Shown here: in pieces, positions 1 through 64,000 of the stretch | Layout of the letters: each line of letters starts with the position of its first letter | How positions within the stretch are numbered: the first letter of the stretch is position 1 | From: Paracoccaceae bacterium | GTDB lineage: Bacteria > Pseudomonadota > Alphaproteobacteria > Rhodobacterales > Rhodobacteraceae | Reading direction: 5' to 3' | Assembly: GCA_024227475.1 (NCBI GenBank) | Contig: JAAEUI010000335.1 | Span: 1 to 64,000 of the forward strand | DNA length: 64,000 bases | Position numbers and translations under genes: made by a program | The notes under the pieces: generated by a model | Databases searched by the model: none | What the model saw: only the letters and a program-made list of their open reading frames with translations | Told to the model about the DNA's origin: nothing

Positions 1-1
1 A

Positions 2-78
2 GGCGGGGTAGCTCAGGTGGTTAGAGCAGCGGAATCATAATCCGCGTGTCGGGGGTTCAAGTCCCTCTCCCGCTACCA
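2..78 (+). tRNA. tRNA-Met (CAT anticodon), CCA encoded
   Basis: Cloverleaf readable by eye: acceptor GGCGGGG/TCCCGCT with terminal G-U pairs, D-loop GCTCAGGTGGTTAGAGC, anticodon loop containing CAT, T-arm GGGGGTTCAAGTCCC, 3' ACCA. Confidence 0.93.
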
Positions 79-254
79 ACAAAATCAAAGACTTACGAAC
101 CCTAACGCTTATCAGAAAATGAGAATGCGTGCGTTGTTGCGTGCGTTTCACTCGGATTCGTGACAAACAGCAACTAAGCCACCCTGTTATGGTGCTTCGA
201 CCAGTTTCTGTGCAACGGTTCCCAAAAAACCACCTGGACCGGCCGGTCTGTTAC

Positions 255-1514
255 TCAGCCGTTGTACTCAAGTATGAAAAGGCCGCCATTGTAGTCATTG
301 TTGTAGATCAGTCCCTCTGTTGAAACCCACACGTCGCAGGACTGGATAACGAGTGGCCGGCCCGGGCGGTGATCCATCAAACGGTTGGGTGCCGGCGGCA
401 CCAGGGCGGCGATCTCTTTTGGCTGGTAGGCATTGGTGATGTCCGTCACCCTGATACCGGCATTCTGGTATGTCGAAAAGATAGTTTCGGAACTTATCAT
501 ACCGTCCGGACGGTTCTCATAGATATTATGCGGGCCGAAATGCGCGCCCTTACTTGGATAGTCTGCCTCTTCAGGAGTGGGGAAGGTCGAAATACTGACC
601 GGGTTTGAAGGTTCGCGAATATCAAACATCCAAATGTATTTCAGCCCGTCTTCACAGTTGTCCAAAACAGACTCGTCCGCGACGACCAACAGGTCGCGAT
701 CCGGTAATGGCAAAGCATTGTGCGTGCCTCCACCATAAGGCGGTGACCAATTCCGGTGTGTGATCAGTTTGGGCGAAGTGCGATCCGCCACATCCAGCAC
801 CACAAGTCCCGCGTCGCGCCACGCGCAGTATGCCGTATCGCCGTGCACAATGGGGTGGTGCAGGCCACCACGCTGCGAAGGGTCCCCCAGGGCCTCGCCG
901 CCTGCTACGTGCATGCCGGGCAGCCAATAACGACCCACCTCCTTCGGGTTCGTGGGATCAGACATATCGATCGCAATGAAAATGTAGTCCGTGTAGCCAT
1001 CAAATAGCACCGAGGCGTATGCCCATTGTCCGCCGACGTACCAAATTCGGTGAACCCCGCCGCCCTCGACCGGCATAAAACCAATCTGGCGGGGTTCGGC
1101 CGGGTTTGCGATGTCATAGACCGCCATTCCAGCCGTCCAATCACGGGATTTAGAGGTGGATGTGTCTGCCGTTCCGACCTTTTCACCCAACGCGCCCTTG
1201 TAATAGTTCTTTTCGTCCTGAAATTCAGCTGCGGCGAACATATCTTTGGCGTTAACAACAAGAAGCAAATCTCCATGCGCCTGCAAGTGGAGATTCCAAG
1301 TGTTCGTTGGCGCAGGTATGTAGTTGACCGGCTTCGGGTTGCAAGGGTCGCGGACATCGATGACGCTGAACCCTTTCGAGAACATATGCCCGGTGATAGC
1401 AAAGCCCTTGTTCACCATCAATTGAACTCCATCCGCGCGGCCACCCTGATCGGAATGGCCTATCAGTTTCATGTTTCTCGCATAATCCGGCGTCGGTAGA
1501 TCCTGGCTGGCCAT
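255..1514 (-). CDS. LVIVD-repeat / beta-propeller-like protein
   Basis: Long ORF (annotated to 1550; ATG at 1514 has an AGGA upstream). Repeated 'vxVxDIxxPxxPxxIG' blades (AVYDIANPAEPRQIG, MFDIREPSNPVSIS, VTDITNAYQPKEI). Confidence 0.75.
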   Translation of the reverse strand: MASQDLPTPDYARNMKLIGHSDQGGRADGVQLMVNKGFAITGHMFSKGFSVIDVRDPCNPKPVNYIPAPTNTWNLHLQAHGDLLLVVNAKDMFAAAEFQDEKNYYKGALGEKVGTADTSTSKSRDWTAGMAVYDIANPAEPRQIGFMPVEGGGVHRIWYVGGQWAYASVLFDGYTDYIFIAIDMSDPTNPKEVGRYWLPGMHVAGGEALGDPSQRGGLHHPIVHGDTAYCAWRDAGLVVLDVADRTSPKLITHRNWSPPYGGGTHNALPLPDRDLLVVADESVLDNCEDGLKYIWMFDIREPSNPVSISTFPTPEEADYPSKGAHFGPHNIYENRPDGMISSETIFSTYQNAGIRVTDITNAYQPKEIAALVPPAPNRLMDHRPGRPLVIQSCDVWVSTEGLIYNNDYNGGLFILEYNG

Positions 1515-1562
1515 CTGAGCATTTCCTGTTTTTTCCGGGGCGAACCCCACTGATTTTGTCGG

Positions 1563-2501
1563 TTACACCGGCGCTTGCAGAACGCGCCTCACATTCGCCG
1601 CAGCAACCTCGGCAATTCGTCGGTTTGATTCCAGAGTGACGCCCGCAATATGCGGTGTCAGGATCAGGTTCTCAACGCCCTTAAACAATGCACAGGTCGC
1701 GGCATCAATTGGCTCTGCCGCTAACGTATCCAGTGCGACTCCGCCGAGCGAGCCCGACTTCAATGCCGCGGCGCAGGCTGCTTCGTCAACGATACCCCCG
1801 CGGGCCGAATTGATCAGGATCGCACCGGTCCGCATCGTTTCCAACTCGTCGGGGCCGATCAAACCACGTGTCTCTGGCAACAAGGGGCAATGAAGAGTGA
1901 TGACATCGGCCTTGGCAATCAACTCGGGCAATTCGACCCGTCGTGCAAACGCCCATGCCGGGTGGGTATCGGCCATCATAGCATCATAGGCAATTACGTT
2001 CGTGCCCATCGCGGATGCCTTTGTGCCGACGACCCGCCCGATCGACCCGAAACCCACAATCCCCATCGTTTTTCCGCCCAATTCTACTCCGCTGGCAAAC
2101 CGGGGACGATCCCAAGCCCCGCCTACGACATCCGGCGTCGCGAAATAGGCTGGTCCGCGCAGCAAAATCAACGCTGTGGTGATGACATACTCGGCAACCG
2201 AGGCCGCATTTGCCCCTATCGAAGGACAGACATCAACACCGCGAGCCTTGCAGGCATCAAGGTCGATATTGTCGAGACCCACCCCCATGCGAGCGACGAT
2301 TTTCAGATTTGGGGCAGCATCCAGCAACTCGGCATTCACCCGGGTGGCATTCCTCACGATGATCGCGCGGGCGTCGGTGATGCACGACAACAATTCATCC
2401 CGCTTGCCCCATAGGTTGGGATCCCAGTGGACATCATATTCGGCTATGAGCCCTTCGGCTGTCGGTTCATCCATGAATTCACTGATCAGTACGTCAGCCA
2501 T
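1563..2501 (-). CDS. D-isomer-specific 2-hydroxyacid dehydrogenase (SerA-like)
   Basis: GKTMGIVGFGSIG Rossmann motif, NSARGGIVDE and LTPHIAG signatures. Confidence 0.9.
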   Translation of the reverse strand: MADVLISEFMDEPTAEGLIAEYDVHWDPNLWGKRDELLSCITDARAIIVRNATRVNAELLDAAPNLKIVARMGVGLDNIDLDACKARGVDVCPSIGANAASVAEYVITTALILLRGPAYFATPDVVGGAWDRPRFASGVELGGKTMGIVGFGSIGRVVGTKASAMGTNVIAYDAMMADTHPAWAFARRVELPELIAKADVITLHCPLLPETRGLIGPDELETMRTGAILINSARGGIVDEAACAAALKSGSLGGVALDTLAAEPIDAATCALFKGVENLILTPHIAGVTLESNRRIAEVAAANVRRVLQAPV

Positions 2502-2565
2502 TTTCTACCCCTTTTGGACCTCAAACCTCTGCGTGGTGAAAGAAAGCTCAAAAAAACCGCCATCG

Positions 2566-3282
2566 TTAGAGTAGTTCGCGATCTTTGTTATAGGGATGTT
2601 CCATGCCGTACCCATGAACCGCGCGATATCCGTCATATCTGCGCTCAAGGAATTCCAGGAAGACCCAGGTGGCAAGTAACGACAGTGGTACCAGGAACAG
2701 GAACCAGGACAGCACGGGCATCGGGTATTGCATCAGGCCAGATCCAACCGCTCCCACTGCGCAGAGTAGGGTGAACATGCCGGCGGTTTTGTGATACGCC
2801 TCGAACATCCTGCGACGGATCGAGCGGTCATAATGGTCACCGCGCCAGGTCGCGGGATCGTTCGGATCAGCGTTGTTGTAGTGTTTGCCACCGTGGGTTC
2901 CGCGCAACACCCCGGTGACGACCTGAAGGCAACCCATGAGTATCGTCATCATGCCAAGCAGAGAGTGCATTGATCCGCTGATCCCCTTGCTGACGACCAG
3001 CGCGACTACCAGCCCTCCAAGCGACAATATTATCGCCAGATAAAGGCCGTATTTATGGACATTGAACCACCACCACTCCTTATGGCGAATGCTGACTTTT
3101 CTGCGCAACCCGAACTCGGATGGTCTGGGCTTGAAGTAGCGAATGATCGTGATGCAGAGCGGAACGAGAACGATCCAGACACCAAACATCAGCAGTGCAT
3201 GATAGTTCCAGTTGATTTCAATCGTTCGCCCGAGAAAACCCAGGTAAACTTCAGTTGGGATATGTGGTAACGGCTCGTTCAT
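2566..3282 (-). CDS. Cytochrome b561-like membrane protein
   Basis: Several TM segments with spaced His (KYGLYLAIIL, MHSLLGMM, AYHKTAGMFTLL) typical of cytochrome b561 domains. Confidence 0.6.
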   Translation of the reverse strand: MNEPLPHIPTEVYLGFLGRTIEINWNYHALLMFGVWIVLVPLCITIIRYFKPRPSEFGLRRKVSIRHKEWWWFNVHKYGLYLAIILSLGGLVVALVVSKGISGSMHSLLGMMTILMGCLQVVTGVLRGTHGGKHYNNADPNDPATWRGDHYDRSIRRRMFEAYHKTAGMFTLLCAVGAVGSGLMQYPMPVLSWFLFLVPLSLLATWVFLEFLERRYDGYRAVHGYGMEHPYNKDRELL

Positions 3283-3367
3283 TTCTATCTCCAGATGGTT
3301 CCTTCAGGCCCGGCTCCAGTTTCTTCCCAACTTCGAGCTAGATTTCTTTGTGGAGCCATGTGCAATC

Positions 3368-4006
3368 TCAGGGCATCGGGATTTCCGTGGCAAATTTTGG
3401 TACGTGATACCCGCGCTGCGTGGCAGGACGTTGGGCGATTCGGACGTACCAATCTCGGACATTGGGGAAGTCATTGAGGTCGATTTCCTGCCAGTCGTGG
3501 CGCGCCGCCCAGGGGAATATGGAGATGTCCGCAATTGTGTAGGTACCGCGGCCTTCTCCTACCACAAAGTCCCTGTGCTCAAGCCGCGTGTTCAGCACTT
3601 TGTAGAGTCGGCTCGCCTCGGTGGAGTAACGTTCCTCTGCGTACGCGGATTTGCCGGGGTTGTATTTGACGAAATGGTGGACCTGGCCAAACATGGGTCC
3701 CACGCCCCCCATCTGCCACATCAGCCACTCTATCATTCGCCAGCGTTCCGGCTCCGCGAGCTGAAACTGATCGTACTTTTCGCCGAGGTAGAGCATGATC
3801 GCGCCTGATTCCATCAAGTGCATTCCATTGTCGTGATCAACAATCCCAGGAATGCGATTGTTGGGCGACACCTTGAGGAAGTCGGGCTCATGTTGTTCGC
3901 CCTTGGAGATATCAACAGGGATTACCCTGTACTCCACGCCCAGTTCTTCGAGCAAAATCGAAACCTTGCGTCCATTTGGCGTTGTCCATGTGTAGAGGTC
4001 GATCAT
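3368..4006 (-). CDS. Glutathione S-transferase family protein (YfcG/GstA-like)
   Basis: MIDLYTWTTPNGRKVSILLEELG N-terminus, NNRIPGIVDHD, LMESGAIMLYLGEK. Confidence 0.9.
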   Translation of the reverse strand: MIDLYTWTTPNGRKVSILLEELGVEYRVIPVDISKGEQHEPDFLKVSPNNRIPGIVDHDNGMHLMESGAIMLYLGEKYDQFQLAEPERWRMIEWLMWQMGGVGPMFGQVHHFVKYNPGKSAYAEERYSTEASRLYKVLNTRLEHRDFVVGEGRGTYTIADISIFPWAARHDWQEIDLNDFPNVRDWYVRIAQRPATQRGYHVPKFATEIPMP

Positions 4007-4110
4007 CTGGTCACTTTCAATAGCGATTACATTTGAGGCCGAAGTGACCAGACAAAGTCAACTTGGAGCCGAGCAAAAGGGAGAGGGAATCGGTGCCAAC
4101 TTAAACTGTA

Positions 4111-4121
4111 TTGGTTGACCA
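4111..4121. promoter_or_regulatory. Candidate GntR operator TTGGTTGACCA
   Basis: Intergenic, upstream of the ADH-DapA-TRAP operon; TATTGGTTGACCATT. Confidence 0.5.
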
Positions 4122-4256
4122 TTCGGCCATTCCCCCATGTCACTGGATCATATTTTCACCTCAACTAATTCCCTTGTTATATTACTTTATCCCGGCACAC
4201 CAGATTCTCTTTGGAATATTCCCAAGATTGGTGCATTGTGGGTATGAACGAAGGTT

Positions 4257-4267
4257 TTGGTTGACCA
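4257..4267. promoter_or_regulatory. Candidate GntR operator TTGGTTGACCA
   Basis: Second copy about 35 nt before ADH ATG (4302); TTTGGTTGACCATTTTGAATG. Confidence 0.5.
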
Positions 4268-4301
4268 TTTTGAATGAACGTTGCTCAAGGAGGTCCCGTT
4301 A

Positions 4302-5483
4302 ATGAAGGCGGATGCCCAGAAAGACAGATGGCAAAACGTTACGACGTCACAAGAGATGCCCGTTCCGAACGAGATGCGGGCCTGGGTATTGGGCGATCCT
4401 GAACGGCTGGAACTGACCACCAAGGAGGTGCCGGTTCCCCGCCGGGCAGAGGCACTTGTGCGAATCGATGCCGTAGCGATCTGCGCTACTGATCTTGAAA
4501 TCCTTAAATATGGAACCCCTGCCCTGATCGAAGGCGGCCCGCCCTTTAACAAGAATTTCTCGCCCGGACATGAATACATGGGAACCGTTGCTGCACTGGG
4601 TCCGGGGGTCGACGAATTCAAGATTGGCGATCGGGTGACCGTGGAAGTTCATTCTGGCTGTGGACAATGCAAGCGTTGTCGCATGGGCATGTATACCTCG
4701 TGCCACAACTATGGCCTGAACTACGCTGAACATAACAAAGGGCACCGGGCCAACGGTTTCACCACAGACGGCGGCTTTGCCGAATATGCCGTCAATAACA
4801 TAAACACGATGATCAAGGTCCCGGACAGCATGTCAGACGAGGAAGCAACCTTGGTCGTAACGGCCGGGACATCTATGTACGGGCTGACAGAACTTGGCGG
4901 ACTGGTCGCCGGAGAAAGCGTAGTCGTGATTGGGCCCGGCCCGATTGGGCTTTTGGCTGTGGCAGTGGCCAAGGCGCTTGGGGCGTCTCCGGTTGTGCTA
5001 GTTGGTACCCGTGAAAATCGCAATGCCATCGGGTTGAAACTGGGCGCCGATCAGACGATTGATGCACGAAATGAAGATGTCGTTGCCCGCGTCAAGGAAC
5101 TAACGGGAAAAGGCGCTGACTACGTCGTCGATTGCGCCGGCACAGAGGTGTCGGTCAATCAGGCGGTTCATATGACCAATCGGGGCGGGCGGATATGTCT
5201 GGCCGCCTTCCCGAAACAGGCCGTATCATTCGATCTGGGCGCTTTGGCAGTAAACAACATCTATCTTTACGGCATTAGGGGTGAGGGTCGATCCGCTACT
5301 CATCGCGCGATGGCGTTCATGGCTGAAAAGCGTTTTGACGCCCGGCTGATACACACTCACACGTTCCCGTTGCACGAATTGCCTGAGGGGTTGCGGTACG
5401 CACGCGACAGGATCGATGGCGCAATCAAAGTGGTGGTGTCGATGCGAACTAAAACTGACTCCGCCAAAACGGCGGGAGAATAA
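4302..5483 (+). CDS. Zinc-binding medium-chain alcohol dehydrogenase
   Basis: GHEYMGTVAALGPGV, CGQCKRCRMGMYTSC structural-Zn motif, VIGPGPIGLLAVAVAKALGA. AAGGAGG RBS 8 nt before ATG 4302. Confidence 0.9.
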   Translation: MKADAQKDRWQNVTTSQEMPVPNEMRAWVLGDPERLELTTKEVPVPRRAEALVRIDAVAICATDLEILKYGTPALIEGGPPFNKNFSPGHEYMGTVAALGPGVDEFKIGDRVTVEVHSGCGQCKRCRMGMYTSCHNYGLNYAEHNKGHRANGFTTDGGFAEYAVNNINTMIKVPDSMSDEEATLVVTAGTSMYGLTELGGLVAGESVVVIGPGPIGLLAVAVAKALGASPVVLVGTRENRNAIGLKLGADQTIDARNEDVVARVKELTGKGADYVVDCAGTEVSVNQAVHMTNRGGRICLAAFPKQAVSFDLGALAVNNIYLYGIRGEGRSATHRAMAFMAEKRFDARLIHTHTFPLHELPEGLRYARDRIDGAIKVVVSMRTKTDSAKTAGE

Positions 5484-5502
5484 CTTTGGAAGAGACACAA
5501 AT

Positions 5503-6438
5503 ATGACCAAGGCCGTACGGGGTATCTATGCCGCCGCCGTTTCACCTTTTAGTGCGGACGGGTCCTTGAACGCGCGAAAATTGCTGAGCTATTGCCAGTA
5601 TTTAATATCGCCTGAAGGAGGATGTGACGGAGTCGCACCGGCCGGTACCACCGGCGAGGGAACCTCGATTGCCATAGCGGACCGGTTGGCCCTGCCGGGT
5701 ATCTTTGCCGATGCCGGTGTCGAAAGGAACCGAGTGATATTCGGCACCGGTGCACCAGCTTCCAGTGACTGTGTTTCCCTGACACGTGCCGCCATGGAGG
5801 CTGGTTTCAACAATGTTCTGGTTCTGCCGCCCTATTACTACAAGAACCCATCCGACGAAGGGCTGTTTTCCTACTACGCTAATCTTGTAGAAAAAATTGG
5901 TAATAGTGACCTAAGGATTTTTCTCTACCACTTCCCGCAAATGTCGATGGTGCCGCTGTCGACATCACTCGTCACTCGACTACGCTCAACCTTCGGATCC
6001 ATCATTGCCGGTCTCAAGGACAGCAGCGGCGACTTTGAGCAATCTCGGGCATTTGTTGAAGCAACCGGAGGAGTTTCGGAAGGTTTTGACGTTTTACCAT
6101 CATCCGAGGCGATGCTTTGGGATGGACTCGATATCGGGACGGCCGGGATCATTTCAGGATCTACCAACGCTTTTGGTGCCAAGGCGCAAGCGGCACTGAA
6201 AACCACTGAAGGACCCGAGCGCGACGCCGCAATGGACTCGGTTCGTAAGGCGCGTGCGATGGTGTCGAAATATCCGCTGATGTCAGCGATGAAGACAATT
6301 GAGGCCTGGCGAAGCGGTGATAACGGTTGGCTAAGAATGGCGCCCCCATTGGATTCTCTGTCTACAGACCAACAAACCCATTTGCGAGCGGACCTGGCAG
6401 CGTTGGGCGATGCCCGCTTTCCTGCAGTTGCAAACTAA
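5503..6438 (+). CDS. Dihydrodipicolinate synthase/N-acetylneuraminate lyase (DapA) family aldolase
   Basis: GIYAAAVSPF, GVAPAGTTGEGTSI, LVLPPYYYKNPSDEGL, IAGLKDSSGDF (Schiff-base Lys). Confidence 0.88.
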   Translation: MTKAVRGIYAAAVSPFSADGSLNARKLLSYCQYLISPEGGCDGVAPAGTTGEGTSIAIADRLALPGIFADAGVERNRVIFGTGAPASSDCVSLTRAAMEAGFNNVLVLPPYYYKNPSDEGLFSYYANLVEKIGNSDLRIFLYHFPQMSMVPLSTSLVTRLRSTFGSIIAGLKDSSGDFEQSRAFVEATGGVSEGFDVLPSSEAMLWDGLDIGTAGIISGSTNAFGAKAQAALKTTEGPERDAAMDSVRKARAMVSKYPLMSAMKTIEAWRSGDNGWLRMAPPLDSLSTDQQTHLRADLAALGDARFPAVAN

Positions 6439-6537
6439 ACCCGGAGGACTGAGCAGAAAAGAAAAATGGTTCAAGTCGGCGCTCAGTTCGGCATAACCGC
6501 CAATTGCCTGAAACTGGGCACAACAAGGAGAAAGAGC

Positions 6538-7599
6538 GTGAAACACCTATTCAAAAGCGTGGCAAGTGCTGCTGCGGTCTCATTGGCTGCCACTACGGCA
6601 ACGGCCGAGGAAATCACCCTGCGTATCGGATCGGGGCACCCGCCCGGTGTCGTCTACGCCGGTCTGATGCTCGATTATTTCCAGCCAGAGCTGAAGAAAC
6701 GTGTCGAAGAACGCACCGACCATACGGTGAATTTTGTCGAAGGCTATTCCGGCTCAATCGTCAAAGTAACCGAGGTGCTGGAAGGAGTGCAGGACGGCAT
6801 TCTTGACATCGGTGGGTTTTGTTACTGCTTCGAGCCGTCGAACTTACCGCTGCACGCCTTCCAGGTCATGATGCCCTTTGGCACAATGGATCCCGAAAAG
6901 TCGCTGAAGATCGCACAAGAGGTCTACGCAGAAGTTCCGTATCTAACAGATGTTTTTGAGGACAAATTCAACCAAATCCTTCTCTCTCGCATCGCCGATG
7001 GTGGCTACAACCTCGGGACCTCGTTCGCTTGGGAGGATTTGTCTGATCTCAAGGGCCAAAAGATTGCTGGCGCAGGCCTGAATCTGAACTGGTTGAAATT
7101 GGCCGGTGTCTCGGAAGTCCAATCCTCGTTGGCTACTGCCTATACCGAAATGAAGACCCACGTCTACGAAGGCTGGATCATGTTTCCCTCTGCCTGGGTT
7201 AACTTGAAGCTTCACGAGCCTGGCCCCTACTACACGCTGATCGGCTTTGGCTCGATGACGTGGCATGGCCTAACGATCAACAAGGACACGTATGACGAGT
7301 TGCCGGACGACTTCAAAGAAATCCTGCATGAGGTCGCTGCGGACTACGAACAGCAGACCGGGATCGTTAATGCGTCAGAATATGACCGTTTGGTTGACGT
7401 TCTGCGTGACCTGATCACAGTTACAGAGATTGATCCCGATGTACGTAAAACTTGGGCAGAGTCACTTGCAGGTTGGCCACAATCCATGGTCGACGACCTA
7501 GAGGCGCAGGGACTTCCGGCCAAACAGGTTTTGAATCTCGTGCTCGACCGAGCCGAAGCGAACGGCTACGAATGGCCGGTTCGTTATGAGATCAAATAA
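6538..7599 (+). CDS. dctP: TRAP transporter substrate-binding protein DctP
   Basis: Signal peptide (VKHLFKSVASAAAVSLAATTATAEE), DctP-like body, followed by DctQ and DctM. GTG start with AAGGAG. Confidence 0.85.
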   Translation: MKHLFKSVASAAAVSLAATTATAEEITLRIGSGHPPGVVYAGLMLDYFQPELKKRVEERTDHTVNFVEGYSGSIVKVTEVLEGVQDGILDIGGFCYCFEPSNLPLHAFQVMMPFGTMDPEKSLKIAQEVYAEVPYLTDVFEDKFNQILLSRIADGGYNLGTSFAWEDLSDLKGQKIAGAGLNLNWLKLAGVSEVQSSLATAYTEMKTHVYEGWIMFPSAWVNLKLHEPGPYYTLIGFGSMTWHGLTINKDTYDELPDDFKEILHEVAADYEQQTGIVNASEYDRLVDVLRDLITVTEIDPDVRKTWAESLAGWPQSMVDDLEAQGLPAKQVLNLVLDRAEANGYEWPVRYEIK

Positions 7600-7671
7600 C
7601 CTGATCTTCTGTTGCTCCGGCGGGATCTCCGGCGGGGCGACCCATCTTGTCTGCGCACCCCAGAGGCAGCG

Positions 7672-8172
7672 ATGGCATTAGTCCGACTGACCGACCGCCT
7701 TACCAAGCTCCTGATGATTTTGGGGGCGATTTGGGCGTTCGCCTTGTGTTTTTTCATCCTCGCCGACATCATCCTTCGCGCGCTAAACATGCCGATTTCG
7801 GGCACCAAGGAAATTGTCGCCAATTCAGTGGTGGTCATTGTCTTTTTGCAGGTTGGATATGCCGTGCGCAGCGGGTCAATGCTAAGAGCGGACTTTCTGG
7901 TCGTCATGCTGCCACAGATCGTGCAAAGGATGCTGCTGATCCTTGCACTTTTGCTGGGTGCAGCGTTTTTTCTGTTCCTTCTTAAGTCTGGGATAAAGCC
8001 TGCTCTCAGATCCTATGCAAATGGCGAATTCGACGGCGAAGGCGCGTTACGCGTTCCCGTTTGGCCTGCTCGGTTTGCCATTTTGCTCGGCGGCGGTCTG
8101 GCGGGAATTAACTACCTTCTGTTGTCCATCGTCGAGATTTTTGGATTGCGGGTAGAACGGATAGACCTATGA
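7672..8172 (+). CDS. dctQ: TRAP transporter small permease DctQ
   Basis: Four TM segments, placement between DctP and DctM. Confidence 0.85.
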   Translation: MALVRLTDRLTKLLMILGAIWAFALCFFILADIILRALNMPISGTKEIVANSVVVIVFLQVGYAVRSGSMLRADFLVVMLPQIVQRMLLILALLLGAAFFLFLLKSGIKPALRSYANGEFDGEGALRVPVWPARFAILLGGGLAGINYLLLSIVEIFGLRVERIDL

Positions 8173-8187
8173 GGATCGGAACGGGTT

Positions 8188-9537
8188 TTGTTTGATGTCT
8201 CGACGGCCTCGCTGATTATTGTCCTGCTTCTGGGCCTGGTGCTTCTGGGCTTTCATGTCGCTGTGGCACTGGGTGTCACCAGCGCGATCGGCATCTATCT
8301 GGTCACTGGCAAGTTGCGAATTGTCGAGGCAACGTTAGCATCAACTTCCGCCGAAGCCTTGCGTGATTTCACCTTTGCGGTGATCCCCCTTTTCATGTTG
8401 ATGGGCGAATTCATTGGGCGGTCTGGCGCAATCACTGACATCTATGTCGCGATCAACAAGGGTTTGAGGCGCATTCCAGCCCGCCTAGCCATCGCCACCG
8501 TGTTGGGCAACACAGTGTTTTCCTTTGTCACTGGGGTTTCCATCGCTTCGGCCGCGACTTTTTCGCGGATCGCATACCCGGAAATGAAGGCCCATAACTA
8601 TGATCGCGGCTTCTCGCTTGGTGCCATAGCAGGGTCCAGTTGCCTGGGGATGCTAATACCGCCGTCAGTACTCATGATCGTTTGGGGCATTTTAACTGAA
8701 CAATCCATCGGCAGGTTGTTTCTGGCTGGGGTGCTTCCAGGAATCTTGCTTGCCACGCTCTTCATCGTTTACATCATTGCGGTTGCAATCTTGCGTCCTG
8801 ATATCGTTGGAGAAGGGCCAAAGCACGTGGACCCCGATGACATCGATCCAGCGCTTGACACCACCAAGGAGCCGCTGCCTTTGATCCGGTTCCTTACGTC
8901 CACAATCGGCGTTGTTGGCATTATTTCGGCTGTTCTTGGCGGCATCTGGTTTGGTGTTTTCACGCCTACAGAAGGCGCAGGCGCAGGCGCGGCTTTGGCG
9001 CTTATCTTGGCAGTGCTCAAAGGTATGACCTGGCGCGGTTTCATTGATGCTATCTATTCGGTGGGGAAAACGGCAGCCCCGATCCTTATCCTGCTTCTGG
9101 CAGCTGCGCTTTATTCGCGCACATTGGCCATGACGGGCGTGACAACGGCCGTCCGTTCATTCTTCGTCGACAGCGGGATGGAACCTTTGATGGCCCTAGC
9201 GATCATCATTTTGGTCTGGTTCGTCCTTGGAATGATCATCGACTCGATCTCGATCATGCTTCTGACCGTCCCAATCGTAGAACCCGTTGCCCTTGCCTTT
9301 GGCTTTGACCAGCTCAGCTTCGCGATCGTTGGCATCATCGCGATCGAAGCCGGCTTGCTGACACCACCTTTTGGGCTGCTGGTCTACACGGTCAAGGCGG
9401 CCATTCAGGACTCTGAGGTCGGTGTCCAGCGCATCTTTTTATCTTCGATCCCCTATTGGAGTATCATGCTGTTTGCCGTTGTCATGATTATCCTTTTCCC
9501 GCAAATCGCGAACCTTCTTCCGGACGCTTTAATGTAA
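8188..9537 (+). CDS. dctM: TRAP transporter large permease DctM
   Basis: AVIPLFMLMGEFIGRSG, AAIAGSSCLGMLIPPSVLMIVWGILTEQSIGRLFLAGVLPG signatures. TTG start. Confidence 0.93.
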   Translation: MFDVSTASLIIVLLLGLVLLGFHVAVALGVTSAIGIYLVTGKLRIVEATLASTSAEALRDFTFAVIPLFMLMGEFIGRSGAITDIYVAINKGLRRIPARLAIATVLGNTVFSFVTGVSIASAATFSRIAYPEMKAHNYDRGFSLGAIAGSSCLGMLIPPSVLMIVWGILTEQSIGRLFLAGVLPGILLATLFIVYIIAVAILRPDIVGEGPKHVDPDDIDPALDTTKEPLPLIRFLTSTIGVVGIISAVLGGIWFGVFTPTEGAGAGAALALILAVLKGMTWRGFIDAIYSVGKTAAPILILLLAAALYSRTLAMTGVTTAVRSFFVDSGMEPLMALAIIILVWFVLGMIIDSISIMLLTVPIVEPVALAFGFDQLSFAIVGIIAIEAGLLTPPFGLLVYTVKAAIQDSEVGVQRIFLSSIPYWSIMLFAVVMIILFPQIANLLPDALM

Positions 9538-9549
9538 GGAGCAACCGCA

Positions 9550-9855
9550 ATGCCCGCCTATTGGCTTGCCCGGTCACGTATCAACGATCCCGTCGCCTAC
9601 AAACGCTACACTGATCAGATCCCCGGAATCATTTCGATGTTTGGCGGCAAGGTCTTGGCCCGTGGCGGCAAATACCAGATCATGGAAGGGCCGGATAAGT
9701 TTCACCGATTTGTGGTGATCGAATTTCATGACCTGGAGACTGGAGTGGCCTGTTTCACGTCACAGGAATACGATACAGCCGCCCGCCATCGCCGGGAAAA
9801 TGGTGCGGGCGAGGTCGAGACCGTCATTTTGGAAGCCGGCGAATTCACAAAGTAG
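9550..9855 (+). CDS. DUF1330 family protein
   Basis: MPAYWLARSRINDPVAYKRYTDQIPGIISMFGGKVLARGG pattern. Confidence 0.8.
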   Translation: MPAYWLARSRINDPVAYKRYTDQIPGIISMFGGKVLARGGKYQIMEGPDKFHRFVVIEFHDLETGVACFTSQEYDTAARHRRENGAGEVETVILEAGEFTK

Positions 9856-9876
9856 TCGAAAGATAGGAAGAAGATC

Positions 9877-10851
9877 GTGAAAACCACACGTGTCATAGTG
9901 CTTGAACAGGGCGGGCCTGAAGTCATGACCCTCGAAACCACCGACCTAACCGCACCAGCAGCGGGCGAAGTGCAGGTCGAGCAAACAGCCATCGGGCTAA
10001 ACTATATGGACATCTATCAGCGGTCCGGGGCGTACAAACTTGCGCTTCCAAGCCCACTAGGACTAGAGGCCGCCGGGCACGTGTTGTCAGTTGGGCCCGA
10101 AGTCACAGGGTTTTCGGTCGGCAATCGTGTAGCCTATGGTCCTGTTTTGGGCGCATACGCGACGCACCGAAACGTCCCCGCGGAGCGACTTGTCAAAATC
10201 CCCGACGGCATTTCGGATGAGATTGCCGCCGCGGTGCTAATGAAAGGCACGACTGTGGAGTACTTGCTGAACCGGACGCACAAGGTCAGCAAGGACGAAG
10301 ATGTCCTGTTCTGGGCTGCTTCCGGGGGTGTCGGCCAATTGGCTGGTCAATGGGGAACGCATCTAGGCGCGCGGATGATTGGTGTGACGTCAGGGGCAGA
10401 AAATTGCAGGGCAATCCTTGAAGTTGGCTACGCTGAAGCCATCGACCGTACAACTGAAGACGTGTCGGCCCGAGTCAGCGAATTGACTACGGGCAGGGGC
10501 GTCCCAGTGGTCTATGACAGCATCGGCGCCGCCACCTTTGATGACTCGATCAAATGCCTTGCGACCTATGGACTTTTTGTGAGCTTTGGCGCAACAACCG
10601 GTGAGGCACCGCCTGTTCCGCCCGGCCTCTTGCAACACAGCGGATCGCTTTATTTCACTCGTCCCACGCTGGCCGACTATATCAAAGACCGTAGTGACCT
10701 TGTGCATGCTGCCACCGAGGTCTTTCGACTGGTTTTGGAAGGTGTTCTGACCGTCAACATCAACCAGCGGTTTGCGTTGGGCGAAGTTGTGGAGGCCCAC
10801 AGGGAATTGGCGGCTGGAACGACAACCGGTTCAACCATCCTTGTGCCCTAG
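9877..10851 (+). CDS. Quinone oxidoreductase-like MDR family protein
   Basis: GLNYMDIYQRSGAYKLALPSPLGLEAAGHV, WAASGGVGQLAGQWG. Confidence 0.9.
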   Translation: MKTTRVIVLEQGGPEVMTLETTDLTAPAAGEVQVEQTAIGLNYMDIYQRSGAYKLALPSPLGLEAAGHVLSVGPEVTGFSVGNRVAYGPVLGAYATHRNVPAERLVKIPDGISDEIAAAVLMKGTTVEYLLNRTHKVSKDEDVLFWAASGGVGQLAGQWGTHLGARMIGVTSGAENCRAILEVGYAEAIDRTTEDVSARVSELTTGRGVPVVYDSIGAATFDDSIKCLATYGLFVSFGATTGEAPPVPPGLLQHSGSLYFTRPTLADYIKDRSDLVHAATEVFRLVLEGVLTVNINQRFALGEVVEAHRELAAGTTTGSTILVP

Positions 10852-10859
10852 AGCCCCAG

Positions 10860-11283
10860 GATGAAGCAATCTGGAAAGCCATCCAGGCGATTTCTGTCGG
10901 TGCCGTGATCGCGTTTGTAACAGTGCTGGCGCTGGTCGAAGGGTCGGTTTTTCATGACTTTTTGCGATCACTGGGTTTCAGATTTGATCTCTCACCTGAC
11001 AACGGCTCCGGCGGCTCCTGCTGTCCTAGCACCACTTGCCGGGGCGATGTCTGAGGCAACGAGCTGGCCCGTTCATACCGTGGCGCTGCCCCAGATCATT
11101 GGCATCTCGCCTCCGTTGCTGTCTTATCAGGCGCCGCCACTGATGATAGCCATTGCACTGGCGTATAATTCAGTTCCGTCTTTGACTCGCATTTGTCTCG
11201 GCCTTGCACATGGTGTCGTATTGATCGGCCTGTCACTGACTTATGCTAGGTGGAGTCTGATCGGGCTTGTTGGTTTGGTTTGA
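10860..11283 (+). pseudogene. Degenerate C-terminal remnant of SLC13/DASS-type anion permease
   Basis: Two TM-rich segments in different frames (AIWKAIQAISVGAVIAFVTVLALVEG..., then TTAPAAPAVLAPLAGAMSEATSWPVHTVALPQIIGISPPLLSYQAPPLMIAIAL), resembling the SLC13 C-terminal 'T..PA.PA.lxPLA...xxvlLPYQAPPLvvA' pattern. Confidence 0.55.
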
Positions 11284-11311
11284 ATTCTGCGACCAGGGAC
11301 AATTCCCGGAG

Positions 11312-12205
11312 CTAGGATCTGCCGGAATCCTGCTTGAGGACATTTGCCCGCTCAATCGCGAGTATGACCGCCGAATTGTCCAGCTCACCCTCACCCAGGG
11401 CCAGGCTGTCGGCGATAACTTCCAGATACCTCTGCGCCATGGGCAACTCCTGCCCAGCCTTTAGCGCCTGTTCATAGATAAGCCCGAAATCCTTGGCGGA
11501 TTGAGTAACACGCCCCAGCGGTGCAAAATCCCGCGCGACCATTTTCGGACCTTTGGAAGCCATTACCTTGGATGCTGCCGCCGATTGAAGTGCGAGGTCC
11601 AGAAAATCGGCCGGGTCTAATCCCACTGCCTTGGCAAATGTGACGCCTTCGGCAACCGCTGCGCGGGACAGTCCAAGGACCAGATTGATCGCCAACTTCG
11701 CGCGGTTTCCGTTGCCGACCACGCCAACATGGAAATGAGCGCGCGACAATGCCTCAAACACCGGTGCAAGGCCCTCGGCAAGCGTCTTGCTCCCTGCCAC
11801 CAGCATGATTGCATCGCCATCTGCCAGATCAGCGCTGGTCCCAGATATCGGCGCCTCGATAAGATCATAGCCTTTCTTGCCAGCCTCTTCGGCAATTCCG
11901 GGCATCTGGGACGGATCACAGGTGCTGACCGAGATGACCGTCTTTCTGTTGCTGGCCGGAGCTTTATCGATAATCTGCGCAAGCTGATCGGTGCTGAACA
12001 CAGCGCTGATTATGCACTCGGTTTCCCAGATCTGATTGGCCAGAACTGGGTGTCCGCCCAGCGTTTCCAATCGTGCCATGCAGTTTGGGTCGGGGTCAAA
12101 ACCGCGCACAGTCACACCGGCTTCGATTAAACGGCTTGCCAGGGCACCACCGATCAATCCCAAACCGAACAGTCCGATGGACCCGGGCAGACTATTTTTG
12201 TTCAT
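11312..12205 (-). CDS. NAD(P)-dependent oxidoreductase, 3-hydroxyisobutyrate dehydrogenase family
   Basis: GLFGLGLIGGALASRLIEAG, EAPISGTSADLADG, NGNRAKLAINLVLG. Confidence 0.88.
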   Translation of the reverse strand: MNKNSLPGSIGLFGLGLIGGALASRLIEAGVTVRGFDPDPNCMARLETLGGHPVLANQIWETECIISAVFSTDQLAQIIDKAPASNRKTVISVSTCDPSQMPGIAEEAGKKGYDLIEAPISGTSADLADGDAIMLVAGSKTLAEGLAPVFEALSRAHFHVGVVGNGNRAKLAINLVLGLSRAAVAEGVTFAKAVGLDPADFLDLALQSAAASKVMASKGPKMVARDFAPLGRVTQSAKDFGLIYEQALKAGQELPMAQRYLEVIADSLALGEGELDNSAVILAIERANVLKQDSGRS

Positions 12206-13089
12206 TACTCGACCTCCAAACGATCAATCATCTCTTCATAAAGTGGAAACAGCCACGAAAAATCCGTATCAGAATGGCCAGCGGTCAAAGCCTCGGCCAG
12301 CACTCTGTGCGTCAATGCGCAAAAGGGGACCCGGGCAGTGGTTTCTGCCGCGAAACCCAGTGCAATGCTCAAGTCCTTTTCTAGGTTTGCGATACGAGAA
12401 CGCGCGTTCATTGTGCCGCTGAGGATATCGCGGGGGAAGCGAACTTGGGTCACGAAACTGCGTGCATTGCCAGCGTTCAGTACCTCGACCGCACTGTTCG
12501 GGTCGATCCCCGCGCGTTCCGCGAGTTGCAGGCCTTCACAAGTCGCCAGAAAGCTGCTGTGAAGGATCAGGTTGTGAGCCAGTTTCATCGCCTGGCCAGC
12601 ACCGGCCTCTCCAAGATGAAAGATCTTGGCGGAAATAGCCTCAAGCACCGGGCGGCAAGCAGCCACATGCTTCACTTCGCCACCGATCATCAAGGTCAGC
12701 GTCCCCGTATCGGCCCCTACCGCACCACCGGTCATCGCGGCATCGACATAGGCTAAATCGCGCATAGCGAGATCGGCTGCGAGGGCGCGACCTTGTTCCG
12801 GATCAGATGTGGTCAGATCAACAACGACTTGCCCGGACCGACCTTTCGCTTTGCCCAGGAAAGTCGCGATCTGGGTGGTCGACGGCACGGCAAAAAGCAC
12901 AATATCAGCGCGGTTGAGAAGGACAACAGTTTCAACCTCGGCAACCCGATCAGATAGCCCGGCCTCCAAAAAGGCTTCCGGTCGGGTGTCGGACGCGGCG
13001 ACCAGCATGCTTTTGGCGTCCAGGTTTCGGGCGATCCCACGCCCCATTTGCCCCAAGCCTACCACGGCAGTTCTGGTTGCGTCAGACAT
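12205..13089 (-). CDS. NAD(P)-dependent oxidoreductase, 3-hydroxyisobutyrate dehydrogenase family
   Basis: VVGLGQMGRGIARNL, DAAMTGGAVGADTGTLTLMIGG, GAGQAMKLAHNLIL. Overlaps the downstream gene as TAATG. Confidence 0.88.
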   Translation of the reverse strand: MSDATRTAVVGLGQMGRGIARNLDAKSMLVAASDTRPEAFLEAGLSDRVAEVETVVLLNRADIVLFAVPSTTQIATFLGKAKGRSGQVVVDLTTSDPEQGRALAADLAMRDLAYVDAAMTGGAVGADTGTLTLMIGGEVKHVAACRPVLEAISAKIFHLGEAGAGQAMKLAHNLILHSSFLATCEGLQLAERAGIDPNSAVEVLNAGNARSFVTQVRFPRDILSGTMNARSRIANLEKDLSIALGFAAETTARVPFCALTHRVLAEALTAGHSDTDFSWLFPLYEEMIDRLEVE

Positions 13090-13130
13090 TGAACTATCGA
13101 GCACCGGCGTCGCCTTTCGCTCTTGGGGGG

Positions 13131-14204
13131 TTACTGGGCAGCTTTCAGGTCGGCAAGCTTCGCCAGCGAGAGGTTCGAAAGTGGTAATCCCACCGGGTCA
13201 CCGGTATCGGCCGAAATATCAGCGCCCAGGTAACATTCCATCACCATTCGCGCATGTTCTGGGGCCACCATCGGATCACGATCCAGCAACACCGATTCCA
13301 GAAAATGCAGTGTCTCAGGGCCCATTTGGCCAGCAAACAAGTGATCCACGTGCTCTCCCGGCATTGTCGACATCGGGTACTGCGTGCCATCGGCAACGGT
13401 ATTCAGCCAGTTGTCGCGAGATGTATCGTCCAGGATCAATGCCCCTTCGGTCCCGGTGATTTCGATCCAGGTCCCACAATAATTTGGGTAGCTGGGCGGC
13501 AGGTTCCAGCCGCCACCGATCACTACCAACGTCCCATCGTCCATTGTCACCGTGCTCCACATACAATCGTATGAGCCGTTGATCTCTTTCATGTAGCCAT
13601 ACGCCCCTTGAGAATAGACCTTGACCGGTTTCGCCGGGGCCAGCAGCCAAAACACAAAATCCAGATCATGAGTAGATTCCATCGCGACAGGCGACAGCTT
13701 CACCCGGTTGGCAATTTTTTTGCCCAGGTTGCGTGACAGGTGCCGGCTGACCATGACATTGACCACTTTCCCCAATTTACCTTCTGCAATTGATTTCTTG
13801 GCGTAGGCAATCTTGCTGTTGAACCGCTGCGAGTAACCGATGGTGAATTTCACGTTTTTCACGCGCGAAATGGTAATCAGTTCGTCAGCTTCCCACAATT
13901 CCAGCGCGATCGGTTTTTCCAGCAGCACATGTTTGCCTGCCTTCAGGCAGTCCCGCGCAATCGGATAGTGTGATCCCTCCGGCGTTGTAGAAATATATGC
14001 TACCGTTATGTCGGGATTGGCGATGATATCATGATAATCCAACGTCGCCGTGGCTGGGCTGGTCAGGGCCTTCACTTCTGCCAACCGTTCTGGCTTGATC
14101 TCGCAGATGTGCAATTTGTCTACCAACGCGGATTTGGCTAGCGACTCTGCGCGGATACCGCCGCACCATCCACATCCAATCACAGCAACTTCGACCTGTC
14201 TCAT
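13131..14204 (-). CDS. Gfo/Idh/MocA family oxidoreductase
   Basis: VIGCGWCGGIRAESLA, AGKHVLLEKPIALE, STHDLDFVFWLL. Confidence 0.9.
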   Translation of the reverse strand: MRQVEVAVIGCGWCGGIRAESLAKSALVDKLHICEIKPERLAEVKALTSPATATLDYHDIIANPDITVAYISTTPEGSHYPIARDCLKAGKHVLLEKPIALELWEADELITISRVKNVKFTIGYSQRFNSKIAYAKKSIAEGKLGKVVNVMVSRHLSRNLGKKIANRVKLSPVAMESTHDLDFVFWLLAPAKPVKVYSQGAYGYMKEINGSYDCMWSTVTMDDGTLVVIGGGWNLPPSYPNYCGTWIEITGTEGALILDDTSRDNWLNTVADGTQYPMSTMPGEHVDHLFAGQMGPETLHFLESVLLDRDPMVAPEHARMVMECYLGADISADTGDPVGLPLSNLSLAKLADLKAAQ

Positions 14205-14268
14205 CTGTCATCTTCCGTTCTAACTGTTGGCATATTTGGGAGCCTCTGCCCCGCTCAAATGCTACCGC

Positions 14269-14988
14269 TTAGGTATTAGCTGCCATCGTGGACAAAGTGC
14301 TTTGAAGATGAGTTTGCATAGCCTTGTAGGCTCGGCTCCCATCACGATCCTCCAGAGCAGCGACAATCGCGTCATGCTCATCGAAAGAATGGTAGTCCGG
14401 ACTAGGCGCAACCTCCGGGGTGTTGAGACGGCGCCAGACGACTACGAAACGGACACCGTTCATGATCTTGTGCAGCGCATGCAATAACGAGTTACCGGCT
14501 GCCCCTGCGAGAATATCATGGAATTTGGAATCCATTTCTTCATAGGCAAGCCAGCTTGCAGCACTGCGCATCGAAGTCGCCAGCTTGCGCAGATCACGCA
14601 GTTGACGCGGAGACGAATGCAATGCGGCCATACGGGCCAGTTCCGGCTCGAGTGCCAGTCGGGCCATCATTGCCTCATGCGGGCCGGTGCGCTCTGCGAG
14701 ATCAGCGGTGGTGCCTTCGATCGATTCCGATTTGCGCTGTTTCGGTTTCTTGCAAAGAAATGTCCCGCGCCCAACTTGGCGGGCCAGAATGCCATTTGAT
14801 TCCAGTACCAACAACGTCTTTCGCAATTCAGCTCGGCTGACACCAAGGGTCGTAGAAAGATCACGCTCCGGTGGCAACCGTGCCCCTTCAGACAGATCTG
14901 AGGCAGCGATCCATGTCTTAACTCGCGTCAGTACCTTAGTGGTCATTGGTTTACCAAATCCTTTTCCCCGGACAGACCACTCCGCCAT
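14269..14988 (-). CDS. GntR family (FadR-type) transcriptional regulator
   Basis: wHTH ARLPPERDLSTTLGVSRAELRKTLLVLESNGILARQVGRGTF plus helical FCD-like C-domain. Alternative ATG at 14943. Confidence 0.88.
   Translation of the reverse strand: MAEWSVRGKGFGKPMTTKVLTRVKTWIAASDLSEGARLPPERDLSTTLGVSRAELRKTLLVLESNGILARQVGRGTFLCKKPKQRKSESIEGTTADLAERTGPHEAMMARLALEPELARMAALHSSPRQLRDLRKLATSMRSAASWLAYEEMDSKFHDILAGAAGNSLLHALHKIMNGVRFVVVWRRLNTPEVAPSPDYHSFDEHDAIVAALEDRDGSRAYKAMQTHLQSTLSTMAANT
14946..14957. promoter_or_regulatory. Candidate GntR operator TTGGTTTACCAA
   Basis: Perfect 5+2+5 palindrome next to the internal ATG start (14943) of the GntR gene; same motif as 4111, 4257 and 15084. Confidence 0.5.
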
Positions 14989-15083
14989 TTTTCAAGCGAA
15001 CAGCCAAGCAAAATAAAAGGTTTTCAATCATCGTTGCAGGGATGTAACAAGATTGCAATCCGTTGATCACACGCCTAGCCATA

Positions 15084-15094
15084 TTGGTCAACCA
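15084..15094. promoter_or_regulatory. Candidate GntR operator TTGGTCAACCA
   Basis: Upstream of the GntR gene; reads ATTGGTCAACCATTTTG. Confidence 0.5.
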
Positions 15095-15123
15095 TTTTGT
15101 GAATGTAACTGGATATGCCTATC

Positions 15124-15561
15124 TCATTTTCGTTTTTGAACCGCAGATCGACGTTGTCGAACTTGATCCCGAGGCGACATGTGTGGAACTGTCTCGCCGG
15201 TTTCCGCGAAAGTTCTGGTGACGTTCCGTGCTCCATAAATCCAGAAAATTACCAATTTCCCCGTACCAGTGTTCTTAAAAAAATGCGGAACACCGGCCGG
15301 AACGAATGTGGTGTCCATCGCGCCAAGTTGTATCAGTTGCCCGCCCACAAGGGCATCGGCTTGACCCTCCAGAATCGTTACTTGCTCGGCACAATTATGG
15401 CTGTGCAATGGGGCGGCAGACCCCGGCGGAAACATTGTCGTTCCTGTGGTGAACGGCGCCATTTCCGCAGTATGTTTGCCCACCATCAGTCGCGTTTCCA
15501 CGCCATCGCCTCGTTTGAACGGCACGATCGCTTCGTGTTTCAGCACCACCCCATCAGTCAT
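15124..15561 (-). CDS. Cupin domain protein
   Basis: GSAAPLHSHNCAEQVTILEGQADALVGG cupin motif, VPAGVPHFFKNTG. Confidence 0.88.
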   Translation of the reverse strand: MTDGVVLKHEAIVPFKRGDGVETRLMVGKHTAEMAPFTTGTTMFPPGSAAPLHSHNCAEQVTILEGQADALVGGQLIQLGAMDTTFVPAGVPHFFKNTGTGKLVIFWIYGARNVTRTFAETGETVPHMSPRDQVRQRRSAVQKRK

Positions 15562-15626
15562 AGATTCTCCTTTTCACGACAAGATCGCATCAATCCCCCA
15601 AACACCGCACCAAGGAGCCCACCCTC

Positions 15627-16682
15627 ATGCCGGAAATCGCCCCCCGTGTTAGTAGCACAGCGCTTCAAGCGTTCATCTCCAAATGCCTTGAAGCGACGGG
15701 CATGCCATGGGCAGATACGCAAACCGTCGCAGCCCTTATGACCCAGGCTGATCTCATGGGGCAGGATGCGCACGGCGTATTTCGATTGCCAATGTATACC
15801 CGCCGAATACGCGCTGGTGGAATCAACGTGACGCCTAAAATCAGCCGCGTGCAGGATCGTACCGCCACCGCGCTTGTCGATGGCGACAACGGGCTGGGAC
15901 ATCTCGTCATGTATCACGCCACTCAGCTTGCCATGGAAAAGGCCGAAAAATCCGGTGTGGCATGGGTCGGTGCGCGGCATTCCAACCACGCGGGACCAGC
16001 GTCGCTTTATGCGATGATGCCGCTGAAAAAGGATATGATTGGTCTCTATATTGCCGTTGGCAGCGCGAATCACCTGCCGCCCTGGGGTGGAACTGAAATG
16101 CTGCTCAGTACAAATCCGATTTCCGTTGCGGTGCCGGCAATGAACCGTCCGCCGATCGTGCCGGATATGGTCACGACAGTTGCGGCCTATGGAAAGGTCA
16201 AGACCGCTGCCCAGAGGGGCGAAACCATGCCAGAAGGTTGGATGATGGATCGCAGCGGCGCACCGTTGACCGATCCGGCCCGTGCGGCGGAGGGATTTCT
16301 TTTGCCTATCGGCGGCCCCAAGGGCTATGGGCTTTCGCTCATTTTTGGAGTTCTGGCTGGCACCCTTAATGGCGCGGCCTTCGGGCGCGAGGTCGTCGAC
16401 TTCAACGCAGATTCGACTTCCGTGACCAACACTGGTCATCTTGTCCTTGCCCTCGACATCAAAGCCTTCGCCGATCCAGACGTTTTTCGCACTGGGATCG
16501 ATGCTGTTTGGGACGAGATGAAATCCTCTCCACGGCTTCCGGGTGTTGAGGAAATCCGTCTGCCAGGAGAGCGGTTGCATCGGGTCACGGCCGAACGCAG
16601 CGCCAACGGTATTCCGTTGCCCGTTCCTTTTCGAAGGCAATTGGCGAAACTGGCAGCAGAGCTTGAAATCGATCCACTTTGA
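15627..16682 (+). CDS. Ldh family (malate/L-lactate/sulfolactate-type) oxidoreductase
   Basis: GQDAHGVFRLPMYTRRI, HSNHAGPASLYAMM, LLPIGGPKGYGLSLIFGVLAG. Confidence 0.9.
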   Translation: MPEIAPRVSSTALQAFISKCLEATGMPWADTQTVAALMTQADLMGQDAHGVFRLPMYTRRIRAGGINVTPKISRVQDRTATALVDGDNGLGHLVMYHATQLAMEKAEKSGVAWVGARHSNHAGPASLYAMMPLKKDMIGLYIAVGSANHLPPWGGTEMLLSTNPISVAVPAMNRPPIVPDMVTTVAAYGKVKTAAQRGETMPEGWMMDRSGAPLTDPARAAEGFLLPIGGPKGYGLSLIFGVLAGTLNGAAFGREVVDFNADSTSVTNTGHLVLALDIKAFADPDVFRTGIDAVWDEMKSSPRLPGVEEIRLPGERLHRVTAERSANGIPLPVPFRRQLAKLAAELEIDPL

Positions 16683-16809
16683 AACGGTCAAAGTACAAAC
16701 AACCTTCGGACGGGTTCGGGCTGCAGTTTATCCACCCGGGCGGTTTTTTCTGTTTCGGCGAACTGATCTAGCAGGTGCTATCCTTGCGACCCGAGGCGTG
16801 TTCAAAGCG

Positions 16810-16914
16810 TTATCCTCCCAGCAATCGCACATAGGCGAGCTCGAGCAGCGACAATACCAGCAAAACCGCCGGCACAACGTTCACCGGAGTGGCGCGAAGG
16901 GCGAAGTGCTTCAT
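16810..16914 (-). CDS. Small single-TM protein, 34 aa (MKHFALRATPVNVVPAVLLVLSLLELAYVRLLGG)
   Basis: Short ORF immediately downstream of the orphan dctP-like gene, hydrophobic helix, purine-rich upstream (GAAAGAGGG). Not in the supplied ORF track. Confidence 0.3.
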   Translation of the reverse strand: MKHFALRATPVNVVPAVLLVLSLLELAYVRLLGG

Positions 16915-16947
16915 CGCAGCCCTCTTTCAGTAGGTTGACGGCTTTGG

Positions 16948-17886
16948 TCATGATTTCGACCGCGCAAGGTCATCTTCGAACAATGCTATCAGATCGACCC
17001 CAAATCGCTGTCGGGTCTTTTCAACCTCTGCGCGGGTCGTCTCGGCAAAGGCCGCGCGTTCCGTTTCGCTCAGTTTGAACAGGGTAACGCCGTCGTCTGT
17101 CAGGGCCTTGGAGCAGATCAGGTCGTCTTCTTCAGCATACCGCCGTTGCGCAACTGTAGCTTGGGCCACTGCAGCCTCCACCGCCGCACGAATTTCCGGG
17201 TGCCAGCTTTCCAAAACCTGGCGATTGAATAACACCAATGCCACGCCCAGCAAATGATCGGTCAGGGTGATCACACGATGGGTTTTATGCAGAGCAAAAT
17301 TGTAGATATTTGTCAGCGGGTTTTCCTGCGCGTCCACGCGCCGGTTGGTTACCGCTTCGGGCAAATCGCGAACATCGATTGTCACCGGCTCGAACCCGAG
17401 AGCACGAAAAACGCGTTGATGATCATCGCTGGCCAAGGTGCGCAGTTTGTGACCGGCACAGTCGCTAGGGCTTCGAAAGGCGGTATCGACAGAAGAAATC
17501 TGGCGCAGTCCGTTATCCCAGTAACCGAGCACGCAGAAACCGGTTTTCGCGGCGACCTCTGCCGCCAAACGCCGCCCCAGAGAGCCATCCAAAACCCTGT
17601 AGGCCTTGTGCCGATTGGGTACCACGAAATGCTGATCAAACAGCGCTAATTCAGGAACTCGTCCGGCAAGATAGCTCGACGAGAAATAGCACCCATCCAG
17701 TTCGCCGTTCTCGGTCATAAACAGTAAGTCGGATGCTTTGTGCCCACTCTCCACGATGTTCTGCTGAAACTTAACTTCGACGGCATCGCCCGCAATCCGT
17801 TCCAAAGCACTGCAAAATACTTGAGCACCGCGCGTGTGAACTGACTTGTCACCCTGATAACCACCGAAGCGGATTTTCGTTACCAT
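16948..17886 (-). CDS. DctP-like solute-binding protein without signal peptide
   Basis: DctP-fold motifs (VEVKFQQNIV, LDGCYFSSSYLAGRVPELALFDQHFVV, AQENPLTNIYNFALHKTHRVITLTDHLLG) but N-terminus MVTKIRFGGYQGDKSVHTRG. TGATG overlap with upstream MocA gene. Confidence 0.75.
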   Translation of the reverse strand: MVTKIRFGGYQGDKSVHTRGAQVFCSALERIAGDAVEVKFQQNIVESGHKASDLLFMTENGELDGCYFSSSYLAGRVPELALFDQHFVVPNRHKAYRVLDGSLGRRLAAEVAAKTGFCVLGYWDNGLRQISSVDTAFRSPSDCAGHKLRTLASDDHQRVFRALGFEPVTIDVRDLPEAVTNRRVDAQENPLTNIYNFALHKTHRVITLTDHLLGVALVLFNRQVLESWHPEIRAAVEAAVAQATVAQRRYAEEDDLICSKALTDDGVTLFKLSETERAAFAETTRAEVEKTRQRFGVDLIALFEDDLARSKS

Positions 17887-19013
17887 CAAGCCAGTTCCCG
17901 CATGAGTTCCTCAGGATCCACGGGCAGCTCGACAGGTTGACCGCGTTTGGCAGAAAGATCCATTGCCATTGTCATCAACAGGTTGCGGTGCCCATCTGCG
18001 GCCGTGGCATGGGGTGTTCTTTGACCGGTATGTATCCGCTGATACCAGGCATTTGTCTCCTCACGCATCGGTCCCCAAAGCTGTCCGTCATGAAGGTCGC
18101 CGGGAGGATAGCTGGTCAGGAAATCCACGTGCCGCGCCGGGGCCACGTAGCCATCCGGTACATAGCCACCGCCCTGCACCACATTGGTCGCCATGACGAG
18201 ATCGCGGTGAGTATCCTCTATGTCGATCACACCCTCAGTCCCGACAATGCCAATCTCGATCCCGTAGACCGCTCCCGGCCAGACCTCGGGCAACGCCCAC
18301 GAGATGCTCATCGACCAGATCGTGCCGTCGGTCATCGTCCAGACTCCGAATGTCGAATCCTTGGTTCCGATACCACCCAAGCAGACATCGGTGGATTGTG
18401 CGAAGACCGATTTGGGCGTTTTCCCCTCCATCAACCACATCGACATATCCAGGCTGTGCGTGCCCGACACCACCATGGGTGTCAGCGTCGCACGATCCTG
18501 TGTGCGTCGAGTGGTGGCAATCGGGACCATCCGGTTCATGAAAGCGCGTGTAACAACCGAATGCACTTCGCCAATCTGGCCGGTCTTCAGTTTTTCTTTG
18601 ACCGCAAGAAAGCGGCGGCGAAAGCGCTGAGTGTATCCCACAACCGCGTCAATTCCTGCGGCCTCGATGGCGGCCAAAATCATTGCCGACTGCCGGGCAT
18701 CGGTGGCCAGGGGTTTCTCGATGAACAGATCATGGCCCTGTTTTGCGGCCAGCATTGTCGGATCGAAATGAAAGTTCTCATCCGTCGCGATGATCGTGGC
18801 CGTAACCTCGGGGCGAGTCAGAAGCTCCTTGTAATCGGTCGTGAAGAAATCCGCCGATACGTCCTTTTCCAATTTACGGCCAATATCCGTTTTCAAGTCG
18901 CAAAGCCCTATCCAGCCCACACCGGGATAAGCGCGGGCCAGTTCGGCCCTGATCCGGCCAACGGTGCCGCAGCCAACAATCGCCAGGCCGATTTCTTTTC
19001 TTCTAATACTCAT
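17886..19013 (-). CDS. Gfo/Idh/MocA family oxidoreductase
   Basis: IVGCGTVGRIRAELA, QGHDLFIEKPLATDA, SGTHSLDMSMWLM. Confidence 0.9.
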   Translation of the reverse strand: MSIRRKEIGLAIVGCGTVGRIRAELARAYPGVGWIGLCDLKTDIGRKLEKDVSADFFTTDYKELLTRPEVTATIIATDENFHFDPTMLAAKQGHDLFIEKPLATDARQSAMILAAIEAAGIDAVVGYTQRFRRRFLAVKEKLKTGQIGEVHSVVTRAFMNRMVPIATTRRTQDRATLTPMVVSGTHSLDMSMWLMEGKTPKSVFAQSTDVCLGGIGTKDSTFGVWTMTDGTIWSMSISWALPEVWPGAVYGIEIGIVGTEGVIDIEDTHRDLVMATNVVQGGGYVPDGYVAPARHVDFLTSYPPGDLHDGQLWGPMREETNAWYQRIHTGQRTPHATAADGHRNLLMTMAMDLSAKRGQPVELPVDPEELMRELA

Positions 19014-19030
19014 CCCGGGAACCTTTCATT

Positions 19031-20530
19031 TCATTCCGCAGATACAGGAGCGTTCTTTGCCCGGGCCGCACGCAGGCCACGCCAGATGCCCTCGACCACG
19101 ACGAATAGAACCACCCCGATTAGAAAGGTGCCTATCCATTGCGAGAGGATAAATCCAAGGGTTTTGTCTTCAAAAACCAACAACGAGCGGCGAAAGTTTT
19201 CGTCTGCAAGCGGCGCCAAAATGACGCCAAGTACAACCGGGGCGACAGGAAATTTGAAAACCGAAAAAAGCCAACCCACTATGCCGGCGCCGAACATGAT
19301 CCAGATATCAATCATTGAAAGCTTCACCGAATAGGCACCGATGATGCACACCGGCAGAATCAGCGGCATCAGGATTCCACGGGGCAGGCTAAAAAGTTTC
19401 ACGCATGGGCCGATGAGTGCAAATGCGGCTGCATACATCATGATGTTCGCCACGATTAGGGCTGCATAGATGAAATAGATTAGGCCCGGGTGGTCGATCT
19501 CTATTGTGGGACCCACGACCACGTTTTTCAATGTGAGCGCAGCCAATAGCGCGGCTGCGGCGGCGTTTCCTGGAATGCCGAGCGCTAGGGTGGGCAGCAT
19601 CGAACCGCCAATATTGGCGTTATTGGCGGTCTCAGCACAGACCAGCGCATGATAACTGCCTTTGCCCCATTTGGCCCTGTCTTCATCGTTCGCGCGTCGG
19701 CGGCCCACGTCATAGGCCAAAAAGGACGCCACATTTGCCCCGGCTCCGGGGATCGCCCCAATGAACGTTCCCAAAACACCTGATCGAATTGCGGAAGGTG
19801 TGTATTTGGCCAGCAGGTGCAGAGGCGGGAACAAGCGACCAACTTCCGATGGAATCGTCGTACTGTCCTTGTCTGGCAGCGTGCGAAAGATTTCCGCGAG
19901 CCCAAACAACCCAATCAGCACCGCTACATAAGAAATTCCGTCGTAAAGCGCGAAGGTCCCGAACGTAAATCGTGGCACGGCATGGATCGCGTCAAGCCCG
20001 ACAAAGGCGAGCAGCAGACCCAGCCACCCTGCGATCCACCCTTTGAGCGGCATTGAACCAGCAGACATCGAGCCAGCAACCATGATACCGACAACTGCCA
20101 GCCAGAACATTTCCCACGAACGGAAATTGAGTGCGAAAACCAGGATCAACGGGATCAGCGTGATCAGCAATATGATCCCAATGCTACCACCGATAAACGA
20201 AGCCGCGATTGCCATGCCAAGCGCCTGACCGCCTTCGCCCTTTTGGGCGAGTTGGTGACCCTCGATCATCGTCGGCACGGCGTCCGGCGTGCCAGGGATA
20301 TTTATTAGAACCGCTGAAATCGCGCCACCAAACACACTGCCGGTGTAGACACCGAGCATGAAAGTTATGGCCACGTCCTGCGACATACCTGCGGACAGAC
20401 CGATGAGCAGGCCCATTGCCATTGTCGTCGATAGACCGGGCAGCGCACCCCAGATAATACCAAGGCAAACGCCCAAAAGCGTCATAACCAGGAGGCTTGG
20501 GTCGAGGGCAAGAAGGAATCCTTCAATCAT
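19031..20530 (-). CDS. tctA: Tripartite tricarboxylate transporter permease TctA
   Basis: GIIWGALPGLSTTMAMGLLIGL, GIPGTPDAVPTMIEGHQLAQKGEGGQALG, GAGANVASFLAYD. Confidence 0.93.
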   Translation of the reverse strand: MIEGFLLALDPSLLVMTLLGVCLGIIWGALPGLSTTMAMGLLIGLSAGMSQDVAITFMLGVYTGSVFGGAISAVLINIPGTPDAVPTMIEGHQLAQKGEGGQALGMAIAASFIGGSIGIILLITLIPLILVFALNFRSWEMFWLAVVGIMVAGSMSAGSMPLKGWIAGWLGLLLAFVGLDAIHAVPRFTFGTFALYDGISYVAVLIGLFGLAEIFRTLPDKDSTTIPSEVGRLFPPLHLLAKYTPSAIRSGVLGTFIGAIPGAGANVASFLAYDVGRRRANDEDRAKWGKGSYHALVCAETANNANIGGSMLPTLALGIPGNAAAAALLAALTLKNVVVGPTIEIDHPGLIYFIYAALIVANIMMYAAAFALIGPCVKLFSLPRGILMPLILPVCIIGAYSVKLSMIDIWIMFGAGIVGWLFSVFKFPVAPVVLGVILAPLADENFRRSLLVFEDKTLGFILSQWIGTFLIGVVLFVVVEGIWRGLRAARAKNAPVSAE

Positions 20531-21096
20531 CAAAACGACCCTGGGAGTGGTATTTTGAAGATCTTTTGGAAGACCAGGGAAAGCGTCAGCGCCCATCCAG
20601 CCGAAACGCAGACGGTGATCCAAATCGGGCCGCGCCAAAACACATGAATAATCGTCGAAAGCGCCAAAACAGTGACCGGCTCAAAAGCAGTCAGACGAAA
20701 ACTAAACCCCAGGAATTCCAAGCGCAATTGAAAGGCAAAAAGCTGAAGCGCCGCGATATAGACGGCAACGGCCACGCCAAGAAAAAGAGTGCGAAGTCTG
20801 GTCTGCGCGTCGCCCTCGGCCAAAGCCGCGACCTTAGCGCCGGAGCGCCTGCGCACCAGTGCCGACGCCACCAGCCCGATAGCCATCATGAGCAGGGTTG
20901 CGGAAACCAAAAACGGCAAAAGACCCGGGGCTGTCGCCAGGTCGCCGGGAACGGGCAAAGCGACCGAGGCCGCCATGAATCCCAATGACAACAGAATCAA
21001 AAAAGTAGCCGCAACCAAATCGAGCGCCGGCGACGCATAGCCGCTCTCGGCTTCTTCGCCTTCGAACTTGATTTCGGGTTGCTGCGTGTCGGCCAT
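20530..21096 (-). CDS. tctB: Tripartite tricarboxylate transporter TctB
   Basis: Four-TM protein directly upstream of and overlapping tctA. Confidence 0.8.
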   Translation of the reverse strand: MADTQQPEIKFEGEEAESGYASPALDLVAATFLILLSLGFMAASVALPVPGDLATAPGLLPFLVSATLLMMAIGLVASALVRRRSGAKVAALAEGDAQTRLRTLFLGVAVAVYIAALQLFAFQLRLEFLGFSFRLTAFEPVTVLALSTIIHVFWRGPIWITVCVSAGWALTLSLVFQKIFKIPLPGSF

Positions 21097-21176
21097 GCGG
21101 AATACTCAGGGTTTTTTCGCGATTGAGCAATCGGTGCCCGCAGGACGCAGGCACCGGTACTCATTAATAAACCATC

Positions 21177-22289
21177 TTAGATCGATGGCGGTTCGTAGCC
21201 TTCCGGCGGCCACCAGCTTTCGAAGTCGGCCGGGCTCGGTAGCCCAAGGTCGGCGGCAGACTTAATTTCGGCTCCGATCTGGTCCGAGAATTTGTTGAAA
21301 GTATCGACAGTGATGACTTCAAGCTTTGCCGCAGTCTTGTCGGCCTCGGCACCTGTTCGAACATCGAGCGAGAAGAATTTGTTCTCGATCATCTCCTTGA
21401 AGCCGTCAGAATTCGCAGCGGCAACAAAGGCCTCCTTGATTTCCCCGAGCACATCCGCCGGTGTATCCCGCTTCACGATGAAGTTGTACGTCCCGCCGAT
21501 GGGCAGGAACGATTTTATAGAGGGCACGAACCCCCCAATGCTGGGCATCACAGTTCCGTTCTCAAGCACAATATCCTCTACACCGGTTTGCTGTAGACTG
21601 CGAAGCTCGCCGGCGCGAACCAAATCGACATGCTCATGCACGCCGCCACCGGCGATGTCGACTTCACCCTGCAGGCCAGCCAACGTCGCAGCCTTTCCGC
21701 CCTTGTACGGAACATACTTGAGTTCGATCCCCGCGAAAGAGCCGACAATCATTGCCAGTTCGTGCCACAGACCGCCTGTCCCAGATGTCGAGATCGACAC
21801 CTTGCCTGGGTTCGCCTTGGCCGCGGTCACGACATCGCCAAAGGTCTGGAATGGCGAGCTCATCGGGACCGACCAACTGGCAATTGCACCAGCAGCCTGG
21901 AAGAAGTGCCAGTTTTCCCATGGAACGAGGTCAACGTGGCCCATGACGCGCACGAATTTGTTGTAATTCGCACCGCCCAGCACCGTGTAGCCGTCAGACG
22001 CCTGTCCGTGCACAAATTGGGTGGCCACGGCACCAACGGCTCCGGGCTTGTTCAGAACGTTGATCGTCCAGCCCTTGGCCTTCGCCATTTCGTCTGCCAG
22101 TTTGCGCATGATCGTGTCGGTTCCGCCGCCGGCGCCATACATGACCACAACGTTGAGCGGACGTTCTGGAAATCCAGCCGCCAATACCCGTCCGGGAATT
22201 GTTATTTGCAGCGCGGCCATACCAGCGGTCGATGCTGTTGCGGCCAGAAAACCACGCCGGTCAAGGCCGGTCTTACTATTACTAGTCAT
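21177..22289 (-). CDS. tctC: TctC/Bug family substrate-binding protein, Tat-type leader
   Basis: Leader TGLDRRGFLAATASTAGMAAL, PERPLNVVVMYGAGGGTDTIMRKLADEM Bug motif. Confidence 0.9.
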   Translation of the reverse strand: MTSNSKTGLDRRGFLAATASTAGMAALQITIPGRVLAAGFPERPLNVVVMYGAGGGTDTIMRKLADEMAKAKGWTINVLNKPGAVGAVATQFVHGQASDGYTVLGGANYNKFVRVMGHVDLVPWENWHFFQAAGAIASWSVPMSSPFQTFGDVVTAAKANPGKVSISTSGTGGLWHELAMIVGSFAGIELKYVPYKGGKAATLAGLQGEVDIAGGGVHEHVDLVRAGELRSLQQTGVEDIVLENGTVMPSIGGFVPSIKSFLPIGGTYNFIVKRDTPADVLGEIKEAFVAAANSDGFKEMIENKFFSLDVRTGAEADKTAAKLEVITVDTFNKFSDQIGAEIKSAADLGLPSPADFESWWPPEGYEPPSI

Positions 22290-22682
22290 GTTGTTCTCCC
22301 TTTTATGTTCGCCGATTTACGACGGCGTTTCGCGGCACCCAACCAGAAGCCAAAATCCCAAAGACTCAGGTCAGTCGCGCATCTCCTTCGCACCTCGGAA
22401 GTTGTTCTTTTCTAGAGATTTAATAGCTTGCAGCTCGATGTCGGTCTCCATCAACGCGTTCCAATGGTTGTTAACCCCAGCCAGGACTATCACCGCTCCG
22501 ATGTTAACAACCTTTGCATCCGAGAAGTGGCGGCGAACCCCGTAGCAGAAGCCAACCAGGTTATGTCGTCAGCGGCCCCGTGCGCTTTTCCAACGCCAGC
22601 AGGGCGTTATGCGGCATTCTTTCCCTTTTGATCGAACGCCGGTCTTTTGGTCACTAATTGAGTAAACGCATCCAATCCAAAA

Positions 22683-22793
22683 TCAAATTCCGATTATTCC
22701 TTGATCCATGAGAGATCGGCATGGAATTCGGTGCCCGAGTGTCTTGCACAGGTTTTTGCGGACCTGCTAGGCTTGAGCCAGCCTAAACAAGGT
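22683..22793 (+). repeat. Imperfect direct repeat, copy A
   Basis: About 110 bp aligns to 24200-24311 (shared blocks ATCAAATTCCGA, CCATGAGA.ATCGGCAT, GAGTGTCTTGC, TTTTTGCGGACCTG.TAGGCTTG). Confidence 0.75.
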
Positions 22794-23074
22794 TTCGGGC
22801 TGGCAGGTTTCAGCGCTGGGGCTGGTACTGGATGATCTGGCCTCAAAGTTGGGGATCAACCCGCTCTGACCTTGGTTCTTTCGCCAGCGCCTATTTGGCG
22901 CGGGAGAACCGCTTCGGGTTGCCTGAAAAATCAGGATGCAAAGATAAAGCACAGAATTCACATGGTGACCAAAAAACCCATGGCAGTGAGAAATAGAAGT
23001 GGCAGAAAACCCGATGTACGGGAGCAGGCATACAACATCCACGGAACTTACACTTTCAATACTGGACTAACTCG

Positions 23075-24097
23075 ATGAAGGATCAATGTGATCCATTCAA
23101 CGTTGCTATCGTCGGATACGGATGGTGGGGAAAACACATCGCCGAGCGGCTAGGCAATCACGCGAGCATCCTGGTCAGAGGCATCGTCGAACCGAACCCG
23201 TCCCGGCACGACGAAATCGTTGCGATGGGGCTAAAACGGTTTTCAACTATCATGGAAGCAACGTCGCTGGATAACTTGGATGGTTTCATTCTGGCAACAC
23301 CAAACGCGCTGCATGAAGAACAAGTCATTCGGTGCGCCAAGGCCGGAAAGCATGTGTTCTGTGAAAAGCCACTTGGGCTTACAGCAGCCAGCGCGCGCCG
23401 TTCGGTTGCCGCATGCCGGCGGGCCAACGTGCAATTGGGTGTGGGCCACGAACGCCGTTTTGAGCCTGCGATGGTGTCCTTGTGCGCAGCCATCGAAAGT
23501 GGCGAACTTGGCACGATTATGCACGCGGAAACGACATTCAGTCATGACAGGCTTGCTGACATTCCCAGGGGTGACTGGCGCACCTCCGGGACCGGGTCGC
23601 CGGCTGCTGGCATGACCGCGACTGGCGTTCATTTGACCGACCTGCTTATTTCGTTCTTCGGACGGGTTGAAACGGTGCAGGCCATGACCGCCAGCAGATC
23701 GCTGGGATGGGAAACCGGAGATGTCGTCGCAGCGGTTCTGGGTTTTGAGGCTGGGATGACAGCAAACCTGTCCGCGGTTATGCACACGCCAAATTTCATC
23801 CGAATGCATGTTTTTGGATCCAAAAAATGGATAGAGGTCCTCAACGATTTCCACCCGGACAATCCGGGCGGGGTTGCGCGACATTTAACCCATGAAACCG
23901 GGCAGCCCATTGCTCTGAGAAACTTTGAATGGGTCGACACTGTTGTTGCCAACCTCGAGGCCTTTGTCAGGGCCGCGCAGGGAGGTGCCGTCTACCCCTT
24001 CTCCGCTGAAGAGTTTGTTCACAACATCGAGGTTCTGGAAGCGATTACTATTTCTGCCAAAAACCGCAGATCTGTCTTCGTAAAGGACATGCGCTAG
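23075..24097 (+). CDS. Gfo/Idh/MocA family oxidoreductase
   Basis: VAIVGYGWWGKHIAERLG, AGKHVFCEKPLGLTA. Confidence 0.9.
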   Translation: MKDQCDPFNVAIVGYGWWGKHIAERLGNHASILVRGIVEPNPSRHDEIVAMGLKRFSTIMEATSLDNLDGFILATPNALHEEQVIRCAKAGKHVFCEKPLGLTAASARRSVAACRRANVQLGVGHERRFEPAMVSLCAAIESGELGTIMHAETTFSHDRLADIPRGDWRTSGTGSPAAGMTATGVHLTDLLISFFGRVETVQAMTASRSLGWETGDVVAAVLGFEAGMTANLSAVMHTPNFIRMHVFGSKKWIEVLNDFHPDNPGGVARHLTHETGQPIALRNFEWVDTVVANLEAFVRAAQGGAVYPFSAEEFVHNIEVLEAITISAKNRRSVFVKDMR

Positions 24098-24199
24098 TCG
24101 GCCTGTCCGTGTCGCGCCATCACCGAACTGCACGGCAATGCCGGTGTCTTCAGCAGTGGATTCTTTCACTCGCTACACGATAGGAAAGCCTTAAGGCAT

Positions 24200-24311
24200 A
24201 TCAAATTCCGAATTTTCCTAAACCCATGAGACATCGGCATAGTATTCTGCGCATGAGTGTCTTGCGTAAATTTTTGCGGACCTGTTAGGCTTGTGTCAGC
24301 TAAAAACGAGG
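24200..24311 (+). repeat. Imperfect direct repeat, copy B
   Basis: See copy A; ends about 59 bp before the M24 gene start. Confidence 0.75.
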
Positions 24312-24369
24312 TATTGCTGCGGGGAGATTTCGTTGCTGCGGCCATGCGCCTAAATAAAGGAATTTTATC

Positions 24370-25626
24370 ATGATCAGGCACGGCACGGCGAATTTTGGTA
24401 TCTCCGGAACCGACTGGCAGCAAAAGGTCAACTGGGATCGTTTGCGCAATTATCGGCTGGAACGTGCGCGCGAACGGATGAAGGCCCATGGGCTGGGCGC
24501 GATGTTGTGCATGTACGACGAAAACGTACGCTACATCACCGGCACGCTGACGCCCGGTTGGAACCGACTAAAGCCCGGCCTGCGCTATGCGCTCCTGTGC
24601 GGCGACGGGGCGCCTGTGCTGTTCGAGCAGGGCGATATCGGTATGCAGATCAAACGCCATGCGCCCTGGATACCAGAGGAGAACGTCCGCTATTCCTATG
24701 CCTGGATAAAGGGCGCCGCAGGTTCGGCTTCGAACCAGCAGGTAACCAAATTCACCAATGCCCTCAAGGAAGAGATGAAACGTTTTGGAGTCGCCGGAGA
24801 AAAGCTCGGCGTCGATTTCGTTGACATCAACATGATCGGGGCGTTCGAGGCTGCCGGCATCGAGTGGGTCGATGGTATGACGCCGATGATGGAGGCGCGC
24901 GCTGTCAAGAACGTGGACGAGCAAGAATGCATGCGCATCGTCGCGGCAATCGGTGATGCCGCACATTGGGAGACGATGAAATTCCTCAAGCCAGGGATCA
25001 CCGAGAACCAGGTGACCGCGCATATCATGGAGTTCCTTTACAATATTCCCGGGATGGAAGATGTCGAGGACGTGATCGTCTCTTCGGGCCCTAACACCTG
25101 GCCGAACTGGCGCAATTTCACCGACCGCATCATCCAACCTGGTGATATCGTTTTCATGGATCTCGCAGCTCTGACCTGGAACGGCTACAAGTCGTGCTAC
25201 TACCGTACATATTGCGTCGGAAAGCATCCAACCCAGGAGATGAACGACATCTACGAGACCGCACTGGGCTGGCTTTACGATTCAATCGAAGCCGTCAAGG
25301 TCGGGACAACCACCCGCGAGATCGCCTCGAAATGGCCTTCGGCGAAGGAAGCGTGGGGATACGAAGAGGAAGACCAGGCGGCCGCGAACCTCTGGGGCCA
25401 TGGGCTGGGGTTGGCGCAGTACGATCCGCCGGTGATCTCGCGCATCTGGTCGCTTGACCACCCGGTCGAAATCCAGCCTGGCATGGTTTTTGCTCTGGAA
25501 ACGCAGCACGGTATACCGTTCAAGTTCGGCGTGCGGATCGAGGAGATGCTAATTGTCCACGAGAACGAAACCGAGATCATCTCGAACTTCCAGGTCGACA
25601 AGATCACTGTCGTCGACCCGATGTAA
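24370..25626 (+). CDS. M24 (pita-bread fold) family protein, aminopeptidase P/creatinase/DddP-like, atypical metal site
   Basis: Creatinase-like N-domain, M24 body (PGDIVFMDLAALTWNGYKSCYYRTY, WGHGLGLAQYD, IQPGMVFALETQ, VRIEEMLIV). Confidence 0.85.
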   Translation: MIRHGTANFGISGTDWQQKVNWDRLRNYRLERARERMKAHGLGAMLCMYDENVRYITGTLTPGWNRLKPGLRYALLCGDGAPVLFEQGDIGMQIKRHAPWIPEENVRYSYAWIKGAAGSASNQQVTKFTNALKEEMKRFGVAGEKLGVDFVDINMIGAFEAAGIEWVDGMTPMMEARAVKNVDEQECMRIVAAIGDAAHWETMKFLKPGITENQVTAHIMEFLYNIPGMEDVEDVIVSSGPNTWPNWRNFTDRIIQPGDIVFMDLAALTWNGYKSCYYRTYCVGKHPTQEMNDIYETALGWLYDSIEAVKVGTTTREIASKWPSAKEAWGYEEEDQAAANLWGHGLGLAQYDPPVISRIWSLDHPVEIQPGMVFALETQHGIPFKFGVRIEEMLIVHENETEIISNFQVDKITVVDPM

Positions 25627-25659
25627 CCCGCCTGCCCAGATCCGTCGGAACGATTTTCC

Positions 25660-26952
25660 ATGATCACAGACACATTCATCGTCGCGTTGAGCGACCCTGC
25701 CGCGGCGGACGCAGACCGGTTTGGACCGAAGGCGGCCAATCAGGCGGCGCTGGCCCACGCCGGTCTTCCAACGCCAGGCGGGTTTTGCCTGAGCGCGCAG
25801 GCCTACAACGCGCAGATTGCTGCGCTGGGGCTGGCGAAGGATGCCGAAAAAGCGGTGACGCTGGAGTTCATGGAGGCGCGGCCCTTCATCTCGAAAGTCC
25901 GGATAGGAATGTTCGACGCAACGATTACCGATGAGGTCCTGCAACCACTGCTCGGCGCCTACCGCGCTCTGGTTGGCGATACTGGAATGTCCGTCGCCGT
26001 GCGGTCGTCTTCGTTGATGGAAGATACCGAAGGGTCGTCTTTTGCTGGCCAGTTCCAAACATTCCTCGGTATCGAAAACGAGACTGATTTCCTGACTGCC
26101 GTGCGCGCCTGCTGGGGCGCGCTGTGGTCGTCGCGGGCTCTGCGCTACATGGAAGGGCACGACATTTCGGCGGCAGATACAGCGATGGCCGTGCTGGTGC
26201 AGCCCCTGATCGAGGCAATCGCGTCGGGTGGTGGCATCAGCCGAACAGCACATGGGGGCATGTCGGTATCCGCCACCTGGGGCCTTGGTGAGGCCATCGC
26301 CCAGGGCGAAGTAGTGCCCGACCGGTATGACCTGGACCAGCATGGCACAATAGCTGAGACCGTCGCCGGGCGAAAATTTCATTCCGTCCGGTGCCAGCAT
26401 CACCACACGGGCCCCGCGGCCCATGCTGTGCCGCAAGATCAGGTGTCCGAACCCTGCCTGAGTGTCGCCCGGGTGCTCGAACTTGCCGGTATGATGAAAA
26501 CCGCCGAGGCGATGATGGGAGGTCCGGTCGAGGTCGAATGGGCGATGGACGAAGCCGGCATCAAGATGCTGCAAGCCCGGCCCTTGCATGTCGAGTCGGC
26601 GCCCGTGCCAGACGAACTATGGCAACGCCATCCTGGCATCAAGGGCCACCCGGGCGGAATCGGCTGGGGATCGGGCCGGGCCTGCGTTATCAATTGCGAG
26701 TGCGAATTGGGACGAGTCGCGCCGGGTGATGTGCTGGTCACGACTGTGGCAGGCCCCGCACTAAGCCAGATCCTGCCGCGTGTTGCGGGCATAGTGGCCG
26801 AGCTTGGCGGCAGCACATCGCACCTTGCCTCTTTGGCGCGCGAGCGTGGAATTCCGATGGTGCTGGGAGCGCTTGATGCGACCAGCCGGATACCGGATGG
26901 CGGTCAGGTGGCTGTGGACGGGGTCACAGGCGTAGTGCGCTGGCAATCCTGA
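25660..26952 (+). CDS. Compact PEP-synthase-like phosphotransferase (ATP-grasp plus swivelling His domain, no PEP-binding barrel)
   Basis: FGPKAANQAALAHAGLPTPGGF, VAVRSSSLMEDTEGSSFAGQFQTFLG, GDVLVTTVAGP...VAELGGSTSHLASLARERGIPMVLG; only 430 aa. Confidence 0.85.
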   Translation: MITDTFIVALSDPAAADADRFGPKAANQAALAHAGLPTPGGFCLSAQAYNAQIAALGLAKDAEKAVTLEFMEARPFISKVRIGMFDATITDEVLQPLLGAYRALVGDTGMSVAVRSSSLMEDTEGSSFAGQFQTFLGIENETDFLTAVRACWGALWSSRALRYMEGHDISAADTAMAVLVQPLIEAIASGGGISRTAHGGMSVSATWGLGEAIAQGEVVPDRYDLDQHGTIAETVAGRKFHSVRCQHHHTGPAAHAVPQDQVSEPCLSVARVLELAGMMKTAEAMMGGPVEVEWAMDEAGIKMLQARPLHVESAPVPDELWQRHPGIKGHPGGIGWGSGRACVINCECELGRVAPGDVLVTTVAGPALSQILPRVAGIVAELGGSTSHLASLARERGIPMVLGALDATSRIPDGGQVAVDGVTGVVRWQS

Positions 26953-27051
26953 GGCAGTTTTCAGGGCGATTTTTGACATCACTCGTTTTGCCTGCACCGC
27001 TGCTATTGCTGATTATCATTGATCTCGCAATGAGGTAGAACGCGGGCAAGC

Positions 27052-27954
27052 CTATTTTTGGCTTTCCGACCCGTAAGTTTCTTTCACATGCTCGCGCAGG
27101 TCCTTAACAAAGGTGTGGGTGATTTTCGAACGGGTCTGCGCGGCGGGGAAAAGCAGGCCGTATTCATAGCGGATCGATGGTTTGAAAGGTCGCGCGATGA
27201 CGCGGTCTCCGTAATCGTTTGCAACAAACGGGTGAACGATCGAAACACCAAGCCCCTTGGCAACCAAGTTAGTCGCCAGAAGGCTCGATGGCGCTTCGAC
27301 GGTCAGCGAGCGCTTGACACCCAGATTGCCGAACAATTCATCCGTCTGATAGCGTAGTATCGAACCGGAACTGAGCGAGATGAAAGCGCATTCGGCCAGA
27401 TCTTCAGCCAATATCTCGGATTTGGCGGCGAGCGGGTGGCCAATGGGCAGTACACATACACCTTCGGCGGAAAACAGGTCTTCAACGTCGATGCCCTGGC
27501 AATTAATCGGCAGCGTGGCAATGCCGAAATCGAATTGCGCACCTTCGATTGCCTCTTCGACCTCCAGGCGACCGCCCATTTTGACCGAGATCTTAACGTT
27601 TCGATATCGCTTTTTGACCGAAGCGATGACTTCCGGCAACAGACCGTAGGCAAGTGACGGCATAGCGATGATCCTCAGCGCGCCGGTTTGCAGCGTACGA
27701 ATGTCGTGTGCCGTGGCTGTAATCTGATCGATCGAGGACAAGAGCTTGCCGACCACATCATAGAACTGCTGCCCTTCGGGGGTTATCCGTAAACGGCCGT
27801 GTTGACGGTCGAAGATATTCAGACCAAGTTCTGTCTCGAGCCGGGATATCAGCCGACTGACCGCGGACTGGGTCAGACCGAGCAACTCGCCCGCCTGCGA
27901 GGTGGTCCCGCTGGCGATGACGGCGCGTAGTGCCTCTAGCTGCCTTAGCTTCAT
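27052..27954 (-). CDS. LysR family transcriptional regulator
   Basis: MKLRQLEALRAVIASGTTSQAGELLGLTQSAVSRLISRLETELG. Confidence 0.95.
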   Translation of the reverse strand: MKLRQLEALRAVIASGTTSQAGELLGLTQSAVSRLISRLETELGLNIFDRQHGRLRITPEGQQFYDVVGKLLSSIDQITATAHDIRTLQTGALRIIAMPSLAYGLLPEVIASVKKRYRNVKISVKMGGRLEVEEAIEGAQFDFGIATLPINCQGIDVEDLFSAEGVCVLPIGHPLAAKSEILAEDLAECAFISLSSGSILRYQTDELFGNLGVKRSLTVEAPSSLLATNLVAKGLGVSIVHPFVANDYGDRVIARPFKPSIRYEYGLLFPAAQTRSKITHTFVKDLREHVKETYGSESQK

Positions 27955-27971
27955 ATTGCGACCAATCGCGA

Positions 27972-28009
27972 TTTTTCATATGCTGCCAACGCAATCCTAC
28001 TATGAAAAA
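27972..28009. promoter_or_regulatory. Candidate LysR operator, TTTTTCATA-N20-TATGAAAAA
   Basis: Perfect 9-bp inverted repeat in the LysR/TctB divergent region. Confidence 0.45.
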
Positions 28010-28185
28010 GTAACATAATGGTAGGTCCAATTTGAATTTTAATTCATTCAGCCGGAGCCCTACGGTGAACCGCAACACGCTTCGCTTTGCCGAGACGTGG
28101 GCCAAATCTGTGTTTGAGACGGTGACCGCCCAGGCGGTTCAAGGCAAAGGCAGCAGCAAACAGGTCAACAGGGGAGGCCCAGGCA

Positions 28186-28731
28186 ATGCCACCGCCAGAT
28201 GAGACCGCGGACACCGGTACAGAGCAGGCACGCCGCCTGAATTTTAACAGCGTTTTCGGTGGTCTATTCGTGGCGCTCTCGGCGGTTTTACTCCTGATCA
28301 TCCCCGACCAGATCGAAAAACCGTTGATTATTTTCGCAGCCAACCAGAACGATCTGAAGCCGTCGCTTTTCCCACAACTTGTGGCCGTCGGGTTCGGCGG
28401 GCTTGGCATCTGGCTATTCTTCAAGAGTTTTTCAATACGGGAACGCAACGAACTCAGGGGTCTCAGACTCCCAGCGATCGTCAACATATCAGTGACCCTG
28501 CTGGCGATGCTGTTATACGGCCCACTGATGGTGAGCGTGGGTTTCGTCGTTGCCAGTGCGCTGCTTATTGGTTTTCTGTCGACCTTTTTCGGCAACCGGA
28601 ATTACCTGTTAACCGCAGCGATCGCCGTAGCAGTTCCGGTTACGATGTTCTTTGTCTTCACGAAGCTTCTGGCGACATATCTACCGCCGTTTCCAATAGA
28701 TACCGTGCTGACACGACTTTACCTCCTGTAG
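28186..28731 (+). CDS. tctB: Tripartite tricarboxylate transporter TctB
   Basis: Four-TM protein preceding tctA. Confidence 0.82.
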   Translation: MPPPDETADTGTEQARRLNFNSVFGGLFVALSAVLLLIIPDQIEKPLIIFAANQNDLKPSLFPQLVAVGFGGLGIWLFFKSFSIRERNELRGLRLPAIVNISVTLLAMLLYGPLMVSVGFVVASALLIGFLSTFFGNRNYLLTAAIAVAVPVTMFFVFTKLLATYLPPFPIDTVLTRLYLL

Positions 28732-28760
28732 ATCAGGGCGCCAAAAGAGGGCAAAAAGCG

Positions 28761-30272
28761 ATGTGGGACAGTTTCATTCAGGGTTTGGAATTGGCCATGC
28801 GCTGGGACACCTTCGCGATGATGAGCGTCGGTCTGATCCTGGGCATGTTCGTTGGCGCACTACCGGGCTTTACCACGGTGATGGCGATGGCCATCCTTCT
28901 GCCACTGTCATTTTTTCTTGATCCGTTGATCGGCATCCCCTTCTTGCTGGGTGTCTACAAAGGGGGCATTTACGGCGGCAGCATACCGGCTATCCTTGTG
29001 TCAATGCCCGGAACCGGCGCGGCGGTGGCCACCACATTCGATGGCCCGGCGCTGACCAAAAAACGTAAAGCCCGAAAGGCGCTGGAGATCGCGCTGTATT
29101 CTTCGGTTTTCGGCGATCTTTCTTCCGATATCGTAACCATCCTCTTTATCGGACCAATTGCGCTGATCGCACTGATGTTCGGGCCCCCGGAACTGATGGC
29201 TATCCTGTTTCTGGCGCTGATCGTGATTTCGGCAACCTCGTCGGGCGTTTTCGTCAAGGGTTTGCTGATGATGTGCCTAGGGCTTTTTCTCGGTCTTGTG
29301 GGACAGGATCCCATCGGCGCGCTGTCGCGTTTTACATTTGATATCTTTGCCTTCCGGGCCGGTATCCCGCTGTTGCCGATGCTGATCGGTGTCTATGCGC
29401 TGCCGGAAATTCTCATCGCGGTTGAGAATAAGACGGTTGGCGTCATCCGCCAGAATATCCGTGCCCGCGAGGGAGGGCGGCTGACTTTCGCTGAGTTTCG
29501 GGGCTGTTTTCGGTCCATCTGTCGGTCGACTATGATTGGCACTGGTATCGGAATGATTCCGGGGTTGGGCCAAGTTGTCGCCGCGTTCATGGGTTATGCG
29601 GCGGCCAAGAACGCCTCGAAGACACCCGAAGAGTTCGGCAAGGGCAAGCTTGAAGGCGTCGCCGCCGCAGAGGCCGCCAACAATGCGGTCAACGGGCCAA
29701 CGCTCGTGCCGCTTCTGACATTGGGCATTCCGGGCGACAACATAACAGTGATCCTGATCGGTGCCTTCATCGCCCAGGGCATGCGGCCCGGCCCACAACT
29801 GATGGTCGAACAGGGCCCACTGGTCTTTGCCATCCTAGTGGCCATGGTATTTGCCAACCTCCTTTTTCTGGTCATCGGCTATTTCGCGATCCCGCTTTTC
29901 GCGCTGGTGGTGACCATCCGGCGGTCGATCCTGCTACCGCTGACTGTGGTCTTTGCCTTTGCTGGCTCATACGTGACGCGTTCGGACCCGCTGGACTTGG
30001 TTATTCTGGCGCTCTTCGGCGCATTCGGCTATCTGGCTAAAAAACTCTCTTTTGATGTGACCCCGATGGTGATGGCATTCATTCTTGGCAAAGAACTGGA
30101 ATACTCGTTCGGCCAGACCATGGTTCTAGCGCAGGGGAACCTTCTGAACTACGTATTTCTGGAGCGCCCGATAACCGCAGTCATCCTGGTGGCAACGCCG
30201 GTTCTCAGCTTTCTGCTTTGGCGCAAAAGCAAGCGCATGCGCGCCGAATTCGCTGTAGATGACGTAGGATAG
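28761..30272 (+). CDS. tctA: Tripartite tricarboxylate transporter permease TctA
   Basis: GMFVGALPGFTTVMAMAILLPL, GVYKGGIYGGSIPAILVSMPGTGAAVATTFDG, TLGIPGDNITVILIGAF. Confidence 0.93.
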   Translation: MWDSFIQGLELAMRWDTFAMMSVGLILGMFVGALPGFTTVMAMAILLPLSFFLDPLIGIPFLLGVYKGGIYGGSIPAILVSMPGTGAAVATTFDGPALTKKRKARKALEIALYSSVFGDLSSDIVTILFIGPIALIALMFGPPELMAILFLALIVISATSSGVFVKGLLMMCLGLFLGLVGQDPIGALSRFTFDIFAFRAGIPLLPMLIGVYALPEILIAVENKTVGVIRQNIRAREGGRLTFAEFRGCFRSICRSTMIGTGIGMIPGLGQVVAAFMGYAAAKNASKTPEEFGKGKLEGVAAAEAANNAVNGPTLVPLLTLGIPGDNITVILIGAFIAQGMRPGPQLMVEQGPLVFAILVAMVFANLLFLVIGYFAIPLFALVVTIRRSILLPLTVVFAFAGSYVTRSDPLDLVILALFGAFGYLAKKLSFDVTPMVMAFILGKELEYSFGQTMVLAQGNLLNYVFLERPITAVILVATPVLSFLLWRKSKRMRAEFAVDDVG

Positions 30273-30640
30273 TGTCATCCGCCCCAAGTCAATTAACAAC
30301 ACAGTTCATATCACTCAAAAACCCAAGGTCTTGCCGCCGGTGAAATGGGGAAGCATCCCTCTGGAAGGCTCGGTGCTTACCAGCCTACGCGCCCGGCGGG
30401 ACAGATAACTTTCGGTGTGTGGATTGGTGGTGCAGGTTCCGACTCCAGACAAACGAAAATTGACTTATTTTCCGCGAGATTCAGCGAACATGGCGGCACC
30501 TTTCTTAAGCAAAAGATGTCTTTTCGTCATAGAGTCAGGTGGTTTATGAATTTTCTTTCATAGGCCATCCCTTTTAGCATTTCCGCATCCGTGAATAATA
30601 AAACAATGGTTCTACCAATCAAACCTGGGAGGTTCTGACT

Positions 30641-31594
30641 ATGATGTTCCGAAAAATTTTCACGCTAATCCTTGGCACCGCAGTTGTGTTCGGCCTTGGC
30701 TTAGGGGTTGCCCAAGCAGATGATTTCCCAGAAAAGCCGATCACGTTGATTCTGCCATTGGGCGCCGGTGGCTCGCATGACCGCAACGCGCGTGTCTTCA
30801 CCAGCACGATCCCCACCTACCTGGGCAACGCGATAATCGTCAAGCTAATGCCGGGTGCAAGCGGCCAGACCGGTACGGCGGCCGCGGCCTCTGCAAAACC
30901 CGACGGGTATACGCTGTTGTTCACCCACAACTATTTCGACCAGTTACAGCAGCACGTGGTCAAACTGCCTTATGACACCAACAAGGACTTCATCTCGGTC
31001 GCACAGTTGAATTCCAATGATGCCTCTTTCATTGTGAATTCCGACAGTCCTTTCAACTCACTGGCCGATCTTGTCGATCATGCGAAGGCAAACCCCGGCG
31101 CGTTAAAATTTGCGCATAGCGGCGTCTGGGGTGCGGTACACGTTCCTGCCGTCCGTTTCTTCAAGGAAGCAGGCATTGATGTGACGCTGGTGCCATATAA
31201 AGGCGGCGGACCGGCGATGGCGGGGTTCCTGGCTGGTGACGCCGATTTTACCATGCAGTTTCCGTCGACCATCCTTGGCCAGGGCGACAAAGTACGTGTT
31301 CTGGCAAGCGGAGCCTCAGGGTTGTTTGAGGGCGTGCCATCGTTTGGCGAGCTTGGATATACTGAAGATATCGGCTCGATGCGCCGCATCATCATGGCAC
31401 CGCGCGGCATCCCCGCTGACAGACTGTCGAAAATCCAGGACGCCTTGGTGGCTATGCAGGACGACAAGACTTACAAGCGGTTGATAAAGGCCATCGGTGA
31501 AAACCTGAACTTCGTCAACGGGCCGGAATACGAAGCGCTCCGCCCAGGCCAAAGCAAAGCATTCAAGGAACTAATCGAAAGCCTGGCGCAGTAA
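30641..31594 (+). CDS. tctC: TctC/Bug family substrate-binding protein
   Basis: Signal peptide, DDFPEKPITLILPLGAGGSHDRNAR, VPYKGGGPAMAGFLAGDADF. Confidence 0.92.
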   Translation: MMFRKIFTLILGTAVVFGLGLGVAQADDFPEKPITLILPLGAGGSHDRNARVFTSTIPTYLGNAIIVKLMPGASGQTGTAAAASAKPDGYTLLFTHNYFDQLQQHVVKLPYDTNKDFISVAQLNSNDASFIVNSDSPFNSLADLVDHAKANPGALKFAHSGVWGAVHVPAVRFFKEAGIDVTLVPYKGGGPAMAGFLAGDADFTMQFPSTILGQGDKVRVLASGASGLFEGVPSFGELGYTEDIGSMRRIIMAPRGIPADRLSKIQDALVAMQDDKTYKRLIKAIGENLNFVNGPEYEALRPGQSKAFKELIESLAQ

Positions 31595-31600
31595 TCTAGA

Positions 31601-31643
31601 GCTTTTCACGAGTTGTTGGAATCACCAATGAATCGTGAAAAGC
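31601..31643. repeat. Palindrome GCTTTTCACGA-N21-TCGTGAAAAGC
   Basis: Perfect 11-bp arms; the loop itself contains TTGG-AATCA-CCAA. 7 nt after tctC stop. Confidence 0.7.
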
Positions 31644-31788
31644 CGTGACACCAGATACCTAAATCAGCATTTCGTGTTCAATCTGGATCAGGTTAAATGT
31701 GAAACGCTCTGGATCGGCCTTCCCAAGTACGGCACCCCCAACGGTTTTGGGGATGCCGTCTGCGTTTGCATCAAGCCGACAAGGTTGA

Positions 31789-32535
31789 TCAGGTATCTTT
31801 TGCCACCGGTGGCCAAAGCCGTTTTCCAACACTTGGCGAGCCCGGTGCATGTACCGTGTAGGTGATGATCTTGTTGGTCCAGACGCGGTCGTCGAGCGCT
31901 AGAGACTCATGGCCTTGGAAGTGCTCCTGCCGTGCCTCCAGGGACAGAAATTCATAAAGAACTGAGTGTTTTGCCCAACCTGCAACTGAAACCAGCTTGC
32001 GGGTAGCGATGCACCCCGGCATGCGTGACATATGGGGCAGACGATATTGCGCGTACCACGCGGCAAGGTCAAACTCGTCATCAACAGTTCGCGTGCGAAA
32101 ACTGCCCATTTGGATGGCTGGCCCTGGTGTGGAGCCCACAACGCGGGCGTGAAATTCGGGGCCGGAGACGAACTCCTCCTGAGTGAAGATGCAGGTTCGG
32201 CTGCCCAAACGCAAAGCCAACATACCAACCGCTGGCTCGCCCAGCGAGCCCTGCCACTCGTCAATCCGTGGATCGGCGAAGACGTGCGGCGAAGTGGCTC
32301 CAACGAGGATCAGAAACTGCGTGCCTGTCCCCAGGCCTGTGTCGTCCGCGTGGCGCAGGCGATCATGGATCGCCTGCATCCGCGCGCCGCCGCCGGTGAT
32401 TTCATAGTGCGCCGCCCAGGCAACTCCCGGTCGATGCATGATCTCGGGCAGGTGTTGGTCGTGTAGCCATGCCAAATAGTCGTGACGCCCGTTTTCGGCA
32501 AGATCATACCAAGTCGCCCAAATGCCATTGTCCAT
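31789..32535 (-). CDS. Hypothetical protein with two dimeric alpha/beta-barrel-like (EthD/DUF1330-like) halves
   Basis: Internal similarity: DYLAWLHDQHLPEIMHRPGV and LAAWYAQYRLPHMSRMPGC. Confidence 0.5.
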   Translation of the reverse strand: MDNGIWATWYDLAENGRHDYLAWLHDQHLPEIMHRPGVAWAAHYEITGGGARMQAIHDRLRHADDTGLGTGTQFLILVGATSPHVFADPRIDEWQGSLGEPAVGMLALRLGSRTCIFTQEEFVSGPEFHARVVGSTPGPAIQMGSFRTRTVDDEFDLAAWYAQYRLPHMSRMPGCIATRKLVSVAGWAKHSVLYEFLSLEARQEHFQGHESLALDDRVWTNKIITYTVHAPGSPSVGKRLWPPVAKDT

Positions 32536-32745
32536 GTCTCATCTCCGCATGATCGGCCAAGGGCCGGTTTTGGCGTCGCACGGGCCGCCAGAGCCTCAAT
32601 TGTACCGCCCCGGCACTTCCAGCCCAAAATTCAAAAACTACCTGAGTCTATGTCTACTCTGAATATGACCCAGCCTCTGCCGCACGGTAAGGTGGCTCAG
32701 AAGTGAGTACCCGTGCCCGAGATGCCGACCCGTGAGGAGATAACT

Positions 32746-33414
32746 ATGTCGTTGATCCCGATTGTCACTGATGAGGATGCCAACCCCGAACAAGCAGCAC
32801 TTTTTGCTGGTTGCACCAAAATGCTGGGACGTGTTGCAAATGCTCTTCGCGTCGCCTCGCATGCGCCGAAAATCACTCAGGCATTGTTGGGGTTCATGAT
32901 TCCAGCCTTGCGTGAGGAAGTGACCGGGGCTTTGAGCGTAAGAATCAAGGCTTTGGCGATCCTCAAGACGTCGATGCTGAACGGCTGCGCTTATTGCATC
33001 GGGCACAACACCTCGCTGGGACGAGCAGTGGGTTTCTCTGACGAACAGATCCTGGCAATTGAGGGCGACTACAATAACTCGGCCCTGTTTACAGATGCCG
33101 AGAAAGCCGCGATTGCCTGGGCTGAGTGCCTGACGGAAAAAACGTACAGGCAGAATCCCCAGGTGATGGACGAGTTGAAAACGCACTTCAGCAATGAACA
33201 AATCGTTGAGATCACTATGGTCTCGGGCTTCTTCAATTTCTGGAACCGTTTCACCGACGGCTTGCAGGTTGACTTGGAAGCCAAAGAGCAGGTCAGCCTG
33301 ATCAGAAAGTCTAAGAAAGTAGATGTAAACGACTATATTACTTACATGCAAGGCACTTGGTGGAACGACGCTCGCCCGATGATGGACGAGAGCGCAGTCT
33401 CTTCCGGTTCCTAA
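32746..33414 (+). CDS. Carboxymuconolactone decarboxylase/AhpD family protein
   Basis: KTSMLNGCAYCIGHNTSLGRAVG CxxC...H motif. Confidence 0.85.
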   Translation: MSLIPIVTDEDANPEQAALFAGCTKMLGRVANALRVASHAPKITQALLGFMIPALREEVTGALSVRIKALAILKTSMLNGCAYCIGHNTSLGRAVGFSDEQILAIEGDYNNSALFTDAEKAAIAWAECLTEKTYRQNPQVMDELKTHFSNEQIVEITMVSGFFNFWNRFTDGLQVDLEAKEQVSLIRKSKKVDVNDYITYMQGTWWNDARPMMDESAVSSGS

Positions 33415-33598
33415 AAATCGAACACGAAAGCTGCAAGACCTCTAAGAAAAATTTCGCGCCTATGATGTACATTTCTCTCCCGAACACGGATGTGATCTCC
33501 AAAAACCCGAATCGTTGGGTCGCCGAAAGGCATTGGGACGCTCAAAAAACCCGTGACACGGGGAATTCAGTATCGGAGTTTGTGAGCGGAGCAAGTGT

Positions 33599-34504
33599 AT
33601 GACGTCAATGTATATTCAAATTTTAAATGTGATTGCTCCGGTCGCTTTGATGACCCTTGTGGGTTATGTTCTTGCCCGCCGGCAAGTACCGCTGGACGCC
33701 AAGACTCTAAGCTCGCTGGTCCTGTTGGTGGCAACCCCTTCGCTGGTTTTTTCGACGCTGACTTCACTAACGATCGACTTTGCAACGATGTCCAGCATGG
33801 CGCTCGCGGCTGGGCTCAGCGTAGCGGTTGCGGCAGCACTGGGGTTCGTCCTGCTCAAGGTCCTGGGCATGTCCATTCAGACCTTCCTGCCCAGTCTTAT
33901 GATCCCGAATTCCGGAAATATCGGGTTGCCTCTTGTGTCGCTTGCCTTTGGCGATACTGGGCTGGCGCTTGGCGTCTCGTTCTTCTTCGTGATCGCACTA
34001 TTGCAATACACTGTCGGGTTGGCGATCTCGTCGGGACAGTTCCGGATCGGTGATCTGGCACGGCAACCGCTGGTATATGCGGTGGCCTGCGTGATCGTGG
34101 TGACGGCCACTGGGGTCCAGGTGCCCCGGATCGTCGCGTCGACCACTGACCTGTTGGGTGGCATGATGATCCCGGCGATGCTGATTTTTCTCGGCGCGTC
34201 GCTGGCAAGGCTTTCGGTTGCCGATATCCGGCCCGCAGTGGCCATCGCCTTTGCACGGCTGGCGATTGGACTGGTCGCCAGCATTCTGGCCATCAAACTT
34301 CTGTCGTTGTCGGGGGTAGAGGCGGGATGCGTCCTGTTGCTGGCGATGATGCCAGCGGCGATCGTCACCTACGTGTTCGCCGAGCAATATCGCGATGACG
34401 CAAAACAGGTCGCCGGCGCAATCGTGCTCTCGACGCTGGTAACCTTCGCCCTGCTTCCGGCGATACTGTGGGGCGCCTATGTTGTCTCGGGCGTGCAGCT
34501 CTAG
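33599..34504 (+). CDS. AEC (auxin efflux carrier) family transporter
   Basis: Ten-TM hydrophobic protein, PNSGNIGLPLVSLAFGD motif. Confidence 0.88.
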   Translation: MTSMYIQILNVIAPVALMTLVGYVLARRQVPLDAKTLSSLVLLVATPSLVFSTLTSLTIDFATMSSMALAAGLSVAVAAALGFVLLKVLGMSIQTFLPSLMIPNSGNIGLPLVSLAFGDTGLALGVSFFFVIALLQYTVGLAISSGQFRIGDLARQPLVYAVACVIVVTATGVQVPRIVASTTDLLGGMMIPAMLIFLGASLARLSVADIRPAVAIAFARLAIGLVASILAIKLLSLSGVEAGCVLLLAMMPAAIVTYVFAEQYRDDAKQVAGAIVLSTLVTFALLPAILWGAYVVSGVQL

Positions 34505-34685
34505 GGTACAAACCTCGCGATGCCGTTCATGAAATATCCGTATTGAGATAGGCCCATTCGGAACTTTCCCCCGTCGCTGTGGGGTCTTAAAATGCGTTTC
34601 ATCCATCCGGCGGGATAATGATTAGCTAGGCGAAATTGTTTTTTGAAGAATCATGGCCGCAAGAAGCTGAAAAGGGAGATTTCTG

Positions 34686-35666
34686 ATGGGTAAGATACGG
34701 ATTGCGGTGGCCGACAGCCCATTTCCCAACCTCGCCCCAGCAGAGGCGGTGCTGGCGGAACTTGAGGCCGATCTGGTGATGGCCGACGCGCCAACGGTAG
34801 CGGGCATTCTCGCCGTCGCAGCCCGGGCGGATGCACTGATGGTCACCTACGGCAAGATCACTTCCGAAGTGATCGCCGGGTTGAAAAACTGCAAAGTGAT
34901 TGGGCGAATGGGTCTTGGGGTAGACAATATTGACATCGACGCTGCCACCAGCGCAGGAATCGCGGTGGTTTACGTGCCCGATTACTGCGTCGACGAGGTG
35001 TCCGACCATACTATGGCAATGCTGTTGAACATGGTGCGCAAAATCAGTTTTTCTAACCAGCTCGTTCAGTCCGGGCGCTGGGAAATGCCTGCCGTGGCGC
35101 CGTTGTCACGGCTGCGCGGGCGCATCCTGGGTCTCGCTGGATTCGGCCAAATCCCAAGGGCCGTGGCGCCCAAGGCGCAGGCATTCGGGCTGACCGTTAT
35201 CACACATGATCCATTCGTCGATAAGGCGGTCGCGGCTAGTGCTGGTGTCGAAATGGTTGACTTTGAGACATTACTGAACAGTTCGGATTTCCTCTCGGTC
35301 CATGTGCCGATGATGGAACAGACTCGCAGCCTTTTCGGCGCCGACGCATTTTCGCAGATGAAGCCCGGTGCAGTGCTGGTCAATACCGCACGCGGCCCGC
35401 TTGTAGACACTGACGCATTGGCCGCCGCACTGGATGAGGGTCGGCTGGCCGGTGCAGCGCTCGATGTCATGCCAATCGAACCGCCGCCTGCGGGCCATCC
35501 GCTGATCGGTCGCGACAATGTGATTCTCACCCCCCATACGGGTTTCTATTCCGTTGAGGCGCTGGAGGAGTTGCAGATCAAGGCGGCGCGCGGTGTGGCC
35601 GACGTGCTGAGCGGGAAAATGCCCGTCTATCCGATTAATCCCGATGTCCTGGGCGGCACTGCCTGA
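34686..35666 (+). CDS. D-2-hydroxyacid dehydrogenase
   Basis: GRMGLGVDNIDI, GRILGLAGFGQIPRAVA, VNTARGPLVDTDAL, LTPHTGFYS. Confidence 0.9.
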   Translation: MGKIRIAVADSPFPNLAPAEAVLAELEADLVMADAPTVAGILAVAARADALMVTYGKITSEVIAGLKNCKVIGRMGLGVDNIDIDAATSAGIAVVYVPDYCVDEVSDHTMAMLLNMVRKISFSNQLVQSGRWEMPAVAPLSRLRGRILGLAGFGQIPRAVAPKAQAFGLTVITHDPFVDKAVAASAGVEMVDFETLLNSSDFLSVHVPMMEQTRSLFGADAFSQMKPGAVLVNTARGPLVDTDALAAALDEGRLAGAALDVMPIEPPPAGHPLIGRDNVILTPHTGFYSVEALEELQIKAARGVADVLSGKMPVYPINPDVLGGTA

Positions 35667-36676
35667 TGCGGGCAATGGTTCTCGCCGGGCCGGGCTGGTT
35701 GAAACGGGCCGATATTGAACGACCAGTGCCGGCAGAGAACGAGGTTCTTGTCAGGGTCAGTCATGCGGGTATATGCGGCACCGATCTGGAGATTTTTCGC
35801 GGCGGCATCCCGGTTGCGTATCCCCGTGTCATGGGCCACGAAATGATCGGCCAAGTCGTGCAGACCACTTCCGGCGAACCGGCCACCGGCAACCGCGTAT
35901 TGGTTGATCCGGCATATTACTGCGGCGACTGTTATCAATGCAGGGCTGGGCAGTTCAACCTCTGTCCCTCGGGCGGTCTGATCGGGCGCGACCGCGATGG
36001 CGGGTTCGCCGAATTTCTGGTTGCTCCTACAGGCAACGTCTATGTGCTGCCTGATGAAATCCGCGGCGAGGAGGCACCAGCGATCCAAGTGCTGACCACC
36101 TGCTTTCACGCCCAGCGGCTGGCTGGAATCACGCCGGGTCAACCGGTACTTGTGATCGGGTTGGGGGTGACCGGGCAGCTTCACGTGCAATTGGCCAAAG
36201 CCGCCGGTGCATCACCCGTCATCGGCACAACACGCAGCGCTTGGAAACGCGAACTGGCAGAGACGCTTGGTGCCGATGCGACGTTGGCGCCAAGTGACCG
36301 TCTATCCGAAAACATACGCGAGCTGACTGGCGGGGTTGGTCCGGATCTGGTCATTGAAACCTCTGGCCGTTTGTCGGCATTTTCGCAGGCCGTTGAGTTG
36401 GTCCGCAGCGGCGGGCGAATTATCCCGTTTGGGATTTACACCGAAACCGAGGGCGAGTTGCCGTTCTACCAGCTCTATTTTAAGGAATTGCAGCTTGTGA
36501 ATGCGCGCGCGGCGGTGGGTGCGGACTTTCCACCCAGCATAGAACTTGTGCGGCAGGGCAAGATTCAGCTGACACCCTTGATCAGCCAGGTATTGCCGCT
36601 GGGCGATCTGAACAGGGCGCTCGATGATCTGAACTCCAGCATGGCGCGCACCATGAAAATCATCCTGCAACACTGA
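35666..36676 (+). CDS. Zinc-binding alcohol dehydrogenase family protein
   Basis: GICGTDLEIFRGGIPVAYPRVMGHEMIG, CGDCYQCRAGQFNLC. TGATG overlap with upstream gene. Confidence 0.9.
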   Translation: MRAMVLAGPGWLKRADIERPVPAENEVLVRVSHAGICGTDLEIFRGGIPVAYPRVMGHEMIGQVVQTTSGEPATGNRVLVDPAYYCGDCYQCRAGQFNLCPSGGLIGRDRDGGFAEFLVAPTGNVYVLPDEIRGEEAPAIQVLTTCFHAQRLAGITPGQPVLVIGLGVTGQLHVQLAKAAGASPVIGTTRSAWKRELAETLGADATLAPSDRLSENIRELTGGVGPDLVIETSGRLSAFSQAVELVRSGGRIIPFGIYTETEGELPFYQLYFKELQLVNARAAVGADFPPSIELVRQGKIQLTPLISQVLPLGDLNRALDDLNSSMARTMKIILQH

Positions 36677-36994
36677 TCCCCATTGAACCGAGGCCACCTT
36701 GAGTGCTGTCAGACAAATTCGAACCAGCCTACGAGTGGACAGTGACGCTGTCCCTTATGGCACACTAAGTTGGCAGCACTCGGAAAGAGCAGCGTTACTG
36801 TTGAGCTTGAAACTTTCGCGTGAGTGAAGGTGACGTTGCTGGTTTAAAGGAAACCGTACGGTTAGTTTAACTGCCAGATGGATGATCTTGGGGCTGGATT
36901 TGAAGTGCTTTAATGGTCTGCGTTTTCCCATGGGTTGCCACTGGTCTAGTACCCTTCCGGTCATAATTGGTTTCTTTTGACGGCACCTCTTTGC

Positions 36995-39232
36995 TCATTC
37001 CCACTCCTGTACCTCAGCGACATTGCTGTTGTACCTAGCTGGTAGCGGTGGCCGCCAGGGTTCCAAAGCATCCTCAGCCTTTACGACTTTGCAGAGCAGA
37101 GCGCGCAGTTGGTAGGTGCCCATAGCCGGGCAATAGGGTGGATCGATGCTGGTCAAAGTGTTGGCGTTTGAACGCCAGTTGCCGTGATCAGGGCTCTCTT
37201 CCTCCTCTGGGAACCACCAGCCGTGCTGTACGTGGACAACGCGTTTGTCGATGCCGGCAAAGGTTTTGACCTTTTGGCAACATTTACCCCGGATGGTTTC
37301 AATGGACACCCAGTCTCCGTCTTTAACCCCAAGCTCGCCCGCCGTGTCTGGGTGTACTTCGCATGTTGGTTCGGGCCGGCCCTTGCGCAGGCGGGGAAGT
37401 TGGCGGAATTCCGAGTGAAAGAACATCGGGATCCGCGCGCCAGTGATCAGGACAAGCGGATATTCCTTTGCCAGTTCCGGTATGCTTACAGGGCTTTCCG
37501 GGGGCTCCTGATAGTCGGGAAGCGGATCGAGGCCATAGTCTTCGAGAAGCGTGGAATAGAGCTCGATTTTGCCGGTCGGAGTTTTAAATCCGTTCTCCTC
37601 ATATTTTTGCCATCTGAACTCCGGCTGGTAGAAGCCCATTTCCTTGAGATCGTCCCAGCCAAAATCAAGCGTTGCCCGCAACATGGTGTCATAGACTACC
37701 CGCGGGTCTTCCTGACCGTGCTCGGTTTCAAGCCGACGGCATATCTCGGTCATGATGTCCTCGTCCTGCATACATTCACCTATTTGAGCGGTTTTTTGCT
37801 GGGCAAGTATCACGTTCTGGCCATAAAACGGCACGGCGGGCATTGCATCGACCTCAGCCCAGGAGGCTGCCGGCAGGATCAGGTCGGCAAGCTCGGCCGT
37901 CGGTGTGAGGTAGAGATCAGCAACAACCAGATAGTCAAGTGCTGTCAGGGTCTCGTAAACGGCTTTCACGTCGCCGTAGGTCGACAAGGCGTTGTTGCCA
38001 AAGATTAACCCGGTGGTGACTGGATAGGGTTCATGAGAACGGATGGCCTTGAACACCGCGGGAATATGGGCTGAAGGGATTTGTGCGAGTTCGCCGCTCA
38101 GAACCTTGAAATCGTCAAATCCCAAGCGCTTTTTCTGCTGCTTTGTTGGCATTTTGTCAAACAGCTGCGGAAACGGAGGCAGCGGCATCATGCCAAAGGA
38201 CCAACTGCCGGGTTGATCTATGTTGCCGGTGATCGAGGGCAAACACAAAAGGGCGCGCACGGTCTGGAAACAGGCCGGGGTATGCTCAATGGCACAGCCC
38301 CACTCAAGCATCGATGGCTTGGTCGTTGCAAACATCCGTGCGGCCTGACGTATCAGCTCTGCTGGCACCCAGGTGATTGGGGCCGCCCACTCGGGGGTAA
38401 ACGATTTCACGCGTGCAGCCAGTTCGTCAAACCCATGGCACCATTTTGCGACGAATTCCTTGTCCTCCAGCCCCTCCCCGATAATGACGTTGAGCATGGC
38501 GAGCGCCAGCGCATCATCGGTGCCGGGCCTCAGCTGCAACCAGATATCGGCCTGCTTGGCCAGCAGAGTTTCGCGCGGGTCTACCACTATGGTTTTCGGA
38601 TTACCGACCAGTGCTTCCCTGACCCCAAAACCGAGTTCCCCGTCAGGGCCGGAGTAAAGCGGATTGTGGCCCCAGAAGGTGATCAGTTCGGGTTTTGCGT
38701 CTTCGGTGTAGTTACACAGCGGCAGCTGCCCCATGGTGATAATTGAGCCGTGAACGCGCGGGCGAAAGCACTGCGCTGTTCCGGGCTCGCACCAGTTTGG
38801 GGTGCCAATAGCATTGGCAAAGCGTGAGACATAGGGGAAGTGATGGCGACCGGTACCAGTACCAACCCAGATCGATTCCGCTCCGTTCTTTTTGGTGGCT
38901 TCCTTGATCTTGGCCACCATTTCATCATAGGCCTCATCCCATGAAATTCGCTCCCAGCGGCCTTCACCACGGGAACCGACACGGCGCATCGGGTATTTCA
39001 GCCGCCGCGGGTTATAGACTTGCTGAAGACTGGCGGCTCCCAGCGGGCAAAGCTTGCCCTTGTTCATCGGGTTATCCGGATCACCCTTGATCTGGGTAAT
39101 CGTATCGTTTTCGACCGTGATCAGGGCGCCGCAACCGCCATGACACATGCGACAGGCGCTTTTGTAGATGCGGACTTCGCTGTTAGTGCCTTCTTCAGGC
39201 TTTTCGATCTTGTTCATCTGCGACGGTCTCAT
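36995..39232 (-). CDS. Molybdopterin oxidoreductase with N-terminal [4Fe-4S] motif (DMSO-reductase family), no Tat leader
   Basis: CRMCHGGCGALI...GKLCPLG, ERISWDEAYDEM, GTAQCFRPR (candidate Cys Mo ligand), TPTAELADLILPAASW. Confidence 0.88.
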   Translation of the reverse strand: MRPSQMNKIEKPEEGTNSEVRIYKSACRMCHGGCGALITVENDTITQIKGDPDNPMNKGKLCPLGAASLQQVYNPRRLKYPMRRVGSRGEGRWERISWDEAYDEMVAKIKEATKKNGAESIWVGTGTGRHHFPYVSRFANAIGTPNWCEPGTAQCFRPRVHGSIITMGQLPLCNYTEDAKPELITFWGHNPLYSGPDGELGFGVREALVGNPKTIVVDPRETLLAKQADIWLQLRPGTDDALALAMLNVIIGEGLEDKEFVAKWCHGFDELAARVKSFTPEWAAPITWVPAELIRQAARMFATTKPSMLEWGCAIEHTPACFQTVRALLCLPSITGNIDQPGSWSFGMMPLPPFPQLFDKMPTKQQKKRLGFDDFKVLSGELAQIPSAHIPAVFKAIRSHEPYPVTTGLIFGNNALSTYGDVKAVYETLTALDYLVVADLYLTPTAELADLILPAASWAEVDAMPAVPFYGQNVILAQQKTAQIGECMQDEDIMTEICRRLETEHGQEDPRVVYDTMLRATLDFGWDDLKEMGFYQPEFRWQKYEENGFKTPTGKIELYSTLLEDYGLDPLPDYQEPPESPVSIPELAKEYPLVLITGARIPMFFHSEFRQLPRLRKGRPEPTCEVHPDTAGELGVKDGDWVSIETIRGKCCQKVKTFAGIDKRVVHVQHGWWFPEEEESPDHGNWRSNANTLTSIDPPYCPAMGTYQLRALLCKVVKAEDALEPWRPPLPARYNSNVAEVQEWE

Positions 39233-39234
39233 TC

Positions 39235-39603
39235 TCAGAAGATAATAGCAGCGATTTCCTTGTGGCGAACGGTAATTACTACAAAGAGCACCAGAATCGG
39301 CTGGCAGGGCTCAATCAGGCGCCAGATTTCCCGGTTCCAAAGCAGGGTTGCAAAAGCGACGAGCATGAACGCCAGCAACACAACCGCAGCCAATCCAGCG
39401 AAGGGCGGGATCAGAATTGTGAAAGCGCAAATGATCCATATACAGACCAGAAAGCCGGTCACAATTCCAGGGAGCGGATACCCCCAACCGCGAAACTCTT
39501 CTCTGACACGTTGGTAGTTCTTGACCTTCCTGTAGGCTGATCGCGCGAAAAAGAACGCCAGATAGAGCTGGCAGACCCATGATATCATTTCGATAACCGA
39601 CAT
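39235..39603 (-). CDS. DoxX/MauE-like small membrane protein
   Basis: Four predicted TM segments, DoxX-like YLAFFFARSAYRKVKN. Confidence 0.5.
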   Translation of the reverse strand: MSVIEMISWVCQLYLAFFFARSAYRKVKNYQRVREEFRGWGYPLPGIVTGFLVCIWIICAFTILIPPFAGLAAVVLLAFMLVAFATLLWNREIWRLIEPCQPILVLFVVITVRHKEIAAIIF

Positions 39604-39614
39604 CTGTTTCAAGA

Positions 39615-40502
39615 TTACCCGGCTTTGTGAGCTGCCCTGAGCGCGTCGATCAACTCGCTGTCGTTTCTCAGTTCCATACCCTGTTCGACCATCTGTTCCC
39701 ATACCTGCCTGGTGCCGCGACCCAGAACAGATTGGGCGCCAAAACTGTTGATCACTTCGATGCCATAGGAGGTGTCCTTGATGCGATTTTTACCGGTGAA
39801 CATGATCGGGTCATCAATGATGCCTTCGGCCATGTTTTTGGAATGAAGTTTTACATGCGGGCTGCCGGTTGCGCCGTTGGAAAACGCATCTGCAGCCACG
39901 CGCAAGTCGATGCCGGCCGCTTCGCAGGCCAGCAGGCCTTCGGCGGTCGCCGCCACCTGCAGTGCTCCCATGACGTTGTAGATTAGCTTGAAGGTGATGC
40001 CGGAGCCGACTGGACCAAAATGGATCACGGCGGCGCTTATTGCATCAAGCACCGGGCGCATCGCATCGACGTCTTCTTTTGCTCCGCCAGCAAATACTTT
40101 CAGTTTACCGGCATTGGCCAGATCCGGCCGCCCGGCCACCGGGCAATCAAGAAAATTCATGCCCTTGGCGCGCGCCAGCCCGTCAAGCTCGCGTATCCAC
40201 TCAAGCGAGGCTGTAGAAGCCTCAATCGCGTAGGCACCAGGCTTGAAATTGCCCTTAAGCGCACCGTTTTCCCCGTTCCAGCTGCCGCGCGATGCATCAT
40301 CATTAGTCAGGCAGGAAATCACAACCTCAGCGCCCTCTACCGCCTCTATCGGGGTTGCGGCGATCTTTGCGCCCGCGTCCTCCAGCGGTTTGGCTTTGGC
40401 GATTGTGCGATTGTAGGCGGTAACTTTATGACCGCCCTTGAGGTAATTCCTGATCATCGCCGAGCCCATTGCACCGGTGCCTAGGAATGCTATTTTTGCC
40501 AT
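39615..40502 (-). CDS. NAD(P)-dependent oxidoreductase, 3-hydroxyisobutyrate dehydrogenase family
   Basis: IAFLGTGAMGSAMIRNYLKGG, DCPVAGRPDLANAGKL. Confidence 0.9.
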   Translation of the reverse strand: MAKIAFLGTGAMGSAMIRNYLKGGHKVTAYNRTIAKAKPLEDAGAKIAATPIEAVEGAEVVISCLTNDDASRGSWNGENGALKGNFKPGAYAIEASTASLEWIRELDGLARAKGMNFLDCPVAGRPDLANAGKLKVFAGGAKEDVDAMRPVLDAISAAVIHFGPVGSGITFKLIYNVMGALQVAATAEGLLACEAAGIDLRVAADAFSNGATGSPHVKLHSKNMAEGIIDDPIMFTGKNRIKDTSYGIEVINSFGAQSVLGRGTRQVWEQMVEQGMELRNDSELIDALRAAHKAG

Positions 40503-40545
40503 GGTCTTTCTCCCTGAATGCTGTCCGTTGTTTTTTTCTTTAACC

Positions 40546-41334
40546 TCAGTCCGGCGGTCGGGTGATGCACAGTCCTTCCAGCGCCAACCCGTAAGGCAGA
40601 AACTCGTTCATCCGCCTTCGCAGATCTTCGGTCAGAAGAATGCGCGAATAACGGCGGTTAAGCTCTGGCTGCTTCATGATTTCAGCAGCAAGTTCGCGCG
40701 CCCGAACAAGCAATTGGTCACGGGGCAGGATTTCGTTGATCAGCCCGTACTCAAGCGCCTGCTCGGCGCCCAATACCTGCCCCGTCAAAAGGAAATAGCG
40801 CCCCCGGTTCAGTCCCATGATCATGGGAAACACGATATGCACCCCGTCTCCGGGCACCAGCCCACCTGAAAAATGCGCTGAATCCTGAAACGAAGCGGTT
40901 TTGGTTGCCAGAACGATATCGCACATCACCGGCAGTTCGGCGTGCCGGGCTGCCGGGCCATTGACAGCCGCGATCATGGGAATATCGATCGCCAGCATGT
41001 TAGCGTGAAGCCGGTTGGCCTCCCAGCCCAGCTCACCCCAGCCGTCCGGGCTCATGTGGTGGTAAGCGCGGTTCGCTTGGGCATCGGGTACGGGGCCGGA
41101 AAATTCGTCACCGGTTCCGGTCATGATGACCACCTGATTGTCGCGATCCCGTCCGATATTGAGGAACGCTTCCTCGAGTTCGGCGTGAGCACGGCGGTTC
41201 CACCTGAGTGGGCCGCCATCGGTTACAAGCGTCATTTCCAGAACGCCGTTCTCGCGGCTGAAATTGATGGTTTCATACTTGTCCTGATAAGACTCAAGCC
41301 GGGTTCTCAGCTTTCTGATTTCATTGGCGTCCAT
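40546..41334 (-). CDS. Crotonase-superfamily retro-Claisenase, 6-oxocamphor hydrolase-like
   Basis: [98 protein letters not shown] align by recall with 6-oxocamphor hydrolase. Confidence 0.75.
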   Translation of the reverse strand: [262 protein letters not shown]

Positions 41335-41354
41335 ATCGGCCTCCTTTGTCCGCG

Positions 41355-43067
41355 TTATGTGGCATCTCTGGCATCCCGGATGTCTTCAAGCCCGTCAAAA
41401 AAGGTAACCGGCGGATAGGCCTCGGGGTCTGTCACCACATCCAGAAGCGTGGTTTCACCAGAAGCGAGCGCATCTTTCAGAGCGGGCAGATAGTCGCCGG
41501 CGTTTTCGATCCGCACGCCACGGCATCCCGAAGCTTCGGCGATTTTTGCATGATCCACTTCAGTGAAGAAACAGCAATCGCTGTGACGGCCAAATTTCAC
41601 GTCTTCGGCGTCTTTCTGATAGCCAAGAACGCCGTTGTTCAACACCGTCAACACCACCGGTGTTCCCATGCGACGCGCAGTTTCCAGCTCTGACCAGACA
41701 TGGGCAAACCCGCCATCCCCGACCATGCAGATCACCGGGCTGTCTGGTCTTGCGACCTTGGCACCGATTGCCATTGGCAAACCCCACCCAAGGCCAGCCA
41801 GTCCGCGGGGTGTGATGAAACGCATCCCGTGCTTGAGTGACGGTAAATAGCAGGCCGCCCACAGGGTCGAGTAACTGGCATCCGTCACCACAATCGTTTC
41901 CGGCGTCAGAACCCGTCGGATGTCAGCCGCCAGTCTTTCCGGGCGGATCGGGTGGGAGTTGGAATTCTCATAGGGCATTATGTCCGGCAGGTGCTTTTCC
42001 TTGGCCTCGGCAATACGCCTTTCGGTGTTCGGAATTGGAGAACGGCACCCTTTCAAGGCAGCGCACAGGGCCTGAAGCGTCAGCTTTGCATCGCCGTTCA
42101 GCCGAAGGGCCTCGTAGTTACGGCCGATTTCAAGGCTGTCGACATCGATATGGATAATCCGGGCGCTCTTTGGATAGATCGTCCAGCTGTCGGTTCCGTT
42201 CTGGTTGGTGCGCGACCCGACCAGCAGGATCACATCAGCCTCGTCAATCATCGGCTGCATGTAGCGCGTCGGCGAGAGTTTTCCCATTGCGTAGCCGACC
42301 ACGCCAAGGGAAAGGGGATGCCCTTCGTCAATTGCACCCTTGCCCATGACGGTTGTCATCACCGGAAGGTGGCATTCGCGCTGCAACTCGGCGACCTCCT
42401 CACAGGCGCCCGACAGATGAACACCACCACCGGCAACGACAAAGGGGTTTTGGGCCGATGCCAGCAAGTCGGCGGCCTCACTGATCCGCGCCGGATCTGC
42501 GGCAACGCGATCAAGCGGGAAATGGCCCAGGTTGGCGGTGCGCGGCTGAGGCAGTTCCACTTCCTCCAGCAGCAAATCGGCAGGCAGCATCAACACAACC
42601 GGGCCCGGTCGGCCGCTGGCAGCAGTAGCAAAGGCCATGTCGATGTAATCCTCGATCCGGCTTGCCTCAGTCACCCGCTTGATCGATTTGGCACAACCAT
42701 GAAACAGTGCCATATGATCGTATTCCTGAAACGCGTTCTTGTCGGTTTGCGGTCGGTTTACATCCTGCACCAATGCCACGATCGGAATAGAGGCCATCAA
42801 CGCCTCGGCCAGTCCCGGCACCAGCAGGGTTGCCGCCGGCCCGTTTTGGGCTGTGACCACGCCGACTTTGCCGGTGATGCGGGCATAGCAATCAGCCATA
42901 TAGGTTCCAGCGTTTTCCGTCCGGTACATGAAGTGCCTTATGTTGGCGTCTTCCGAAGCCAGCAGCAGTGCAGATGGCAAACACTGAGAGAACATTACCT
43001 CAACTCCATGACGTACCAATGATGCGGCCAATACTTGTGCTACTGTTTTGTTCTTACCGTCGGTCAT
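41355..43067 (-). CDS. Thiamine-pyrophosphate-dependent enzyme (acetolactate synthase-like large subunit)
   Basis: RTENAGTYMADCYARITGKVGVVTAQNGPAATLLVPGLAEA; ThDP motif GDGGFAHVWSELETARRMGTPVVLTVLNN. Confidence 0.9.
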   Translation of the reverse strand: MTDGKNKTVAQVLAASLVRHGVEVMFSQCLPSALLLASEDANIRHFMYRTENAGTYMADCYARITGKVGVVTAQNGPAATLLVPGLAEALMASIPIVALVQDVNRPQTDKNAFQEYDHMALFHGCAKSIKRVTEASRIEDYIDMAFATAASGRPGPVVLMLPADLLLEEVELPQPRTANLGHFPLDRVAADPARISEAADLLASAQNPFVVAGGGVHLSGACEEVAELQRECHLPVMTTVMGKGAIDEGHPLSLGVVGYAMGKLSPTRYMQPMIDEADVILLVGSRTNQNGTDSWTIYPKSARIIHIDVDSLEIGRNYEALRLNGDAKLTLQALCAALKGCRSPIPNTERRIAEAKEKHLPDIMPYENSNSHPIRPERLAADIRRVLTPETIVVTDASYSTLWAACYLPSLKHGMRFITPRGLAGLGWGLPMAIGAKVARPDSPVICMVGDGGFAHVWSELETARRMGTPVVLTVLNNGVLGYQKDAEDVKFGRHSDCCFFTEVDHAKIAEASGCRGVRIENAGDYLPALKDALASGETTLLDVVTDPEAYPPVTFFDGLEDIRDARDAT

Positions 43068-43115
43068 TCAATGTACTTCCTTTGGGTGCTGAAAGGCGCC
43101 GAAAAACCGCACGGT

Positions 43116-43967
43116 TCAGGGCGACCCTTTCAAAACAACTGTTTTCGCAACGACGCTTGCGCCTTTGATTGTTCTTTTGGTAGTTTTCCCGGAAAAATCG
43201 CTGTGTGATATTTCGATTTCACAGGCCCCCAGATCGGGTTCCAACCCGTCAATACGAAACTCGCCGAATGCATTGGTTTCAGTCGAAGCGATCTCTGTCC
43301 CACCAGATTTTAGCGAAACGCGGGCACCGGACAGACAGTCACTCACACCGTTTTTTTCGCCAAGAACCTCGCCAGCAACAAAGGCTTTGGTAAACAGATG
43401 CAGGTTCTTGTAATGAACCCGAGGTTTGGTGGCCAAGTCAGCCCTAAGCGGCTCTAGATCTTCCTGTGCAACCATCACTGCCATTTCGTCGTCTGACTTT
43501 TTTACGGCCCTAAGGGCGCCGGTCGGGCAGGACTGCACGCAGCGCGGCTCTTTCCAGCCTCGGTCAAGTAAGTGAGCATCGAACGTCCAGGCTTGCGGCA
43601 ATGACAGTTCATCATTCCACCAGATCGCGCCGTAAGGGCAACTTTCAACGATATCGCGACGACCTGCAGCCTTGTCCGGGTTGATGATCACAATCCCATC
43701 CGTCCGCTTTTCAACCGCCCCTCCACCTGCTTTGACACACGGGGCGTCATCGCAGTGGTTGCACATCGTTGGGACATAGGTGGTATCGACCATCGGGTGC
43801 TGGCCCCGCTCTTTGGTCAGGATGTTGATCCACTTGTGGCCATGAAGTGGTTGCGGGGCCGAGTAACCTTTGATGTCGTTACCGACATATTCATCCTTGG
43901 TGGCCAGAAAGCAGTTGTTGCAATTGTGGCATTCGGCGACGTCAACGATTAGGCTCCACTTGCTCAC
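43116..43967 (-). CDS. FeS subunit with C-terminal transthyretin/CNA-B-like domain, pyrogallol transhydroxylase TthS-like (copy 1)
   Basis: [111 protein letters not shown]. Confidence 0.88.
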
Positions 43968-46966
43968 GACGCCAACTCCCTAATCGCGAATTTCTCGACT
44001 TCAATCAGGCAGGAATTCGGGGCGGATGCAGTGGTCTTTTCAGTCATATGTCGCTTGGGTGTCAGGACGTTGACGCAGCCGCCGATATCAGGGGATTCTC
44101 CTGGCTCTCCAACCGGCTGATATTCGGCGGAGGATTCATAACTGTGAACCACGCCTTCCATCAGGCGTTCGGTCAGAACAGCCGCGCAGATGACAGAGCC
44201 GCGATCATTGAAAAGCTTGACCAGATCGTGCTGGTTGATACCGCGCTTTTTGGCCTCGACCGGGTTGAGTCGTGCGATCCAGTAGTAGTGGCCGTCGATC
44301 AGGACCCGGTGGTCCTGAATATCGTTGATCACAGAATCCTTGCCATCCCCAAGCGTATGAAAACTGAAGCGCGGATGTGGCGTGATCAATTGCAGAGGGT
44401 ATTTGTCCATCAGCTCCTTGGTCTGCCGTCCCTCCCAGGCCGGTATGTAGCGGTTTATCGGTGGGCGATCCGGGTCCTGCCCAAAGCGTTTCAGGCTGTT
44501 GGGTTCAAACTCGAACTTTCCAGATTGGGTCTGCAGGCCCTCGAGGTATTTCTCGCCGTATTCGGCTGGCAAGGGCGATGGTTCCGGTACATCCTTTTTG
44601 CGCCCCTCATAGAACCAGCGCATGCTCGTAGGGGGGCGGTTGGCCTCGTTTTCTTCCGGCGGAACCACATAATAGCCCTTTTTCATGAAGTTTTTCCATG
44701 AAATCACCTTGGAGACATCGGAGCTGAGGAATTGATCCCTGCACCATTGAATCTCGGTCTTGGCCTCGCCGAAATAGGCACTCAGCCCCATATGCTGGGA
44801 CAGTTCCAGAAATATCTGGAAGTCGGACTTGCTTTCGCCCAGGGGTTCGATGCACTTGTGCTGTAGCGTGATAACCCGATGGTTCAGCTGGTTATAGTTG
44901 TGATGTCCATAGCCACCGGACGAGGCCCATTCGCCGATATCTGTACGTTCAAAATTGGTACAGGCCGGCAGGATCAGATCGGCAAATTTCGCCTCTCCCT
45001 CATTCCAGATCGACTGGTTCAGCACGAATTCGAGGCCTTCCGTCTGATAGGCCTTGGCCAGACGGTTTGACTCCATCGTGGTGCCAAAATGCGAGCCACC
45101 GTATTTGTACATCATCCTGATCTTTGAATGCCCCGGTGCCGGATAGCCAAAGCGCATGAACTGGCCCTCAAGCGATTTCGGGTCGGTCGGATATCCGTGG
45201 GTTTCACCATCCAGCAAAGCCTCGGGAATACGCAGGCGCGGGATTTTCTGGGTCGAGGTATTCATGGAAATCATATGCGGCATACGCTGGTAGTTTTGCA
45301 CAGCATCGGCCGTACCTTCCATGTCGCCCGAAATTCCGCCATCGGCGTAGCCGGGGAAATAGAACTGCATGTCCAACGGTGCCCCGACCGTAAGGTTGCC
45401 GAAATTGACCCCAGGCTTGCCCAACCCCTGCATCGCCATCAGGCAAACCATGGCACGGGCCCACTGAATGCCGGTGGCTGAACGGTTTGCACCGCCAAAG
45501 CCAACGCCCTTGCCGCCGCAGGACAGATAAGTTTTCTTGTTCCCCCATTCCCGGGCCAGGGCCCGCGCAACATGTGATTTCACGCCGGTTTCGGGCTCCT
45601 GCCACTCAGGTGACTTCGGCTCACCGTCGTCGTCCCCCAGAACGTACGCCGCGTATTTATCAAAATCGGTGGTTCGGTTTTTGATGAATTCCTTGTCGTA
45701 AAGGCCCTCGGTGATCCAGACATAGGCGATGGCATGTGCCAGCGCCGGGCCGGTACCCGGTATGATCGGGATCCACTTGCCCCCGAGCCAGGTCGCCGTT
45801 TCGTTCCGGTAAGGATCGATATGAATGGATTTGATGCCAAGTTGCTTAGCCCATTGGCGGCGAATGGTTCCCTCAAAGGCGGCATAGGATCCGCAGGTTG
45901 TTTCGGGATCCGAGGCCCAGTACACGATTTGGTCGGCCTCTTTCAGGCAATCCTCGATCTGCCCGTAAGGTTCGGCCGTACCCATCCGCATGGTATAACC
46001 ATAGTGGTGCGACGCCCCCCAGAAGAACCCTTCCCAACTGTCCGGGTTCAGCACCATCTTGGTATAGCCGATGGCGTTCATGAAGCGGATGTTGGAGCTG
46101 AGGTAATACCCGATATTGCCCCAGGTGTGATGCGAGCTGTGACTATTAAGGATGGCGCCGTGCCCGTGATTCCGGTTTATCCGCTTAATTTCCCCCGCCG
46201 CAAGATCAAGGGCTTCACCCCAGGAAATACGTTCATATCCGGACTTGCCGCGGTTTTGCGGATTGCGCTCACCATTGGGATCAAAATCCACTCGCTTCAT
46301 TGGGTAAAGCAGCCGTTTGCTGGAATAGACCAGTGACTTTGAGGCCAACCCGTGCGGGCACAGAGTTGATTTGTGCGGCGGTGTGAACTCCCGCCCTCTT
46401 GCCCTGACGGTCCACGCCGGGGCGTCCTTTTCGTCAAAGTCCATCGGCGTTATGCGGACGATCTTTTCGCCCTTCACATAGACAAAAACCGGTCCGCCGT
46501 TGGTCTGGTTGACATAACGGGTTTCCCCCTTATCCACCGGGGTTCCCTGCGCCCAATGATGGGTCAGCATCGCGTTCATCAGGTCGGTGAAATGCAGGGA
46601 GTATTCATCATCACCCTGCACCTCGAACCCGAAATTCTTGGCAGCATTGATAACGGTTAGCGGGTCAAGAAACGGACGCAGGAAAGGATAGGCGAAATGA
46701 AACATGCCGGAACAGAGGTGAAGCAGCACCTGCACGCCGAGCCTGGGCGTTTTGAACTTGATCACAACGTCGGGATTGTCGTGAAGGCCGGCTCCGGACT
46801 TCAACCTGCCACTGTCAAACCGGTACCAGCGCGCCCGCGAACCATCCTTGGTTTGGATCTGCGCAACAAAATTCTTTGCATCCATCAGGTCCCGAAGTTT
46901 TGGCGACCGCCAGGCATAGAATGTCAAAGCCGGGGTCATACACCAAAGAAACAATGAAAAGGTCAT
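43964..46966 (-). CDS. Molybdopterin large subunit, pyrogallol-phloroglucinol transhydroxylase TthL-like, with extra N-terminal SCP2-like domain (copy 1)
   Basis: [98 protein letters not shown]. Confidence 0.9.
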
Positions 46967-47123
46967 TCAAATTCTCTCACACGGCAGTTAACGCGGCGAC
47001 GTCCCTTCGGGACAGATGGTAAAGGCCTTTTGGCAGTCCGGCAGACAAACCAGGCCATCACATACGCACAATAGGTCACAAAATTACCATTTTGTCAAAC
47101 TACAATAAAGTAATGAATTAGAC

Positions 47124-47144
47124 AAAGTGAGGCAAGCTCACTTT
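47124..47144. promoter_or_regulatory. Palindrome AAAGTGAG-GCAAG-CTCACTTT upstream of TthL-like copy 1
   Basis: Perfect 8-bp arms, 5-nt spacer. Confidence 0.4.
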
Positions 47145-47312
47145 TGGCAAGCGTGAGCACAATCTGACAAATTGACAAAACTTGGCCGAAAAATCAGAAA
47201 AGCCCCTATTGTTAACGCCAGAACCAATTCGGTAGCCGGTGATTTGAAGTCTGGCGTTACTTGAAACACCCGCAATAGGCGGGTTGACGGTCAGTGGGTA
47301 GAAACTTTGATC

Positions 47313-47329
47313 TTATTACATTGTAATAA
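47313..47329. promoter_or_regulatory. Palindrome TTATTACA-T-TGTAATAA
   Basis: Perfect 8-bp arms with 1-nt centre. Confidence 0.4.
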
Positions 47330-47360
47330 CCAATAAGCTTGCCGATTCGATTGAAGCTAA

Positions 47361-47375
47361 TTCGGTCAAACCGAA
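47361..47375. promoter_or_regulatory. Palindrome TTCGGT-CAA-ACCGAA
   Basis: Perfect 6-bp arms. Confidence 0.35.
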
Positions 47376-47469
47376 AGTGAGAATGACCGAGGTATTTGGC
47401 AGCACTCGTCAAAAAACGATATTTGAAGCGGAGTTTGCAGCTGATGGCACCACCTGGTTTTTGGGCAAC

Positions 47470-48237
47470 CTATTCGCCAGCCCTGTCCACAGAAGCTTCA
47501 TTATCCAGCAGAGTTTCGCATTCTAAAGTCTTCTCCCGCAGAGCCGTTCCGGTTGCCTGATGATCCAAGAATGCAGCGTGAGTTCTGCTAAAAACCAACG
47601 TAACACTTCCCAGCACATCTCCATTCACAATTATTGGGCAGCCAATCCCGACTATGGTCTCCTGAAGCTCACCCTGGCTGACGCTAAATCCGCTGTCCGC
47701 AATCTGGTTCAGTTTGGTGAGTTCCTTCTTCCAGTTCTCCTTGCTTTTTTCACCCTCATAATACTGATCAAAGAGCCTGCGAACGCGCGCACGTGGTAAG
47801 AAAGCCAAAATTGCGGTCGAGGTAGCCCCGCGGAACCAGGGAAGTCGCCGACCCCGCAAAAATGTAAGATCAAGCATTTCATTCCCCCCGAAATGCTTGA
47901 TGTTGATCAAGTGTTCACCGTAAGCATTCGACAAAAGGGTAGTACATCCAAGAGTCCGGGAGAAACTTTCCATCATTGGTGAAAAGACCTTTGTAAGAGG
48001 ATCCGTTTCCGCAATCAGGGAATCAAGCTCTACGGCCCGGGCTCCTATCGCGTATTTTCCCCCGGGCATCCGGACAATAAGGCCTGCTTCGCATAATTCG
48101 CGAACGTAGCGATAAGTTGACGGTTGCGTATAACCAAAATGCGTTGCAAGGGCATCAACCGTCCAAATATGGCGATCAACGGAGAATGCATCGAGTATCG
48201 CCAACATTTTTGCAAGACTGTTGTTAGCATTTGCCAT
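47470..48237 (-). CDS. IclR family transcriptional regulator
   Basis: NSLAKMLAILDAFSVDRHIWTVDALATHFGYTQPSTYRYVRELCEAGLIVR wHTH plus IclR effector domain. Confidence 0.88.
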   Translation of the reverse strand: MANANNSLAKMLAILDAFSVDRHIWTVDALATHFGYTQPSTYRYVRELCEAGLIVRMPGGKYAIGARAVELDSLIAETDPLTKVFSPMMESFSRTLGCTTLLSNAYGEHLINIKHFGGNEMLDLTFLRGRRLPWFRGATSTAILAFLPRARVRRLFDQYYEGEKSKENWKKELTKLNQIADSGFSVSQGELQETIVGIGCPIIVNGDVLGSVTLVFSRTHAAFLDHQATGTALREKTLECETLLDNEASVDRAGE

Positions 48238-48346
48238 TACTTGCTCCAGCCGCTATCCGGGCGCATTTTTTTTAGGTTCCTTTCGTACCGCAGCATGCTT
48301 TTTGTCCCTACAACGATCTGCCTAAACCTGACCTTCAACTTCGCCG

Positions 48347-49660
48347 TTACATCGAATTTGGTAGCACCAATACAAGCCATGGCACTCCTACCAACAAAGC
48401 CAAGCGGAAAATATCCACAATCCAAAAGGGTGTTACGCCTCTAAATATGGTTGCTGTTGTGACGTCACCGACGACAGCTCGTAGCACAAAAACGTTCAAT
48501 CCGACCGGCGGCGTAATCAAGCTGATCTCGGTTACAACTACCACAATTATCCCAAACCAAACGGGATCGAACCCAAGACCTGTGACCACCGGAAAGAAAA
48601 TCGGAACCGTCAGAAGCAGCATCGACAGGCTCTCAAATACACATCCCAAAACTAGGTATATGGCCAGAATTATCAGGATTACCGTCATAGGCGCCAATCC
48701 TGCTCCGTCTACGGCAGAACGTAGCCCTTCCGGCAATCCCGCAATGTTGACAAAGTTTGAAAATACCCATGCGCCGATCAAAACCGTAAACAAAGACGCC
48801 GTGGTTTGAGCTGTTTCGACCAGCACCTGCATGACGCCGATAAAGCTGAGAGCCCGGCGGCTCAAGGCAATCAAAAAGGCACCGGCCGCCCCCATTCCAG
48901 CGGCTTCAGTTGGAGAGAAAGTCAGATTAAGTGGCCAAAAATCGAGAGCTCCGTACAAACCGCCGATCACAAGGAAAAACAGCAGCAACACCGCCCAAAC
49001 TCCTTTGAGGGCGACAACGCGTTCGCTCAATTTCGACCGCTCCCCAGCTGGCCCGGCATCGGGGTCACGCATAACGGTGTATTTTACTGCCAACATGTAA
49101 AGCAACACCCCAAGAAGCCCAGGAATGATGCCAGCAATGAACAATTTCCCGATGCTGGTTTCAGTCAACAAGCCGTAGATCACAAGTATAACTGACGGTG
49201 GTATCAAAATGCCCAGCGTGCCTCCGGCCGCGATCGAAGCAGTCGAAAGCCGGTCCGAGTATTTGTACTTGCGCATCTGTGGCATGGCGACTTTGGACAT
49301 CGTGGCCGCTGTTGCCAGTGACGAACCACAAATGGCTGAAAACCCGGCGCAAGCCAAAATAGTTGCCAGCGCCAAACCACCACGCATGTGCCCCAAGAAA
49401 GCATAGGATACCTGGTATAATTCACGCGACAACCCGCCCTTGTTCACAAAGAGACCCATAAGAATGAATAGCGGGACCACAGACAGACCATAGTCCTGCG
49501 CGGCATCGATAATCAGTCGTGCCACCATAGAAATGGAGCCCTTGAATCCTCTGATTTCAGTATAGCCAATAAACCCCACACCCCCCATTGCCAGGGCTAT
49601 CGGCATACGCATGAAAACAAGAAGAAGTACAACGGCAAGGCCCAAAATTGATTCAGTCAT
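48347..49660 (-). CDS. dctM: TRAP transporter large permease DctM
   Basis: VVPLFILMGLFVNKGGLS, ASIAAGGTLGILIPPSVILVIYGLLTETSIGKLFIAGIIPG. Confidence 0.93.
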   Translation of the reverse strand: MTESILGLAVVLLLVFMRMPIALAMGGVGFIGYTEIRGFKGSISMVARLIIDAAQDYGLSVVPLFILMGLFVNKGGLSRELYQVSYAFLGHMRGGLALATILACAGFSAICGSSLATAATMSKVAMPQMRKYKYSDRLSTASIAAGGTLGILIPPSVILVIYGLLTETSIGKLFIAGIIPGLLGVLLYMLAVKYTVMRDPDAGPAGERSKLSERVVALKGVWAVLLLFFLVIGGLYGALDFWPLNLTFSPTEAAGMGAAGAFLIALSRRALSFIGVMQVLVETAQTTASLFTVLIGAWVFSNFVNIAGLPEGLRSAVDGAGLAPMTVILIILAIYLVLGCVFESLSMLLLTVPIFFPVVTGLGFDPVWFGIIVVVVTEISLITPPVGLNVFVLRAVVGDVTTATIFRGVTPFWIVDIFRLALLVGVPWLVLVLPNSM

Positions 49661-50205
49661 TAGGTCGGCACCTTAGACGGGGCGAATATTCGTACCAACC
49701 CTCTGACGATCAAGACAAAGGCAGTAACAAAAGTGAAAAACGCTATAAACCATCCGATGATAAACTGTGGAAACCCAAGGTACTCAGTCACGTCTCCAAA
49801 ATCCCTGGCTCTCTCGGCCAGTTCCCAAACTCGCCTTGCCGGCCAAAGCAAGATTACTCCGGACAAAAGATCAATCACGATATCGCGCACCCGCGCAACT
49901 TTGCTCGAGAAAAGCGGATCCATCAGATCCACAACAATATGGCCCCCCTTCCATGTCACAATGGGCAAGGAGGAAAACACAATGATAGCCATGAAGAATC
50001 GGGTCAATTCAGTGGCCGACTCAATTGGGTTATTTGCGACACTGCGAAGAACCACATCCGCAAAAGTCATTATCATCAGAGCAAACAGGGTTAGTGCCGA
50101 CAACCAGGTCGGGGCCACCGCAATATAATGCCAAATACTTTGCTGTCGCAGTGAAATCTCTGCTTCACCAATCATCTCTTTGACAGCTTTGGTCTGCTCT
50201 GACAT
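49660..50205 (-). CDS. dctQ: TRAP transporter small permease DctQ
   Basis: Four-TM, overlaps dctM start. Confidence 0.85.
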   Translation of the reverse strand: MSEQTKAVKEMIGEAEISLRQQSIWHYIAVAPTWLSALTLFALMIMTFADVVLRSVANNPIESATELTRFFMAIIVFSSLPIVTWKGGHIVVDLMDPLFSSKVARVRDIVIDLLSGVILLWPARRVWELAERARDFGDVTEYLGFPQFIIGWFIAFFTFVTAFVLIVRGLVRIFAPSKVPT

Positions 50206-50270
50206 GCCGCAAGGGCCTTTCTTTTGCTGTACCTACCCAATGACCCAGTCTTCATCTGGCTTTATTAGAT

Positions 50271-50300
50271 CGGTAAGGCCCTCAAATTCGGGCCTTACCG
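50271..50300 (-). terminator. Intercistronic stem-loop between dctP and dctQ
   Basis: CGGTAAGGCCC-TCAAATTC-GGGCCTTACCG, perfect 11-bp stem, no U tract. Confidence 0.6.
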
Positions 50301-50330
50301 TAGTTTTGTTTGATTTTATGTTTGGGCAGC

Positions 50331-51347
50331 CTAGTTGCTCATCTGTTCAGCGATAAAGGCGCGCGCCGCTTCAGCGTCGATACCTTTATCCGACACTTCA
50401 CCCATCACCTTGGTGATGATTGCTCCAGACAGATCCTGCCACGTCGCTGCGTCCGCAGCCGAAGCTTCGGTGTAGGAGTTATCGGTAGTTGCCGCAAGTT
50501 TCTCACTTCCGATCGTGTCAATTGCATCCCAGACTCCTCCAGCCATTCCGGACAGGTTTTCGCCAAAGACGTCTGAAAGGGCGGCCTGATCAGCAGCCGA
50601 CAGCGAGTCAAATTTGTCGGAATTCATGATCACCGCAAATGAGCCACGATAAAAACCACCAGGAACCGCATAGGTATGTTTGGCTACTTCAAAAAGCTTG
50701 AAGGAAGCTTTTCCCTCCATTGGCATCATCACACCATCAGCGGCGTTCGAGGCCAGAGTTTCATAAACCTTTGGCGCAGGAACACGAATTCCGGTTGCGC
50801 CAAGTGCAGCACCCACGTCTCCGGACACGCCCCCACCCAGGCGGAGTTTCATTCCGGAAATATCACCAATTGACGAAATCTTTGTATTAGAGTGCAGTAC
50901 CCCAACCCCATGGGTCATCAAGCCAATAAGTTTGACGCCTTTGTGCTCGTTCAGCGAGGCAAAAAACTTCTCGTGCGCGCGCCAGTAGGCGACGGAGGCC
51001 TGTTGTGCGCTTCCTTCGTATCCGGGAAGTTCAATCATTTTTGTCGCTACAAACCGACCCGGTGTGTAGCCATGGAAAATCCATGTCAAATCCGCAGCGC
51101 CGTCAAGAACCAGGTCATACTGTGCGGGTGGGCTGGCAAGCCCATATTTTATTTCTCCGGTTACCCGGCCATCGGTTGCCGCTTCCATTTGCTTAATCAA
51201 CTCCGGCCACATCATCGCGTTCATTCCTTGCGACGGAGGTGCCCAGCTTGATATGGTCAACGTAACATCCGCCGCCATTGCTGTGACCGATGAACTAACA
51301 AGTAACGCCAGTGCTCCTGTCATTCTGATCAGCTTATTTTTTAACAT
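50331..51347 (-). CDS. dctP: TRAP transporter substrate-binding protein DctP
   Basis: Signal peptide MLKNKLIRMTGALALLVSSSVTAMAA and DctP body. Confidence 0.88.
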   Translation of the reverse strand: MLKNKLIRMTGALALLVSSSVTAMAADVTLTISSWAPPSQGMNAMMWPELIKQMEAATDGRVTGEIKYGLASPPAQYDLVLDGAADLTWIFHGYTPGRFVATKMIELPGYEGSAQQASVAYWRAHEKFFASLNEHKGVKLIGLMTHGVGVLHSNTKISSIGDISGMKLRLGGGVSGDVGAALGATGIRVPAPKVYETLASNAADGVMMPMEGKASFKLFEVAKHTYAVPGGFYRGSFAVIMNSDKFDSLSAADQAALSDVFGENLSGMAGGVWDAIDTIGSEKLAATTDNSYTEASAADAATWQDLSGAIITKVMGEVSDKGIDAEAARAFIAEQMSN

Positions 51348-51922
51348 ATTGTCTTCTCCCTTTGGTTTTGCCCCACTCCCACGGGACGAAATACAGCGGC
51401 AATCAGGTGCCGCCGTATCGTAGCACACCCTTCAGGGCGCCTACTATATGTTACTTTTTAGCTTATTATGATAATAAGTCAACTTTGCTCACATACAGAT
51501 TCTCCAGGGCATTTTGCACCACTATTGACTCCAAAAGGATTTCTGGTTCCGCAATAAACCCTTCGGTTAGCTTGCAAAAAGGGGTCAACTGTTGAACAAA
51601 TGAACCATCCCCTCCCTTTAGCGCGGCATCAAACTAATAACAGACTACGATCGCCTCCGAAGGGGGGCGGAGAAACCCGTGGTCCGTTTTCATAGCGTCA
51701 ATAATTCTTTTTTTTGCAAATTACAATAATACGGCACTGTCCAATTAGGTAGAATCAATTCCCTCCGCTGTATGAAGCAAGCTCCAACCAGATTCTGATT
51801 GGCCAGTGTCAATGCCCTTCAATCCTCACAGAAACCGCACCACTCGGCAAGTACGGCGGCGCGGTTCAGCTTGAAATTCAACGTCTCGCCAGTAGGCTGA
51901 CGCTACAATGTAGCAATTAGAG

Positions 51923-51963
51923 AGTTTCGGGTTTAACTTGAACCAAAAGTGAAACCTGAAACT
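51923..51963. repeat. Hairpin AGTTTCGGGTTT-N17-AAACCTGAAACT
   Basis: 12-bp arms with one mismatch; shares AAACCTGA core with 58812-58849 and 58874-58916. Confidence 0.5.
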
Positions 51964-52080
51964 GCCACGTTTTCAGCACCATAAACCGGCGATTTCTATA
52001 TCAACTTGTCTCAAGTTAATGTGGAAACGATTTAGCTGGTAATTTCGCTCATGTCATGGGTCCCGATTTAGTGATTTCAA

Positions 52081-52926
52081 TCACAGTTTATGAATTCCGA
52101 CATCCATACTTTCACTCCCAATCTCAATTGGGAGTGAAAGTGTAACGGCGCCCTGGTGCCGCAGTTCCAACCTGCAGGTTCCCAGATTTGGTTCCAGACC
52201 AGAGATTCTGAAATCTCCAAAGTCATCACTTTGCGCCTGCGCAACTATTTCGTCGCCTCTAATTACGATCGCACTGGCGTCTTTAAGGCATTCGGTCACG
52301 CCTTTGAATTCCTTGCGCACCGATCCACTAATAAAGCAAGTCGTGACCTTTTCGTAATTGCGGTAGTAAACGCGTGCCTGCGTATTTTTTTCCTCCAGCA
52401 GCCTAGTCAGGTTTTCCGCCGTTGCCCGTTCAACCATTTGTTCGTCTGTACATTTGACAGCGATCAACGCGCCGGTCGGGCAGGCTTCAACGCTGTTGGG
52501 TTTCTCGTATCCGCGGTCCAACAGATGTGCATCGAATATCCAGGTCTGGGGTGTCTCACTCTCTTCATTCCAGATGATTGCGCCGTAAGGGCAAGCCGCG
52601 ACAAGGTCCTCTTTGCCCTTTGCCCTTGCTGGGTCAAAAATGACGATGCCATCATCCCGTTTGGTGATCACGCCATCCTTGTCGGCTTTCATGCAAGGTG
52701 CGTTGTCGCAATGGTTGCACATTACCGGAACATAATACGCCTCCACGTTCGGAAACTGCCCCCGCTCGTGGTATTCGATATCCAGAGCGGATTTTCCTTG
52801 TTTCGGATGCGAGCTGAAGTAACCGGGAAGGTCATTTCCGGAATACTCGTCCTTGCAGGCAAGGGCGCAATTGTAGCATCCGCAGCACTGGGCGACATCA
52901 ACTATCAGGTTCCATTTGGCATTCAT
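52081..52926 (-). CDS. FeS subunit with C-terminal transthyretin-like domain, TthS-like (copy 2)
   Basis: [90 protein letters not shown]-terminal MDVGIHKL. Confidence 0.88.
52108..52141. repeat. Perfect 15-bp inverted repeat inside 3' end of FeS gene
   Basis: ACTTTCACTCCCAAT-CTCA-ATTGGGAGTGAAAGT. Confidence 0.9.
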
Positions 52927-54071
52927 TGGAGCAGTTCCGTCCTTCCATCCCATAGTTCAACTTCAATCAGGCATGAATTAGGGGCCGAGGCGGTAGTTTT
53001 CTCGGTTTGAAAGCGCTTGTTGGTCAATGTGTTAATGCACCCGCCCCGATCGACAGATTCACCTGGAACACCCAAAGGTTCGTAGATTGCACTGGATTCA
53101 TAGGAATGGACAACACCTGGCATCAGGCGCTCAGTTAAATCGGCAGCACAGACAACCGCGCCCCGATCATTGTGCAGTTTAATCAGGTCATCCTGTTTGA
53201 TGCCGCGTTTCTTGGCGTCCTTGCGGTTGATCCTAGCGGTCCAGTAATACCAGTCGCCGATTTTGACGCGATGCCCGGGGATATCGTTGATGAAACTGCC
53301 CTTACCGTCTGCATGTGTGTGGAATGAGTATCGTGGATGCGGTGATATCAACTGAAGAGGATACTTTTTGTAAAGCTGGCTGTGACGACCCTCCCATGAC
53401 GGAATGTACTTGTTCAATGGCGGGCGTTCGGGATCCTGACCAAACCGCTTCAGGCTCGAGGATTCGAACTCGATTTTACCACTTTGGGTTTGCAGGCCGT
53501 GCCCGAATTTTTCTGTGTACTCGGCAGGCAAAGGATGCGGTTCAGGCACGTCTTTTTTGCGACCCTCAGCAAACCACTTGAACGATGTAGGAGGACGCAG
53601 ATGTTCCTTTTCAGCGTCCACCACAAAATACCCCTTCTTTAGAAATTCTTTCCACCCGATCTTATCTGAAATGTCAGAAGCTTCGAATATGAACCGGCAC
53701 CAGTCCAACTCGGTATGGCCCTCGCTGAAATAGGCCGCGAGCCCAAGGCGCTTGGAAATATCAAGGAATATCTGAAAGTCGGATTTTGACTCGCCCAAAG
53801 GCTCGATCGCTTTGTGCTGCATCGCGATGACACGGTGATTGAGCTGTCCCTCGTTATGCAGCGAATACCCCGAAGCATTGGCCCATTCTCCTATGTCCCA
53901 ACGTTCAAAATTCGTGCAGGCCGGGAGGATGACATCAGCAAACTTGGCTTCGCCTTCGTTCCAGACGGACTGGTTTACAACGAACTCCAGATCCGAAGAG
54001 CGGTAAGCCTTTGCCAGCCGGTTAGATTCCATGCTTGTTCCAAAATGGGATCCGCCAAATTTGTACATCAT
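52923..54071 (-). CDS. TthL-like Mo large subunit copy 2, C-terminal part (downstream of apparent frameshift)
   Basis: Continues co-linear with copy 1 from [23 protein letters not shown] to the C-terminus. Confidence 0.8.
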
Positions 54072-55882
54072 CCGAATCGGTGAATGACCCGGAGCAGGAT
54101 AGCCAAATTTCGCGAATTGCCGTTCCAGCCCACGCGGATCGGTTGCGTAACCTTCCGTTTACCATCCAAAATGGCCTCGGGGATGCGCAGGCGTGGAATT
54201 CTCTGCCCCGTAGGATTCATGCTCGGTAATTGCGCCATCCGCTGATAAAGCTGGATAGCCGATCCGGTGTTTTCAACATCCCCGGAAAACCCACCCTCGG
54301 CGTAGCCCGGAAAATAGAAACTGTGGTCAACTGGGGCGCCGTATTGCAGGTTGCCGAAATTGATGCCCGGTTTACCAAGCCCCTGCATCGCCATTAGGTA
54401 AACCATTGCGCGTGCCCATTGTATTCCGGTGGCCGAGCGGTTAGCACCACCAAAGGTCGTGCCCTTGCCGCCAGCCCCCAGGTAGGTTCGTCGGGTTCCC
54501 CACTTTCGCGCCAAAGCACGAACAACCGCAGCGGAAACACCGGTTTCTTCTTCCTGCCATTCAGGGGTTTTCGGAGGGGTTCCGTCTTCACCAAGTAAAT
54601 GCGCGTGCCACTTGTCAAATCCAGTCGTGCGTTGGGCAACGTATTCTTTGTCATAGAGCCCTTCTGTAGCCCATACATACATGATCGCCTGAGCCAGAGC
54701 CGGACTGGTACCCGGAACTACCGGAATCCATTTTCCACCGATGAATGTCGCTGTGTGGTTCATGTATGGATCGATGTGTATCATCTCGATCCCCAGCTCT
54801 TGAGCCCACTGGCGCCGAATGGTCCCTTCAAATGCACCGTAGGTTCCCTGGGTGCTGTCAGGATCGCTTGACCAGAATACGATTAGATCGGCGTTCTGCA
54901 GGCAATCTTCGACCTGCCCGTAGGGTTCAGCCCCGCCATTTCGCATGGAATAGCCGTAGTGGTGCATGGCACCCCAATACCAGCCCTCCCAACTGTCCGG
55001 ATTAATCACCATCTTGGTGTGGCCGATGGCGTTAGTGAATTTAAAAAGCGCGCAAAGGTAATAACCGATATTGCCCCAGATTTGGTGCGACGAGTGCGAG
55101 CTCAACATTGCACCCTGACCATGTTCCTTTTTGACCCGTTTGATTTCACCAGCGACGGTGTCAAGCGCCTCGTCCCAACTGACGCGCTCATAACTCGATA
55201 TGCCCCGCATATGCGGATTTCGTTTGCCGTTAGCGTCAAAATCCACCCGCTTCATCGGGTACAAAAGCCGGTCATCGGAATAGACTGTCGATTTTACTGC
55301 CTGCGCGTGGGGACTGAGTGTGGTCCGCTCGGGAGGCGAAAACGTTTGGCCCCGGGCTTCGATTTTCCACGAACCACGTCTCGCTTCTGCTTTTTCCAGT
55401 GAAATCGGCGTGACCCGCAGGATTTTTTCATCCTTTACGTATACGAATACCGGACCTCCGTTTGTGTTGTTCACATAACGGGTTTCGCCATGGCCAACAT
55501 CAACACCGTATTTCCAGCCGGCTGAAAAAATCAGGCTCATCAGTTCGGTGAACCAGATTGTCACCTCGTCGTCCCCTTCCATATCCATGCGAAAGTTCTT
55601 GATCGCGTGGATGAACTTGAAATGGTCAAATGGGGGTTTCAGCAGTTTTTTTGCCGTGACAGCATCCTTAAAAACCAGTGTCACGTCAGGCATCGCGTGG
55701 CACCCGGCACGGTTTCGGGTCTTACCATCCCGAAAAATGTAATGACGACCGGTTTGGGTGTTCTTTAGCTTGATCTGAACGATTGCGTCACGCTCGCGCA
55801 TTTTATTGCGTACCGAGCCATAGGCCACTGACGCTGCCCGAAAGGCGACCCCAAGTGACACCAGGTATGTCTCAAGAAGCAT
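54068..55882 (-). CDS. TthL-like Mo large subunit copy 2, N-terminal part with SCP2-like domain; frame lost near 54158
   Basis: [68 protein letters not shown]; diverges abruptly after [12 protein letters not shown]. Confidence 0.85.
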
Positions 55883-55984
55883 TGGCGGCCCTCTCAGGGT
55901 GGTATGGTTCTCCCATCAACGAAAGCGGACGAATTCGACGACGGTCGATTTGAAAAGCAACCTGAGGCGCGTGGTTCCGCAGAT

Positions 55985-56974
55985 TCATTCAATGGCCACC
56001 ATCTGTTCGATAGCACCCATGACCGAGTTACCGTCATAATCCAGCAATTCGATCCGGACCGTGTCTCCTGGCTTCATGAATTCCAGTCTGGCTTGGCCTG
56101 TCGTGATCGCCTCCAACGCCCGGTATTCCCCGATACAACCAACACCGATGGACCAATCCTCATCGGCCTCCTCATTGGATACTGTGCCAAGGCCGATAAT
56201 TGTACCTGCCTCGAAATTGCGGGTTTGTGCCGCGTGGGCGATGGCGTCGCCATAATGAAACGGGCTGTCGATGCCGGTTTCGATATTACCGATCTGTTCG
56301 CCACGAAAGTGCACGTGCATCTTGCCGGACACCATTTTGCCATCCCAAAGGCCACCCAGCTCGTCCGGGGTTACAGCGACGGGGCCAAGATAGCTCTCTG
56401 GTTTTGCGGTCAGAAAACCAAAGGAGCGCTTCAGCTCTGGTGCCACAATACGGCGAAGAGACGTGTCTTGCAGCAGGCAGAAAAGTCGGATGTATTCGGC
56501 TGCCTCATCCGCTGCCACACTGCGCGGCACATCCCCGGTAATCGCCGCGATCTCAGCTTCGAAGTCGATCAAATCTTCGGCTTTCTGCCCCTTGATTGAT
56601 TGATTCCAGGCGCCAAAGCCGTGTGAAATACCCTGATAAATCAATGGAGTATCCAAAATATCATCTGGTAACTTATCGCCGCGAGCCTCGCGGTTGCGGC
56701 GAATATGACTGACGTAGCAGGCCCCATCAAGATACTGGAAAGCCCGAGGCAATGGCGCTGCCAGTTCACTCATGTTCAGTGAAAAGCTGTTATTTGCTGT
56801 GCCGTCGTTCAAGGCGGCATATAGGGCTTGGAGTTCGGGTGCCCTGGCGTCCCAGTCATCCAGCAGCGATTGCATTGTGGGTGTTACACCATTGGCCTTG
56901 ACAGCGTTTCTCATATCCCTTGAAACTACAATCAATTCGCCGTCACGACCGGACTTCAGAGACGCCAGTTTCAT
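55985..56974 (-). CDS. Fumarylacetoacetate hydrolase (FAH) family protein
   Basis: DFEAEIAAITGDVPR, GFLTAKPESYLGPVAVTPDELG, GDAIAHAAQ, GTIIGLGTVSNEE. Confidence 0.82.
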   Translation of the reverse strand: MKLASLKSGRDGELIVVSRDMRNAVKANGVTPTMQSLLDDWDARAPELQALYAALNDGTANNSFSLNMSELAAPLPRAFQYLDGACYVSHIRRNREARGDKLPDDILDTPLIYQGISHGFGAWNQSIKGQKAEDLIDFEAEIAAITGDVPRSVAADEAAEYIRLFCLLQDTSLRRIVAPELKRSFGFLTAKPESYLGPVAVTPDELGGLWDGKMVSGKMHVHFRGEQIGNIETGIDSPFHYGDAIAHAAQTRNFEAGTIIGLGTVSNEEADEDWSIGVGCIGEYRALEAITTGQARLEFMKPGDTVRIELLDYDGNSVMGAIEQMVAIE

Positions 56975-57090
56975 CCAAACCTCCTTTGGGTTTTGATTTT
57001 GACTCGAAAAATGGAAGACCTCATAACGCCGGGCACCACTCGGTGGGGTGACGCGTCGACCCTTACCTTGCCGGGTTTCCCAGCCAAGCT

Positions 57091-57633
57091 TTAGTCGTTC
57101 TTAAACTCTTCGGCATGTGTCCAGGCTGCGTGTCTTGGCGCTCTTTTTGTAACGTCAAATTCGTTGAGCATGTCCCATTTCACATCTGCCATACGCCCGA
57201 TGAGAGCCTCCGCGTCCGGATCCCAGGTGGCGACTTCCAGCCGGTGCCCGCTTGGATCATAGACATAGATCGAATGAAAAAGTGAATGGTTGGTGACCCC
57301 CACCACATCTAGCCCCTTACTTTCCAGATGCTCTTTGTATTCCATCAGAGTGTCGCGATCCTTGACCTGAAACGCGATATGCTGCACCCAATCAGGAGTG
57401 TTTGGGTCACGCCCCATTTTTGGCTTGGTCGGCAGTTCGAAAAAGGCCAGGATATTGCCGCCGCCAGCGTCCAGGAATACGTGCATGTAGGGGTCTGGCT
57501 CGTGTGTCGATGGGACCCGGTCCTCAGCCATGGCCCCAATGAAGTCCATGTTGAGCATCTCCTTATACCATTCGACAGTCTCCTTGGCGTTATTGCAGCG
57601 ATATGCCACGTGATGCATTTTCTCAAGTTTCAT
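57091..57633 (-). CDS. VOC (glyoxalase/dioxygenase) family protein
   Basis: MHHVAYRCNNAKETVEWYKEMLNMDFIGAM, HIAFQVKDRDTLMEYKEHLESKGLDVVGVTNHSLFHSIYVYDPSGHRLEVA. Confidence 0.9.
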   Translation of the reverse strand: MKLEKMHHVAYRCNNAKETVEWYKEMLNMDFIGAMAEDRVPSTHEPDPYMHVFLDAGGGNILAFFELPTKPKMGRDPNTPDWVQHIAFQVKDRDTLMEYKEHLESKGLDVVGVTNHSLFHSIYVYDPSGHRLEVATWDPDAEALIGRMADVKWDMLNEFDVTKRAPRHAAWTHAEEFKND

Positions 57634-57738
57634 ACTTTCCTCCCATGTGTTCAATCGACAGAATACTCTTTTTCAAAACCCGTTAGCGTCACCCCAAAAG
57701 GTGACGGCTTCTCAACGAGACTAGCGGCCATCCCATCC

Positions 57739-58587
57739 TCAGGTGGGTTTGGGGCGACAGCCACCTCTGATTTGATCCGTTACACTTTCATAATACCGAG
57801 CAAAGAGTTCATTTTGCGAGCCGATGCCAAGTTTGGCGTAGGCGCGTTTTCGATGTGTGGCGACAGTGTTCGCCGTAATTCCATGTTCAAGACCGATCTC
57901 CATAGCATTCTGCCCCAAGGCAATTGCTGCACAGATTTCCGCCTCTTTGGGAGTGAGCCCGACATCCTCCTTCAAAAACGAGCGCAACAAGCGATCCTTG
58001 AGATCTGAACGGAAATCATTGGACATCTTGTCATTTGGGTAAAGAGCCGGGGGCGAGGATTCTACCATGCTGTGGTGTTTGGTAAGCAAGGCACACAACA
58101 GCCCACTGACATCTTCCAACAATCTGCGATCATTGAAGTTGTAGTCTTCCTGGTTAGGATTACGATAGAAATTCAGGTAGTAAAGCTTACCACCAGAAAA
58201 CTGCATGGCAGCCAGTTTTTGTCGAACCGATGCATTCTCGTAAAACCGGCGCCGATAGTCCGTATTTGGAATCTCGCGCGGTGATAGGCTGCGGACCGTG
58301 GGCTTGAAATGTGTAATTCCACGGGAACGAACCCAAGCCAATGTCGGGTCGTTCCGATAGCCCGATGCAACATAGTCATTTGCGCAAAGCCGGGTCAATT
58401 TGCGCATTTCTCGACCTGAAGCCGTTGATAGAATACAGTCTGGTTTTTGGTCGCCCTCCAGTACGAAGACATTGCATTGGTCATTGCCAAAAAGGTCCCG
58501 GCACACGGTGTAGAATTCGCCAGTGAACGAAACCGAACCTAATGGAGCGACAAGATCGGAGATTTTTTCAAAAACACCTTGGATCAT
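57739..58587 (-). CDS. LuxR family transcriptional regulator
   Basis: C-terminal HTH VGLTPKEAEICAAIALGQNAMEIGLEHGITANTVATHRKRAYAKLGIGSQNEL. Confidence 0.88.
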   Translation of the reverse strand: MIQGVFEKISDLVAPLGSVSFTGEFYTVCRDLFGNDQCNVFVLEGDQKPDCILSTASGREMRKLTRLCANDYVASGYRNDPTLAWVRSRGITHFKPTVRSLSPREIPNTDYRRRFYENASVRQKLAAMQFSGGKLYYLNFYRNPNQEDYNFNDRRLLEDVSGLLCALLTKHHSMVESSPPALYPNDKMSNDFRSDLKDRLLRSFLKEDVGLTPKEAEICAAIALGQNAMEIGLEHGITANTVATHRKRAYAKLGIGSQNELFARYYESVTDQIRGGCRPKPT

Positions 58588-58811
58588 TTCACTATCAGTT
58601 CCCCCCGGGGGTTAGGACCGCGATGCCAATGTCAAAGCCAGCTTCCGCCAAAGGGCGCGTTTTCTCGTGAGGCATTCCATTCCCTGATTATAGCTCTTCT
58701 CAGAGAGCTTCGTAAGGTGTTTTCCGTTGTGGCACCCACCGGTCTACATCAAGGCTAGGGATCTGACACAGAGGTGGCGTCAGGCAAATTCGAACTCGTC
58801 TCAACTACAGC

Positions 58812-58849
58812 GGTTTTCGTTAAACCTGAATCAGGTTTGGCGAAAAACG
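58812..58849. repeat. Hairpin GGTTTTCGTTAAACCTGA-A-TCAGGTTTGGCGAAAAACG
   Basis: Perfect core AAACCTGA-A-TCAGGTTT (58822-58838) with extended arms. Confidence 0.65.
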
Positions 58850-58873
58850 TCCAGACAAGACATTGATGTTGCT

Positions 58874-58916
58874 GCGTTTCCCGAAAACCTGATGTCTCAG
58901 GTTTTTCGCGAAACGC
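58874..58916. repeat. Hairpin GCGTTTCCCGAAAACCTGA-TGTC-TCAGGTTTTTCGCGAAACGC
   Basis: Perfect core AAAACCTGA-TGTC-TCAGGTTTT (58884-58905) and matching GCGTTT/AAACGC ends. Confidence 0.65.
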
Positions 58917-58945
58917 TTTAGCTTAGCGTCACTGCCCTTTACACG

Positions 58946-59878
58946 CTAGAACGCTACACGATCCCCGCCCTTTAGCGCCAATATTTCTCGTGCTTCGTTC
59001 GGGGTGGCAACCTCAGAACCCAGATCTTCGATAATGCGGCGGATCTTGGCAACCTGCTGGGCGCTGCTTTCAGCCAGTTTCCCATGAGAAATGAACAGGC
59101 TGTCTTCCAGACCCACCCTCACATTGCCGCCCATCTGGCTAGCAGTGGTGGCCAGAGACATCTGTGCGCCCCCTGCGCCCAGCACTGACCAGCTGTAGTT
59201 GTCACCAAACAACCGGTCAGCGGTGCGCTTCATAAAAATAAGGTTATCGACCTCTGGGCCGATGCCGCCAAGAATACCAAAAATGAACTGGATAAAGACC
59301 GGGGCCTTGAACAGTCCGATATCCATGCAAAATTTCAAATTATACAGATGACCGACATCATAACATTCGTGTTCAAACTTAATATCGTGGGGCGCCAGTG
59401 TATCAGCCGCCTCTTTGATGTCACGGAAAGTATTGCGAAAGATGTTGCCGTCTGAATTGGCAACATAGTCGCGCTCCCAATCAAACTTCCAGTCATCAAA
59501 GCGCATAGCAAGCGGATGGAATGAAAAGTTCATCGATCCCATGTTCATCGAACACATTTCCGGCGAAAAGGTCTTGGCAGGTGTAATGCGATCCTGAATA
59601 GACAAGGTCAAGGAGCCACCTGTCGAGATGTTCACAACCGCATCTGTCGCCTGTTTTATTCTCGGCAGAAAAGATGCAAAATCCTTATCGTCAACTGACG
59701 GTGAACCATCCTTGGGATTACGCGCATGCAGATGCAGGATCGACGCCCCGGCTTTAGCGGCCTCGGCGGCCTGAGTGGCTATGTCGTCATAGGTAAAGGG
59801 CAGTGAACCAGACATCGTTGGGGTATGGATTGCGCCGGTCACAGCGCAGGTGATAACGGTTTTCTTTTGGCGCCCCAT
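58946..59878 (-). CDS. Beta-keto acid cleavage enzyme (BKACE/DUF849 family)
   Basis: VITCAVTGAIHTPTMSGSLPFTYDDIATQAAEAAKAGASILHLHARNPKDGSPSVD, FEHECYDVGHLYNL, NVRVGLEDSLFISHGKLAESSAQQVAKIRRIIEDLG. Confidence 0.92.
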   Translation of the reverse strand: MGRQKKTVITCAVTGAIHTPTMSGSLPFTYDDIATQAAEAAKAGASILHLHARNPKDGSPSVDDKDFASFLPRIKQATDAVVNISTGGSLTLSIQDRITPAKTFSPEMCSMNMGSMNFSFHPLAMRFDDWKFDWERDYVANSDGNIFRNTFRDIKEAADTLAPHDIKFEHECYDVGHLYNLKFCMDIGLFKAPVFIQFIFGILGGIGPEVDNLIFMKRTADRLFGDNYSWSVLGAGGAQMSLATTASQMGGNVRVGLEDSLFISHGKLAESSAQQVAKIRRIIEDLGSEVATPNEAREILALKGGDRVAF

Positions 59879-59879
59879 G

Positions 59880-60908
59880 TCAGGCTCCTTTCTGTTCATC
59901 ATTTTGCAAGACCCGATAGCCCAGCGGAAAAAGTTGCAAATCAAACCGGGTGCGGATCAGTCCCCAAACACCCTTGGGGGCCTTCAACATCACCACGATA
60001 GCCACAAGCCCCAGCACCAAAAGATAGATCGTACCAAGATCAGCCAGTGTCTCGCGCAAAGCAAAGAAAATCAGCGTTCCAATAATTGGCCCTTCGATGG
60101 TACCGATGCCGCCAATGACCACAATGAAAATAACAAAGGCTGTCCAGTCATTTACGCTGAACGCAGCATCAGGCGAGATGCGCAGCTTTTGCAGGAAGAT
60201 CAGGGCACCAACCACGGACGTTAGTGCAGCGGTAGCAATATAGACCAGAAATTTGGTGCGCCAGATATCGATGCCGAGAGAGGCTGCTGCCAGTTCGTTA
60301 TCCCGAATTGCGGTAAGCGCTAAGCCTTTGCGCGAGCGCAGGAACAAATAGACCGCCGCCACAACCAAAACGGCGACCCCAAGCGCCAGCCAATAGCTAA
60401 GGTACTCGCGTGCGCTGCGCGATGAGGCCAGCGACTTGACTATACCGACCGGGAGTGAAGACCCCGACCCACCCCCAAGGCTGGAGACCTGCGCAAATGA
60501 CAGGCGAAAAACCTCTGCAACGACCCAAGTGCCAATGGCAAAATATGCGCCCCGAAGTCGAAAGATCAACAGCGCGGTGGGTACCGCGATGAAAGCACCC
60601 AAAACACCTGCAAGACCGATTGCCAACCCGGGCGGCAAGCCTGCAAACATCGTCAGTGCAAACAACATGTAACCACCAAAGCCAACATAGGCCTGCTGTC
60701 CTACCGACACCAATCCGGCATAACCAGCCATTAGATTCCATAGTGATGCTAGGGCAAGATACAAAAATAATTCCCCCATCAGGCGCAAATCAGCACGCCC
60801 TGCCCACCAAGGTGCCGCTATCAGCACAATCAGAACAACCGCACCAAGAATTGCCGCAACCCGGGCTGCGTGGGAACTTCTGGTGACGTAGTATACTTGC
60901 TGGGTCAT
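59880..60908 (-). CDS. livM: Branched-chain amino-acid-type ABC transporter permease LivM
   Basis: LWNLMAGYAGLVSVGQQAYVGFGGYMLF, GLALTAIRDNELAAASLGID, VVIGGIGTIEGPIIGTLIFF. Confidence 0.92.
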   Translation of the reverse strand: MTQQVYYVTRSSHAARVAAILGAVVLIVLIAAPWWAGRADLRLMGELFLYLALASLWNLMAGYAGLVSVGQQAYVGFGGYMLFALTMFAGLPPGLAIGLAGVLGAFIAVPTALLIFRLRGAYFAIGTWVVAEVFRLSFAQVSSLGGGSGSSLPVGIVKSLASSRSAREYLSYWLALGVAVLVVAAVYLFLRSRKGLALTAIRDNELAAASLGIDIWRTKFLVYIATAALTSVVGALIFLQKLRISPDAAFSVNDWTAFVIFIVVIGGIGTIEGPIIGTLIFFALRETLADLGTIYLLVLGLVAIVVMLKAPKGVWGLIRTRFDLQLFPLGYRVLQNDEQKGA

Positions 60909-61768
60909 GCCGATATCCTTGGGAACAAGCCATTTGGGCGAACAGCAAGGATAAGAAGAAAGGCAATATGTCCCGACAAAACCTGCCACCCCGGATCAAT
61001 CTTGGCGCCAAGGGTCTGGGCCACACCCAGAATTACCCCACCCGCCAGCGTGCCCCAAAGATTGCCCAGACCGCCAATGATAACCGCCTCAAATCCGAAA
61101 ATCAGCCGCCCGCCACCGATCGATGGGTCAAAGCTGGTGCGCACGCCCAGCAAAATGCCAGCCAACGCTGTAACCGCCAACGCCAAAGCCATGGCCAGAC
61201 CAAAGATGTGGTGCCGAATCAGACCCATTAATTGCGCGATGTCCTGATTGTCAGACACCGCGCGAAAGGCGCGACCCAGTGCCGTGTGATAGAATGTCCA
61301 CTGCAACCCCCAAATCACCGCAACGGCAATTCCAAAAGTCAGCAATGGCAGCAGACCAAGTGAAAGACCGCCAACAGCGACTGAAGCGGTCTCAAGCGCA
61401 CCGGCATTCAATTTCTGTGGGTCAGCGGTATAAACTTCCAACAACCCGTTCTGGATGATGACTGACAGTCCAAAAGTCACCAAAAGTGGTGGCAAAAGGT
61501 CATCGCCCAGTGTCTGGTTCAACACTCCACGTTGCACGGCGTAACCGATGGCGGCCATCGCGGGCATCACCATCAACAGCGCCAAAAGCGGATGCAAGCC
61601 AAGGGTAGTTGTCACGCTCAGCCCCAGATAAGCCGCCAGAACAATCAGGTCGCCATGCGCGATGTTAACCAGCCGCATGACCCCAAAAATCAGGGACAGC
61701 CCAGCGGCAAACAGCGCGTAAAGACCCCCCAACAACGTTCCCTGAACAAGCGCATTCAGCCACTCCAT
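60905..61768 (-). CDS. livH: Branched-chain amino-acid-type ABC transporter permease LivH
   Basis: ALFAAGLSLIFGVMRLVNIAHGDLIVLAAYLG, RAVSDNQDIAQLMG, IIGGLGNLWGTLAGGVILG. Confidence 0.92.
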   Translation of the reverse strand: MEWLNALVQGTLLGGLYALFAAGLSLIFGVMRLVNIAHGDLIVLAAYLGLSVTTTLGLHPLLALLMVMPAMAAIGYAVQRGVLNQTLGDDLLPPLLVTFGLSVIIQNGLLEVYTADPQKLNAGALETASVAVGGLSLGLLPLLTFGIAVAVIWGLQWTFYHTALGRAFRAVSDNQDIAQLMGLIRHHIFGLAMALALAVTALAGILLGVRTSFDPSIGGGRLIFGFEAVIIGGLGNLWGTLAGGVILGVAQTLGAKIDPGWQVLSGHIAFLLILAVRPNGLFPRISA

Positions 61769-61769
61769 T

Positions 61770-62477
61770 TCATTCGATCCCAAAATAGGCGCGCGAAATA
61801 TCCTCGCGCGAAACAGTGTCAGACGCGCCCTTTAGCGACACCCGACCCTCTTGCAGGCAATAAACACTTGCAGAGACCGACAACGCTTTTGAAATGTCCT
61901 GTTCCACAATCACAGCGCTCATACCTTTACCGATAATTCCCGGCAGCGCGTCATAGATGTCTTTGATGATGATCGGGGCAAGGCCTAGGCTGATTTCGTC
62001 AAAAAGGATCAATTCGGGGTTTGCCATCAGCGCCCGGCCGATGGCAGCCATTTGCTGTTGTCCGCCGGAAAGGGATGTAGACGGTAATGCACGGCGTTCT
62101 TTCAGGATCGGGAATAACTTATAAACTGATCCAAGATTCCATGACCCCTTTCGACCAATCTGACCGCCGATGATCAGGTTTTCCTCGACCGACAAGGAGG
62201 GAAACAGCTGCCGGCCCTCGGGAACCAGTGCGATGCCGGTTTTAGCTACCTGATCGGCCCGCATTCCACCAATATCCTGATTACGATAAGTAATCTGACC
62301 GGGACCATTGTGCATCATACCCGAAATCGAGCGCAGCAATGTGGTTTTACCAGCACCATTTGCACCAATAATGGCCAAGACCTCTCCTTGCATCAAGGAC
62401 AAGTCAATGCCGTAAAGTGCCTGAAAGTCGCCGTAGTGAGCTTTCAGCCCAGTTATGGAAAGAACAGGATCAGGCAT
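61770..62477 (-). CDS. livF: ABC transporter ATP-binding protein LivF
   Basis: GANGAGKTTLLRSISG Walker A, LSGGQQQMAAIGRALM, LILFDEISLGLAP. Confidence 0.94.
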   Translation of the reverse strand: MPDPVLSITGLKAHYGDFQALYGIDLSLMQGEVLAIIGANGAGKTTLLRSISGMMHNGPGQITYRNQDIGGMRADQVAKTGIALVPEGRQLFPSLSVEENLIIGGQIGRKGSWNLGSVYKLFPILKERRALPSTSLSGGQQQMAAIGRALMANPELILFDEISLGLAPIIIKDIYDALPGIIGKGMSAVIVEQDISKALSVSASVYCLQEGRVSLKGASDTVSREDISRAYFGIE

Positions 62478-63198
62478 CAACTTCGATCCCCAGATAAATC
62501 TCTTGCACTTCAGGGCTTTCCATAATTGTTTGCGGTTCGCCTTCGGCAATTTTTCTGCCAAAATCGATCACGATCAACCGGTCCACCACGGCCAAAAGGG
62601 CGTGAACAACATGTTCAATCCAAATAACCGACACGCCAGACGCGTGGATGTCTTTTATTGTTTGAACCAGCGAAGCGCACTCCGCCTCGGTGAGGCCTCC
62701 GGCGATTTCATCAAGCAGCAACAGCTTGGGATTTGCGCATAGCGCTCGGGTCAGCTCCAGACGCTTACGTTCAAGCAGCGTTAGATTGCCTGCCGTTGTG
62801 TTTGACTTTGACAGCAATCCTGTCTGATCAAGCACTTTCAGACAGGATTGTTCTGCTTCACGACCTCGCAGCCCTGCCGCCTGTGTTGCCGCAATCATCG
62901 CATTTTCAAATACGGTCATACCCGAAAAGGGTTGTGGCACTTGAAAGGAGCGCGCCATGCCAGCCCGACAACGTTGCGCTGCATTCAGGCTGGTCATGTC
63001 CCGTCCATCAAAAAAGACTTTGCCTGAATTGGGACTAAGGGTTCCGGTGATCAGGTTGAACATCGAAGTCTTGCCAGCCCCATTCGGGCCGATAATGCCA
63101 AGAGCTTCACCCCGTGCCAAAGCAAACGAAAGATCATCAGCGACCTTAACGGCACCGAAAGCCTTTGAAAGGTTTTCCAGTTTCAGAAAGGTCGTCAT
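62470..63198 (-). CDS. livG: ABC transporter ATP-binding protein LivG
   Basis: GPNGAGKTSMFNLITG, LLLLDEIAGGLTEAE. Confidence 0.93.
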   Translation of the reverse strand: MTTFLKLENLSKAFGAVKVADDLSFALARGEALGIIGPNGAGKTSMFNLITGTLSPNSGKVFFDGRDMTSLNAAQRCRAGMARSFQVPQPFSGMTVFENAMIAATQAAGLRGREAEQSCLKVLDQTGLLSKSNTTAGNLTLLERKRLELTRALCANPKLLLLDEIAGGLTEAECASLVQTIKDIHASGVSVIWIEHVVHALLAVVDRLIVIDFGRKIAEGEPQTIMESPEVQEIYLGIEVDA

Positions 63199-63256
63199 AA
63201 TATCCTCGAAGGTTAAAACAGGCGGCGCAACTGTTTGCGCCGCCCAACGTCGCAGA

Positions 63257-64000
63257 TCAGAGCAGTTTTAGTTCACCGGTAAGAGGTATGTTCGGTGCTG
63301 CAGAATTTGCCACGATTTTCAGGTCCAGACCGCTTCCGTCTTTCTGCCACTGGCCTGCGACCAAGGGCGTTTTGGTGACGTTGTTAATTGGCCCGCTGGC
63401 CCAGTTGACGTTGCCGGTAATGGTATCAAGATTGGTCGAGGCAATTGCTGACACAATCGCAGCCGGATCTTCCAGGTCGTCAGCGCGTTTGACAACGTCC
63501 GCGACAACCTCAAACAGCGCATGTTTAAAGCCAATTGGCTGGGTCCACGGCCGCCCTGATGCAGCGGAATAACCTTCTGCAAGTTCCTTAGCGCTGGCCC
63601 CTGTCAGCGAAGATGAGAACGGATGGTTCGGTGACCACCAGACTTCCGAGCTAAGACCTACACCGCGATCACCTAGAGACTCGATCACTGAAGGGAACAG
63701 CAAGGCTTTGCCAATAGTTACGATTTTTGGTGCAAAACCCTGCTGGGCGGACTGTGCCCAGAAGGTGGCAAAGTCAGGCGGGATCATATTGCCGGTGACG
63801 ATCTCACAGCCAGCTGCCTTGAAGGCCGCGATCTGGTTTGAGAAGTCATCCGACAAAGGCTGATAACGACCCGGATCAATAAGATCATAGCCGGCCGCCG
63901 CCAGAGGTTTTGGCAGACCGTTTTCTGCATCGCCCCAAGCGTTGCCATCGGCATCATTGGGAAACAGCCCGCCAACGGTTTTTGCTACGCCTGATCCGCC
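63257..64000 (-). CDS. livK: ABC transporter substrate-binding protein (LivK/Peripla_BP_6), partial at window edge
   Basis: Frame stays open to 64000 (GGSGVAKTVGGLFPNDADGNAWGDAENGLPKPLAAAGYDLIDPGRYQPLSDDFSNQIAAFKAAGCEIV...). Confidence 0.85.
   Translation of the reverse strand, partial: GGSGVAKTVGGLFPNDADGNAWGDAENGLPKPLAAAGYDLIDPGRYQPLSDDFSNQIAAFKAAGCEIVTGNMIPPDFATFWAQSAQQGFAPKIVTIGKALLFPSVIESLGDRGVGLSSEVWWSPNHPFSSSLTGASAKELAEGYSAASGRPWTQPIGFKHALFEVVADVVKRADDLEDPAAIVSAIASTNLDTITGNVNWASGPINNVTKTPLVAGQWQKDGSGLDLKIVANSAAPNIPLTGELKLL

Follow-up and report, generated by a model that had tools for sequence, protein, structure and literature searches.

A predicted beta-dicarbonyl C-C hydrolase of the OCH/ABDH family in an operon with molybdenum and ThDP enzymes from a Paracoccaceae bacterium

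The window, a stretch of 64,000 nucleotides from a Paracoccaceae bacterium, encodes a further member of the known family that comprises 6-oxocamphor hydrolase (OCH) and Anabaena ABDH, and the gene is located in an operon for molybdenum enzymes, a ThDP enzyme and a HIBADH-family dehydrogenase. We have high confidence in the family assignment and in the chemistry class, the hydrolysis of a C-C bond in a beta-dicarbonyl compound. The family, the catalytic residues, the predicted fold, the operon and a conserved ThDP-OCH-HIBADH triad are directly supported. We lean slightly towards the view that the OCH-like protein is one of two ring- or chain-opening enzymes in an oxygen-independent breakdown of polyhydroxybenzenes.

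The initial annotation had placed a beta-diketone hydrolase gene at positions 40546-41334; these coordinates were borne out exactly, and the strand, which had been left unstated, is the minus strand, the plus-strand frame over the same interval being interrupted by stops. The peptides that had been quoted for their likeness to OCH are present in the reading frame, and a phmmer search against the PDB recovered OCH (1o8u, E 6.2e-72; 1szo, 1.5e-70) and Anabaena ABDH (2j5g, 5e-66), with enoyl-CoA hydratases as the next family at about 2.2e-22 or worse. Set against these enoyl-CoA hydratase scores, the similarity to OCH and ABDH is far above chance. For the residue mapping, positions were numbered as in the 1o8u chain and in 1szo, the structure of the H122A mutant. 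Trp40, His122, His145, Asp154 and Glu244 of OCH, all claimed earlier to be retained, were identical in the alignment, as was His45; in sequence order, Trp40, His45, His122, His145, Asp154 and Glu244 correspond to Trp45, His50, His131, His154, Asp163 and Glu253 in the window protein, and we take their roles in OCH to be those assigned from the published structures. The His/Asp dyad, the loss of which had been named as evidence against the assignment, is present in the sequence alignment. His50, His131, His154 and Asp163 were invariant in an alignment of 38 family sequences, and Glu253 was conserved in more than 90% of them. Five ordinary crotonase paralogs from the same genome lack His131, His154, Asp163 and Glu253, and have Gly at position 131. 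The AlphaFold (AF2) model of the protein had a pLDDT of 89.7, and the top 12 PDB matches to this model in Foldseek were all OCH or ABDH structures (TM 0.87-0.93, E 1e-26 to 1e-28), with crotonases at E 1e-16.

The profile libraries assign the protein to crotonase/ECH alone (PF00378), which is the automated label that had been anticipated. That it is a genuine acyl-CoA enzyme, a hydratase or isomerase as this label implies, is very improbable: the PF00378 match and the annotation of its relatives as enoyl-CoA hydratases agree with such a function, but the GGG-type oxyanion/CoA motif of enoyl-CoA hydratases is ARH in the window protein, the OCH residues are intact, and the operon contains no gene for a CoA ligase or thiolase. 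The best NCBIfam model, PRK09245, scored far under its cut-off, as did all other NCBIfam ECH models listed. An ordinary ECH annotation was rejected on the basis of these cut-offs and of the absence of the OCH residues from the crotonases of the same genome. Based on the PDB relatives, the catalytic residues and the Foldseek matches, the best call is a predicted CoA-independent hydrolysis of a C-C bond in a beta-dicarbonyl. The earlier proposal of a CoA-independent cyclic-1,3-diketone hydrolase thus holds for the OCH/ABDH type and for a predicted C-C hydrolase rather than a hydratase; its cyclic substrate is not established, since a linear beta-dicarbonyl delivered by the neighboring ThDP enzyme fits equally well.

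The operon is more informative than any other line of evidence, and the initial annotation did not mention it. Its genes and those upstream of it are as follows:

48347-51428, minus strand: TRAP transporter (DctM 48347-49660, DctQ 49660-50205, DctP 50331-51428)
47470-48237, minus strand: IclR-family regulator, which precedes the operon in L017 and L021 as well
43964-46966, minus strand: AhtL1, Mo-bisPGD large subunit, 1000 aa, pyrogallol-hydroxytransferase-like
43116-43967, minus strand: AhtS1, [4Fe-4S] small subunit of the pyrogallol-hydroxytransferase-like enzyme
41355-43067, minus strand: ThDP enzyme of 570 aa that scores above the cut-off of the NCBIfam subfamily PRK06112
40546-41334, minus strand: OCH/ABDH-type beta-diketone hydrolase, 262 aa, ATG start
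39615-40502, minus strand: beta-hydroxyacid dehydrogenase of the HIBADH family, 295 aa, which completes the triad
39235-39702, minus strand: DoxX/MauE-like membrane protein, listed start probably too early
36995-39232, minus strand: second Mo/W-bisPGD oxidoreductase, most similar among solved structures to acetylene hydratase (2e7z, E 1e-96)

The genes from AhtL1 to the second Mo enzyme are co-oriented in the order given, and the OCH-like gene is the fourth of a tight operon with overlaps or gaps of 20-48 bp (a 4-bp overlap of AhtL1 and AhtS1, then gaps of 48 bp from AhtS1 to the ThDP gene, 20 bp from there to the OCH-like gene, and 43 bp to the HIBADH gene). Near-identical operons were recovered from three other MAGs (L016, L017, L021), and an assembly artefact is therefore unlikely. 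L017 shares with the window the pairing of the second Mo/W enzyme with DoxX.

When the genome collection was scanned, at least 80 OCH-like loci were recovered, and a tree was built on 91 sequences, leaving out L022, which carries the triad. The window protein was placed within a clade with support values of 100/98; this triad clade consists of every tree member with a cognate ThDP gene beside the OCH gene, plus L020, which is without it. Among the matches listed, the cognate ThDP gene adjoins the OCH gene at 8 of the 9 clade loci and at none of the 70 others (Fisher p 3e-10), the HIBADH gene is present at 7 of the 9 and again at none of the 70, and a Mo hydroxylase is encoded within 7 kb at 10 of the 18 loci of the triad clade and its sister clade taken together as compared to 1 of 61 elsewhere (p 3e-7), where the p-values describe clustering and not independent events because the loci are related to one another. 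By host titles, which are not always reliable for MAGs, the triad is found in Alphaproteobacteria, Betaproteobacteria and Acidobacteria. It survives rearrangement, with a divergent ThDP gene in L019 and an ABC transporter inserted in L022 and L024. Four of the OCH-like loci (L027, L080, L085, L090) come from MAGs titled Bordetella parapertussis or Klebsiella pneumoniae, which is doubtful for environmental bins, and OCH-like genes in tandem duplicate were observed at L009/L015 (G027:C96) and L038. Close homologues were found neither in 32 congeners nor in the other genomes sampled from the class, order and phylum, and none beyond the window was found in approximately 800 phylum- and order-level genomes; the best homologue within the class sample was 49% identical. 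Given these absences from the congeners and the wider genomes sampled, the operon looks acquired.

Among the loci listed, AhtLS genes precede the triad in four cases only, namely the window and the loci L016, L017 and L021. Genes for an IorAB-type (xanthine-oxidase-type) Mo enzyme flank the triad in place of AhtLS in L022 and L024, and the triad need thus not be polyphenol-specific. In the sister clade (L026, L028 and the plasmids L099-L101), IorAB or XDH-type Mo hydroxylases are encoded near an OCH-like gene that is without a ThDP partner. The three plasmids, from Burkholderiales and Pseudonocardia, carry MFS genes along with the XDH-type genes. These loci without AhtLS (L022, L024, L026, L028, L099-L101) favor a reading in which the same chemistry serves another pathway, with the beta-dicarbonyl derived from an N-heteroaromatic or other Mo-hydroxylated ring and AhtLS recruited secondarily. 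We consider this rather unlikely for the window, where AhtLS is located immediately upstream, as in the three MAGs, and belongs to a family that includes resorcinol hydroxylase and whose characterised members act on phenols (PMC10100899).

AhtL1 is 51% identical (948 bits) to the Pelobacter pyrogallol hydroxytransferase, its closest relative among solved structures; it retains the Mo ligand Ser175 as well as His144, Asp174 and Tyr404, and the FeS partner subunit is present. At the positions that we take to form the AthL pocket, Arg153 is replaced by Tyr and Trp354 by Phe, likewise in most relatives examined, and for this reason the substrate may not be pyrogallol. The N-terminal 148 residues of AhtL1 (46522-46966, minus strand) form an extension that is also seen in plasmid AhtL proteins and is absent from the Pelobacter enzyme; an SCP2-like identity was suspected by eye, but Pfam gave no match and the AF2 model was of low quality (pLDDT 53), so that the extension is left unassigned. 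A second AhtLS-like set on the minus strand (52081-57654), with FAH and glyoxalase/VOC genes, resembles cassettes carried on plasmids in Burkholderia, Paraburkholderia and Ensifer (L103, L104, L106). Its large subunit, AhtL2, is 63% identical to AhtL1 and is split into two frames that overlap at an ATGA, 54068-55882 and 52923-54071; the split is probably a frameshift or an assembly error.

The similarity of AhtL1 to a pyrogallol-phloroglucinol hydroxytransferase, its closest solved structure, would also fit a hydrolase that opens the ring of (dihydro)phloroglucinol formed by AhtLS acting as a transhydroxylase, the more so as dihydrophloroglucinol is a cyclic 1,3-diketone. This is improbable: Arg153 and Trp354 of the pocket are changed, the ThDP enzyme would be left without a role, and genes for a DPGC-like Trp-x-Tyr cyclase, a 3HCDH and a BKACE are grouped about 18-25 kb from the OCH-like gene. 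The BKACE gene is at 58946-59944 in the window, and the LIV transporter, 3HCDH and PF04199 cyclase genes are at L102:2576-4505, which is contig 64575-66504 and outside the window. The cyclase carries Trp35-Pro-Tyr37 and is DPGC-like by motif and family, the motif residues of DPGC being Trp20 and Tyr22 (PMC10470551). The published DPGC/TfD/TAL route uses enzymes of the cyclase, 3HCDH and BKACE families, and we regard the three genes on the contig as a DPGC-like set that, together with the LIV transporter, probably serves phloroglucinol degradation. With such a set on the same contig, dihydrophloroglucinol is less likely as the substrate of the OCH-like enzyme. 6-Oxocamphor is improbable as its natural substrate, since the probable pocket-side loop differs from that of OCH and no camphor genes were evident among the neighboring genes scanned. 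This loop is 4 residues longer than in OCH and contains an FSGP motif, which with its variants (FTGP/YSGP/YAGP) marks the triad clade and the sister clade and is also found in the nearby L030 and L031; the other family members sampled differ from the FSGP type.

In the ThDP enzyme, the catalytic Glu (YRTENAG) and the GDG...N cofactor motif are present; neither is diagnostic, as they are common to much of the superfamily. Its closest solved relative is BbmA, and we propose by analogy that it may be an alpha-diketone lyase or hydrolase. Related genes in rhizobia and Azospirillum (60-64% identical) adjoin, in the rhizobia, genes for sorbitol/shikimate dehydrogenase, GMC oxidoreductase and SDR proteins, which is consistent with cyclic (polyol-derived) ketone substrates. 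The reverse order of action, in which the OCH-like enzyme attacks a cyclic beta-diketone first and the ThDP enzyme is then a decarboxylase or carboligase on the open-chain 2-oxo product, is a minority reading; it draws on the cyclic diketones used by the characterised OCH and ABDH (titles of 1szo and 2j5s) and on the placement of PRK06112 within the acetolactate-synthase superfamily.

For the pathway that we favor, with the ThDP enzyme acting before the OCH-like enzyme, we infer the substrates, the order of the steps and the oxidation step. Among dearomatised polyhydroxybenzenes, the substrate would most plausibly be 2-hydroxy-1,4-benzoquinone, a specific choice that we make tentatively. In the trione tautomer of this compound, a 1,2-dione adjoins a 1,3-dione, and hydrolytic ThDP-dependent cleavage of an alpha-diketone is the chemistry of cyclohexane-1,2-dione hydrolase. 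The AhtL1/AhtS1 enzyme would hydroxylate a resorcinol-type phenol with a hydroxyl group taken from water, and the product would be oxidised to a hydroxybenzoquinone, a step for which the second Mo enzyme and DoxX are possible candidates; counted against this is the resemblance of the second Mo enzyme to acetylene hydratase, a non-redox enzyme. The ThDP enzyme would then hydrolytically cleave the C1-C2 alpha-diketone of the trione tautomer to a linear dicarbonyl acid, and the OCH-like enzyme would perform a retro-Claisen hydrolysis of the C3-C4 beta-dicarbonyl, yielding a C4 dicarboxylate (or semialdehyde) and a C2 unit. HIBADH would adjust the (semi)aldehydes, as would the aldehyde dehydrogenase encoded in the L017 operon, the presence of which fits an aldehyde product. 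Darley et al. in 2007 reportedly found acetate and malate from hydroxybenzoquinone breakdown in Azoarcus anaerobius, with which the proposed C4 and C2 products would agree. In favor of the pathway, the genome contains narG, and the PF04444 hydroxyquinol-dioxygenase N domain was not found in the bin, which is 79% complete and in which absences are accordingly weak; counted against the pathway is that no hydroxyhydroquinone dehydrogenase was assigned.

The ThDP-OCH-HIBADH module with Mo enzymes appears undescribed. It is possible, though doubtful, that Mo hydroxylation, ThDP-dependent alpha-diketone cleavage and crotonase-fold hydrolysis make up a ring-cleavage route, undescribed and independent of oxygen, that acts on hydroxybenzoquinone or a close relative of it in at least three bacterial lineages. 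If so, this would be an alternative to the bqd genes that have reportedly been proposed in Azoarcus and Thauera, and it would suggest a hydrolytic, oxygen- and CoA-free opening of polyphenol rings in a nitrate-reductase-bearing bacterium. To our knowledge, two OCH-type proteins have been characterised and the wider role of these enzymes is little understood; the link of an OCH clade to Mo hydroxylases and a conserved ThDP partner suggests a testable physiological role for the family, and points out genes that annotation pipelines label enoyl-CoA hydratase and acetolactate synthase.

Compared to Rhodococcus 6-oxocamphor hydrolase (1o8u, 1szo), the window protein has the same fold, 49% identity and the same catalytic set, but is encoded in a Mo/ThDP operon. 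With Anabaena ABDH (2j5g, 2j5s), it shares the fold, 45% identity, the His residues and the Asp, whereas the OCH Trp40 position is Phe in ABDH and Trp45 in the window protein; we know of no operon of this kind for ABDH. The ThDP enzyme belongs to the same fold family as cyclohexane-1,2-dione hydrolase (2pgn, 4d5g), and cleavage of a cyclic alpha-diketone is proposed for it too, but the relationship is distant (E about 1e-44). AhtLS has the Ser Mo ligand, His144, Asp174, Tyr404 and the two-subunit layout in common with pyrogallol-phloroglucinol transhydroxylase and resorcinol hydroxylase (AthLS, RhLS), and differs in the two pocket replacements, the N-terminal extension and the downstream module. 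DPGC is a Mn-dependent enzyme of the cyclase family (PF04199), unrelated to the crotonase fold of the OCH-like protein (PF00378). The phloroglucinol pathway of Clostridium scatologenes, in which DPGC, TfD and TAL take part, opens the ring by a hydrolytic retro-Claisen reaction without oxygen (PMC10470551), a type of opening that we propose for the window operon as well and for which a set similar to the clostridial one is present elsewhere on this contig.
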